In this document: in pieces, positions 1-64,000 of the stretch
Position numbering within the stretch: the first letter of the stretch is position 1
How the letters are laid out: the number at the start of each line of letters is the position of its first letter
Source of the DNA: Mesaphorura yosii
Taxonomy: Eukaryota > Arthropoda > Collembola > Poduromorpha > Tullbergiidae
Direction of reading: 5' to 3'
NCBI GenBank assembly: GCA_009869945.1
Contig: WIXG01000008.1
Coordinates: forward strand, 434,001-498,000
Length of the DNA: 64,000 nt
The notes under the pieces: generated by a model
What the model saw: only the letters and a program-made list of their open reading frames with translations
Databases searched by the model: none
Told to the model about the DNA's origin: nothing
Made by a program: the position numbers and the translations under genes

Positions 1-442
1 TGGCTTGTCGTATGAGATTCTTTTCCAATAATGTAAAGTCAACCCAGAAACCATCTAACGCATTGTGACAAAGAAATCACCCGTGCCGGCTTTCTTTTTA
101 TATTGCGCATTGTTACAAATTACGTGGTACGAAGGCAGCAGCAGCAGCTGCGCTCGTCACCCTAAAATGCAGTTCAGTGCAGTGGTGCACCCAAAGCATG
201 AGATCAGTCTGAACCGGGCGCACCGCACTGTGTTTACACCCGGTTATCGATTTTCGGATCAATGCTCTCATGTACACGCCGAGTATCCGACTCCAGAGCA
301 AAAGCAGACAAGACAAGAACCACTCAGTGTCAATACTCTGCTATCTGCTGCTTTTCTCTTTTCTGCAGCCGTACTGCAATTATTTTTGAGCAAACTCATA
401 TTGCCGAGTATAATTAAGATTAAGAAAACGGTTCACATCACA
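1..442. other. 5' flank of SCAI, no separate gene seen
   Basis: This stretch precedes the SCAI start. It is open in the SCAI frame from position 65, with an in-frame ATG at 167. However, the translation matches nothing I recognise, and the SCAI-like sequence only begins at 443. It holds a short CAG-type run near 134-150. It most likely contains the promoter and 5' untranslated region. Confidence 0.5.
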
Positions 443-3400
443 ATGGTCTTACTAATGACAGAGGAAGTCGAGGAGAAGCGAATTGTTACCGAATTCTGTC
501 ATTTGCTTGAGAAATCCAAGCAATTGTTCAATGGCTTACGGTAAGAAACTTCAAAAGCGGGAGCGTCGGTTATCAGTGCTGATTTGATGATTTAAATATC
601 GCTACTGTTTTCTGGATTATCCAGAGACCTTCCACCGTACGGTTACAAGCAGTGGCAGACATACTTCTGCCGCACATTCGACGTGTACACGAAACTCTGG
701 AAGTTCCAGCAGCAACACCGCCCAACACTCGATAAGATTTATTGCCTGAAGCGATGGCAGATTGGGGAAATTGCGTCCAAGATTGGGCAGCTGTATTACC
801 ACTACTATCTACGCACGTCGGAGCTGCACTATCTCAACGAGTCGGCTGCCTTCTACGGAGCGATCAGAAGCCGTGGGTATTACAACCGGAAGGACGAACG
901 GAATGAGTTTTTAATTAAGAAACTGCGGTACCTGGCCCGGTTCATTCTCGTGTGCCTGCTCCTGAGAAGAATGAAGTTGGTCAAAGAACTTGTGCATGTA
1001 CGTTAACTTTAATCCACAATCCAGCGGCACATGAGGCTTCGAGCTTATTTTGGGGTTTCTGATCACAGGAATTGTCGGAGCACATTGAAGACTACTCCAA
1101 TACTCCAATGTACGAGGCAGAAGATCATTTGGAGTGGACGTTTGTGCTTGGCGAAGTGCTTTCTTTCCTGCAGGCAGAAGCCCCGTTGACAATTATCATT
1201 CCAAATCGTCAGGCACTGCATGTGAGCCACAATAAGGGAGTGCATGAAGATTTTGATGGCGATGAGGAGAAAGAAGACGAAGAGGACGACGGAACGACCG
1301 GAGAACTCATCTTTATTCCAACATACAGACTCAGTGCCTCGACTGTAGCGTCCGTGTCGGTCTCTTCTGAATCAGTGAACATTACGACTCCGAACAAGAT
1401 TAATGTCTCATCAGCCCCGACTGGCAGCACAAACGCGTCAGCGACAGCTACATCAGCAGGATTGAGCCTCCAAGAAGTTCTCCTCTTATGCACCAAGTCA
1501 GATCAGGTCAAGTTCTCAGAGTACACAATTGACATGTATCGCATGCTGCAGACTCTGGAACGAGAGCCTAGTCCAGCCCAACTGGCGGCAACAGGCAGCA
1601 GCAGCAACAATAGCAATGGGGACGCTCAAGTGGAGTCTGCACAAGATGGAACTTTGACTTCGTCTGCTGGCGCGATTGAGTCAAGCGTCGATGCTTTGAA
1701 TGGGGTAACTGAAAGCCAAACATCTTCAAATCAAAATGTTGGAGAAACGAGCGAAGAACGGGCGTCTTCAAATCACACAATGGCGACTAACACGAATTCT
1801 ACTAGCACGACGAGCAACACGTGTGCTGACAGGCAAGGTCAGCCTACTCTAGGGCGGCAGTCAGGAGCCGGGACGGAGAAAATTAATCCACATAAGCACT
1901 TGCTGTACAAGCCAAGCATCGAACAGCTGCTTGTGTACATCAGCTCGAGCTTAAAGTGTCTCAGCCAAGATGGTGTGCTCCTGCTGTACATCAGTGGGGA
2001 TACGATCACCCCACCCACCCCTGTGGCCTCCACGCCTGCGCTGGACGGAGTTGGTGCGAATGGAGAAGTGATGTGCAGTAGCACAAATCCGTTTAGGCCA
2101 CGGCCGATCGCAGTGAGCCCGCCAAGCAGTGTGAACTCCAGCACTAATGCCAACTACGAGTCAGGAGGAATTTCGATGGTTTCACCAATCCTGAGGAAAG
2201 AATCTCAAGGAAGCGCGGGTCCTGGCGATTCTAAGCAACAGATGACTTCAGTGGCCGCGTCCAAGTGCCAAAGAAAAGACAAACAATGGTTAGTTGAACA
2301 ACTTATGCTCTAAATGATGATGATCTAATGATTCATCCCAATCTTAATTGTCCATGTAGCCTGTATCCTGGTGACTTGCTGCCTTTTACTCGGAAGCCAC
2401 TTTTTCTCGTAATTGACTCGGAGAATTCACACATTTTTGCCGAACTCTTGCCCAACTATACTCTGTTCACTGCGCCGATGCTGATCTTGATGAGTCCAAT
2501 GGAGCTTCCTTCTGCATTGCAAGGTAATTTTCACTTGAACTGCGAAACGAGCCATCTGAGATATTTGAGATCTGAGGGCCTTACTTTATTATAATTGCTT
2601 GCAATTACATTGGTTTTGCCATGGCCCAAACAGGTTTTTACCACAATTTTGTACTTTTCATCACGATTTACTAGAAGTCCTCAAAATTTGATTGTTTCAA
2701 TTGAAATTTCAAGCTTCAACTCGAAGAAGCATGAGACAGCTCTAGGTTGTGGGGTTTTGGCATACAAACAAGCACGTAAACCGATTAACGTTTTTGTATT
2801 CGTGCTGTTCCTCACAAGGAAAGCGGAAACTGTTCTTCTCTCTATCCCGACTATTCTTGTTTTCTAGAGATTACATGAAACTAACTGGAATGGGTGTTAA
2901 GCAACGAGTGGTGTTGAGACTGTCGCAAACCGTTTTGTTCTTGCAGAGTATAAAATGAAATGGCTGTGTATTGTGGCAGGCGCGCACATGCATGCGTCGC
3001 AAATGTCTCCTGCCGCTTAAGTCACTGGTCGCATAAATCATTCCAGTTTGCAACAATCTTTCGTAAGATTAAGATTTCGTTTCTAGTTGCAAACGGCAAT
3101 CAATTATCATAACATCAGTTTTTAAAGCGTTTATTTGATCTCATAATGCTGACATTCGAAATGACTTTCAGGTACACAATCGACGGGCTCGCTCTTTACG
3201 CATTTTCTCCACTCGCCTTTCTCAGCCTTCGCTAGCATCTGTCAAATTACGAAAGTTACCAAATCCAAGTGGAACAGCGGACAAGAGATTATCCAGAGGT
3301 TTATGGCGGAAGCTGCTCGTGTCTGCGTCGAGTCGTTTGATGGAGTTCGAGTTTCTGGAGCTGGGACTGTTACTCACCATTTTCCACATTCCACAAGCAC

Positions 3401-3775
3401 CTGCGGACTGGAATTCTTTTCTGATGAATTCCTTCGAGTGCTGATTCTAAGATTCATTTTCTGTGAAATTGTCCTCCGCTTACATAAAGATTTTCAGGCA
3501 AGATTCCTGATTTATTGGCAAACGCTAAAGCCCTCAACATGTAATTTAATCTATATCCTATATGTTTGCAGTACTCAACTCGTTACTGTCCACGAAGTCA
3601 GCCCAATCTTCTTGGACAGCTCAAACTTCCTGATCGCGACGGGACGGGCGGGGGCGGTTTCGGGAAACTGCAAACCATTGTCGCTGAATTGGTGCGACTA
3701 CTCGGCGTGGAGGACATGTTCGCCCTTGAATCTACTACGGCTATGGCTACAGCTACGTCTACCAACTATGAATGA
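443..3775 (+). CDS. SCAI: SCAI (suppressor of cancer cell invasion) homologue
   Basis: Six coding exons: 443-540, 625-997, 1069-2288, 2360-2523, 3172-3497, 3572-3775, about 794 aa. SCAI is a nuclear cofactor known to restrain MRTF/SRF transcription and to act in double-strand break repair. The match is clear from motifs such as KSKQLFNGLRDLP, DVYTKLWKFQQQHR, LKRWQIGEIASKIGQLYYHY, PGDLLPFTRKPLFLV and FFSDEFLRVLILRFIFC, in the same order as in the vertebrate protein. The start at 443 (or 455, the next Met) is chosen because conserved sequence begins just after it. Human SCAI is about 606 aa; the excess lies in exon 3, which holds an acidic run and long Ser/Thr/Asn/Gln-rich low-complexity stretches. 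The fifth intron (3498-3571) has a GC donor. The fourth intron is long for this window (648 bases). Confidence 0.95.
2524..3171 (+). other. long intron of SCAI
   Basis: This 648-base intron has a gtaatt donor and a tttcag acceptor. Short open frames inside it match nothing. Nothing else was recognised. Confidence 0.85.
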
Positions 3776-3943
3776 ATCATGAATTTGATCTGATCTTAAT
3801 CCCTGCAACTCTTGAGACTTATTTTAAAACATCCTGCAAGTTATTATGTAACTAGCAGCAAAGAATCATGACATATGACATTACCAGACTTGCCACATGC
3901 TATTCATGCTAATATTGTTGAAATATGATAAATTTTCTGACTT

Positions 3944-5326
3944 CTAATTGGCCAGCAATAAAGTTATGGCATTGTTTAAGATGAGTGACCCGAACGTCAT
4001 GATTGTGCCTGTCTGAATTGTGTAAACGCTCGAAATGTAGATCCCGATAGGACGAAAACTATTGAAGCATTGGCGCTGTTCGAGCTTCTGGAGCCTGTTA
4101 AAGGTGTCGATGTCGAAATTGTGATAATGCATCTGCCCTTTCTCCTGCTTGTGGGTCACATCGTACGTGGCGTTCTTCCAAATGACAGCCGGTTGCATTA
4201 TGTCCGCCCTCAACTCCAGTTCGTAATTCTGCAACAGTTTTTGTGTGCTCGTGTACACGCTGGACGATCCCCAGTGAAAGAGTTCTTCGAAGCAGAGCAG
4301 AATCAAAAGGCTGATGGGCATCGTGATGTAGACTAGGATATGCACAATTCCATAGAATTTTATGGTTGCATAAAAACAAATTATTCCACCGAAGAGGACA
4401 GCAGACTCTTGGCCGGGCAAGGCGACAGACGAGAAGGCTGCTGTGAAATTGTGGACAAGAACCTGGAGACTTCGATAGTACAAAGCCTTCTGTTGTCGCC
4501 AGGCAGCACGTCCATGCTTACTGAAATCGGAATAAAGTCACCCCAGTTTAAACTTCATGGCCAATACATAAAAAAACAAGCAAGCAGTGGTGTTGACTTG
4601 TCTAGCCTTTACCAAATGTAGCCGTTCCAAATTTTGACACTGTTTGGAAACATGATTATCCCAGCATTGACAACCATGGCGCCCTGCCACGAGTAGAACA
4701 TGATGACCATTTCAAAGAATGCGAAAAAAAGTCGAACTGGAATCGTGTCGATGCCCCAAATTTCCCAAATCAAGGAGTACACAAAGTTCGGGCTCTTCCG
4801 AATGACAAAAAACCCTGCCGCTTGTGTTATCATGTGGCAGTATGTCATGAAAACCATAATTTTGCACAACAGTCCGAACCATTCTTTTACCTTGCCGTTG
4901 AACTTGGCATCTGGACCGAAAATTGTGAAATAGTTAGCAATTGCGGCCTAACAAGCCTTCTAGAGTAGGCTTACGGGAGTATTTCCGGTCAAACTGCAGA
5001 AACCGGGTCCAGAAAGTGGCAAGTTCTTCGTAATGGAGAAGACACGCCAGCTGCAGGACACCAAAGTAGAAACTCGAGATTGCAAAATAAATTTGTGTGA
5101 TGCATTTGTACAAAGGGAGTCCGTGCCAAAACAAGGACTGGACCAGACGAACCCATGCAAAGATGCTGTACGCAAATAAGATCATGACGATGCACTTCCA
5201 AGTCCACGTCCGTTTTCGCACACTGACGACGAGCTGCTGTCGATCCCAGTCGAAGGGCCCGGCGTGGAAGTATTTGCTAGCTGTCAGGACTTTGTCGATC
5301 ACCCAAAGAGAGTGCTTTGAAAGCAT
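3944..5326 (-). CDS. chemoreceptor-like multi-pass membrane protein
   Basis: Three coding exons on the minus strand: 5326-4975, 4910-4613, 4520-3944, about 408 aa. Splice phases fit (C|AT and TG|T joins). The protein has several hydrophobic segments, for example around LFAYSIFAW, IYFAISSFYFGVLQLACLL and ILVYITMPISLLILLCFEE. It ends SFRPIGIYISSVYTI followed by a last hydrophobic segment. This layout resembles the large gustatory-receptor-like families of springtails, as I remember them. It differs from the four receptors in the 12-25 kb block: it lacks their final short exons and their Y-x5-Q tail. Function as a taste or odour receptor is an inference; it could be a separate lineage-specific 7TM family. 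Confidence 0.65.
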
Positions 5327-7200
5327 CTTGAGCTTAAGTTACTTAGTTCCGACTGGGAAGTAAAACTTTGATGCAGAGGTTCACGACTGTCGACTGTAAA
5401 GGTCAAGTTTTAGAGGGCCTGATCAAGACGTCAGCCAAGTATCTGATGTCTTCGCCTAAGAACAAATAAAATTCGGATCCAAGACGCAAGCACGCAATGG
5501 AATAAACGATATAAAGTACTAAAAGTAGTGCCTCCTTTTATTGCTGACTGTGACGAAGGTTGTGAATTGAGAGTTTCTGCGTGATCAAATTGTATGTTAC
5601 TCCATTTTCTCATATTTACCTAGGCTACGGGTTGAATGTGGAGAAAGGAAAATTTCTGCAGCATTTAATTCGTGCACGTTGATTTAGAGCTGTCATTGTC
5701 ATTTTGTGTGAAACGGGACCAATATCCACATTTCGTTCCAGATCTGTAATTAGTTACGTGTTTACTGGGCAGGCTTATTTGCACAGTAGCTGTAAACATT
5801 ATACAATGCGAATTGCTGAGTAGCAATAATAAAATTGTAGAGTTAATATTCGAAAACTCATGTCCAATATTTCAATATTTGTACGAATTCCGGCCACTAC
5901 GACCAATATGACCAGTGCCACCATCCTTCAAAAAAAGTGAAATCGCGATATTGTTTCGCGAGAATTCGCCGTTTTTACAAACAGCTTTCAATTTATGAAA
6001 TATTTTCGAGACCGCTTCTGAAATGCGGTGTCTTGTGAGATCTTGAGTAGAAAATAGAAACATCGTACGTCTTCACGGGTTCTAGCAACCCACAAGCACT
6101 CATCAAAATTGCCGTGGATTGGTTTTGCATGGAAGCCATTTGCTGGTTGTTCTTCCAGAGCTGTATTAACTGATGCAAAGTAGCATGACAAACTTGACTT
6201 TATGCATAGTAAGGACGAAATGTTAGGAATTTTTAAGGCCAACTCAGCACTTAATTGCACGTGGCATGTTGTAGACTGGAAGTGTCGTCGCAGTCTAATT
6301 GAAGTATTTGCATAACAAATAGCGATGCTCAAATATGCCCACTCATGAACTTGTGTAACTTGGTCCTTGAGATTTGAGCCATGTACACTCATACAGGTTA
6401 AAATGGTATGGCATGGCACAGTAATCTCGAACTTTGGCCAGACATACTCGTTCAGACACGGATTTTGTCACGACACTCCACAGTCGACACTCTGCAGGCA
6501 GCGGCATCGACACGACAGCATAAAAGATTGTACACCAGCCAAATCGAAAACCGAGTGAACTTTGTACGCAAACAAAAGACTACTCGTCTTCGTCAGGTCG
6601 TCGTCGGTGCTAAACGCGCGCGTACTAAAGAATCCGAACTCAACACGTCCACATTCACGTCAATTTAGCAAACATAGACGAATCTCTGGGCTTGCATTGC
6701 ACGCGTCTGCACCGTGATTCACGTACTTGAGCATTGTTTACATTTACATTCTTCAGTGGATGTGGCTGCATACTGTATACGTTGTGTAAAACATTTACGT
6801 CGTGATGATGGTTGTGTCTGAAAACCATTACCAATCTGTGGGTTGGTTAATCTTTCACTAAGCAATGCTCTTGCAGCTTGGCTGTCCTGCTCATCCTTGC
6901 ATTACAGCCTTATCAAATAGGAACAATATGTCAATGTCCTTTGTTCTCCGTTGTTGGCAACCGCAAATTAATCAGTAATTAACCAGAAGCCGAACGAAAA
7001 GCAGTGGACGCTGTGTTAAAGGAAGCAAGTTCCAGTATTCAAATCTTGTGCATTGAGACCTTGAGTTGAAACTGTGTGGAGAATTGCATTACTGCAACTT
7101 GCAACTGCAACTTTGTGACATGATCATCAGACAAGTGAGAAACGAATCACCGAAAGTCCAATTTAAAAGTAGGAGCCGAAAGGCGTGTATGAAAATGTAA
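5327..7200. other. intergenic stretch, no gene recognised
   Basis: About 1.9 kb with only short, overlapping open frames on both strands (for example 5988-6419 minus and 6408-6668 plus) that look like chance frames. The upstream regions of the flanking divergent genes must lie here. I see no RNA gene, no protein family and no clear repeat. Confidence 0.6.
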
Positions 7201-9528
7201 ATGGGAAGGTCAAGCATTAGCAGCTCCAACACATCTCCCTTCTACCACCAGTACCAAAGGGCTTCAACCGGTAAGTCCCTGATTAACTAATCACATTATC
7301 ACTTTATGAAGAATTACTTTATTATTTATTAGAATATTACTTTATGAATTAACCCGCTTCATATTTTATTCACAGACTCCAATCCATGGCGCCATGGGCC
7401 ACGACGCGTTATATCATTTTGTATCCTGGCTGTCCTCTGCCCAGCAATTTTCATATCAGTGCCACTGGTAATGAGGTTTGTTTTGTATGGCTCGTCTGAC
7501 TACCATGTGAATCCATCCGACGTGCGAATGATCGATGAAAAGATATCCACAATTTGGTGCAAGGTTCGTAATTCGCAATTCGCGTAATTAGCGTGTCTTG
7601 AGTTGTCGAGTTGTCGCTTTCTTTTGCGAGCTCGTGCGCTTTCTTTATGCTTCAAAGACGTGTACAAGATTGTCGACCTACTTTCGGTGTTTATTTTTGT
7701 AATCTTGGGTACAAGCTACAAGAGGCTTTTACGCGTTGTAGTTTTCCCAAATAACGTCGTCTGGATTGATTTTAGAAACTCTATGCAGTCAGTCAACCGA
7801 AGAAGCCCAGGAAAACACTGGTCAATGTTATGCGTACGTTGGCCTTTCTGGCAGCTCGCCCAAGCCGGAAAGTAGCGAGACGTGTTTTACTGAGCTAGAG
7901 CTAGAGTTAATTTCGCTGTCAGGAGACAAAATAAAATAAATTTTTATTTTTATCAAAATGCTACTCTTAATCCATGCAACAAGCAGTCTCATAATTTATT
8001 GTCGTGTTTTTATGTTCACAGAAGCAAACAATCAAGGCTAACATTACGTTCACCGCGTACGACTCGAACGGCGTGCCAAAACTTTCCAAATCAGAAAAAC
8101 CATTGAGCTTTCACAAGACCCTCATTGTACCAGATGACTACAAAGAGTATTGGGGCTTTTACCTATTAGAAGGATCTAAATACAGAATCTCGACATGTGC
8201 AAGGTGACTGATGAGGGTGTTACGGAACGAGAGGATGTCTAACTAATTATCCTTAACACTTATTTTTTTATTTTGAAAAGATTCAAGGGCGCCACGGTTC
8301 TGATTGTCAAAGGACGTAGTCACTTAAATTACTGCGCGTACATCGGCAATGTAGACTCAGCACAAGACTCTGATGAGTTCTCCGACTCCAGAAGTGATGA
8401 GCTGAATCCTTCCGGCTCGGAACTTGCCAAATCTTCCCAACGACAACTGCAACATCTTCCTCCAAGATTGGTTTCGTCACAGGAAGAAATGTCCTTGTTG
8501 CTGTCTAAAATACGGGCTTATGTTAAACGGAAACCTCACCGATACTACAAGCTAAAGGAGGTGTTTGACTTGAATAACATTTTCCACAGCGTGTTTAGAA
8601 AGAACGAGTCAGCATCAGGTGACGTTTCAGATAAATATTCAAATGAGCTATTCAATGAAACCGAAAGCAACAGTGATGCGACCAGCAGCAACAGCACAAC
8701 TGAAGAACAGCAGCATAGAATTCGGCATCAGACGAGCCACGGACTGGCTCCAACTAGCACTGAATTTGAGTCAGGAAGAATTGTTAGGAGAAAAAGAGAA
8801 GTCGACATTCAACGGAATTCGGAGTCAGGTGAAAATGGTGCCTATGAAGATTTGAATCATGACGACGTGCCATTGCCACCGAGTCCAAGTACGGCAACTT
8901 TTGAGCATCAGAGGAATGATTCAATTTGGAAGACACAACACAGCCTTCATAGCGGCGCTTTCAACATGTCTCACCCAAACGACGACTCCAACTCAGAGTC
9001 CGAGTCCAGTTTCTCGAGTAGCGAGGAAGCGCTAGCTAAATGCGAAGGGATCGTTAAATCTTTCTACTTACAGCCCTTAGCTGAGTGCGGGCAGGAAAAC
9101 AACAACAATGAAACCATTCCCCTTTTGTTCAACACGACTGTCGATAGCTCCGGCTACTACTACTTCATATTTGGATCTGAAAACGAAAAAACTGACAATT
9201 TCATGCGATTGAAATTCGAATTGGAGAAGTACGAATTCGAGTTGCCTGAACCGCTCGAGAAATGCGTCAATGTCAAGCAATGCGCCCTCGATCTTACTTT
9301 TGGATCTAGTCAAAAGGTGAGAAACTGAAATAAGTAATTGGTAAGTACGTAAATTTTAAAATCTTATTCTTTTAGATGGTTATTTCCATTCCACAACCTT
9401 CACCCAACAGTGACGATGTTTGGGATGAGTATTACGTGATGGAGTCTGAATGCGAGCCTCGCACCGGTTTATACCTGATATTTGTACTTTGCCTTCCAGT
9501 TATGATTCTCCTATGCGCTTTTCAGTGA
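7201..9528 (+). CDS. two-pass membrane protein, DUF4792/DUF4793 (APD1-4-like) family
   Basis: Five exons: 7201-7270, 7376-7563, 8022-8203, 8281-9316, 9376-9528, about 542 aa. A first membrane helix (about residues 35-60) is followed by a long non-cytosolic part and a second helix right at the C-terminus. The stretch with DDYKEYWGFYLLEGSKY, a Cys, then FKGATVLIVKGRSHLNYC fits my memory of the insect DUF4792/DUF4793 proteins that resemble the N-terminal and middle domains of plant APD1-4 ubiquitin ligases. There is no RING finger here: the frame stops directly after the second helix. An inserted Ser/Asn/Glu-rich region with a dibasic RRKR site fills exon 4. The family call is from memory of motifs; the cellular role is unknown. 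Confidence 0.6.
7564..8021 (+). other. 458-base intron
   Basis: This is the second intron of the DUF4792-like gene, with gttcgt donor and ttcacag acceptor. A 90-residue open frame inside it (7603-7875) has no recognisable content. Nothing else was seen. Confidence 0.7.
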
Positions 9529-11490
9529 TTTTGATTTACCTGCTCAATTTGCTACTGTACAATATTATGGTTAAGTTGTATATAAGTTTATTAAATTCTG
9601 GACCTATTAAAAAGGAACTTACCTCACTTTATTGGAAATCACGAGTTAATTCCTCAACACAGCACCGATTATGGACGATTCTCTGTGGTGTAAACAGGAA
9701 GAAAAGTACACGGCAAGAAGAGATGAGTGTTTTCTGAAGATAAGAAATCCAATGCAATGAAAATGAAATGCTCGTTCGGCCAATGGGATTGTCGTGATTC
9801 TCCACTCCACAACAGCCACTACGAGATCCACAAGCAGTTCAAAATTCGGGCGCAGCGTAGTTCATGCCAAAAGTTCAACCAAAATCGATTAATATTTGCT
9901 TGAGAACTGCAGGCAGCATGCAACAGCTCATAAAAAGGGCTCACTAAACTGGTCGCATGATGATTATTTTATTCAAAACCTTTTCACTCACTTTAAAACG
10001 GGATCAGCTCGCATTAGCATTACTGAAGCCACGCGTCCGAATGAACGGAACGTGCTACGAAGGGTTTTACACAATGAATAAGTCATTTCTGACACGGCTC
10101 AATTTCATGGTGAAATGACCACAAATGAGATTCTAATTAATATCCCAAACTCAAACGTGGCCGGCACGTGTCGCACCACTCGACCTTTGAAGGCTCACTG
10201 CATCTTATCTCCAGTGGACAAATTCTAACCTTCAATTTTTTTTTACAGAAACGTGGTCTTTTTCAATAATTTCTCCTTACTAAATGTTTGATGCATGCTG
10301 GCCCATAATTTTTATGGTGCGATGAACACTTACGCTGCGTTACGTGAAAGATCATTTAAAGTGTGCGTACGCGTGCGCGTGTATGAAAATCTCTTTTTTG
10401 TCAACGATACGTCATTTGTACACGAGCAGAGCGATGAGAGGAGGGGAGACCAGCCAAGTCACTAAAGAATTGCAACATTTTCTTTTATCATGAACAAAAC
10501 TACTGCTGCACAAATGAGCATTCAGCAGTTTCATTTACTCGGCACGACTCACAAGCTAAAGCTGATGAAAGGGAACAAAATCTCAAATTCTGCTAGCGAC
10601 TGTGAGGCTGCGTGTGAAGATAAGCTCCAACAACACGGAACACAGGACAGCGAAAGGAAAATCACTTTCGCTTTCACGGAGAGAGACTCAGCCTCCGTTC
10701 GTACAGCGCTCCAATAGCGCAAGATCAAAGGAGGGGTCGGTCCATGAACTGTTGACGCAAGAATGCTCTTTCCCTGCATGCTTTTAACTCGACGTGATAC
10801 TTGTCTGTGACACAGTGTTTGGCATTTTGGACAGATTGGATTTATTTCTATGAATTCGTTGACGTTGGCAGGAAGTGTCCTATCATTTCTCCTCGAAATC
10901 AGAGAGAAATGGTTGTCGTAGGTTCTTGTTCTCAGCCGGTTTCTGTTCCAAGTCAAATCGGAAGTGTTATCTTGAAAGTGTGAATATCTTGCCCGTTTGT
11001 TTGAAGTGATGTTTGAATTCTCGTTTCTTTCATTCATTATTCGTTGGTCGTAAGTCTTCAACTACTTCATTCCGGAGTTTACTGATTAATAATCTTACTC
11101 GAACTTGATTAAGTCTCGAGCTTGACAGTTGGCAGTTGGATTCGTCAGAGAATGAACTGGATTGAGCACAAACACAAGTTCGTTAAGACAAATGAGTGCA
11201 TTAGATAAACAGTGAACAAGTGTGCATACACTAATTGTTTCCTGATCAAACCACAACCCGTAAGATTTGTCCGGTTTCTGCACCGGCTTGCATCTGTGCG
11301 ACGCGAGTTTTGTGTATCCGCGAAGATAACGAACAACAAAAGTCAAACATAATTTGCTGTGCTTGAGAAGGAAAACAAGGCAAAGACAAATAGACAAACA
11401 TCACCTGCACGGCTGCATGTCACTTTACGTCAGAATTACAACTTACTACTCGTCGTAGTCGAAACGCCGGCTGCTATTTGCTATATAAAG
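9529..11490. other. gene-poor stretch upstream of TAL1-like gene
   Basis: About 2 kb without a recognised gene. The longest frame (10549-11061, minus, 170 codons) has no domain I know and biased composition. A 25-base strictly alternating purine-pyrimidine run sits at 10361-10385. The part near 11490 probably carries the promoter and 5' leader of the TAL1-like gene. Confidence 0.6.
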
Positions 11491-12428
11491 ATGATGATCG
11501 ATCCAAGATCTGGTCGTAATTCACCCACGCCGCCCTTACGATCTAGTCGCAGTCGTGAAAGCGCCGGCTTCAGTTCTGAGGACATGGACGAAAGCACGGA
11601 CGAATTGGATTCAGTTATCTCAATGGACACTGAGCTAGACGTGGCTGGAAACTGGAGCGATCAGGAAAACAGAAAATCGATTTCGGACTCAAGATCGACA
11701 ACTGGCAGCAACGATCTCTCAGCGTTTGCAAGTCATCAAAGCGCGGTAAGCTTTCTCTATACGTCTGTGCCCTGCTGAGACCGCCGGGATAAGATGCAAA
11801 TTAATAAGAATGGACGATAATAATTCACTCGCCTTATCTACAGACCGGCTCCTCATTTCAACCACCATTGGAGATAATTGAACCAGGCTCAGCCGGCAAC
11901 AATTACTGGACTCGCCATGAAGAAACTTTCGCTCCAGGTGATCTCCGCGCTCCTCCACGAAAAGTCTTCACAAACAGCCGTGAACGTTGGCGTCAGCAGA
12001 ATGTGAGCGGAGCGTTCGCCGAGCTGCGTCGCTTGGTCCCAACTTACCCACCAGATCGGAAGCTGTCGAAAAATGAGATTCTGCGCCTGGCCATACGATA
12101 CATTCGTTTGCTCTCGGGCATTGTTGATTGGCAGCAGGAAAGCGATAACAATTCAGCATCCTCAACAAATAATCCATACTCAAGATATGTAATTGATCCT
12201 GTTTACAAGAACAGTTCAACGCATTCCGTTAATAATTCGTGTCAAAACAAAAATATTGTCCCAAACAATAACGGCAAGGCTAGAAGCGGTAGTAGAGTGA
12301 GGGTTAAGCGACTGGAAAAGGGTCCAATTAATAACGTTGGCGAGCATGTACGACAAGGTCAGGAGCAGAAGCAATCATTAGTCAAAATCAAAGAAGAACA
12401 GGTCGAGCCAGCAGATCCGGCAATCTAA
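11491..12428 (+). CDS. TAL1/HLH3B-class bHLH transcription factor
   Basis: Two exons, 11491-11745 and 11844-12428, phase 0 join, 279 aa. The bHLH domain (about residues 125-180) reads [20 protein letters not shown], then the LRRLVP loop and the second helix [18 protein letters not shown]. That is the hallmark of the TAL1/LYL1/NHLH-type class II factors, whose Drosophila member is HLH3B. Such proteins bind E-boxes as heterodimers with class I bHLH partners; in vertebrates TAL1 acts in blood and neural fates. The N-terminal part is Ser/Asp/Glu-rich. Near the C-terminus VKIKEEQ matches a sumoylation consensus. The start is the ATG pair at 11491, the first ATG in the frame. Orthology to TAL1 rather than LYL1 or TAL2 cannot be split in arthropods. 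Confidence 0.9.
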
Positions 12429-12753
12429 ACTCTAACCTCTTCATTTTGTAGTCATGTCGTGCATAGTAGCAAGACCCTTTATTGTGTAGTGGTAAGTTCA
12501 GATCGGCTGGTTATTCTTATATTTACTTATGATTTGCGCTGTAACGGAAAAAAATACTCAAGAAATTAGTCTGCTTAATAATAGAATTTTCAGTTATTCT
12601 AGTGTAAACATTGAATTATTGAGATTAAACTAAATGCATTATGATTTATTATAATCCAAACCCAAGACACAAAAAGCATTTTATTATCATTCATAGCAGA
12701 GACCACTACAACTGATTGTTTGCAAACATGCGTCAGGCGCGACGGTGCGCCTT
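12429..12753. other. convergent 3' region
   Basis: 325 bases between the tails of the TAL1-like gene and the first gustatory receptor. On the minus strand an AATAAA poly(A) signal for the receptor lies at 12685-12680. No gene is seen here. Confidence 0.6.
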
Positions 12754-14169
12754 TCATACCCCGCCCCCGCCACTCGCTTTCAGCGTTGCTGTGTCCTCCG
12801 CAATTTTCAGTTGGTACATGAACATGATGTAAACCATTATCGTGCCTGTGGCCTGCAATGAATGTCAGTGAATTTTCAGATATTTCACGAGCATCAAATT
12901 GAAAACTCTATTCAGGCATTACCGCAGGCAGCAACCTCAGATCGACACGAAACATGTTAGCCCCGGTTAAATTCCACTTCCATTTTAGAATTTGGGAGGT
13001 TGTCACCAGCATCTATTAATTAGGAGCAAAACACAACCTCTTCTCTCACAAAAAGGATGACAAGGCTCTTTCACTGTTTGCTTACATGCTGATGATCTCC
13101 CGTCCCTTGAGTGACTTGAAACAAATCGTCCTGCAAAGAGCTAATTCCCTCCTTCGCATTTCTCATCTATGAAGTGTACATAACATATAATACATAAAGA
13201 AAAGTCGCATTGAAATATTCATTATCCTTTTGTGTTCATCCAATTTAGTGCTACCGTGTTTATAAATATTTGACCAGTGTAGGAGATCAAAACCAAAGTC
13301 AGCAAGTATTCAGTGACTGAGAATGCACTAACTGTGTAGATGTAAATGTGATACTGCAATACCGTCGTGCGATAGGCGTAAAGTACAACTAGAAAGATGC
13401 TTTCGAATGTAGAGAATAAAACGAGGAGCCCAGCAATGCTTCCGTAGGTGTTAAACACGGATTTGAGTGTTTTGAACTTTCTTGAGAAAACAAACAGGCT
13501 TGGATTCCATGACTTGCCAGTCCGAACGAGGGTATCCAACTCAGAAATGTGTGCCACGTATTCCTCGAGCATACTTTGGGCGAGTAGGAAAACAATTCCG
13601 CGGTCGAGCATCTTTGTGCTCCACGATGACAAGTCAGCTAAGACTATGAATGTGTAAGAAAGTGGGGGCCAGTGCCGGTAAAGAAAGCCTATGATGTCCT
13701 CGTACTCCGTTTCCGTTATGGCGTAGGTTGTCAAGAAGAATCCAATTGTGGTGGCAGTTTTCGCTGTGGCCACGAGCGAAAAGGCGAAGACCAAGCCGTA
13801 AAACAACGCCCCTGAACGTGATACTCGCCCTCCTGCGTTTCGTGGGCTCAGATACCTGTTCAGCATCTCTTCAAGCGATTGCTTTTTGCTGATAATCACA
13901 ATTCGAGATGCTGCGTCAGAAAATAGCCAGAGCACTCGCAGCCCAATTTGTAAGATGATTTGAGACAGTTGCTGTGAAGCGACTTCCTTCAATGCAGATA
14001 CCAGCGTATTCATGGAAAGTGTGACTGATAAACTGAACATTATGGTCACGTACAGCTTTGCGGCAATTCTCAGCCTCCTCCTTGCAAAAGGAGCCGGGAT
14101 GCTGCCAAATGCGTACCCGAGATGGACGACGACATGCAGCAAACGTATGTTTAGCTTTGATAAGTCCAT
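12754..14169 (-). CDS. gustatory receptor (Gr family), copy 1
   Basis: Four minus-strand exons: 14169-13255, 13166-13086, 13012-12923, 12852-12754, 394 aa, all joins phase 0. It is a seven-helix insect-type gustatory receptor; members are ligand-gated cation channels of sensory neurons. The last exon encodes TIMVYIMFMYQLKIAED, matching the TM7 signature (TYxxxxxQF) of the family. The exon before it carries the conserved LKWKWNL and LRLLP motifs also found in the three other copies. The start MDLSKLN is the first ATG in frame and aligns with MDYSKFK of copy 2, 5 kb away. The last residues include a short Gly run. Ligand is unknown. Confidence 0.85.
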
Positions 14170-15042
14170 TTGAAGTGACGACAGAATGCAAACTAAATGT
14201 GAGTTGAGCCCAGTTTCTCTCAAACGCGGAAAGCATGTGAAGTAATTTTTGGGTGAGTGTCAAAGCTATTTGTAGAAGAAAGTGAACATGAGCACTACAA
14301 TTTACAGTAATACAATTCAACTCAGCACTGCGCCTTGGATTTTGACGTTTGGCGTAGCACTCAACTAAATTGCAATTTAAACATATTTTGGACATAATGA
14401 TGACCAATCCATCACCTCATTCATCAGGTTTTTGCCACGCCTAGTGGCGCAAGAGAATATGGTAAGGTGGCTTTTCACAGGTACAAGCAAATAGAGCATG
14501 AATCACCCTGAACCGATTGAATATTGAATTTTAGCAGACAAAAATTAAGAAGTGTTCAAACCGAGAGTTGACAAAATTGAAGCGTGAATGAATCAAATCT
14601 GAAATCTGAGCAACAGGTGTCTAAACTGAAGTTCATACAATCAGAAGCGTTGCTGTAAAATCTTCCATTACCTCGAAGGTACTTGACAAAGTGATTAACA
14701 CCAGAAGCACTTGACACTTTCAGTATTACCAATTAATGGTGGGCGCTGTCAATTTTCACCCTCGGAGCCCAACACTTGACTTGACTAAAGGTGCGATTCA
14801 CTTCAAGCGTTTTAATAATTACCTAATACCTGGATGTGATGACTCATTTATTGCAGATAAGCGCCAAGCGACGATGTGTAGACACGACAAAAGACACCGA
14901 TGCCACGCTGAATGTAAACTTAAACGTAGATTGAACGTGAAACGGTAATTCACGCTTAAATGAGCAGGTATTTAAACACCGGGCTTCTGATTCGGAACCA
15001 TCATTCAACAAGTAACGAATTCTAAAGCCACAAAACGAAAAT
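14170..15042. other. divergent intergenic region between receptor copy 1 and MOXD1-like gene
   Basis: About 0.9 kb that must carry two divergent promoters. A TATA-like box is described separately. A minus open frame upstream of the receptor start (to 14407) has no clear content. No RNA gene is seen. Confidence 0.55.
14969..14976 (+). promoter_or_regulatory. TATA-like box for the MOXD1-like gene
   Basis: The sequence tatttaaa lies 74 bases before the start codon. An initiator-like tcattc follows about 30 bases later (near 15001), which would give a 5' leader of about 40 bases. This is based on sequence and spacing only. Confidence 0.4.
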
Positions 15043-17543
15043 ATGCGTGTCCACACTTTCGCCGTCGCGCTTACACTGCTTTGCTTTGGCAGTGCGTCCA
15101 TCACGGCCAAAAGTATTCGGCAGGCTGAAATTCGCGAAGAAAGGTTCAATGACAAGTACCACGTGCGATGGGAGAATAATTTCGAGAAGAAGATCATCTC
15201 GTTTCGTGTGACGGTCGAGACGAAGGGCTTCGTGGGCTTCGGCGTGTCTCCAAATGGCGGCATGACTGGGGCCGATCTGATCATCGGTGGCGTGTATCCG
15301 AATGGAACGCACTACTTCCAGGTTTGAGAAGATTGTCCTTTGAAGCCCGCTCGGTTTTGGAGCTAATTAGCTAATGGAGCGTGTTTAATTTAGGACTACC
15401 ACGCAACATCCAATTCACAACCAATCGCCGACGCAGTCCAAGACTGGCACCTCATCAGTTTCAACGAAAACGAGACTCACACTTTCTTGCAGTTCTATCG
15501 TTCATTTGACACTTGCGATGGCGAGGATAACCAAATAACCGTAAGAAAAATGTTCTTGAAAAGTAGATACCACAGACACTAACTCTCGGTTATGCCTTCT
15601 TTCTTCCTCGCACAGGAAGACAGCAATTACTTCATTTGGTCCTACGGTGAAACTGACAGCATTCAATATCACGGTGTCAACCGCGGTCAGGCAGCAGTAA
15701 ACATTTTAGACCCTCCAATGCCGCCAGTTGATGTGTCAAGGTAAAATTTCACTCATTTGCTGCCTTCCTTTAACATCCTATTGTAAGAATTCGTAAGAAG
15801 TTTTATGACCATGGTAGCTTTGAACGATGGAATATTCAGCGACGAATGGTCATGCCCTCAAACGACACCTCGTACTTTTGCACAATTCATAAGCGTCCAA
15901 TGCTTGCGGGAAAACGTCACATTGTTGGGGTGAGTAATTAAATGTGCTTCTACTTCTGGGCGCTTGCAACAGAATTATTTTGACGATAGTCTTTTTCTGG
16001 GTTTTAGTTTGATTCCTTCCTTCCAAGCCCTGAAGCGCTGAAGCATTCACATCACATCACCATTTCCCAGTGTACCGCCCCACAGGGGGAAGACGCTGAC
16101 GAAGTATTTGGACCCTTCCTTGACTTTCCCGGAGAGGAATGCTACGAGCGACCTTCCGTAATGCCAATGGACTACTGCCGCACAGTAATTTACATCTGGG
16201 CAGTTGGCGGGAAAATAACCCTGTTTCCTGAGAACGTCGGCTTTCCAACCAACGAGCCAGGAAACGAGAACGAGTACTTCCTCATGGAAGTCCATTACGA
16301 CAATCCGGACAAGCTGACAGGCGTTGAGTTCGAAACGGGCGTCACGATCTATCATACGGACGAGCTCAGGGAAGAAGAGGCAGCTTTTCTTCTTATTAGC
16401 CACGGCATTGTGATGACGCACATAATCCCGCCAAGATCAGTCAATTACACGACAGTTGGTCACTGCAGCCCAGCTTGCACAACGGAAAGGATTCCAGAGA
16501 CGGGAATTCAACTTTTCAACATTTTACTTCACTCACATTTGGCAGGTACTTGAATCGTACATCAACCAACACTTTAAATACTACGTGATAACGTACGATT
16601 AGTGGATCATGTGATACTCGTTCATAGGTCGCAAGTTGAAACTTCGTCATTGGCGAGATGGTGTCGAACTTCCATGGGTTGCAAATGACGAGCAATACAA
16701 CTTCAACTTCCAGCAGAATCGTCCTATTCGAAATGAGCGAACTATTTTGCCTGGAGACCAACTTGCTTATGGTAAGGTCCCAATACTTATCAGCCTATTG
16801 AATTGGCCCTAACGTAATTGTTATTGTCCTTCAATACTAGAGTGTGTAACGGACACGAGCGACAGAGACGTAGTAACACTTGGTGGTCTCTCGACAAGTA
16901 AGTGAAGTTCAAGTTTAAATTGTGTAACGTTCAAACGTTGTTTTCGCTCTCCTTTTTACGTATTTCGCAATTTTACGTGTTTTGTTTTTGCACAGGACAC
17001 GAAATGTGTGAAGCAATCATCTGGTATTACCCGCGACAGAATTTGCAGAGTTGTTCAAGTACCTATTTTGATTTGGAAAAAATCTTTGAACAGTTCGGCA
17101 TCAGTGATTTGACGTGGTACGCGTAATTGCGTGGTTGCTCAATCGATGTTGACTTTTCTGGTTCACACTGTAATGAGGTTCGATTTCACAGGGAGTATGA
17201 CGATTTCGACCCCACGGTCACCGCGCCTCCTTCCCAAGCAGGGAAGCTGTTCAGCCAAGTATTGAATGAGTACGCGTGGACTCCGGAAAATAAGGCAGAG
17301 CTGGAGCACCGCTTAAGGTACTCCAACCACGTGGATGAGTGCTACGGACCAAATGATAGCTGGGATACGATTAAGAGCACCATCCAGAAACGTGTGGCAG
17401 ATATGAGAGCAGGAAAGGGTCCTTTAGATGAGCAGCGCGAGATTACATACCCAGACATTGAAGAAGCATATACACCACCCGAAACTTGTTCAGCAAGAAA
17501 ACCATTGGATATGACTAGGGTCTACAATCATCACCACCATTAA
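15043..17543 (+). CDS. MOXD1-like copper monooxygenase (DOMON + Cu2 domains)
   Basis: Nine exons: 15043-15321, 15394-15540, 15616-15740, 15818-15929, 16008-16545, 16628-16771, 16841-16897, 16996-17116, 17192-17543, 624 aa, close to human MOXD1 (613). Order: signal peptide; DOMON domain (about 25-175); two copper type II monooxygenase domains. Copper ligands are kept: HH at 236-237 (motif KHSHHITISQC), His317 in MEVHYDNP, the H-S-H pair at 396/398 and Met471 in TRHEMC. The family hydroxylates by a dopamine beta-hydroxylase-type mechanism; the substrate of MOXD1 is not established. It is expected in the secretory pathway. The last intron removes an in-frame stop (17124-17126), so reading straight through would wrongly split the gene. 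The protein ends in four histidines. The tail faces receptor copy 2. Confidence 0.93.
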
Positions 17544-17735
17544 AGACAGCGACCATCTGTATTCTAACGACTGTCTCTGTTCCAGGAAAAGATCGCTTCT
17601 GATCCTTCCTATCTAATTAATAACCTGGCTTTGTCTTCTAATCCATACTATTGGCTCATGATCGTGATAAATTATTGATGACCAGGATGCAAAAAACCTT
17701 GAAGGGAACCATTTCAGTTTGTAATCATGCCGGCC

Positions 17736-19186
17736 TCAGATTTGCCGTGTCTTCGGAATTTTAAGTTGAAACATAAACATCACGTATGTCATTACGGTAC
17801 CAGCAACCTGCAATAAACCCACACGAAATATTCAAATGCTTATATCAAATTGACAAAATATGCTCCATTAGGTATTAGGTCGACTGAATCAATTCCACTA
17901 CTTACCATCGGCAGAAGCTTCAAGTTTACGCCAAAAACGTTGGCAGCTGTTAACTTCCAGTTCCATTTCAAGACTGCAGCATATGCATTAAGTATCTACG
18001 AACAATAAAGTGGCCAAATTACAATTACAAATCGCCTCCATGAATGGCACATACTTTGACACTGACACTCACCTCTCGCTCTAGTTTCCCTCCGTTGCAT
18101 CTCAGAGCTTTATTTTCATTCCGCCTAGACCTGAGCCATTCCTTCGCTTGCTTCATCTGGGCATAGGTCGAAATCCGTTAAAGATATCTTCCAATACGGC
18201 TATTTACTTCTGACTTACTGCATTCTCGAATTGTTGGCCCGTGTAAGCCACCAGAAACAAGTTGACCACATGCTCAATAAACGCTGCGCTGCCTACGATG
18301 TAAAAATAAGTTTGGACGACCTGCTCAAGTCCCGTTTGAGTTTGTGTGGTGCGATAGATGTAGAGGACAATGAGGAATGTGTGGTCAAATACAAAAGCTA
18401 ATATTAGAAATCCGGAGACATTGCCGTACAAACAGAAGCCCGACTTGAGGGCATCAAATTTGCTAGACCAAAAGGATAGTTCTAGACCGCACATTGTTTT
18501 ACTTGAGAGACTTGACACCATTGTTTCGAGCTCGGTCACTTGTGCCACGTATACCTCCAATAATCGCTGGCTTAGTATGAGGACAATTCCACGAGAGAAG
18601 AACTTGGCAGCTAAAGCCACCAATTCGTTCCAAACAGTCAGTATATTCAGAGCGATAGGTGACAGTCGTAGAATCCAGCCGAGGAAACTCTCCACTTCAG
18701 TAACATAGAAAAGGCCGGTGCCCTTGAAAAAAATACTGACGTAACAACTGATCCGATCGAAGCAGCAATTGCGAAGACAAATAGCAGTGCGTGAAAGAAG
18801 CATCGGTTCGAGTCCGGATTTGATGGATTGCTTGCGCTCCTGGGACTGTTACAGATGTCAAAAAGTTTTTGCAACGTTGGAAGATTAAGCAAAATGATAG
18901 TTCGCGCTGATACTTCAACCCAGCACCAGAGCACGTTCAGTCCATTTGCCAAAATCAGCTGCGAAGCTGGTTTGCTTGCAACGGCCGCGAACGCTCTACC
19001 CTTCGCGATTGCCACGTCCAGTAAAATTACTGACGTTAAAGCGAAGGCGATGGTGACATAAGCCTTGGCTGCTATTCCCAGTTTTAGAATCCCAAATGAT
19101 GGGAACGGAATGCAACCGGACGCGTACCCAAAATAGAGGCAGCACTTGCACAAAAATGAGTTGATTTTGAATTTAGAATAATCCAT
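17736..19186 (-). pseudogene. gustatory receptor copy 2, one-base frameshift in exon 1
   Basis: Minus-strand exons 19186-18219, 18156-18073, 17995-17906, 17807-17736, about 404 aa if the frame is bridged. It is the closest relative of copy 1, with the same four-exon layout and phase 0 joins. The last exon encodes GTVMTYVMFMFQLKIP, a clean Gr-family TM7 signature. In exon 1 the frame breaks at a run of seven T (plus-strand A run 18727-18733): upstream sequence reads in one frame, downstream in another. One extra T would restore a continuous receptor that aligns with copy 1. It is either a recently broken gene or a homopolymer error in the assembly. All other parts look intact, which favours a sequencing error or a very young lesion. 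Confidence 0.8.
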
Positions 19187-20002
19187 TCTGCACTGGGTGG
19201 ATTCGCATTCAACCACTGAACGAACTTAATTTGAGGACTGGCTTTAATGGGCGTGAAAAATTTTCATATTATTTCTAATACATCTTTTCTTTACATTGAC
19301 ATGAGTCATTTTAATTCAGGTGAGTGCTTTCTTTCATATACAGACAATAACTTGCTCGTTTACTTACTGCAACATCAATTTTAACTCTCCTATCATCAAA
19401 TAATTATCCATGTAAGTGGAGTATATGCATCATTTCATCGTTCCAGTTACATTGAGAGATACGCTAAGCAATCAGTCGTCAAGGTTAGGTTAGGAATTGC
19501 TTTAACCTAACCTTGAAGCGTGAATCGCTGAAAGGTTATGACTGACTTGGTTTGACTTGAGAGAAGTCGGCATTGCTTGCCGTTGACAAGGAGTATCTTA
19601 AATATTTCGCTTTTGCTCATGTCACTACTCCACTTTAGCAATGGCAACACGGCAAAGTCGGCAATGTTGCAGTGCTGGATTTTATGGTCCATTGTTGAAA
19701 ATTAATTGCATGTGTGACGTTTTTCGGCACCTGGCACACAAGAACTCAATAACAAATATTCATGACCCTGAGCAATGCGATGGCAATAATAGCTGGCTGA
19801 ATACTGGGCTCATGCACCTGGATAAGAAGTTACTGAAGGTTATGACAACCAGCGTTCTCGATTTCTTTACCGATGAAGCCTCACTTGCTTGACTTCCACA
19901 CGGCAATTGATATCGTTTATTATAGACTGGAAACTCGTACGATTAACTCAGACTCATTACGAACTGTGTTTGGATTTCCTCGGTATCACTTCATCTTTCA
20001 AA
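19187..20002. other. intergenic region upstream of CD36-like gene
   Basis: About 0.8 kb between a minus-strand receptor and the plus-strand CD36-like gene. It contains a perfect 14-base inverted repeat at 19479-19516 (listed separately) and short chance frames. No gene is seen. Confidence 0.6.
19479..19516. repeat. 14-bp perfect inverted repeat with TTAGG units
   Basis: The left arm TCAAGGTTAGGTTA (19479-19492) and right arm TAACCTAACCTTGA (19503-19516) are exact reverse complements around a 10-base loop. The arms contain two overlapping copies of TTAGG, the arthropod telomere unit, in opposite orientations. It could form a hairpin. Confidence 0.85.
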
Positions 20003-21520
20003 ATGACGACGCGACGCACAGTTTGTCAAGCAGCCTGTGCACTTGTTGTGGCGCTGGTTATAATTTTGTTGGGAGCTTCGACAGTGTTTCTGCACAAAGT
20101 CGTTGACGAGATCATTGCCTCAAAGTTACCACTCGTCAATGACAGCAAGAGCTTCAAGCTCTGGCGTAAGCCACCAGCAACATCCTTCTTGAAGGTGTTC
20201 TTCTTCAACGTCACCAATGGCCAAGAACACATTGAAGATCCGAGCAACACCAAGCTGGCCGTTCAAGAATTCGGGCCGTACGTGTACAGCGAAGGATGGG
20301 AAAAGGTGGACGTGGTCTGGAATGCAAATGGTACTCTGTCGTACAAACAGAAGAAGGTGTACAAGTTCGAGCCGAATATATCTTCTGGGGCCGAAGACGA
20401 CGAGTTTACGCTCGCGAACGTGCCGATGCTGTCTGCCGTCACCGCGACAAGGCAAACTCCCAAATCTGCTAGAAAGGCCGTGTCAAACATGTTGGAAATT
20501 CTCCATTCGAAGCCGTTTATCAAGAAAACCGTGAAGGAGTGGCTTTGGGGTTTTGATGATCCAATCCTGAAGTTGGGCAGAATGACCGCACCGGATATGA
20601 CACCTTTTGATAAATTTGGATTCTGGTATGGAAGAAACGACACGCCAGGGAAGATATTCACCGTGCGAACGGGGCAGGAGCATGTTGAGGACTTCACCAA
20701 GATTGAGGTTTGGGATGGATACACCGAACTGCCATTTTGGAGCGGAAAATCCTGTAACGCAATTCGTGACACGGATGGATCCGGGTTTCGTGGGTTTCTC
20801 AACGAGTCTTCTACCTTGAGCATCTTTAATCAGGACATCTGCCGTTCTTTGAAGTTGGTGCGTCACTCTACTGTGCGTCATTCGATCGATTCGAAAGAGG
20901 ACACTGAAGCCTTCCGCTTTCAACCCGCCGACTCGATCTTCGGAGACACACAAAAGTTTCCTGAGAACGAGTGCTTTTGTCCTGATGGTCCACCGTGCTC
21001 AAGGCCAGGCACATTCAATGTGTCCACGTGTCAATTTGGGGCCCCCGTCTTTGTGTCATGGCCGCATTTCCTACATGGCGATAAGACACTCCTGGAGGAC
21101 TTGAAAGGACTTCAGCCGAATCAAAGCCAGCACCAATTTTACATCGACATCGAGCCCAAGCTCGGCGTTCCACTTCAAGCGAAGGTCAGATTCCAGATTA
21201 ACATTCAGATGCTTAAAGTAGAGCACATCAAGCAATCGGCCAATTTCGCAGAGATATTGGTTCCACTCGTTTGGTTCGAAGACGGGATCGATTCTCTGCC
21301 GGAAGAGTTGATGGACATTGTGCGCGACGTTGTCATTTTGCCCAAAACACTTCAAGCTTCGCTCGCTCTTACGGCTGTTGGAATCGGTGGGTTGGTCGTA
21401 CTCTGCGTTCTGGTCTACATTTCCTGCATCGCGCGAAAGAAATGTCGTGGAGATAGAAAACCGAAAGCGAGACAAGAGAACCTGGAATTTGACAATCTGG
21501 GACATAACATTACTAGTTAA
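20003..21520 (+). CDS. CD36/SCARB-family scavenger receptor, intronless
   Basis: A single exon codes for 505 aa, the usual length of the family. Features: N-terminal helix (about 8-32), large ectodomain, second helix near residues 455-480 and a short basic cytoplasmic tail. Family landmarks include GPYVY, WLWGFDDPIL, the Cys-rich stretch CFCPDGPPCSRPGTFNVSTC and FGAPVFVSWPHFL. CD36 proteins (croquemort, emp, SNMP, ninaD and others in insects) bind or pass lipids, carotenoids, pheromones or apoptotic cells. Which branch this is cannot be told by eye. The start is the MTTRR Met at 20003, directly before the first helix. An upstream extension of the frame begins without ATG. Neighbouring genes are rich in introns, so the lack of any is notable. 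AATAAA signals lie about 120 bases after the stop. Confidence 0.93.
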   Translation: MTTRRTVCQAACALVVALVIILLGASTVFLHKVVDEIIASKLPLVNDSKSFKLWRKPPATSFLKVFFFNVTNGQEHIEDPSNTKLAVQEFGPYVYSEGWEKVDVVWNANGTLSYKQKKVYKFEPNISSGAEDDEFTLANVPMLSAVTATRQTPKSARKAVSNMLEILHSKPFIKKTVKEWLWGFDDPILKLGRMTAPDMTPFDKFGFWYGRNDTPGKIFTVRTGQEHVEDFTKIEVWDGYTELPFWSGKSCNAIRDTDGSGFRGFLNESSTLSIFNQDICRSLKLVRHSTVRHSIDSKEDTEAFRFQPADSIFGDTQKFPENECFCPDGPPCSRPGTFNVSTCQFGAPVFVSWPHFLHGDKTLLEDLKGLQPNQSQHQFYIDIEPKLGVPLQAKVRFQINIQMLKVEHIKQSANFAEILVPLVWFEDGIDSLPEELMDIVRDVVILPKTLQASLALTAVGIGGLVVLCVLVYISCIARKKCRGDRKPKARQENLEFDNLGHNITS

Positions 21521-21842
21521 ATACTGAACTTACTTTCACAATTTCTGTTTGACAAACAAGTGCCTGCGACACGAATTATTTTCATTTAGCCAGCAATTAG
21601 GAAATTGTAAGATAGGATTATGCCACTACTTTTAGTTGAATAAATAAAAAACAAAATTAATTTTTGATAGAATATATCAACACAAATTGTCCACAGAAAT
21701 TGTATTAATCAAAGCGATTGACATTAAGATGACAGCGCTTACGAGTTCCGCCTCGAAAACAGTTGCCAATAATGCAAGATGATGAGTTGCAGTCGATAAT
21801 GAAGTTCAGTCAGAACAAGCCATAAAGGATTCATCATTGAGT
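21521..21842. other. short intergenic spacer
   Basis: 322 bases between the CD36-like stop and the next receptor start. Apart from overlapping AATAAA signals at 21639-21648 nothing was recognised. Confidence 0.6.
21639..21648 (+). terminator. poly(A) signals after CD36-like gene
   Basis: Two overlapping AATAAA hexamers lie about 120 bases after the stop codon of the CD36-like gene. Confidence 0.55.
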
Positions 21843-23433
21843 ATGAAGTCGGTGTCAACGTCGAATAAATCCAATAATTACAGTAGGCAGTACATCTTGC
21901 ATGATTTAGTCGTCCGTGGAGCTCTTGGAAGGATGGACAATCGTCTTCGGAGTCGAGGCGGTGAGGCTGGATTCACCAAGTCGATCGACTTCCCCATGCC
22001 CGTGTCCCTGAGGACTTTGTCTGGTCGTGCACGGCTCTTGTCGGCATCAGCTTTCCTCTTCTGGCTCCTCGGGTGCCGAATTTCGAGTTCTCCGTTCTTG
22101 AGCTCCGAGACTGGCAGACGTTTTAGCGGGAGAATCGGGTGGCTGTCAGGATATGGCATGATGCTATCTCTCCTACACGTTCTCATTTTCGTGTACACCG
22201 TCAGCAACATTCAAATAAGACCACAAGTCCATCTGGCCGAGCACATATCAAATTACGTTATCTGCGTCTTAACTTACGCTTTTGGACTCTTGAGAAGAGT
22301 GTATTACATCCGCATGCGATCGGACATCGATCGTCTCCTTGAGGGCGTTTACGTCTTTGAAGCCTCGTCAGCAAGAAATTCCTCAATTTGCACCAAGAAA
22401 CTCTTTTGCATTGGCGCGTACATGGTCTTATTTTTTGCGACTACCGTCATGCTGGCATATTCAACGACTTCGTCCGAGGCAAATAACCTGAGGTTATCCG
22501 CCACCGCCTCCATCACGGTACATGCGATTCTCGCCCTTCAATTGATTTGGGCAGTGTCGAAGGCATTTTCTATTGGTCTAATTCTGCTAATCGGTTCGAC
22601 ACTGATTTCCCATTACGAAGAGTGCATTTCGGAGTTTCTTCACCACGCCGCTGGGAACAAGTATGCTGACAACAGAGCTGCTTGGAGAGAATACAGTCTT
22701 AAATTTGAAAAACTGCAGCAGTTGATTTTGCTTTACAACGATGTGGCTGGGTTTCTGCTATTGTCGAGGCTCGTGGAGCATACAACGTTGATTGGCTCCG
22801 GATTGACGTACTTCTTCATATCAAGAACAGAAGTTCCTCCATCAATGTGGCTGTTCGCCCCATTCGCATTTGTTGAGGAGCTCTTTGGTCTGCTTCTCAT
22901 TACGCGGCTTGGACAGACCTGGCTGGACTCGGTAAGCCCTTAGTCGCGTCTTGCATCTTCCTTGTGACTCATTTGAAAAGCTTGAACGTTATATTTGTGT
23001 AGATGGAAAATGCAAAACGCAAGGTCAATTCGCTTCTACTGCATTTAAGCTTGGATTCAAGTTTCAACGAGGGAAATGCGCCCGTAAGTGAGCATCTCTC
23101 ATTTCTCTTCCGAAAATAAAATTCGGAAAGAAACATTACTTTATGAACTTCTTGCAGTGGACGGCAATGGGAAATCATATTCTGGCTTGGAAATGGAGGC
23201 TTTCTGCGAGTGGATGGGTTAACATGGATCATAAGCTGCTGCCATTGGTGAGACTTCAATCACTTTGCAATTTATTATTTGCACTTATCCTCCCTTGCTT
23301 AAAAGTATTTTACTAATGATTCGTTAGTTGACAGGTTGCGAGTGCTGTCATCTCCTACGTCATGTTCATGTTCCAACTCAAGATTTCTGAAGAAACCAGC
23401 GGCATGAGGCTGTCTAAAAGTGCTAGAACTTAA
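21843..23433 (+). CDS. gustatory receptor (Gr family), copy 3
   Basis: Four exons: 21843-22931, 23003-23083, 23158-23247, 23335-23433, 452 aa, all introns phase 0. Hydrophobic segments run through exon 1. Exon 3 has the WTAMGNHILAWKWRL motif and exon 4 the TM7 signature VISYVMFMFQLKISEE. The motif GCRISSSPF near the N-terminus is shared exactly with copy 4. The N-terminal 60 or so residues are hydrophilic and longer than in the other copies; the first ATG in frame (21843) was used, but a later Met is possible. It forms a head-to-tail pair with copy 4 and probably arose by tandem duplication. Confidence 0.85.
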
Positions 23434-23673
23434 TTTGGCTGTGTAGCAGTTGAAAAGGTTACTTTCATTCTTTAATTAAGGACAACACTTGAGTACCTCA
23501 GATTGAAGAGCTTAATTGATTTTTGTAGCTTTGTGAAAGCGCTGACAGGTTCTTTAGTCTGAGAGCTTGCTTTGAATAAAACACTTAAACTACAATTACA
23601 AGCAATTACTCTGTCACAGTGATAACTCACACTGAAAGGAATCTGATGAAATGCGAGTCTTACATTCGAATAG

Positions 23674-25107
23674 ATGTCATTCTCAGTTGAAATTTCATTA
23701 AGCAAGAACCTTCCCAAGTTGTTAATATCTGCAGCACAAGTGACAGAAATGCAGTCAAATTTCGAAGTCAGGAAAGTCTGTCTTTGGAAGAAGTTGCTTT
23801 CTGCAGTTTCTTTCTTCGCGTGGTTAACCGGGTGTCGAATTTCGAGTTCCCCGTTCGTGGATTCGAGCAGCAGCACGGAGAATAGTAGCCTGAAAAGAAA
23901 ACTCTTATCCACGTACGGTATCATTTTTAATGCAGTCCACGCTGTTTTATTCGGTTACGTGCTTCTCGGCCTGGAAGTGGGGCATGATGTACGGTTTTCC
24001 GACAAAATCACGAATCATATGGCGTACGCTTTGGGCAATACAGCAGAACTCGCCAGAAGAGCCTGGTACGTTTATGAACGATCGGGCATAAATCACCTTT
24101 TCAAGGGTGTCGCCGCATTAGAGCTTTCTTCTGGACGGCGTTCGGCAGCGCTGAGGAAAGGAAGTGCGATATTTTGCACATATTTTGCGTTCATGGTCGC
24201 TGGTCTGATCTTCATTGCGTTCTTCATGGCTCGTTTGGAAGAAACATTCAGGTTCTTTCAGGTTTCTGGGTTCGTCTTGAGCGGTCCCAAAAATGTCAAC
24301 GCTCTCCTTCTCCTGAACATATTTTGGCATCTCTCGAAGGTAGTGACTGTGTGGCTGATTTTAATCATTGGCTCCTCATTGGTTGTAAAATATGAAGAAT
24401 GCATACTGGAATTTCTTCAACCTAATGAACATACAAGCTGGACAGAATTCAGGCAGAAATTCGAGAAATTGCAGCATCTAATTGAGCTCTACAATAAAGT
24501 CACTGGACCGCTCATGCTGCTGAATATCATTGACAATACTTCTTCACTCGGTGCGGGTTTGACGTACATGTTTTTGTCTCGCATTCATATCCCCATGCAG
24601 TTTCTCATGATACTCGTGATGGCGTTCACTGAAGAAATGTTGACCTTGCTTTTCACCGCTAGAATGGGACAGCAGTGGACTGACACCGTAAGCAATGCGC
24701 TGTAAGTCATTCTGATTTGCTTAGCATAAAAAATTCCTTTTCATGCCTTGTAGATGAACAAATCTAAGGACCGAATTAGAATTGCAATGGCGAACTTGAA
24801 GCTTAATTCAAATCAACGTGAAAGACGGCTTTTAAAAAATGTGACAGCATGGACAGCAACTGGGAACTATATTTTGGCCTGGAAATGGAAACTTACAGCG
24901 TGTGCCTGTATTAATGTGAATTACAAGATTTTACCTCTGGTAAGAAAGATAGACCGTGACATATCTCAACCAAGAATTGCATTAGGTTCGCTCAATTTTA
25001 ATTTGCAGATTTCGCATTACATCGCCGCCTACTTGATGTTTGTGTTCCAGTTGAAGATTTCAGAGGAAACGGCTGGCTTGAAATTGACGAATGGCACCAG
25101 AGCATAA
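23674..25107 (+). CDS. gustatory receptor (Gr family), copy 4, with one intron lost
   Basis: Three exons: 23674-24687, 24754-24939, 25009-25107, 432 aa. It is closely related to copy 3: shared GCRISSSPF, VKYEECILEFL and FEKLQHLIELYN segments. The second exon fuses what are two exons in copies 1-3; the frame runs without a break through NVTAWTATGNYILAWKWKL. The last exon has the TM7 signature AAYLMFVFQLKISEE. The ATG at 23674 is the first in frame. It is probably a ligand-gated sensory channel; the ligand is unknown. Confidence 0.85.
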
Positions 25108-26594
25108 ATAGCAGAAGACAGCTGCTACTCCTTTGAACATCTGGTAAACAGTCATCTGGTAATCTGGACAGTTAGTGTGAATAAACTGATCACTGATACG
25201 AGCACCCATTTTTGTGGCCTGATTGCCTGTCGGAATTCGCAGATTAAGCACTTAAGTGCTAATATCAAAATTGTTTAGTGCGAAGGATCATGTTCAATCC
25301 ACATGTTAGGTACACGGCTTGTCCACATTGCACGGATTACTGATTACATCCTTTTGTACAGCTGATGGCAGGATACAATCCCTCATAGAATTTATGGCGG
25401 GTTGGGCTCGTGAAGTCATGCCAAACACGCACTTCATTTCGACTCATTTCATTTATTTTCACGTTCATCTGATCAGAGGTCACAATGCTTATTTCATTTG
25501 CACGATTTTAAAGTGCCGAGCACCTGCTGCTAATTGCTAATGACTTAATTTCGTGAAATCACGTAGTTTATTTATGACATGTATTATGGCACTTTAATCA
25601 CGATTGAACCTGAAATTACGTCAAGCAGCTGCGAAGTGCGTACATCATTTTTATTGCTCACTCGGGCAATAAAATAGACCAGGTATTATTAAAAATTTTA
25701 AGGAATATCTCCCAGGATTTTGACTATTTTGGCGTTCACGAAACCTGACGAAAACATTCTAAGCAGCCACTGAGTTTACAGTATTTACTAAAAATAGCAA
25801 ACAGCAAAGAAAAACACTCGAGCCTATCCTATCAATCAAGATTATTTCATTAAACGTGGATTTCCCGAACAGCAAATTCTGCAGCGCTGGCGTGAAAGGT
25901 GGCTTATGTGACCTGCTCACGATTATTTCACGAGCTTCGTTGTGGATTGGGGGTGACTAACAGAGGCAGTATGTGAACGTGACCCTTGCTCCTACAACTG
26001 CCGGGAAATTACACATTTCTCATAATCATTGTCCCAGCAAATGAATTCAACGTATAAAGTGAAGAATTGAATCATAACATAGGTATCAATGAACGAATTA
26101 AATCATTTGATTGAATTATGACAATGTTAATTGGACACGAATTCTCTAGTTGAGTCATTGATCATTGTCATTCCGTCTATCAAAGTGAGTGGACGTTCTA
26201 GCACTTCATCCGCTTGTCAAGTTAAATACAGACACGAATGACACGAAGCAGCATGCCACACATTCTTATCTCGCATTACATTGATCAGGGTGTTATTACA
26301 TAGTTAATATTTATAGCCGCCTTTGCGCACGGTGACTCGAGAACTTGGACGCATGATTACCTCATGATATTTCGGGACTCGGGCTCTTGAACAACATGTG
26401 CCAGTGCCAGTTGTCTGATGCAACAAGCCATGACCTTATCAAGACAAAAGGTATACACCTGGCTTGAGGCTTAGTCCTCGCATTCCTGGCATTGACATTG
26501 GCATTGGCATTGAAATTCGTTACTCCATCAAAAATAGGGTTCACTACGCAGAAATAGCTTGCCTGGCTCGCACGCCTCATTAATCGCAACCGCA
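25108..26594. other. intergenic stretch, no gene recognised
   Basis: About 1.5 kb, AT-rich, holding the 3' end of receptor copy 4 and the promoter of the six-DOMON gene. Only short chance frames are seen. The sequence tatttatag near 26309 is too far from the start to be called a TATA box with confidence. Confidence 0.55.
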
Positions 26595-29500
26595 ATGGCC
26601 TCGACTCCGATTGTTGTAGTTTGCTGGCCAATTTTAGTCCTGACATTCATAACATGTGTAGTGAATATTGCTGCTCGACCTCGCACTGACCAGCAATTAG
26701 GTTCAGGCTCAATTGCGTCTGTGCACGAAGAAGTGCTCGCGGACGGCTACGTCGTGCAATGGGAGCCTGATTATGAGAGGGAGACCATCACTTTTAGTGT
26801 GCTCGTGCAAACGACAAACTACGTTGGGTTTGGCATCTCGAATGGCGGCGGGATGGCGGGAGCCGACATTGTCATTGGTGGTGTTAATTCGGGAGATGGA
26901 GAGTCGAAGTATTTCGAAGTAAGAGCCATTTCAGCATTAGAATGCTTATGTTTTGCGAACGTGTCCTGACTTTTATTCTGTAACTAAATAGGATTATCAT
27001 GGCGTTGGTCACAGACCCACACTCGACGAATCTCACGACTGGACCCTTCTGGATGCTTCAGAGAATGAAACGCATACCAAACTGACGTTTTTGCGAGCTT
27101 TTGATACTGGTGACGAAGACGATACTGTTATAAATGTATGTTGAGCTACACATTCAGTATTATGCATTATTTAAGCAACTGCTAAAGGTGTTTTAAGTAA
27201 CCGATCGTAATGCTACAGTGGGAAGAGACAAACTTCATTTGGGCAATCGGGTCCTCCGACTCGATAGTATACCATTCTTTTCGTGGCTCCAAACCCGTAC
27301 GCGTACTTGAAGAGAAGAGCACAGAACCTCCTTGCGAAGATGTGGATCTGATCGTGAAGGAAGAGGATTTGACTGACAATTATCATGTACGATGGGAGGC
27401 TGATTTGAATCTGCAAGTAATCGAATTCCAAGTGACCGTTGGCACCACAGACTCCGTTGGTTTTGGGCTTTCCTACGGAGGCAGTATGGCAGGCTCTGAG
27501 ATTGTGGTTGGTGGAGTGAATGAAGACGGCACGAGCTACTTCGTAGTAAGCAGAACCACTGCAAATTAGAATCCCGAATCTTTACGTGTGCACTACAATG
27601 CAAGTTATTTCATTAGGCGTACCATGGCGGGACCGGAAACAGCCGACCCGACGAAGATGAAGTACAGGATGTTTGGAACCTTCTGGCCTCCAGTGAAAAT
27701 GAAACTCACACTGTATTGAAATTCTCACGAGCGTTTGACACCGGCGTTGAGCAGGACATTCCTTTTACCGTAAGCAATCGTAAAATGACAACTAAAGCTG
27801 AAGCTGATTAAAAAGTAATGTGAAATTAACGCACAGGTCGAACCAATATTTTTGATTTGGGCAGTCGGGACATCCGACACACTCGGCTATCATCAAACAA
27901 ACCGTGGACAGAGGCTGGCCACTCTCTTGGGTGCAGTGTGCCCACCACCAACCACGGCACCTACTGAAGAACCCTGCGAAGACAGAGAACCGGAACCGAA
28001 AGAAATGTTACTGAACGAGAATTACCTTTTACGATGGACAAACGATCTCGACACCCAAACAGTGCAGTTTCATGCCACCGTTAGGACACTTGGATATGTG
28101 GGCTTCGGCATTTCCAATGGCGGCGGTATGAATGAAGCTGATATCGTGATTGGAGGAGTCTTACCGAACGGAACATGTTACTTTGCGGTAAGGGAGCGTG
28201 AACAGTCAAGCAACAACCAACTCTTTCTATTACTAGTTTGAATTTGTCGATTAGGATTATCATGGGATTCGCCATTCACCCGTTCTGGACGAATCTCAGG
28301 ACTGGGTCTTTGTTAGCGCCACAGAAAATGGAACCCACACAGATCTAGTTTTTTATCGCGCGGTTGATACTGGAGACGAAGATGACACCGTGATAACGGT
28401 AAGTAACAAGAAATTCTACTTCGAAATCACTGTATCCAAAACCACGAATCGTCTACCTAATCCTTTTCTTATTTCGTTATTAGCTTGCACAAACAAACTT
28501 TATATGGGCGTCGGGAGGAACAGATGAAATTGTCCGCCATACCTTGCGTGGTTCAGCACCAGTGACGATTCTTGATCCACCGCCATGTGCGACTACACCA
28601 GCGCCAGTTACTGGGTCTCCCCCTGTCACTACAATCACGCCTAGCCCGTCCCCATCCCCGTGCATCTGGCCTGAAGCGCAAATCAATGAAAATTATCATG
28701 TACAATGGATAGCAGATTACGACGCACAGACAGTCGAATTCCAAGTAACTGTCAGAACCGTCGGATATGTGGGATTCGGGATGTCTCCAGGTGGTAACAT
28801 GATAGGAGCTGAGCTTATTATCGGAGGAGCGAATGAGGATGGTACCAGCTACTTTAAGGTAGGCAACCGTCGTCCTGAGAGTCCTAACTTGCCAGATATC
28901 TGGAACTCCTGGACTCTTATTTCTTAACTTGAAATAAGAGCTGTTTCTTTGTTATTGCCACAGGCTTACCACGGAGTTGCTAACTCAGCGCCTATCGAGG
29001 ATGAGATTCAAGACTTCTGGAAACTCCTGGCCTTTAGCGAGAATGGAACCCATACTCAACTGAAGTTCTCACGAGCGTTTGACACGGGAAATGCAAACGA
29101 TATTCCATTCACGGTACGTGCTACGTGGTACTTGTGTAATTTTCTCAGCTTTACTAATCATCTTGCCTCTCAATTCCCGCAGACGGAACCAGTCTACTTG
29201 ATTTGGGCTTTCGGGACATCCGACACACTCGGCTATCATCAAACAAATCGTGGGCCGAGGCTGGCCACTCTCTTAGGCCAACTTTGCTCAGATCCTTGCG
29301 CTGAACCGGAGCGAGAAGCAGTGCTGAATGAAAATTACTTCGTACGTTGGGAAACCAATGATGACGCCCAAAGTGTGCAGTTTCAGGTCATCGTAGCCAC
29401 GACAGGATACGTGGGTTTCGGAATTTCTGACGAAGGCGGGATGGTTGGAGCGGATCTCATAATCGGTGGAGTGCGTGATGGTGCCAGTTACTTCAGCGTA

Positions 29501-30623
29501 AGAATACCTGATTAGTATTTTTACTTGACACAGGACGTTACAGGATGTGTCCTTCTATTCAGGATTATCATGGTCTCGGCCCCATGGAACCTGTCCTGGA
29601 CGAATCTCAAGACTGGATACTTCTCAGCGCCGAAGAGAATGGAACTCATACTGAACTAATTTTTTCACGATCGTATGACACTGGCGATGATGATGACACC
29701 ATCATTACGGTAATTAAATTAACTATTGATTCTAAAGCATGCCACATTTTTTATATAACTGGATTATCTTGAATTGTTAGATTACACCAACCAACTTCGT
29801 GTGGGCATTTGGACAATCAGACGTGATTCAGCACCACGGCGTAAACCGTGGATCCCAACGCGCAGACATAATCGGCTCTGCGTCATGCACAACCCCGGGA
29901 CCCTGCTCCTTCTTGCAAGAGGAAGTTCTTCTTAACGACACGTATACTGTGCGATGGATTGCCGACTTCGACGCGCATAAGGTCGAATTTCGAGTTAAAG
30001 TCGAAACGGCTGGCTTTGTCGGTTTCGGCATTTCGAATGGAGGTACAATGGATGGAGCGGATCTCATTATTGGCGGAGTTACTTCGGCTGGAAACAGCTA
30101 CTTTGGCGTAAGTTTAGGAGGCTCTGGTTAAAAGTAGAAGTGGATACTAACTCTTCTCATAAATTACAGGATTATTATGGGACGGGCAATGTCAACCCAT
30201 TTTTGGACGAGTCTCAAGATTGGAAGCTGACAGGTTATTCTGCGTTCGGGAATTCTACAGAACTTGTATTCGAAAGACCATTCGATACAGGCGACAAGAA
30301 CGATGTCCCAATAACCGTATGAAGAATTTAAACTCATTAACCCAAACTAAACGTCATCTTTCGACCTGGGACTTTATTGGATTGTTTTGACACAGGAGGC
30401 CGAATTATATTTCGTGTGGTCGTACGGACCCAGCGACCATTCACAGTATCACGGCCCGGAAAATAGAGGATCCAAAGCGGTGAAGATCCTGGAACCAACC
30501 GATTCGTGTCGAATGCCGACGACCACACCCAAGTCCGGATCCGCGTCCATCTGGTTCTCTTCACAGATGTTCGTACTCATAGCCTCACTAGTATTAATGC
30601 TGTTCAATAGACAATATTTGTAG
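26595..30623 (+). CDS. secreted or membrane-anchored protein of six tandem DOMON domains
   Basis: Thirteen exons: 26595-26918, 26992-27135, 27219-27545, 27617-27769, 27837-28187, 28255-28398, 28484-28858, 28964-29113, 29183-29497, 29563-29709, 29781-30107, 30170-30316, 30396-30623, 1043 aa. All twelve introns are phase 0. It starts with a signal peptide and ends with a Ser-rich stretch and a hydrophobic tail, so it may be GPI- or membrane-anchored. Each DOMON is built from three pieces: a strand region with xxYxVRW, VGFG(I/L)S and (I/V)GGV; a short exon starting DYHG or AYHG and ending FDTG; and an exon starting xxFIWAxGxSD. No copper monooxygenase domain follows. DOMON domains bind heme or sugars in other proteins; the ligand here is unknown. 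The exon borders equal those of the DOMON part of the MOXD1-like gene upstream. Confidence 0.9.
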
Positions 30624-30724
30624 AATATGGTAGACATAGTTAATCGTATTAATAGTTAAGGTACCACGTGACCACGTCTGTGATGAACCTTTTTTACTCA
30701 TCTTCAATCTTCATTGCTATTCGC

Positions 30725-30730
30725 AATAAA
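30725..30730 (+). terminator. poly(A) signal after six-DOMON gene
   Basis: AATAAA lies about 100 bases after the stop. The convergent XPO7 signal is only 70 bases away. Confidence 0.5.
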
Positions 30731-30800
30731 CTCAAAAGAAACTGAGCCAGAATCGAGTTCGTGAATAAGAACTCAAGATCAGGCATTTCTTTTTAAAGAA

Positions 30801-30806
30801 TTTATT
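30801..30806 (-). terminator. poly(A) signal of XPO7
   Basis: On the minus strand AATAAA occurs about 86 bases after the XPO7 stop codon. It gives a short 3' untranslated region that nearly meets that of the six-DOMON gene. Confidence 0.5.
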
Positions 30807-30891
30807 TTCAAGAAGAGATACACTTAAATTGTATGTCAGTTGAAATAGAAATTGCACTTACACGGTTATTGTTAGCTTCATAATTCACATG

Positions 30892-33800
30892 TCACATGAT
30901 ACCAGATACTGACCGTCGGAAGCTGATGATATTCAATGTAAATCTGAAAGTTAACCGTTTTTACTATTCGATCATCCGGTCCATTCGGACCAAACATCCC
31001 AAAATTTTGCATTTCTCCTTTTCGCTTACGTGTCTTTGTTTTTGTCTGTCAAACTCCTTTCAACTTGCGTGAACAATGCACCAAATAACGAAGCGATGGT
31101 TGCCCGTTTGTCTGCTGGCTGGGCTCCAATGAGCTGGACTTGCAGTTTCCCATAATACTGCAAGGTGAATGAAGTGAATCGAGCGTCAGAGCTTTCAAGC
31201 AGAAAATGTCACACGCTCATTTACATCCTCATTAAGAAGAATCAGTCCAAGCAAAGGTTTGCATATCGCCCAGGGACTTCGACATTCCTCGAACAAGCCG
31301 AGGTTCAGCAACGTTGCAAGTGCCTGCTGCAGGGCTTCCGGATGTTGTTCAATCGCTTGGAGAACTCGCAGTGAATTCTCATTTCTGAGCAGGTTGGCTG
31401 ATTTGTTCTCTATAGAAAAGACCGATAAGATTTTCAATTGTTAAATTGTTTCAGGAACCACAAGCTCATTTTCACATTTTCATATACCCTTGAATAAAAC
31501 TGTTTGATCATACAAGTACGTGATGATGTGATCAATTACGTTAACGCTGTCGACGATTACACCTTCCTCTATGAAGAATAATATACACTACAACAGGTTC
31601 AGATTATTCTCTCGCCGTCGTCCACGGTTACCTTTTGCTAGAATTCCTTCTGCGGCCGTTTGCAACACGTACAAGACAACATTTGGATCCACAGTGCACA
31701 GAAATTTTGTGTGGTCCTCAGCAACGTTTCGCAACAATCCGTAATAGGCCATTGCCAATTTCGCATTTTGCTGGACGAAAAAGAAAAACGTAACTTCCAA
31801 ATTCACTATTCTGTATTGCATGTCACTTACTGTGAGGTCAGCAATAGTTACAGTCACGGCGAGTTTCACAAAACAGTTCAAAGCATTGTCAACCGATTCA
31901 TCGCCGTAGAATTGCATAATGCCAAAATTAACGAAATTCGAACAGAAGGCTGTTCTGAGCAATTGGAAGCACAACGACACTTCTTTCAGCCTTACTGGTT
32001 CAAGCACAGGTTTGGCATTTTCATTCGGAAGGGCACCTCTCGAGCCTATTAATTGGATTATGAACAAAACAATAGACTAGTGCGCGACCTCGTGACCAGG
32101 CTTGTGGCAAGGAACTCACCATAAACGCACATCGTTTTGCTTATTTCACGAAACAAAATCACACAGTTTGCCGAAAAGGGTCCAAAATATAGCCGATCGT
32201 TTTGATTCTGCACGAGCTCAATGAAAAATTTCAAAAGTGGAGTCGTTACGTCGGGATCATGAGACCAGAACTGAACTGCGCGTTCAAATATTGGCAAATA
32301 CGCAGGGTGTCTTGCAAAAACACAACCATTGGCAATAGAAACGTCAGCCATTTGCAGTTACTAATTGTCCGGTGTTACGAGGACTGAACACGACTTACAT
32401 CCACTCGAAGAACATGAGATATGTCGGACGATGGCTGAAAGACTGTAAAATTCCACGAAGGTCGCGTGCAAGTCCCACCACAGTCCATTTTGTTTCTTCT
32501 GATTTACACAACACTGTCTCTGTATTTGATAGCGTTTGCCCAAGAAGCTCTAAAGTCGCTGTAAACACCTAATTAATAAACTTACATACTGTATAAGACC
32601 AAAAACGCAATACTCACTAGAAAACGGATCCATGAACCGTGTGAATACTCGTTTGTCATCATACGAATCGATTATCACAAACCGGCCCAGCGCCTTGTAA
32701 AACTTTGTCCGACGTCTCAAATGTTCCCGGTCCTTGTTGAGCCCCAGGAATGGAAAGTGTTCTCCCGTATAATTGTTGAGCATAAATTGAACTTCGTCCA
32801 TCTTGATAAACTTCCTTAAATTTTCATTGCTGCCGACTGACAGTTCGTTTAACAACTCAACTGTGGGTTGCACAACTGCCTCGGTGTTGCTCCAAAACTT
32901 TAAATTCATCAATCTGTTTGTTATGCGGAAAGTGATGTTCATGCAAATTGTTGCCTATAATGGTCAATGGTCCGAAATCGGCACAAGATGCTTACATCTT
33001 TCTAATCAGCAAAGTGAATACTGCAGCTTCGGATTCGACTCCGACGAGCTCCTTCATTCGCTCGTAGACTTTGGCCGCTTTTCGTGTGTTATCGCCCATA
33101 CATGCTGTATGGAAGCTGTGGAAGAATGCCAGAAATGCGGTCTCCAAATTCTCGCAACCCGCCCGCTTTTGAGTAAGTCGTTCATCGGTCAGCTGCATTA
33201 AGCGAACAATTCTGAAATTTACGCAATCCATGTTAGTATCGCGGAGGATAAAGAATATATGCTTGAGGCCGAATTTATCACCTGCTGATCAAATCCCCAT
33301 CGATCGTGTCATGAGAAGCATCAAAGAAGTATGACAGGCGTCCCTTCAGTGTGGCTGCGATCATGTAAATCAGCCAAGAGAGTTTACCTGCGAGGAGTTT
33401 ACTGTCGCGTTACCTGAATTTACAATTTGCCATTTTCCAGCTTTCGTACCTTCCAACAAGTTCAGTTCTGCAAGCGAAGTAGATTCTCTTTGCCACAAGT
33501 CTTGGTACGCCAGTACAGTTGCGTCGAAGAGCGGTGCGAGTAACTCAAACGTTGCTGGGAAGTCACACCGCCCAATTACAGCAAACTGCTCCATTTCCTG
33601 ACCAACGATCGTGTCATCTTCGAGTGCGTTCTGGAGTTTGTCCCTGAAAATGTGAAAAACGCTGGACACTGTGGACACAAACAAGCCGAACTGCCGCACA
33701 ATGAAATCTTATTATCAAGCTAAGCTTACCTCATGACTACTGCAACAGATTCTAATCTTGAGGAAATGTATGCATTCGTAATTTGGGGCATGACTTCATC

Positions 33801-35313
33801 CAGCCCATGATTTTCTCCTTCAGTATTTTTGTGATATGCGAGCGATGTGGACATATTCTGCCAAAACTGCAAGAGGAAATGCACACTGTTTGGCGCGATT
33901 AGCAGCATCTGTGTCAAACTGTCCACCGTGATTTTGGTAAGAAGACGAATAAATTCTCCGTAACATTCTGCGAGAATGAACTGTGCGAGATGAAAGTTGT
34001 TCTTTAGGACGTCAATCATTCTGCAGAATTCGTGATAATTCCTGGGGTCATTCAATCCGTGTAGGCTTTGCATAATTTTCAAAACTTGGCTGAAGAGGCG
34101 GTTAATGAATTCTTGCTTCTGATCCGTGTTACAATATTTGCCAAAGACCATGGCTTGGGATGCACAACTCAACGCCTGCGACGATATGTATTTAGAAACC
34201 CGCTACAAAGAATTATACTGTGAGGAGATTACCTTGCTAGAAAGCGGTGCTGGCACTAGGAAGTATAACTCAATGAAGAGCTGAAATACATTTGAGTCCA
34301 CCATTTCGGGGGCGCAGTTGTACGGAAGCGGACTTGTGAAACAATTCTCAGCCAAGTCAAGCAGTTCGTTTATGAGGACGACCTGCTACAAAGCAGTTGA
34401 ATTATATTTCGAGATCTTTCTTAACAAGCACAATGTGCAAAACCTGAGCAGGATCCTCCAAATTCAACCCTCTACTTTTCTCCAGTGCCAACTTCATTGA
34501 TGTGCGGCAGAGGTTCAGTATGTCAAGTAATGTCTCATTTCTAAACGATGCTGTAGTTCTACGCAACTTTGACAGGTATGTATTCGTGCACGCGTCCTGA
34601 GACTGACACATCTCACACGTGAGAGTTGACAGAATTTGCACTCCGATCGCGCACTGTTCAAGGGAACCCTGCAGTGAGATACGAAATTGAGACGAGATAA
34701 GATGTCACTCTCACTAATGAACTGACCTGAAGAAATGGTTGGACGTCTGCCACCACCTCGCGAAGCACGAATTTTTCGTTCTCCTTATCAAACCAGCTGT
34801 TTTTTAAAATGCGGGCGTATAATTGGGCGAGTGAGCGAACTACACGGGCGTCCAGCTTGCCACGGGTCAGGAGATAGTTGAGAATGTAATTTTCTGAAAG
34901 AACGTAAGCGAACTAATTGCTAGAAGGAACATCACCACGTAAATCTACCAAACTCACTTATTTGAATGCGCTCTTGCAGCGCAATGATTTGTGTTGGACG
35001 TGAGATAAGTTTCACCAGAGTGGAAGAAGCCAATAACTGCGCATATATGTTAGATCCGCGTTCCAGTAAAGCACGACATTTTGTCATCGAGTCAGGCGAG
35101 TTCTGCAATACCAGTGAAGGTTCGAGTTGTTGCAAGGATGGACAAAGTGCCACGAATCTGTCAGCGCAGAACCTGTGCTGTCGCTGTGTAACCTGGAAGT
35201 ACCTGGAAGTTGATGAGTATCTTTTCGGCTTCCGCTCTGGCAGTTGGGGCAGTCGTTTCATACAAATCCATACAAAACAGCTCCAGCTGCTGAATTTCCT
35301 GGTCTCCGGTCAT
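30892..35313 (-). CDS. XPO7: exportin-7 (XPO7/RanBP16)
   Basis: Eighteen exons (minus): 35313-35203, 35102-34958, 34893-34727, 34668-34444, 34382-34233, 34175-33730, 33643-33450, 33387-33282, 33211-32996, 32913-32618, 32558-32399, 32310-32120, 32045-31831, 31770-31632, 31568-31488, 31409-31225, 31157-31030, 30943-30892. The product is 1068 aa (human 1087). All joins keep frame. It is a nuclear transport receptor of the importin-beta superfamily that carries cargo with RanGTP. Recognised by KCRALLERGSNIYAQLLAS, LNDPRNYHEFCRMIDVLKNN, IAPNSVHFLLQFWQNM, TNAYISSRLESVAVVMRD, EVQFMLNNYTGEHFPFLG and the C-terminal ICKPLLGLILLNE. Start: the ATG at 35313 opens MTGDQEIQQLELFCMDLYE, aligned with the family N-terminus. 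The first donor sits in a duplicated 10-mer. Confidence 0.96.
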
Positions 35314-36559
35314 CTTTGTCACCGATTACGATTACAACAATCTGAGCAGAATCCGTCCTAGCACCGATTTCATGTGCAAGCGTTCCTGATGCCTCGATGT
35401 CAGCGAGTCGCAATGAAAAATGAAATTATCTTTGTTTGATTGAGCTGATTTCACTACGAAAATGTCAAAATCCTTGTACCATGTACAACGCAAAGTTATA
35501 AAATGGAGATGCAAGTTGAAATGAACATTACTGACAATGTTCATTTCATTTAATTTATTTATTATCGCTGATTGCCATGGACCATTTTGGCAGTCTGCAA
35601 ATCCGTCCAGCAGTCTAGACGGAGCGTGAACTCCGTGAAATGCCATTTCTATCGGTTGTCGTCAGAAATTGCAAATTACAAAACGCTTGTCCGCCTGATG
35701 TGTTCCGCTCTCGTCTGGCGTCTAGTCGGCTTTGGCTTATGATTTACGAAATGGAACTTAATGGCTGATGGTGTACAAATTCATTCCTCCATTCCAGCAA
35801 ATTACCTTCGGATTTTGCAATTTTATTGCTTGCAGTGAGGGCGGAGCGCGGTGGTGAAATTGACCCTCATGAATCCAACCCGCCCGCTGCTGGTAAACCC
35901 AAACGGGTGCAGGTGGTCAAAACAAATTGCCTCATGAGTCCCAGAAAGCAATAAATCAGCCATAAATTTTTCCAACAAAGTAAACGGCACAACATCGAAT
36001 ATGAAATGAAAGCACCGCATTGTTAAGTGAAAGCGAAGTACCCCTTCAGTTTACCTTTTGGTCAATGGCCATCATTCATCCTCTGAAGAATCCTTGTGAG
36101 AGGAACAATGGAAATCGCAAGCGCGCCTTGTTGAGGAGGCTTCGCATTGATTTCATAATTTGATCAATAATAAACACAAGCGCAGCAAAAATAAAGTAAA
36201 GGTTTCGACGATTATCAGTTCTAATTAAGTTACTTTTCTAGGCTTAAGCTTGTGCCATACTTAAGAGTGTCAATTATTTAATAGCAATGCTAACGATTGG
36301 ATCCCACCGACCATACAGAGCAGACTGAATCTAAGTTTCAATTCAAAGGGTATGATGACAAGTGACAGCGGTTTTCTTTGCTCAGTTACTATGTTCTAAT
36401 TGATAATTACATTAATAACGGCTTTAGATGCCCAACAAATGTATCTTCTGACCAACAAAACACATAATCTGAAGGTGAAGCAAAGATAGCACGCAAACCG
36501 AAGAATCAGAATCAGAGAGGACCAGCTGATCTTGCGTCAGTAATTATAAGCTCAGTGAG
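35314..36559. other. divergent intergenic region
   Basis: About 1.2 kb between XPO7 and the coiled-coil gene, which point away from each other. A 104-codon minus frame (35332-35646) just upstream of XPO7 has no recognisable content. No RNA gene or repeat was seen. Confidence 0.6.
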
Positions 36560-38491
36560 ATGGATCATAGCGTGCGACTATTAAGCATTGATCGGACGAA
36601 GCAGCGTCCGTTGCGTCCAGTTCATTTTAGTCCAACAAAATTGACTAGAAATCCACACAGTCCTGTGAGGTCTCAGCATGATGGTCAAGGTTCCAAAGCT
36701 CCTCAGCTGGCGCCGGATGAACCAAAGGTACTAACAATAACTGTGTTAATTCTTCTACTATTCTTCCCATGTTTGTGACTACTTAACCAATAACTCGCGT
36801 TTGAACTGAACAGGAAATTCAAGTGGGACTGAAAAATGGACACACCGACAATGTTTGCAAGAAACATCATAAAGAAGCTGAATACGATGAAAGGAAACAT
36901 GTTTACAAAACTGATCATAATACTTTTGAAATTACGGTGAAACTTAAGAAGCCACACTCAGCAAGAGGAACTTCTGATAAATTAGTCTCAACGGTTGAAG
37001 TCACTGATGGGACTAAGCACCAACATCAGGATAAGGCAATCAAGCAGAAAACCAAGAACATTCGTCAAGGTATGATAGCGTTACATTGAAAATCACTCCC
37101 ATTAGATTAGAGGTTTCATGAATTTAATCGCAATTTTTGGTGACACAGGCACGTGGGTTGAAGTATTGTCAAAAAAGAACAGAGCCATGGAAAATGAAGA
37201 TGAACCAGAAGACGAGCCGGAACTTGCAAAGAAGGCACCGCGTTCACGTTCCGAATCAGGACAAAGACAGCAAAGGATGGAAGATGTCGAAGTTCACTCC
37301 AGAAAACACTCCAGGCGAAACAAAAAGGAGGAGGTGAAAGATTTGCCAAAGAAGCGGAAGAACAAAACTGTTTTTACCATTACTAAGCCAGATGTTAGAC
37401 GTTCCGAATCAGAAGAAGCGTCTGAAGTTGACGAGGAAAGTGAGGCGCAAAGTGACGTCGAAGTTGCCTACGAACATCATCCAAGGCAAATCAGGCGAGC
37501 CAATCCCGTTCAGAAGAAAAAACCACCGGAAAAGGAATTAGCACTGAACCAACTACTCCTGGAGCGAATGGAGCAACTGAAGCAGGAAAATAGAATCCAG
37601 AAGAAACAAATAGGGGACTTGAATTCGCAGTTGGAGAGAGCACAATCTGAACTACGAGAGTACATGGACACAATCAGGGAGTTGTACGATTTGGCTACAG
37701 TACTAAAAAACGAGAACCAGAATCTCCTTGATAATAGAGAACAAGTTGCTGGAGAGAAACTAATCACAGCAATTGCAGAGAATGAATTACTGAAGAAGCA
37801 TCTACAGCAGTTAACGCAGCAGCATGAATCGATTCTTAAGCCTAAGGATGAAGAGCTCAAGAAGTTAAAAAGCATTGTCACGTAAGTCTTTCTTGATTGG
37901 GAGTGGAAGCGAAACGCTTCAGCTTCATTTTGAGTTAAAGTTCGACATTATTCAATGGTTTCAGATTTGATATTAAAGAATTAATGTCCAAATAAATGTA
38001 GGTCCGTTAAATCAATTCAGGAATTTTCTGACTGACTTGCCTTTTCTTTGTGTTGCAGAGATGTGAAAGCGACACTTGAAGACGAAATTAACGAACTGCA
38101 GTCTGTTCCAATTACCACCTCGGTGAGTAGCACTGCAGCAGCTAAATGCTCTTCGTCGTCGTTTTTCCGAAATCTCAACTTGACAGATGAAGAGCGCGAC
38201 AAAGAAGATCGACGGAGTGAAAGCTTGAAAACAAGTATCAGCGAAATACCAACGATAGACGATGATGAAGAGGAGCCAGTTCACATTCCCCCGAAAGCAA
38301 CGAACCTTCGAAACAGAAATCAGAATCCCACCACCAAAAGGAACGAACGCGAGCGCGCAAGAGTTCGGCAGCACGAAGAGTATCCTTCAATTGACGATGA
38401 CTCCAGCTCAACTCAATATCTCTACTTACAAACTAGTGACAAAAACCGGGATCTTGAGAAAGATGAAGACTTGGATGGTCTTAGAAAGTGA
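36560..38491 (+). CDS. uncharacterised coiled-coil protein
   Basis: Four exons: 36560-36727, 36814-37069, 37149-37881, 38059-38491, about 529 aa. I do not recognise it. The N-terminal quarter is basic with many His, Lys and Ser-Pro/Thr-Lys pairs. The middle is highly charged with Arg/Ser and Glu runs and a KKRKNK-type nuclear-signal-like patch. Residues about 255-390 form a long predicted coiled coil (LNQLLLERMEQLKQENRIQ and following heptads). The C-terminal part is acidic with Ser runs. A gtgagt right after position 38122 could serve as an alternative donor. The shape fits a centrosomal, cytoskeletal or chromatin scaffold, but there is no direct evidence. Its tail faces NELF-C/D. Confidence 0.75.
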
Positions 38492-38870
38492 AATGCCGGG
38501 ATGAGTGCCTTGTGGATCCATCCTTTAATTATAGCAAATGGAAAATGTGTTTAATATTTAATTTTTTTACCATAATCTACACTACTTTTAAAATAAGCAT
38601 GCAGGAGTTTCTATTTTCTAATTTTATATTGAAAATCTTTCCTGCAAACATTAAGCTTTGAACATGTCAGTTGTGGTGGATAGGTTTTAATTAAAATTTA
38701 CATTCTACATTAGTGCCTTTTGTCACCTGTCTGTGTGTGCCAGTCACAAAGATTGAAAAAAGTTAATAAAGGTTCTACTATCTACTCTACTAATTGTCTA
38801 AATGGTCACACTAATACTGCAAACTGCTGATCAGTTCTTAATTTGAAGAAGCAATCAGATGAAACTCATT
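38492..38870. other. convergent 3' region between coiled-coil gene and NELF-C/D
   Basis: 379 bases. A plus-strand AATAAA at 38765-38770 probably ends the coiled-coil transcript. No gene is seen. Confidence 0.6.
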
Positions 38871-38875
38871 TTATT
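38870..38875 (-). terminator. poly(A) signal overlapping the NELF-C/D stop codon
   Basis: On the minus strand the stop codon TAA is itself the middle of AATAAA. Cleavage 10-30 bases downstream would leave a very short 3' untranslated region. Confidence 0.45.
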
Positions 38876-41664
38876 TGGAAAATGAGCTTCCCATTGACCG
38901 CTTCCGTGAGCTTTTTTGGCCTGAGGACGACGAGCTCGACGCTGCAGCGGATGCTGACGCTGATGTGGCGGCTTGTGCACGGCAGTGAACTACAGTAGAT
39001 AGTGAGTACTTTAAGAATAGAATAATTTCGCTGAAGCATGATTTTCTTACCAATAAACTCCGAGACAGTGTCATGATGATCAGTGCTCCCGCTTCCGTAG
39101 TGCGAGTCACCGCCACCGCTTCGGCTGAGTCCAGTGATGTCATCATCTTCCACCAATGGCAAGAACAGTGTGACAAAGTCGTGGCTGTATGGTGGTGAAA
39201 TCATATCGAGCACTTCCGTCACGAAGTACCGAATCAATGAAATATCCGTGTCTCCGTTTGCCCAACACGAATGTACATATTTTACAACGGGAATGACGTA
39301 GCCGCGACTCATCAAGTGCACCATGCGATCCAAAAGCATTTTTCTTTGCTCCAGTTGCACTAAAATTTCTAGTTCATCATTTTTGGCTTCAAAGAGCTTG
39401 ATAAGCAGATTGTGGATTTTCTGATGAAGAAGAGAGTGCGCAGTTCCAATTTCGTCGAGTAAAGCTATGTGAATTGGAGTGTGCTCCGTCGTCAAGTTGA
39501 AGTACGACGGCTCTGTTACTTCTGCCTCAACCCATGCTGCGAATTCCAGGAAGAATTTGTTTTAGACTAGTTCACGTAATGTTCAGTAATTATAATAAAT
39601 CCCTTTGAATGCTTACTTATAATTCCAACTGACACAACTGGGTACCGAATACATTGATAGATTGTAGGAATGTCCACCACTAACTCCGAACTCGTTTTGC
39701 CAACACAAAGCAAGACTTTCTCAATTGCCTGTATTGTGGTTTTCAGCTCGCTCTGTTTCAATGATTGTCTTTGGCCACGTTTGAAAGTCTCCAGAACGCT
39801 ACCCGCATACGCTAGCAAGAAAATGTATTTTGACTTGTGTTCTGGGTTCAGCTTTGAGGATGGCTTGAATAGAGCAGCGATCAGAAGATCTGTCGAGGAA
39901 AAAATCAAAACCAATTAATTTCAGGTGACCGGGTGACCCGCACACTGCATTAAACGAAATGAAATAAGGATTAATGGCGGACTAACCTAGAAACTGTGGG
40001 CTCCTTATGAGATCAACTGGCGGTGGATCCGTTGAGGTATACATTTTGTACAACTGTGTTATGTCAGCAGGGTTCAGCGCGCTTCGGCTCAACATAGACG
40101 AAAGCGCCTGGCAAGCTCGCGGGTAATTGGTTGACCCGTTGAGAGACATGATTATCTGAGTCACATCATGTCCCTTGTCTGAAGCACACTTCACAATCTC
40201 TTGGCTCAGACGCTTGATTAAATGAGTTCCCCGAGTGTTCCCCTGCATTATGGCGTGAAGAAGGACTTGGCTGTAGACAAATGTGTGCTCTGAGTGACAG
40301 ATCATTTCCTGAAAATTGGAACAGAAGTCACGATAACACCAAAATTAGAAACCATCAATATGAGTTATAATCGCCTACCGCAGTGTCTTTCATACACTTC
40401 AGCGTGGTCTCGTCATCTTTGCTGTCCATTATTTTCAGAATTGAAGTCTTAAGCATCCGAGAAAACACTTCAATTTGTTGGGCTGCTGTTGAAATACTGG
40501 TAATCTCGCCTTGATAGCCGGCGTCAGATATTAACTAGAAAAGGAAGTCCGTTCTAGAATTCTTTTCGTTCCATTTCATGAGACTTGCATTGACATTGGT
40601 GTACCTTAATTGTAAAGTTTAACATGAGACAATCTGGATAATCCTCCGCTAGTTTGTAAACTAGTTTTCTCCATGTTGGATGTTCAATCATTTCTGTCAA
40701 CCATCCTGGAGTCTTAAGTATGGTAAAATAATGGTGGAGAAAGAGTCATAAGTCCGAGATCATTTAGAACTCCATTCAAAAATCGTACCTCTCCCTCTTC
40801 AGAAAAGATCGAATCGGCCTTCTTAGGGTCAAACGATTTTACAATCATGTCAGTTAGGCTGGACTCCACTTTATGCCGAACTTCATTGATATTGGCTCCG
40901 GCTGATATCACCCATTCTGCCATTAGATTTGCCATCTGAGCGTACGCATGATAATTTGTTGAAAGAAGGTCGATCACTTGCTCGGGCGAACCGCCGGCTT
41001 GAAAATATCTGAAGTGAGCAATAACAACATGCTATTTACAGCTGCATATGATAGCGGGCAAATATACGGTCGATGGATTGTGTGTAATAGCACACGCATT
41101 TACCTCTTCAACTGATTGAAAATTCCAGGCTCCATGATATAATCGGGAGTCGCAAATTTGGCCAGGCAATCATCCAGCACGGCATGATTCTTCCCGGATT
41201 CATCGACGTGGATCTGAAAGATGGGGTCATCCATAAATCATTGAATAGCGTCATTTGTTACATTCCATATGCGCTAAGTGAAGGAAATTGACACAAGATC
41301 ATAAGGCTAAGAGCAAAGAGTATCTTATGGAATGTCGTAATGAACGAGCCACAAATTGGCAATTAATCAGACGTTTAGATATCACGTCCACAATGTCATG
41401 CGCTCTATCATTGCGGGAGTTACAAAAACTAAAACTGACATTAGTAAGTAAGCAAATGGAACAGTTCATGCACAACAATTTTATTGCGTGATTCTTAGTA
41501 TTCGGATACTGTCCGCTTCCGGTAGTTCCTCAACAACATACCTCAGCGTCATCCCGAAGGGCTCCAGGTGCTTCTTCGTGTTCTTCCCACGGGCGACTAC
41601 TCACGGCTTCACCAGATCGTGTCCAAGTCCTCTCTTCAGTGTCATCATCGTCAGGCGACTCCAT
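38871..41664 (-). CDS. NELFCD: negative elongation factor C/D (NELF-C/D, TH1)
   Basis: Nine exons (minus): 41664-41542, 41213-41104, 41008-40789, 40712-40605, 40534-40379, 40308-39987, 39889-39617, 39536-39051, 38989-38871, 638 aa. NELF-C/D is a subunit of the NELF complex that holds RNA polymerase II in promoter-proximal pause. Diagnostic segments: [92 protein letters not shown] and SEFIVHCRAQ. The N-terminus is short and acidic as in relatives. The C-terminus has an extra Ala/Ser run after the conserved end. The start ATG lies 28 bases from the start of the divergent UPF0598 gene. Confidence 0.96.
41214..41541 (-). other. first intron of NELF-C/D
   Basis: 328 bases, much longer than the other introns of the gene. 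Short frames inside have no content. It might hold control elements for the shared promoter; nothing specific is seen. Confidence 0.6.
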
Positions 41665-41692
41665 CGTTAATTAGTGGATAGTGATCGTGATA
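41665..41692. promoter_or_regulatory. 28-bp gap between divergent start codons
   Basis: Only 28 bases separate the ATG of NELF-C/D (minus) from the first ATG of the UPF0598 gene (plus). Both promoters must overlap the other gene's 5' end, unless the UPF0598 protein starts at a later Met such as 41756. Confidence 0.6.
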
Positions 41693-42716
41693 ATGATGTC
41701 TGTTAGAAGCTGCAACTGTGGCGCTAACTTAATTGGCCACTTCCTACCGCTGTCTATGTCCACATCCACAACAAGCAATGTCACTAAAAACTCAGCTGTC
41801 ATCAACTTTAAACTTATCAGAGCCACATTTCACACGTCTTCAAATAAATTCAGTGCGACTGGAGTGGATGACAAGGCGTCCACAACCAGGACCACTGGAC
41901 CAGTAACCTATGTCCAAGGACAATACCGGGACAAAATTCGTGAATACTTTTATTTCATCGACCACCAAGGTTTTGTATGTACCCACACAGATTACATTTC
42001 AATAGCGTAGCGTTCTTTATTCGCATCTCTCTCAGGCGAAAGCACAACAGTTGTAGTTGTCAGATTTCGGGACAGATGATTCGTTGCCAGCATGGGGCTG
42101 AATGAGACTAATTTCTGTTTATACTTTGCAGTTGTATCTCGATGATGCTCGAATGAAAAACTTCACGTCTTGTTTTAAAGGTAGGCGGTACGGGTCATTT
42201 AGTCGCTAGTCGCTGGTCAGTCACAGGTCGTAGATGCTATGTAGTTCTTCATTGGTTATCGTTATCTTGACAGATAAAAAGTTCCTGCATTTTTTCTACT
42301 CCCGAGTCCGTCAAAATGCTACAGGCCGCTACACCTCCGAATTTCCTTACATCTCACCGTGTGGGCGCGAACTGAACTTTATACGAGGCGACGATGTCCC
42401 AATTGTGTTCACGGCAATCAAGAATGGCACAGAGTTAGTATGGGGAAATGTGGACGAACTCAGCATACCGTTTGACCCCAGTAAAATTTACATGAGCGTT
42501 GAAAACGGTCGGATTTATCATCCGTACCCCAACAAGTACCCACACGTTGGGTTAATTGCCAGTAAGATTGGGATTGAAATCAGCAACAACTTTGTATTCG
42601 ACGAGAACAAGATACCGATAGCATTTAAGTGGGCTGGAAAACAAGACAGACTTACGAACGAATGTAAACTTCTGCTGGACAAGATTCATGAGAAGACGAT
42701 GAAGTCAAGTACATAA
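41693..42716 (+). CDS. mitochondrial UPF0598 protein (C8orf82 homologue)
   Basis: Three exons: 41693-41974, 42132-42180, 42274-42716, about 257 aa. The conserved family core is plain: YVQGQYRDKIREYFYFIDHQ, then GFLYLDDARMKNFTSCFK across the splice joins, DKKFLHFFYSRVRQN, FPYISPCGRELNFIRGDD and IPFDPSKIYMSVENGRIYHP. The family is known as UPF0598 (human C8orf82, Drosophila CG30010) and its function is not established. The N-terminus is Ser/Thr-rich with Arg and Lys but few acids, consistent with a mitochondrial presequence. The start could be at 41693, 41696 or the Met at 41756. Confidence 0.93.
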
Positions 42717-42969
42717 AAAGTGTCAATAGTCGTATTTAAGTTGTACTGAAAAGCTCATCAGAAACTTTTATCAATTAAAATTAAGTATGACTTAAAATTG
42801 TACTTTCGAGTTCCCCTTCACGTATGATTGTTATTAAATTTTTGGTAGGATTACAATCACGATGAAGACAATGTCCTTACAGTTTGGCATTTGAATTTGA
42901 TCGATCATTTGTCGTATAGTGTATCACAATTTCTTTGATTCGATAGGATGTCTTTAGTTTTCCTCCCTT

Positions 42970-44113
42970 TCATTTCATCCAGGAAAGCCCTTTAGAGACT
43001 TCAATGCTGCTTATGCCACTTGAAGATGTTTGTGACTGGTCTGAGGTCGAAGATGATAGCGTTGGCGTTGATGATCCCATTCTATTGAAAGGTTTTAAAG
43101 CTTTGGCACGATAAGTGTCATGGATTTCTGGCATGTACGGTGAAAACTTAATCCAGTGTGGGTCTCTTGTGTCGGGGTCATCATAATTTTCTTCATAGAA
43201 ACTTTTGTGACTCGTTTCAGCCTCTTCTTGCGCACGCTTGTGAAAGTCAACGAGGTTGTTATTGAGCCTATGCGATTAAAATCAAAAGCACATTAGTGAA
43301 GATTTTGTCAACAGGAACTTATAAGTTGTGAAACTGAAACTGATTCAAAATCTTACAAATCATTGGCAGCCTTGTTACAGTTTGACTCTTCCACCTTGTA
43401 AAATGAACTTCGTACGATTTTAAGTATGTGCCAAATATGATGTCGTGATTTGCTCCAGCCATGGTTGAAGTGCGAAGTTAGGTCGAAATTGCCACGGCGT
43501 GCGTGGATAGCCGGGTGAAATATCGGTGGGTGGAATGTGACATTCTAAACGAACGCAACATTTGTATGAGTTTGCTAACATATACTCAATGTTGAACGAA
43601 TTGCATGACTTACAGGCACAATTGTTGTATCAGGAAAGTTATCATTGAACTTAATTGTGAACCGAAAAACTCCACCTTGGTAAGGTCCGTAGTGAACAAA
43701 TAAGACACCAAACCAATCTGCAAGGAATTCAATGTGAACAAGGTTATCAAACCAAAGTACAAAAGTTGTAGAAAAACTTACAATAGGCTGACTTTCGAGA
43801 AGGAATAACATAAATTCCACCGAGCTTCCGTTGATTAGTGATCATGGAACTACAATTTTAAAGAAACGTACACTTTATTCATGAATCAGTAATTGACCAA
43901 GTCAAATAAATCAAATTCAAAAACTTACTATTCAGACGTGAAATATGACTCTCTGAAGCATGGTGCTAATAGACTGAAATGTGGTGGAAGTTTTAGCTGA
44001 TTCGCCGTATGCAGTTTTATTGACGCTGAAGGAGATCCCCCAATGTTGGCCTCATCAGTTGCTGCAATCACTGATCTCTTCGTGTTTTGCTGGAAATGAT
44101 TTCTAGACTCCAT
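42970..44113 (-). CDS. AKTIP: AKTIP/Fused Toes homologue, inactive E2-like protein
   Basis: Five exons (minus): 44113-43929, 43849-43782, 43717-43614, 43544-43357, 43267-42970, 280 aa. AKTIP has a UBC (E2) fold without the catalytic cysteine. It works in the FTS-Hook-FHIP complex that links vesicles to dynein, and in vertebrates at telomeres. The core reads WFGVLFVHYGPYQGGVFRFT, DNFPDTTIVPNVTFHPPIFH, then HHIWHILKIVRSSFYKVE. No Cys stands where an active E2 would have one, as expected for the family. The tail ends KGLSWMK, matching the family's conserved GLSWV end. The N-terminal 60 residues are less conserved. The start is the only suitable ATG in frame. Confidence 0.92.
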
Positions 44114-44855
44114 TGCACTGCAGACCGTGGAAGTGGCACAGCCACTCCCCGATTAATGTTTATTAAACAAATCTGAGTTTATATCAACCGCAATACTGCT
44201 CAATCAGGAAGTTGACGTCAACTTCGAATTTTGACTTGATCGTAATGTTAAAGATTCCAATTTGTGATGTTTTATTGACGCGATTGTAATTAAAGCAAAT
44301 GGGTAAAGATTTCTCACTCTGTTTAGAAGTGTAAAAGATTCGGGCTGCTTGATCAACAGCAACAGCGCAATTAAAACTATTAAAAGTTGTCTTGTCTGAC
44401 TTGAATTTTGATGTATGATTAATCCCACCCGTTCGCGAAACAACACCGCACAAGGAAGGAACGGGAATTGTATAGCTTTACATCTCGATCTCACTTCGAC
44501 GTCGTTCAGCAGCAGTCGACTTTGTTCATTTGTGGCTTTTACTAGGCAGTCAAATGTTCGCCACTTCGCCAGTATGATAAAAATTGTGATAAGATTACAA
44601 TTACAGGATGATTTATTTTGCTTCGCAAAAATATATTCTATCTCGTAACTGCAACATATAAACTAATCATTTTCAGTATAAAGGTACATTTTGGGGCGTA
44701 TAAGTTATGCTGATAAATGAAATGGCAAGTAATACTTGTGAAAGCTCTTGTGTAATGGAAGGTAGCCTAAAACGAACGAAGATTAAACGAAGTCAAGTAG
44801 ATTGAAAAATGCGATCTCAAAGAACGCTCACATTCATCAGATTCTCAATACGTTC
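44114..44855. other. intergenic region between AKTIP start and DPP4-like stop
   Basis: 742 bases holding the AKTIP promoter and the DPP4-like 3' untranslated region. A minus-strand AATAAA at 44617-44612 may be the DPP4-like poly(A) signal. Short open frames here look like chance. Confidence 0.55.
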
Positions 44856-47800
44856 TTAGTTAAAACACTCTTCAAATAAGAAATTCTCCAGGGAATGATA
44901 TAAATGCGGCCGCACTCCGCTGAGTCCGTGACTTTCGTCTGGATAGCTCTGCAGAAATAAAAATGACCATTAGCGGACCATCAGTTAACATCGTAGGTTG
45001 TTAGCTCTGAACAAACCTGTTGCCTAAATAAGATGTCAGATCTTTCCAGCGCTCTCGAGAGAATCATGGACTGCTGATAGTGCACGTTATCATCAGCGTT
45101 ACCATGTACTAGGTAAAACTTCTTGTTTCTAAAATTGTCCACGTAGTGTGTGACATCGCTGACATTGTAAGCATTGTAATTGTCATTTTGAGTCGGAAGT
45201 CCCATGTAACGTTCGGTGTATATTGTGTCTGCGAAAAGAAAACGTTAGTTGAAAAGTTCAATTTATTCATTGTAAAACAATCTTTTAAATCAGACCTACC
45301 GTAGAGCAGCCAGTTTGTTACAGGTGCCACCGAGATACCGCACTTGTACACATTCTTGATTGAATCCAGCCCCATTGCCATTGCTGTTGCAAAACCACCG
45401 TAGCTCCAGCCCCAGAGAGCTGTGCGATTTGCATCGATGGACGGAATATTGTTAACAAGCCACCTGCATCACAGAAAATTAGCTGTTATTTCAGATATTT
45501 CTTGAAACACCCTTCAGAAACTGCAAATATTTCACGTACTCAGCACCATTAATCTGGTCGTACACTTCAACGGTTCCCAGCCTTCTGTAAACTTGGAATT
45601 TTAAGTCATCCGATTGCCGTCCCGATCCTCGTCCATCAATACTCGCGTAAATCACCGAATGCGATGAAACAAGTGAAGTGGACCAATCAACGCCATAGTT
45701 GTTGGATATGCGCTGTGAGCCAGGACCACCATAAACGTCGACGAGAAGTGGATACTTCTTTGAAGCGTCAAGATTCGGTGGGAAGTATACACGAGCACGT
45801 ATTTTAAATTGATTTCCGGTTTCAGGAGGCAGCTGAATCTCGTAGTCTTTGTAGTCTGGTACTTTGACAGTTGCCAGACGCTGTCGCACTCGTGTATTGG
45901 AAGCCCATGTTAAAAGTACGGTATCAGGACTCTGAAAACAAAACTTTTCCCAATGAACTTTCAAGTTTCTATAATAATATCCACAAATCGTACCTTCGTT
46001 GATCTGACTGTCACTTCGGGTGGCGAGAACGGCCCTCCATTACACGTGTGAATAAAGTGACTGAATTTTGTGCTCAGTTCGACTGAATTTGCTAAACATG
46101 ATTCGCCAGCGCTTGTTTTCAGTGAGCAGGTAATACATACTAAATCGTCCTTCTCCGATTTAGTATTAACGTACCACAAGTGGGTTTGGCTAGGAATTGC
46201 CTCCTCAGAGGTCATGTCATATCCTGGCGCTGTGAAGTAACTGTGAACATAAGTTCATTAGAATTTTGTCTCGGTCGTTTGCAGGACGCGAACTTACATT
46301 CTTCCACCTGCTTCGTCCCAAGCAAGAATCGAATCGACGGAGAACAATCCAAACGTAAGGCTCATTTTGGTGTTTTTAGAAAATCGTAAAATATGGCGGT
46401 ATGTTGTAGGAAGTTTTGAAGTGGCACTCTGTTTTTTCTTATCACTTATTTGCTGTGTTTGACTTGTTAGCGTAAGGAATGAGTCTCCGTTCTTGGAAAC
46501 GTGCGGAACGTCAACATCAATCCAGCCAGTTGAGATCATAGTTGTGAGAATCTTCAAACCCATAAATTATAAGCATCAACATCAAGCACACGTCGATTAT
46601 CGCGTAGAAGGAATTCTTTAAAGTGCTTACAGTTTCACAACTTCCTTGCATATCACATAAATGAGTTCGTGAATCATTCTGATGGCGATTCAATGTATTG
46701 ACTAGGACCTTTGAGCCAGATGCCCATTTCACTGAACCAATGTAGTGTCTGAGGAGTGTCACATACGTTTAGGGTAAATGGCCTCATAATTAGAAACGCC
46801 ATAGTAGTTTAGTATAAACTTACTCAGATGGCACATTGGGGTACTGAATATTTTTTACCATCCGGTATTGCTGAACTGGCTGTCCCGTCGGATTTGTCAC
46901 CGTCCGATTATCAGCAAACGAAACAATATTTACTTTCGCCGTTGGATTCTTTCGTCCAGACTACAAGTTGACAGGTTAAATATAGTTTCCGCCAGCTTGC
47001 GAGAAGGTGCTGAGTATTTTACCTTTGGATATGACAAATTTTCCAAATGTGGGTACGGATACTGGAGCAAAATGGCAGAAGTGCCATAAATTGGGTAGTG
47101 TATTTTCTCCACTTCCGTGTCATTGAATGTTACGAAAGCCAGCCCGGTTCCATCCGGTGAGAACCAGAGAGCAGTGCTCGTCGCGAACATTTCCTCTACA
47201 AATGAAATATCAATTGAAAATAATTCAAAGCGACAAGCAATTTCTTCATCTCATACCTTCATACACCCAATCAGTGATGCCATGGAGGATATTGATGGTC
47301 CCATCGAATGTGAGCTGGCTCGCTTCTTTATCTCTCGCATTCGCTTTGTAAAATACGTTCGCAAATTGGACAAAAGCAATTCCATTCCCAACAGTTGACC
47401 ACACAACCAACTGATGAAAACGATCAAGTTCTTGTGGATCGAGGCGTGAAAGAGATTGCACGAGCGGAATAAATTCTCTGTAAATCAGTCATAAAAATGC
47501 CACATATTAACACATGCTGTACAGGTTTCAACTTTAAGATTTTATGAACCATCTGAACGTACTTTTTTTCCACATCATAAATTTCGTATTTGGCAACTGA
47601 AGAGTGTCGAAAAATCTACATATCATAAAAGGGGGAATTTGACCGTTACGCATACTCGCTTCACTTTGCGAAGACGGTGAGAATTCTTACCTGTTGGCGA
47701 CTGTATCCGAGCAGAATGAATTTTTTGTCTGGCGAGAAAATGGCTTCGAATGCTCGGAATCCACCCTGAAACGAAGCAGGTCTCAGTAAACATGCAACAT

Positions 47801-50800
47801 TCCTCAGGAGTCAGCAGTGCCCAGTTCCATGATAAGAAGCTCAAAGTCTTACCAGATTTTCAGCCATGACTTCTCCAGTTAGTATCACAGAACGAGACTT
47901 ATCCTTTACATTGTAAACTACTAAATCACCAACTTCGTTGAAGTATTGAATCTCGTCATCTACGAAAGTCGAAACAGTAGAAATTAATGAAAAAACTCAA
48001 GAAATTTGTCTGAAGTCGCAAATCGCTCCTCACCTGAGATCCATGAGCCGTTGAATCGATGAGCACTAAACTTCCCTTCGAGGTAATCGTTAAGTGTAAC
48101 TGCGGACTGGTTTGAGCTGAGCCCATCAGCGACATTTGCAGTGGACGATACGCTTTTATTCTCCACAACCACTGCAGTGATCACAACCAGGAGCACAAGT
48201 ACTAGTGCGAGGGAAGCTGCCATTATCAGTCCTCTCCGTGTGCCTTGCGACGGCCAACTGAGACGTGCGGCTGCCGTGTTGGATTGTGAACTCATGACGG
48301 TGGTATTTGGCAGCGACGAATTGCTGTCCTCAATTTCCTTAAATAATAGTAATAATAGAAAAGTGACATGTAATACTTTTTTATATAATAAGACAAGATG
48401 ACAGGCAGCAACTCGTAGAAACTGCTGCAAGTAAACACTTTACAATGGTGACTTCACTCGACATTTGACAGTTTTGACAATTATGATTGATATTTTATTC
48501 CAAGTCACTTTTCCATTTCTCTTGCTTTATAAGTGAATGGGAATTCTCTGCTTTGCACTGCCAAAGCCCTAAAGTCAGTCAGTCGAGACGAGACAAACGA
48601 GCAAAGCAAACAAAACAAGTGACAGTCTTATCATTTGCATTTGCATGCCGTCATTTTCTTAAAAACCCAAGCCATAAATTGTGCTCTCGCTCTGAGATTA
48701 TCTCTCGACCCATCTCGTCGCAGGTCTTTCAAAACTGAAATATTGAGGAAAGAAATCCACAGGTGATTTGCTTTGTTATCTGATAAAATCAAATTACAAA
48801 TTCTGGCTGCCCTACCCAGTGCGTGCAGTCTGCAATGGTTGTTCGCTAAACCTTTCACCTGACTCTTTATGCTAATTAGGGCATTTAGTGTAAACTTCAC
48901 ATCAGGCAGCGAGACTGCGACTGAGATAAATTGCCCATTTTATGCCTTTCTTGCTAATAAGACGGTCGGTCATTTTAAAAAAGTTAAAAAATTTCTATGG
49001 TGACGTAATTTGGTAATGTCCATCAGACTGCTTGATATATTGGTCTTCTGTACTTCTGTCACTGTCTCCCAACTGAACAAGTATCAAGTGTCAGGATTGG
49101 ATTTCTAGCATTTTCATCTTTTCAGCGTGCCCCGTGTCATAATTGCTTCTTGTGAAACTGCAGTTTCATAGCCTCTGACCTTAGGGTTAAGGACGGTGTG
49201 AGTCAGACGCTGTTTTAGTGACCTCTGACATGATGCCAGAGTTCAGTTCGGATGCGGATTCGCAATTTAAATTGTAGGATTCGTACCATTTGCACAGTGG
49301 CCGTGGAAGAGGAAGTGGACGGACGATTCATGTCCATTATTGTGTTGGTTGCGGTCGATTTACGGCGTGCTTTTAATCCGCAAGCGCTACGCACTACACT
49401 GCACAATTTATTGAAGCAGAAGCTTTAGGTCACGACAAAACATGAAATTGAGCGATTTTGAGACATTTTGTCGATGTTTGTCGTGAAAACTTTCAGCTTA
49501 AGTCTTTACTCTTTACAATGTTTACTGCTTATTGGACTTCGGGGAAAAGTCAACTAGACTAGCCTGGACTCGTCACTTCTCTTGACTCGAGGCGAGGCGC
49601 TACGTGTGTTTACTCAATTCATAACCATGCCACGGCCTTGGATGTGAATTAACAAGTTTATGACTTCTCAAGAAATTTTGCGACTTTGCGATGTAATTAG
49701 CAGGTTTCCTGTAATTTGCAGAATCGTACGACGACAATGCTCAAACTTTGTTCTTGCTTTTCTTGTCCCAATTGACACTTGCACGATTGTACCATTGGCA
49801 GGCAAGTCTCTCACAGTCTCAATTCCTGAGCCAGACACTTTTGGAAGTTCGTACATGCCACTTTGATCTATGAACATTTAATTAATTTATTAGCCACTTC
49901 GAATTGAGCAGCTGTCGAATTACGAACACTTAAGTCTGTCGTCTGTCGGTTTGTTAAAGTACTACTTCGTGGTATTGTGTCGGTCGTGATTTTTCGCAGA
50001 CTAAACCGCAAAAGGCAACGCAATACGAACTACAAACATTGCCGTGCGTATAATCAAAGCCAGAGTAGACTGCATGCCTTGGCAGTTTAAATTCGCCGTA
50101 TTTAATGATTCTTTATGTAGTTTAGTGTGGCAAACGATGGCCAAGCAGAGCAGGCACGCAGACAATTGTGTTAATGTAACGGCTTACTAAATGAGATTTT
50201 TTGCGCCGGCCGCGGCAGCATTCTATGGCACGGCACGGACACGGGCTGGGCCAAAAGTTGATGTTGATATTTTTATTGTTACACATTACAGTATATTGTT
50301 GTGGCCTGCATTCGACTTTGGCACAAACAAAGTAGGCGGGGCAGTGCAGGGGTAAACGCACAACATAACCAGAGTCAGGGTGCATTGCGTGTGAGGGTGA
50401 TGAGATTGAGATTCATTCAATCTTAATCTGACTGAATAACTACATTAATCGTTTCATAAATTAAAGGTTGGAGATCATTTTTGTCCCACGACAGAAAGCA
50501 CTTGGTTTTGTTCAGCGTAGACACAAATCAGCCAATCGAGTGTTTAGAGCAATGCAAGTAAGAATGAAATCCTGAATGTATGCTCACTTTAGTCAACCTG
50601 AAGATAAAATAATTCATGATCTTGCCAAACTAGATCGCTTGCCACTCACTTAGTTCATAGTGTGAAAAGTGTGAATGGATCGAAGAGACTTAATTGCTTA
50701 ATTACATGCTGAATATTCACACGCAGACAAACTATACATTTGCATTCCTGCCTTGTTAAGTCGATCTTAAATATCTTAACCTGGGACTACGAGCCACGAG

Positions 50801-51107
50801 CAAGAGTTTCTTACTGCCTCGTGTCCACGTGCGAGGAACGTTGCCAATCAACTTCAATTCTCACCTTTGAGAACCACGGCAGCCCGCTCCGGCCGCCTTT
50901 TGACGTTCCATTTCCATGCCTTGATGACTGCAGCCTGGCTTCGCTGTAATAATATCTCTTGTTCTTGCCAGTGATAGGAATTCCGTTCTGCGTCAGATTC
51001 CTGACGGCGATGTCGTCCTCATCTTCCTCGTCCTCTTCTTCGATGTCGTACACGGACGGAGCACTGGGGCTATCCCGGTTTATCAGCGGCTGATAAGCGA
51101 TCGACAT
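44856..51107 (-). CDS. DPP4-like type II membrane serine dipeptidyl peptidase
   Basis: Model (minus): 51107-50865, 48337-48034, 47959-47853, 47765-47691, 47615-47563, 47477-47257, 47195-47023, 46960-46824, 46748-46631, 46551-46298, 46240-45994, 45931-45522, 45463-45300, 45228-45017, 44948-44856, about 936 aa. DPP4 enzymes remove X-Pro or X-Ala dipeptides from peptide N-termini. Order: acidic cytoplasmic tail, membrane anchor near RRGLIMAASLALVLVLLVV, beta-propeller, alpha/beta-hydrolase. The Glu pair of the substrate site (DWVYEEEMF) and the triad are present: Ser in ALWGWSYGG (about 801), Asp in HGNADDNVHY (881), His in DESHGL (913). So it is an active DPP4-type, not an inactive DPP6/DPP10 type. 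The first exon (MSIAYQPLINRDS) is 2.5 kb away and joins by matching phase 0 only. Alternatively the protein starts at 48295. Confidence 0.88.
48338..50864 (-). other. 2.5-kb first intron of the DPP4-like gene
   Basis: If the far first exon is real this is by far the longest intron in the window. Small open frames on both strands (for example 48487-48738, 49660-49866) match nothing. No nested gene or RNA was seen. It could hold alternative promoters. Confidence 0.45.
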
Positions 51108-53975
51108 GACGCAATTGTGCTGGAGAGGTTCGTGAATGGCAAAAACAAAGCTGCAGTCCAGGAACTAGGAACTGTCACCGTCACTCACATGTACACGAAC
51201 TCGCAAAAACACGAGACTAAAATGTCACAGACAAAACACGCCCGTGTCACTTTGTTGTTGTTTCATTTTGGAATGCAGATGCAATTTGGAGTTGAAAGAT
51301 GGCTTGAGGAAATGCAGAGTACACGAACTTCAAACGGGGCAGCTTAACTTGGCATCACCAACACAAGAGTCAAGAGCCCATTAAACCACAACTCTGCAAT
51401 TATTCGAAATTATTCCAATTCAGCCAATTAAATCTAACTCGAACTCTGTTCTTTTCTTGCGTCAGTTGAAGGGTAGAACGGCGAGCCAAGCCAAGAGTTG
51501 GTTCAGCTGTTGTAATTAAGCGCTTCACTGAACTGCACAATGTGAGATTCCATCTCATTGACTAAGGACGAAATTGGCAGAATGGGATTAACCTGGAATT
51601 TCTGACGTAGCTGGAAAAACTGACAGTAGAGCTCAATCTAAGCCTAATACAATTACAATTACAACCAAGTGATACGAAAACGAAGGTCATTTTCCTTCTC
51701 TGCTGTGCCGTGTGTGCAATGCAGTTCGTTCCCATTAAAAACTTTCGATTCTCCACAGTTTGAGTGCGAGGTATAGGAACATCAAGTCGAGTCATTTCAG
51801 CGCCATATCATGTGAAGCATTATAATAATCACAGCCAGGCCCATATCACAACATAGTTGTATGATTCTAAGAATCCTCGCACACTGAACTGAACCACCAA
51901 ACCAACAATATAATATTAATGTTATTCAGACACGACAGGATCTCAGCTCAGCCACATCATCACCATCACCATCACCCTTTTACATTTTTCACTCTGTTTG
52001 TGTACCACAGCTTGGTCTGTCTGTTCTGTTGGTCTTGGTGGTGGTTGCACTTGTGGCAATGCCTGATATTTTATATTTGGTTTTGTTGCCCTTTATCCTC
52101 ATCAGCTGCAGGGCTAGTGCCGGCTATGTTGTAGGAGGACGATGAGCGAGCCTCAATGTTTTGAAGTTTGCATTTAAATTTAACACAGCATCTGAGGCGA
52201 AACAAGGAGAGAAAGTGATTGAAATTCCATTTTAATTCGATGGATGCAGCAGGGTTGTGGCATACCGGTGTGTGATACGATGATTGTGATTGTCAAATGT
52301 GATCAAGCTCAATTTTGGCGTATTAACTCGCAACTTGAGAATGTCTAATTAAGAGATGTTGATTTTTGCGTTCGCGACGAATAGCCGACTTCTAAGGATT
52401 GAACCTGTGCTCTATCTATTTGTTACATATGAAACTCAGAAAACTATAAACAGGACTGCAGTCATAACTTTTATTGTACCTGTTCCTTTTGTGATCTCAC
52501 TGCCTCAATAGAGGAATTCAAAGTAATTTATAATTCGTACTAATCTCTTCCTATCAAATGCAATTAATTCAACCCTCAACTCCTTCTGACGCATCCATTT
52601 GTCAGAAACATTCACAGAAATTTACTTCGAAATGGGCTTTCACTACTGTAAATTTGGTTGATACAACTCAAGTCGAATTGAGTTACGCACGCGACAGTCG
52701 CAAAGCACAAAGTACAATAATTTACTATTCAAGCTTCAGAATTTTTTTGGATGCTCATGTGGGGTCAAGGCGATTCTATTTTTCCCGCATGCTGACATCA
52801 GATCTAGTGCGAGTATAGTGATGGTCGTCTAGGCTAATGATAGATGCTGAGTGAAATTTGAGACAGTGAAATAAAAAAGGTCATAAGAGTGCATTGATTG
52901 GACAATGAACACTGACCTTATCCTGAATACCTTCTCTTACCGTGCTTATCTGAACAATTACGTCACTTGTCCCCTTCGATTGCAGCCTAACCGTTCACAT
53001 TTTCTCCTAAATTGAATTTAAATTGAATTATATAAGGTATGCGGATCGGCTGACAAGCAATAAAGGATGGAAAATTTATTACTTCGTTAACATTGGCCTT
53101 GAGAGCGAGGTGGGAGCGAAACCACGTAAAGTCTGTTTCGTCTGGACGGTCGTCTGGATTTCGCACAAAACACTTACTCATTACTCGGTCACTGAGAGAA
53201 ATATTGAGTAAGGCTAGAGCTAGACGCTGGGCAGGGCATGGTACGTGATCGGATCACGTAATACAACACTTCTGCACCATGTTGGCAATGACGATGACGA
53301 GATTTTGGGGTCGGCTGATGTCGGTCACAACTATTAGTAGAAATGTGTAGACATGATTACCTTGGCCGTGAGAATAACAACCAGTAATATTGTCTGTGTC
53401 CTGGACCATAAGATTAGCTTCACTTTTATGGTGATTGTTCGCTTACTTTGCGTTAAATGCCAATATGCATCAGCCTTGCAATCCAATTGCGAATATAATC
53501 AGTCTGCCACTAGGAGTGTCCACATCAGTTTAGAGCCAACATCCAAGTACGCCGTCTCGACAACGAGCACGAGAGTTGAAGCGAAGTTCAAAGTTCCAAA
53601 GATTTCGCAGGTGAGAATTTGACACAATTTATTAACTTGCCGACAACAGGTACATACGCTCGGGGCACATTGAAACGGAATCGATGCGTCGTCGCAGTCG
53701 GTGGCAGCTTGAGATTTCACCGGGGCCTGGGCTTCTCTTCAGTGTGACTCAGTTTCCTTTCTTTGTATAAATCATATGGTTTGCGGTCGCGTACTTTTCC
53801 ACTATCCACGCTGCAATGAGTGCTGTTTCGGGTTCGGATTCGTAGTGATGTGACAGAAGTCGAACCTTTTATTTAGGACAAGGCCAGTCAGTTTGTCGAC
53901 TCATTAATTGACCTCCAACTTAACTCCTCCGATCTCAATTATCATTGTAGGTGTAACATCGGCATCAGTGCAACA
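51108..53975. other. gene-poor stretch of 2.9 kb
   Basis: No protein family is recognised. Open frames are short and scattered (for example 53353-53622 plus, ending at a possible splice donor). A small CATCAC-type microsatellite lies at 51953-51976. No transposon end or RNA gene was seen. Confidence 0.6.
51953..51976. repeat. CATCAC microsatellite
   Basis: About four imperfect copies of CATCAC in a non-coding stretch. Confidence 0.7.
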
Positions 53976-55349
53976 ATGAAGAATTATCTTGAATTCAATG
54001 ATGGTAACAGAATGCCCATTATAGGCTATGGAATGTGGCAGGTAAAAAGCAAAGCATGATATAGTAGCTAATGGCTGGTTAGTAACTGACATCGCAGTTA
54101 CGACTAATGTATAATGTTTAATGTATGGTTTATTAGGCCACCGATCCAGCGCAATTGGAACAAGGTTTGGACAAGGCTCTGGAAGTTGGGTATCGCCATT
54201 TCGATACAGCGTTCGCGTACTCTAATGAAGATGTATTCGGACGGGTTTTGACCCGCTGGTTCTCTTCCGGCAAAGTTAAGCGTGAGGATCTGTTCATTGT
54301 TACAAAGGTGGGCCACATGACACTATCAGATATTGTAGATCGTAAATGCTCGAAGGTTAACACTTATCATGATTGTTTTAGCTACCAGTTTTTGGTACAC
54401 ATCCCGATCGTGTGGAGCATTTTCTGAAATTGTCGTTGCAAAGATTGCAACTCGATTATGTCGATCTGTACTTGATTCATAACCCAGCCTGCTTGAAGGC
54501 AAACGCGGAAGGAACTGGCTCGTTGCGTGACAGCAATGGAGATGTGGTCATCGACACTTCAAGCACGATTGAAGATACGTGGAAAGCAATGGAAGCCCAA
54601 GTGGCGGCTGGAAGGACCAAATCAATTGGAATTTCCAACTTCAGTGCATCACAGGTCGATCGTGTCGTCAAAATCGCGACGATCAAGCCGGCAAATCATC
54701 AGGTATTGACAGTTTGCATATTATTAGCTACTGATCAAATGAACCAAAGAAATGAGTCTGTCATCTGCCTCCTCAGGTGGAATTGAACGTGTACTATCGA
54801 AGGAAGCCATTGGTAGAAGCGTGCGCGAAACATGGAATCACGATGTGTGCATACGCACCGCTTGGGTCACCGGGACGCTCCGAGAGCTACAAAGGCACCG
54901 AAGCACATTCGTAAGTCAATGAGACAAGAATAAATGGCAACACAGGAATAATCATATGCAACTGAATGTTTCTCAGGAAAATCAAGATTCCCCCGCTACT
55001 TTCTGAACCAGTCATTGTTGAGACAGCCAAGAAGTACAACAAAACGCCCGCTCAAGTTCTGTTGAGAGCATTGGCTCAACAAGGAATCGCCGTCATTCCA
55101 AAAAGTGTGACCCCAGCTCGTATCGCTGAAAATTTTAACGTAAGTTTAGGAATCCTCTATCATTTTATGTTCATGAAGTCATGATTAATGTTGGCTATCT
55201 TGTCTGTTCAGATTTTCGACTTTGAGCTTGACGCTGACTCATTGGCGAAAATCGACACTTTGGACACTGGCAAAGACGGGACATGGGGAACTGATTGGAT
55301 GAATGGGCAAGAAGCAATCAAAAATCATCCGGAATTTCTTCTGGAATGA
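53976..55349 (+). CDS. aldo-keto reductase (AKR1-like)
   Basis: Six exons: 53976-54041, 54137-54307, 54382-54702, 54777-54910, 54977-55139, 55212-55349, 330 aa, the usual length. NADPH-dependent reductases of this family act on aldehydes and ketones in the cytosol. The catalytic tetrad is complete: Asp45 and Tyr50 in [11 protein letters not shown], Lys79 in LFIVTK, His112 in VDLYLIHNP. Other landmarks are [38 protein letters not shown] and the cofactor-binding [17 protein letters not shown]. The ATG at 53976 gives [20 protein letters not shown], a standard start for the family. An AATAAA at 55470-55475 follows the stop by 120 bases. Substrate cannot be told. Confidence 0.94.
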
Positions 55350-56586
55350 GCCCATGATACCACAGACACATCAGTCTCATTAGTGGACCCACATCAATGT
55401 CAATTCTGATTCATTACCAGTGATCGCATTTAAAATGTATATTCAGTAACCCAGACTAAGCCTACATTGAATAAACTCAGAGTTATTTGTCGATTCGACC
55501 TGAATCTAACTGCTTAATCTGTCAAATGCTGAGTGGTGAATTGTAATCATGAATCATAATTCAGAAGAATTTTTACTCGTACCGTTTCTCATATCAACTT
55601 CATACTATGGAATTTTCAATGCTACAAGATTAAAGGCATCTCACCGCCAGCGCATAAATTCAGAGAGCAGAACCTTTTCGAGTACGCGAAGCACCGCTCA
55701 ATCTATGGTAGGCTTCTGCAAAAAACAACTCAACGACCATTGAACCAGCGCGAAAGCTTTCACTGTGTCTGTAAACTGAACAGAAGAGGAAGAAGAAAAA
55801 TATTTTAATAAATTTTCCACCAGCAGTCCTCCATTCTTCTAGCCAGGCTTAACTTGCGAATTTTAGTCAATTTTAGGTTTTCAGTTTTAAACCCAAGGAA
55901 TCGAAGCCTGAGCTTATAACACAATTTAATTTGATATGTTGTACGGTGCAGCCAACTACAGCTACAAAGTGTAAGGGTGTGTTGCATTGCATCGCGTCAG
56001 TCAAGCTGAGTATTATTGTCGCACTGATAAATCATTGAAGACTGGACTGGAACTGACCTCAGCTTGCTGAACCGACTAGACAGATCACCGACAGTACAAC
56101 AAACAACAACACAACATCCAGGCTCTCGCACATTTGCAATTGCAAGATCTAAGTGTTATACGTAAGTCACCGTATTGATTCTTAGATTATGCTATTCTGA
56201 CGCAGTTGGCAAACAACCCGGTCAAGCGTATCGCGTATGGGGCTAACATTTTGCGGCTGGGGAATGCTAAGGCTCATTTTTATGGTTCGTCAAGGGTCAT
56301 TGTCATAATAAACATAAACTGCTGAAAGTACTATTTGGGCGTCCCGGAATTTGTAGGACACAAAATTATGAAATCTGGTCTTGGGTTCTGGACGCGTATG
56401 TGTAGCGTTCATGCATGCGTTATAAATCGGGACCTGTAGCTTGGCTTAAACGCAACATGTGTGACGAATCTAATGCTTATGAAAAATGTTTTCTTTATAG
56501 GTTACGGGAAACCAATTTTGCACAATTCGTATTGGAAGGTCAACTGGTTTATTCGAAGTGATAAGCTATCACCGAGCTGAACAAGA
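55350..56586. other. intergenic stretch, no gene recognised
   Basis: About 1.2 kb with the poly(A) signal of the reductase (AATAAA at 55470-55475) and presumably the promoter of the zinc-finger gene. Remaining frames are short and look like chance. Confidence 0.6.
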
Positions 56587-58989
56587 ATGGAGGAACAAGT
56601 ACAACAAATGCAGCACCCAGTCCTCAAAATTGAGCAGCAGCCTGGGCGTAAGTGCAAACGATTTTTGCGGTTTCTTAATCGCGATTCCAAAGATTTTATG
56701 CAGAGCCAGCCGAGTCGAGTGCAACGGTCCGGGTGTTTTTAATTACTTCGTGCTTGTGTGTTTTATTTGCAGAATATGGAGCGCCTGTTCTCAGTACTGG
56801 TGTGGGAGGTGTGAATCAGTTATATTATATTGTGATGAACGACCAAGGCAATATGATCAGCAGTGTCGGGGGAAGTTCCTTATTACAAAATCAGGGCCAG
56901 TACTTTATGGTCAATTCGACGGGCAATACATCATGGAATCACTTGCCCGTAATTCAAGCATCAACTGCGGCCCCGTATATAGATCCTGGATTGTCTGAAA
57001 TAGCATTGCAAGATCCTTTGCAGTCTCTCTCATATGGACAAGCAGCAGCACCGAATACAACGGAGATGCAAGGACTTGATCATTTTGCAGCCGAAGTCGT
57101 GATAAACACTGAGCCTGAGTCCGAGCAGTCTTTTGACACTTCTAAGTAAGTCATCGAAATGCCTTTGTCTTAATAGAACTGCAAGATTGATTTACTCATT
57201 TACTGCTGTTATACAGGTTTGCGAAGCCCAGCCGTGAATGCGAGGTATGTCAGAAGGTTTTATGTAACAAAGATAGCCTTCGCCGGCACAAGAAGCTTGT
57301 TCATGGATTGGATGAAACTGGACAGCCAGAAATGCCAGAATCTTCTCAGCTGAAACGAAATGCTAAGCAATGCGAGTGTCAATTTTGTGGTAAAGTGCTG
57401 TGCAACAGGGACAGCCTGAGGCGGCATCAGAAAGTTGTCCATAAAGATGAACTAGCAGGTGGTCAATCTCGGTCTTACGTTAAGCCGGAAACCAGCATGT
57501 CGGAGCAAGAATTATTAGAAGAGGCCGTGAGAAGTCTGGATGAAATGTCGGGGCAAGAACAACCTCAGCAACAATTCTACAACTACAATCAGATCGAAAC
57601 ACAAGTGGTTCCTCAACCCCAGCCTGCTACGCAAAAGTCTACAAGAAAATTTGTGACGAAAGCCAGAAAGAAGAAGCATCCAATTTGTGAAATTTGCCGA
57701 AAACCATTTTACAACAAAGCAACTCTACTCAGGCATTGGTCCACGTTTCACAAGGGATTGACAATGGGTGAAATCCAGACAACAAGCGTCGATGCAAGTT
57801 CAAATTTAACCTGCAATTTATGTCATCGAACCTTCTTTGACATTGCAACGCTGCGCAGGCACAAAGTTGTCGTTCATCAAGACAGCTCTTCAACGTCCAC
57901 GAGCAACCTGAACTCGGGTGAAAAATTCAACGGAAAGTCGGATCCTTGCCACTTGTGCGGGAAAGTGCTGTACGACAGAGGAGTTCTTCGACGGCATCTG
58001 AAAATGGTACACAAGATAGGAGATGGTGATGCGACACGAATTGCCCACAGAAAGGAAGCCGGGGCATCGCCGAAGGCTCAAACATGCATTGTGTGTGGCA
58101 AAATTCTGTATGACAAAGGCGTCCTTCGACGGCATATGAAGCATGTTCATGGCGTTGATAACGGTAATCCTAATCCTCTACTTTCTGCTAATACAATTAC
58201 ACCTGCATCAAGCCAATCTGGCCCGGCCAAAACGTACACCCGAACGGAAATTGAAATGGATCGCCCTCCGCCGGTCATACCAGGCTTGGACATGCCAGTG
58301 ATAGAAGCTCCGAGAACACCAAACTCCTTACACGCTTGTGAAAAGTGTGAGGAGACTTTTGCAAATGCCAGTAATCTTAAGCGACATTTGGTGATTGTGC
58401 ATAAAATGCAAATTGAAAACTACGAAGCTGTTCTGCGGCAGCATACGATTCACAGCAAAATGCCACGGAGTTGCAACATTTGCGGAAAGACCATAATTGG
58501 ACGCAGCAATCTCGTAAGACACCAGCAAAATGTCCACAAGGTTGGGGTCGTCAAGAACGAACCGAAAGATAATTTGGAGAACGCACAAAATGACAACAAT
58601 CACGCCTTGGAACAGAATTACATGATGAAGTGCGAGCCAGAGGAGGTGGTGCCGTACTCACAAGAACACGTGGATCACAACGGTGGAATGTTTCCTCTTC
58701 AATCTGAGTAAGCAACCGACTAATCTATTCCCTTTTGGCAGCTGTAACCGGCACTTCACATTCCAGCTGATGAATTCCATTTGTTCCTTATTCCAGAGCT
58801 GACGTTGCTACTGATCACGTTCTCGCGGACAATGGCCACGAAATGGAGCTGGACGGTGATGGTAAAGAAATAATCTCTGGCATCGGGAGCGAAGTGGTCT
58901 TTGATCTGAACGAAGTTGAGGAGTGCACAGCGAAGGTTAAGCAAGAAGGGGAAACAGACTCGAATGAAGCTCCTGCTCCTATAAATTGA
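56587..58989 (+). CDS. C2H2 zinc-finger protein with eight H-x4-H fingers
   Basis: Four exons: 56587-56647, 56773-57145, 57217-58707, 58797-58989, 705 aa. Eight C-x2-C-x12-H-x4-H fingers lie between residues about 153 and 588, for example CEVCQKVLCNKDSLRRH and CHLCGKVLYDRGVLRRH. Every finger has a four-residue His spacing, and no TGEKP-type linkers are present. They are arranged as spaced pairs with Gln/Ser/Pro-rich linkers. The repeated core (V/I)L-x5-LRRH-x3-VH shows they arose by internal duplication. The N-terminal part is Gln/Gly/Ser/Asn-rich; the C-terminal part is acidic with several Glu-Pro and KxE sumoylation-like sites. It is probably a DNA- or RNA-binding nuclear regulator. No specific orthologue was recognised. 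Confidence 0.88.
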
Positions 58990-59619
58990 TGGAGCTTAGC
59001 ACACCTTTAGTATTGTATAAATCTAGTGAGAAACAAAATGTTTACTTTTCTATCAGCTGAAATCATATCTCAGGTTATTAAATATAGAATTCGATACGGC
59101 GACTAACGGCTACTCGGTTACGGTTACTAATGTCTCTAAGCATAAGCACATTGCATTGCCTTGTCGGTAGGGATTCAGATTCCATGTTGACGTTATTTTA
59201 GTAGGGTTCTCAATGTTATTTAATCAATGTCATTTCAAATTTTGAAGTTTTAAGTTTAAGTTCAAGAATTACTGTATAGCGGGTGAATGAAGACTGTAAG
59301 GAGGTACGGGAAGATGAACAAGTACAAGCACGCTAGGATTAGGGATTTTAGTTGTAATATTCAAACTGAATACAAACTACAGAATCTTTTAGCTGATTTT
59401 AGCCTTTTAATTTATTGTGAAGGAAATATGACGTATGATGGCATGATGTCAGCAACAATGATCAATACAACATCAGGTGGAATGAATTTTGTATTAAAAT
59501 ACTGTTGCATTTTATTATCAAAAACATAACAAAAATATAATAATAAAGGAATTAACATATTTTATTTCTAGGCAATGGTAGTGAGTAAAAAGTGAAGCTG
59601 TGTAGCGAAGTAAATTCCT
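58990..59619. other. convergent 3' region with facing poly(A) signals
   Basis: 630 bases between the zinc-finger gene and the Met/His-rich gene. AATAAA occurs at 59542-59547 on the plus strand and at 59566-59561 on the minus strand, so the two transcripts may end within a few bases of each other. An 80-codon plus frame (59287-59529) looks like chance. Confidence 0.6.
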
Positions 59620-62600
59620 TTACTGCTGCTGCTGTTGAGGTTGCTGGCCATCGGAGAAAGCGCGTGCATCGCCAATTGGGAGCCACGACTTGGAGTTATC
59701 GTACATAATTGGAGATTTTCGCATCAACATCGGGAAAGGCGGACGTCTTGCTTTGAGACCGCCGCCTGAAGCTGCGTTTGGTGTTGGGCTATGATTGCTC
59801 ATTTGGACTGGCTCCTGCTGCTGTTGAGCAGGATCGTCGAAGCGAAACCTGCTTGGAAGAGGACGACGTCTTTTCTTATTTGAGTTGGATCTGAAATCAT
59901 TCTCGCGGTCGTCCAAAATAAACTCATCCTCAGCTGCCTCCGGATAATCGCCAAAACCTTCATCTGATTCGTCGTCATTCTCCTCCGAGGTGGTGGCCTC
60001 GTCAGAATTGTCTTTGTATGACGCGGCCGGTTTCACGGTATCATGCCTTAAGGGCAAGACGACGACTTGAGACGGATCTCTCTTCTTGATCTTGTAAGGT
60101 GGTACTAGTCCAGGCCTGTTCCCATTTTTACCGTTGGCACTTCCAATTGGTCTTGGATCGGGCTCCACTGTTGTACTCTTGGGTTTTGGTCTCTGGGTGG
60201 TGGCCGACGTCGTTCTCATCGAATACACGGGTGGCTGCCTTTTCAATTGAACCTCTTTATCTGCACCTTGCTTTGGCAGAATCGTGCCGCCCTTGACTCC
60301 CATTATGTCAACGTCCGATGCGAAATCGAAATTGGTATTCGGACTTGGTTTGAATTTGCGTTTGGGTTTCGCCTTTCTCGTTCCGTTTCCGATGTTTTGC
60401 GAGTGGAGTTTCTGAGCGACTTGTGCAACAGCTTTCTCTTGCTCGCGGGAGATTTCCTCGTCCGACTCTTCCTCAGTTTCAGGATCCACCGGATCGAGTT
60501 CCCCAATTGCAGCATCAATGGGCTTGGGTTTTGGTGTCCTCCTTGGTTTGGGTGTGGTGGTGGTTCTTGGCGTGGGCTTCGCAGGCTTTGGTAAAAGTTT
60601 CACCGCTTCTATGTCCAGCTCGTCATTTTCCTGATACGGTTCTGATTCCACTACAGGAACCGGTTCGAAGCCGGTAACCTGTTATGAAATATCAAGTCTT
60701 ACAAATAATACATACGAAAGTTCTAATTTGTAGTCTTTTCTGGTGACGCCATCACGGTCGATAAATCCAAACTTACCTTCGGAGCGAGCTTGACTGTAAT
60801 TTGCATAACGTTGCCATTTCCCATATCGTGAGTTACTTTTGTTGCTCCATTCTTTGTGTACGTTTTTGTGGCACTGGTTTTGCCCAATCCTCCTCCCGAC
60901 GTTGGAACTTGCTGCAAAGCAAATGCGGTTTCGGGTGGTAAAAGATTTAAAAGAATTTCTTTTTGCACTGCACGGAGCACGCTCGACGGTATAACTCACC
61001 AATACGACGACTTTGTCTTGGCCGGCTGGCGGAGGCCTTGTTCCATTTCCTGGGGCAATCACGTTTCTCATGTTGGAGATCATTCCCATAATCTGGTCCC
61101 ACGAATACGGGCAGTGCTTGAAGGCGTTGGAACAATCCCGTTGGCCTGCACCTTTTCGGTTGGACTGGCGGCCAATTTCCTGCGCCCTTCTGTACTTTGT
61201 AATGACTGGATCGTTTTGGATAATCTGAAAGAAGACGTGATAGTAATTAAGAATTCTCATAAACTCATGAGCCGCTGGTTTACCTCTTCAATTGCTTCTC
61301 GCTTCCTGCGCTTGCGACTGTTGTCAGAGATTCGCTTGCTTCGTTTCACGTTCTTTCCCCCATCTTCGAAATCGTTCACATTGATTTCATTGTTTGCACT
61401 CTGGGCCTGAGCAGTGACTGAACCCACGCCTACAACGGGCACGTCTAAACTTCTCTTAAACCCACTGAAGAAAGGATCATTGTCGAACGCAGGGTCGTCT
61501 GACTTGGATGATGTTCCGAACCCAGCTGAGATTTTTGGGAGGAATGAGGACAAAATAGAGCTTGACTGGGGTGGCTCATCTTGTTCGAGAGGCAAGTTCA
61601 TGGAAGGATAGTAGTGGCCCATTGGTGGTTGGTATCCAAAGCTGTTTTTGTTCTTCTTCAATCCTGTCGTATAAACGTATTTCATTAAATCACCTATTAT
61701 AGATAATACAGTAGTGTTCTGCATTGAATTATTTTACCTTTCCTTGCAATATCCTTAAGCACGTAGCCCAGCATGCCTGGATCTTCATCGAGCAATTCAT
61801 CGTTCACTTTTTCGTCCAACCGATCTTTATTGGAGAGTGCCAAGCGATACGCTTCAGCGTGGTTTACGTTCAGGTCCTCGTCGGATGGAAGTTCATCATC
61901 AAGCTCGTCATCATCGTCGTCGTCAGGCCTGCGTTCGAAATGAACAGCTAAACTGGATCCTTAAACAGTTTCTACACACATGATTAAGATTCTGTACCCA
62001 AATAACAATTTCAGGAGATGGCTGTAGTCATTAAGAATCGATGTTTTCTTAGTTGGTGGCTGTGCTTCCAGCCCGCAGACAAATTTCGGTAGACACGACA
62101 TGTAGTCGAATGAGTCAGCTTGCCTCATCAGCCGTGTGTATGTGAGCAACTTCTGTGTGACATTCTCGTCGTCTTCCGCGGGCGGGTTTTCTGCAGACTC
62201 GGACTGTGCTGAATCTGAGCCAGGTGCAGAAGACGGTGGTGCAGCAGTAGTTGTACTTGACGTTGTAGAAGTCGTACTTGACGCGCCCTGCCCGTTGTCC
62301 ACTGCCTGTGCTGGCGCAAGCGCAGGTTGCTCAACGACGCTTCTTGCGACACGTTTACGGTACTGCTGATGCAGCTGCTGTTGTTTTTGAATTTCTTGAT
62401 GCAACTGATCCAGAATTTGCTGGTCCTGCAAATCTTGTAGACTGGGTGTTCCGTACCCTTGAATTTGGACGGGTTTCTGGGCTGGAGCAGCAGGCCACGA
62501 CTGTACCTGGTCCTGCAAAGCGTGTCCATGTTGTCCGTGTGAGTGGCCCTGACTATGAGAACTATGAGTGTGACCGTGGCTGTTTTGATTGTGATTATGA

Positions 62601-63173
62601 GTATGAGCCTGACTATGGCCATGCCCATGCCCGGAATGCCCGTGAGCAGGATTCGCTTGATGAGGTCTCGAGTAACGCACTTTCTTCACAACTGTACCCG
62701 TTGCTGTGCCGGAGTTTGCAGCCGCAGATACCATTGGAGGAGCCAAGGAGATGGGAGCGTGGGATCTCGTCGTTCTCTTGTTGTTCATGCTGCTTGCAGC
62801 TCCGCTGAGTGTGTTGAGAGTATTTCCAAGCTGACGTCCTAAGTTTCCCAGACTTGACAGAAGACCGGCAGTCTCGCCACCACCGCCGCCGCCATTTTGT
62901 TGCGCTAAAAGTGTCAATGTGTCAGGCTCAACTCTGGCTTACATGAGTCATTGCCAATAAAACAGGTTTAACGCTTCACACAAAGCCAGTCAACTTACAG
63001 AGCATCATCATCATGAGTCCTCCGAGCGACATTTTTCCAAGCAACATTGCGGTATTGGCTGCCATCGACCCGAGCAGCATGGAACCCATTATCATGGTGG
63101 AGGATGTGTCTTGCGTGAGAGTGCCCAAGACGATTAGCACGACTCCAGGTGGGAGCCACTTTGAAAATTTCAT
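59620..63173 (-). CDS. large secreted protein with Met-rich and His-rich segments, unrecognised
   Basis: Seven exons (minus): 63173-62999, 62904-61998, 61928-61738, 61693-61284, 61224-61000, 60911-60777, 60678-59620, 1033 aa. I do not recognise the family. Order: signal peptide (MKFSKWLPPGVVLIVLG...); a Met/Gly/Leu-rich hydrophobic stretch (about 26-58); a Gly run; a His-rich tract (exon 2, around 62520-62660) dominated by HGH, HSH and HTH units; Gln-rich and Ser/Thr-rich parts; an acidic Asp run; several dibasic furin-like sites (YRKRVARS, SRKRRKRE); a region with two Cys (DCSNAFKHC); and a long Pro/Lys/Thr-rich and Gln-rich tail. Two other Cys flank SCLPKFVC. Such a mix suggests an extracellular matrix, cuticle or eggshell-type protein that may bind metal ions, but that is inference. 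One intron is only 44 bases. Confidence 0.8.
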
Positions 63174-64000
63174 ATTGGATTGTTGTGAGTGAACTGCACT
63201 GCACTGAAACTGTCACTAGCACACTTCAGACTTCGTCGTCAGCACTTGGTCACAGCAACGCCACTGCCAGCATGACTTTCTAGCAGTTTCTCTCGAGTCA
63301 AGTCTGAGACTAACACTGGGCTCAAGTCGTCAGTATAGTTTAGTTGTTATTGTTGATGTTTTCACCATGCCTCGAGAGCGAGGCACATAAATAATTCACT
63401 GCTCTGTGACTGGTCTGCCATTACTTGATTACGATGTTATCAAATGTATAACGCTAACGCTCGAACGTCACGTACAAAATACAAACGAGACACGACACCC
63501 CAAAACTAGTTGAGCTGCGCTGCGCGTTAAGTCTAGGTTTTCGTTTTGGTTGCTAGTTAGTTGGTCGACGGCTTAATTCAAGTTTTTCTTTCGCTCAGCG
63601 GAGTAAGTGGACCATGAGGAACTCTCTAAAATACTTAATTTGTGTAATATAAGTAATTATTATCGTTGTGGTTTGAGTGCAGCACAATGCACAAGTTTTA
63701 TGTAATTGAATTAATGATGATTATGACGGTGATAGGAGGCTGTGTGTTTTTGGGGTGCAAGAAAATTATTACGTGTCTCACGTACAGACAATGAAATTGA
63801 GATCGAGAATCGAGACACGGCACGAGACGACCATGACGCCGACTCGTACTCAATGCGACTCGTATCTTTCTACTCTCTTAAACGTTATCGTTCAATAATC
63901 GCGTAATTAAATATAATATTTGATTAACATGCAGTGAATGCAAGCAGATCCGTTACTCTTCGATAATTCGATCCACAAAGCCAACACCAACAACCACCAG
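63174..64000. other. 5' flank of the Met/His-rich gene, nothing else seen
   Basis: About 0.8 kb, AT-rich, with no open frame of note. It presumably contains the promoter and 5' leader of the minus-strand gene. Confidence 0.55.

Follow-up and report, generated by a model that had tools for sequence, protein, structure and literature searches.

The window, the whole stretch of 64,000 nucleotides analysed from contig C8 of the springtail Mesaphorura yosii, contains on its forward strand a gene that extends from position 26595 to 30623 and encodes 1043 amino acids followed by a stop codon. Spliced by hand from the reading frames, the gene comprises 13 exons with matching splice sites and a continuous frame (26595-26918, 26992-27135, 27219-27545, 27617-27769, 27837-28187, 28255-28398, 28484-28858, 28964-29113, 29183-29497, 29563-29709, 29781-30107, 30170-30316 and 30396-30623). 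All 12 introns are of the GT-AG type, lie in phase 0 and measure 62-105 nt. The spliced frame contains no internal stop and a single stop at its end. Exons 3, 5, 7, 9 and 11 each run from the end of one DOMON domain through a linker to the middle of the domain that follows, and this sharing of exons by adjacent domains argues against two fused predictions.

The Pfam model DOMON (PF03351) matched the whole protein in six separate stretches with 498.8 bits (cut-off 32.7, E=5.1e-152) and recognised each of the six domains when these were scanned one by one. They are encoded on the forward strand at 26718-27314, 27348-27935, 27993-28579, 28661-29281, 29306-29879 and 29913-30497. A genome-wide six-frame search recovered the same six N-terminal halves at C8:460745-464110, equivalent to window positions 26745-30110. 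Up to E=10, the only further Pfam families were CDH-cyt (PF16010; 37.3 bits, cut-off 27, E=3e-9 on the whole protein, with a match in one of the six singly scanned domains at E=0.0096) and, at chance level, DUF1918 (E=0.72); copper monooxygenase, b561, reeler and DM13 were not listed. The NCBIfam scan gave a single match, also at chance level (E=0.11). In the genome searches, no Cu2_monooxygen or Cu2_monoox_C match fell at 26.6-30.6 kb of the window, the nearest being at 16035-16767, and no b561 domain (PF03188) was found on contig C8. The six domains are 43-67% identical to one another, pS between them is 0.64-0.85, and equivalent introns, compared by eye in four pairs, showed no obvious likeness. 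These three observations rule out an assembly duplicate.

Hydropathy analysis revealed only two membrane-type segments in the protein, peaking from about residue 5-6 and from 1020-1024. The first, a predicted signal peptide covering roughly the first 28 residues (26595-26678), has the highest 15-residue hydropathy of the protein, from residue 6; its cleavage site was placed by eye. The second is the C-terminal tail (residues 1014-1043, 30531-30620), which by eye resembles a GPI signal or else a short type I anchor. It contains a 19-residue hydrophobic peak from residue 1020 and ends in the polar residues NRQYL, an end that seems unusual for a GPI signal. The protein is acidic, with 150 acidic versus 52 basic residues, and carries eight N-glycosylation sequons. 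From the two hydrophobic ends we infer that it is secreted and tethered to the membrane in a GPI-like manner. The anatomy proposed in the first-pass annotation, namely six DOMON domains in a gene of about 1043 residues with a signal peptide, a hydrophobic tail and no enzyme domain, was thereby confirmed. Six domains without an enzyme part make the protein multivalent, and together with the hydrophobic ends they support the proposal of a multivalent secreted or surface protein.

Upstream on the same strand lies a CD36 gene (ORF 19877-21517; PF01130, E=1.6e-137), as anticipated in the first-pass annotation. The chemoreceptor genes expected beside it would be the two ORFs at 21786-22940 and 23674-24702 on the forward strand, each of which has four membrane-type segments by hydropathy but matches no Pfam family, so that their assignment as chemoreceptors is plausible only. 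The nearest enzyme relative, a DOMON-copper monooxygenase gene, is located about 10 kb upstream of the six-DOMON gene on the same strand. It spans at least 15043-16767, with DOMON exon matches at 15127-15714 and copper-monooxygenase matches at 16035-16767, and its copper domains fall in ORF 16008-16550. Downstream, the ORFs 31591-32076 and 33729-34202 on the opposite strand yielded no Pfam match, and Pfam identified a TH1 exon at 38869-39561, likewise on the opposite strand. Scans of the window for tRNA and Rfam families returned no hits.

The genome searched comprises 93.0 Mb in 1127 contigs; a COX1 search yielded no match, and 66 matches to the RR cuticle domain indicate an arthropod genome. 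The six-frame search yielded 72 DOMON, 41 Cu2_monooxygen and 49 Cu2_monoox_C matches, numbers that mostly count exons and not genes; by position, about 30 copper-monooxygenase loci were distinguished. According to excerpts of a springtail genome paper, DBH-like monooxygenases are among the expanded families with stress-responsive genes (PMC5490193), so that an expansion of the DOMON-copper monooxygenase family would not be unique to this genome. DOMON-only genes are not confined to the locus described here either. Two of them, on contigs C632 and C442, encode two-DOMON proteins with a signal-like start and no copper-domain match nearby. Those on C341, C18 (192 kb), C421, C15 and C192 look by eye like one-DOMON secreted proteins, the last three of which have a hydrophobic tail at their end. 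Contig C646 carries a CG8399-type DOMON (motif SSDPYMGSD, PF03351 E=9.6e-9) with a hydrophobic end in the same frame and no b561 match on the contig. Conversely, no DOMON match was found beside b561 at the four b561 loci, for each of which about 9.5-9.9 kb were examined. Among the loci read, six was the largest number of DOMONs in one gene, and only the gene at 26595-30623 exceeded two.

To place the array, a maximum-likelihood tree of 41 DOMON domains of this genome was computed: the six of this gene, 27 enzyme-linked domains, those followed in the same orientation by a nearby copper-domain match, and eight that were not enzyme-linked. Rows with fewer than 95 filled columns were left out, and the tree does not include C151, C421, C486, C646, C21, C244 or the duplicates L020 and L040. 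The six domains formed a clade with the four domains of C632 and C442 (95/89), and the next supported clade added the DOMON of the enzyme gene at 15.1 kb (97/95). Within the array, domains 2 and 4 (B type) paired with 100/98 and grouped with the second domains of C632 and C442 at 93/73, which is below the support threshold. Domains 1, 3 and 5 (A type) clustered, and domain 6 (A-like) joined them more weakly. This order fits an (A B)(A B)(A A') arrangement, and the link of domains 2 and 4 to the two-domain genes suggests a two-domain (A-B) ancestor. A single origin of all six domains, tested by constraining them to one clade, was not rejected, however (p-AU 0.28). The idea that all DOMON-only genes form a single family was rejected: constraining the 14 DOMON-only domains in the tree to one clade gave p-AU 0.0029. 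Repeated loss of the enzyme part is therefore probable. A simple Nei-Gojobori count gave dN/dS values of 0.17 for domains 2 and 4 and 0.24 for domains 3 and 5; silent sites were saturated in 11 of the 15 domain pairs.

In the PDB, the profile of the six domains matched the DOMON of human dopamine beta-hydroxylase (DBH; 4ZEL) with E=1.9e-12. By sequence, the six domains are MOX/DBH-type DOMONs. The most likely origin of the array is a copper-monooxygenase (MOXD1/DBH-like) gene whose catalytic part was lost and whose DOMON was duplicated, the direction of descent from enzyme to array being the one we infer. We are highly confident of the anatomy of the gene, six DOMON domains without a catalytic domain, and of its MOX ancestry.

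The six domains have 38 invariant columns in common, including one Met and one His. The pairs are Met87/His175, Met246/His335, Met414/His500, Met587/His675, Met743/His829 and Met900/His987 in domains 1 to 6, spaced by 86-89 residues. An alignment of the 41-domain profile with three fungal cytochrome domains by hhalign placed the Met column on the Met of the GGAM motif of cellobiose dehydrogenase (CDH; probability 76.8%, E 2e-5), a residue that we take to be the heme ligand Met65; entries 1pl3 and 1d7c differ exactly at this Met. The match ends before the His, which is therefore outside it. With the profile of the six domains alone the match reached a probability of 37.9%, and with a single CDH sequence 1.7%. 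The same six-domain profile matched no heme cytochrome domain in the PDB up to E=10, DBH being the sole match. In a MAFFT alignment the CG8399-type DOMON of C646, with a Met-His spacing of 98, aligned Met-to-Met and His-to-His with the six. In excerpts of the respective papers, M90/H174 are candidate heme ligands of HYP1 (spacing 84; PMC10784544) and Met286/His379 probable heme ligands of fly CG8399 (spacing 93), DBH being described as lacking the pair (PMC10691727). The axial Met and His of heme-binding DOMONs (CDH-cyt, CG8399 or AIR12 type) thus have counterparts in all six domains. The human DBH DOMON is said to be without heme ligands in the excerpted structure paper (PMC4846438). In our alignment its residue in the Met column is Leu, and the alignment does not reach the DBH His column. 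Heme, sugar or catechol-like compounds had been named in the first-pass annotation as possible ligands; heme gained support from the Met/His pairs, but inspection revealed no catechol- or sugar-specific residues, leaving these two classes of ligand without residue-level support.

The pair is widespread in the genome. Of the 41 domains, 39 have the Met; 36 have a residue at the His position, and in 35 of these it is His. The second domain of C442 has lost both and is the only one without His; the C660 domain has lost Met alone. The enzyme-linked DOMONs retain Met in 26 of 27 cases and His in all 22 with a residue there, the other five being gaps. The pair is therefore not special to the array and may serve another ligand or the fold. 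Excerpts of the literature searched contained no heme role for MOXD1-type DOMONs.

A second candidate site is formed by Asp residues. In the DBH structure, as excerpted from PMC4846438, Asp99, 114, 126, 130, 155 and 158 surround a putative metal ion from group 1 or 2. All six are present in domains 1, 3, 5 and 6. Domains 2 and 4 have an altered site with Glu at position 99, Ala at 114 and, respectively, Val or Asn at 155; the Ala of domain 2 is taken from the domain alignment, the V that another table gives for it being a residue read from an intron. The Asp cluster may bind a metal ion in some domains only. DBH Cys154, which according to the same excerpts bonds the DOMON to the dimerisation domain (PMC4846438), is replaced by Gly in all six domains. 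This would be expected of a DOMON freed from its enzyme, yet three of the 27 enzyme-linked domains also lack the Cys (Gly in two, Ala in one).

As the best overall explanation of these data we propose, at somewhat less than an even chance, a b-type cytochrome or heme binder that resembles AIR12, is tethered to the membrane and derives from a MOX gene. A copper-monooxygenase gene would have shed its catalytic domains while its DOMON was amplified, perhaps by way of a two-domain (A-B) stage, and the product would be secreted and held at the membrane by its GPI-like tail. Each DOMON would hold a b-type heme between Met and His, giving up to six hemes, and at the cell surface the protein would act as a six-fold version of AIR12, either a multi-site electron acceptor or donor or a heme carrier. 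For electrons to hop along the array, its domains would have to be closely packed. A metal ion would occupy the complete Asp sites of domains 1, 3, 5 and 6, but not the altered sites of domains 2 and 4. The heme mechanism as such, in which a b-type cytochrome or heme binder offers up to six sites, is a tentative proposal drawn from residue conservation. The fully specified version, a free-standing tethered six-heme b-type cytochrome in which metal-loaded and metal-free domains alternate over the first four or five and which stores electrons or carries heme outside the cell, we regard as unlikely.

Somewhat unlikely on its own, but nearly as likely as the heme mechanism, is a heme-free multivalent binder, whose pockets would hold an amine, a catechol, an ascorbate-like compound or a sugar and which would act through avidity at the cell surface, for instance as a sink or co-receptor; Met and His would then have been retained for other reasons. 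An array suggests avidity, Met and His are kept equally in the enzyme-linked DOMONs, and ascorbate, fumarate, dopamine and norepinephrine have been proposed as ligands of the DBH pocket in the excerpted text of PMC4846438. Human DBH, however, is reported to lack both Met and His although its DOMON is proposed to hold such ligands; the DOMON fold accordingly does not need the pair that the array retains, and amine- or sugar-specific residues were not identified in the array.

A function in the extracellular matrix or cuticle, in which an acidic and probably glycosylated array binds cations or matrix partners in the manner of Knickkopf or as has been proposed for coral DOMON proteins, appears improbable. 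The excess of acidic residues, the eight sequons and the many cuticle genes of the host (66 matches to the RR cuticle domain) agree with it, as does the filing of coral settlement DOMON proteins under ECM/adhesion in excerpts of PMC3204972. Pfam, however, listed no DM13 or chitin-binding domain, and acidity is not confined to the array: the mean net charge per 100 residues is -7.0 for the enzyme-linked and -7.5 for the other DOMON-only domains versus -10.3 for the six. We give little credence to a catalytically dead regulator or decoy that competes with the neighbouring MOX enzymes for a partner or ligand; the same strand does carry the closest enzyme relative some 10 kb upstream, but the position of DBH C154 is Gly in every domain and nothing else points to an interaction. 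Least probable is a gene-model error joining exons of two or more genes with two or three DOMONs each, for although the genome does contain two-domain DOMON genes at other loci and phase-0 introns permit in-frame exon skipping, the span has one signal-type and one tail-type hydrophobic segment, no internal stop, and neighbouring domains within common exons.

The array bears on a wider question. In excerpts of PMC4846438, an unidentified ligand and a metal ion are proposed for the DBH DOMON. A natural six-fold DOMON-only protein that keeps both putative heme-ligand residues separates the question of what the DOMON does in DBH/MOX enzymes from the enzyme itself. Heme in such a protein is directly testable by spectroscopy. 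If heme is bound by the domains of the array, an unnoticed heme may also be present in the genome's MOX enzymes, which share the pair. Metal sites that are complete in some domains and altered in others of a single protein offer an internal comparison. The open-licence papers searched contained no six-DOMON protein, no tandem or repeated DOMON array and no multi-heme DOMON, although such proteins may be annotated elsewhere. The terms 'multiple DOMON' and 'two DOMON domains' occurred there only in PMC10691727 and PMC3591440, which deal with b561 and ferric reductase.

Members of the Knickkopf family have DM13 domains beside the DOMON, whereas DM13 was absent from the array up to E=10. Daphnia pulex DD1, a kairomone-responsive protein, is described in excerpts of PMC2888767 as having a signal peptide, a DOMON and a domain structure unlike DBM/TBM. 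By this description it resembles the array as an arthropod protein with signal peptide and DOMON, but only one DOMON is named. The CYBDOM proteins (CG8399/FRRS1, HYP1) have in their excerpted descriptions, as the array does, a Met and a His proposed to hold heme in the DOMON; they differ in their b561 domain, which the array lacks, and in having one or two DOMONs instead of six. Two DOMONs were reported for 19 of 888 insect CYBDOM matches in excerpts of PMC10691727. Plant AIR12, as cited in excerpts of PMC10784544, is a b-type cytochrome studied by EPR with a single DOMON and a GPI anchor. The array is likewise DOMON-only, secreted and probably membrane-anchored, a likeness drawn from that description, but has six DOMONs, is of animal origin with MOX-type kin, and its heme is putative. 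Human DBH (4ZEL) and MOXD1-type proteins have the same DOMON subtype, with all six metal-site Asp in four of the six array domains; compared with the excerpted DBH description, the array lacks the copper domains, has six copies, and carries Met/His and a Gly at the Cys154 position. The proteins of C632 and C442 have only two domains, the second without introns, and no hydrophobic tail in the frames read. Similar to the array, however, they are DOMON-only with a signal-like start and belong to the same clade (95/89).

Among the 41 DOMON domains of the genome that were aligned, the second DOMON of C442, one of two two-DOMON genes in the same clade as the six-DOMON array, was the only one in which the His of the Met/His pair was missing. 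The Met was gone as well, with Asn and Gly standing at the two positions, and judged from the alignment the putative heme ligands of this domain are lost as a pair.

Whole-genome searches for DBH/MOXD1-like copper monooxygenases returned 41 and 49 matches for the two copper domains, which grouped by position into about 30 loci. The family is large in this genome, and its loci include long open frames on contigs C836 (783 aa), C844 (676 aa) and C1103 (674 aa). Neither copper domain was matched on contig C486, where two divergent DOMON pieces adjoin a transmembrane-like segment and a series of acidic repeats of the EPEGEP type.

In the window, hydropathy revealed two to four membrane-type segments in each of four ORFs with similar endings (13225-14259 and 18207-19225, reverse strand; 21786-22940 and 23674-24702, forward strand). 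Those scanned gave no Pfam match. The four ORFs, which lie on both sides of the CD36 gene (19877-21517), may form a cluster of gustatory-receptor-like genes. A further forward-strand ORF (8243-9325) matched APD1-4_M in Pfam (E=7.7e-12), the middle domain of the E3 ligase APD1-4, whose family name comes from plants.

Since none of the four b561 loci (contigs C2, C739, C3 and C140) had a DOMON match beside it in stretches of about 10 kb, no DOMON-b561 fusion was seen in the genome at the sensitivity of the search used. A CG8399/FRRS1-type DOMON with the motifs SSDPYMGSD and LGYHKDP was found on contig C646 (locus L016, 3638-4537, reverse strand); its frame ends in a hydrophobic tail, and the genome search for b561 gave no match on this contig. 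In this combination the C646 protein appears to be an animal equivalent of AIR12, the GPI-anchored single-DOMON protein of plants.
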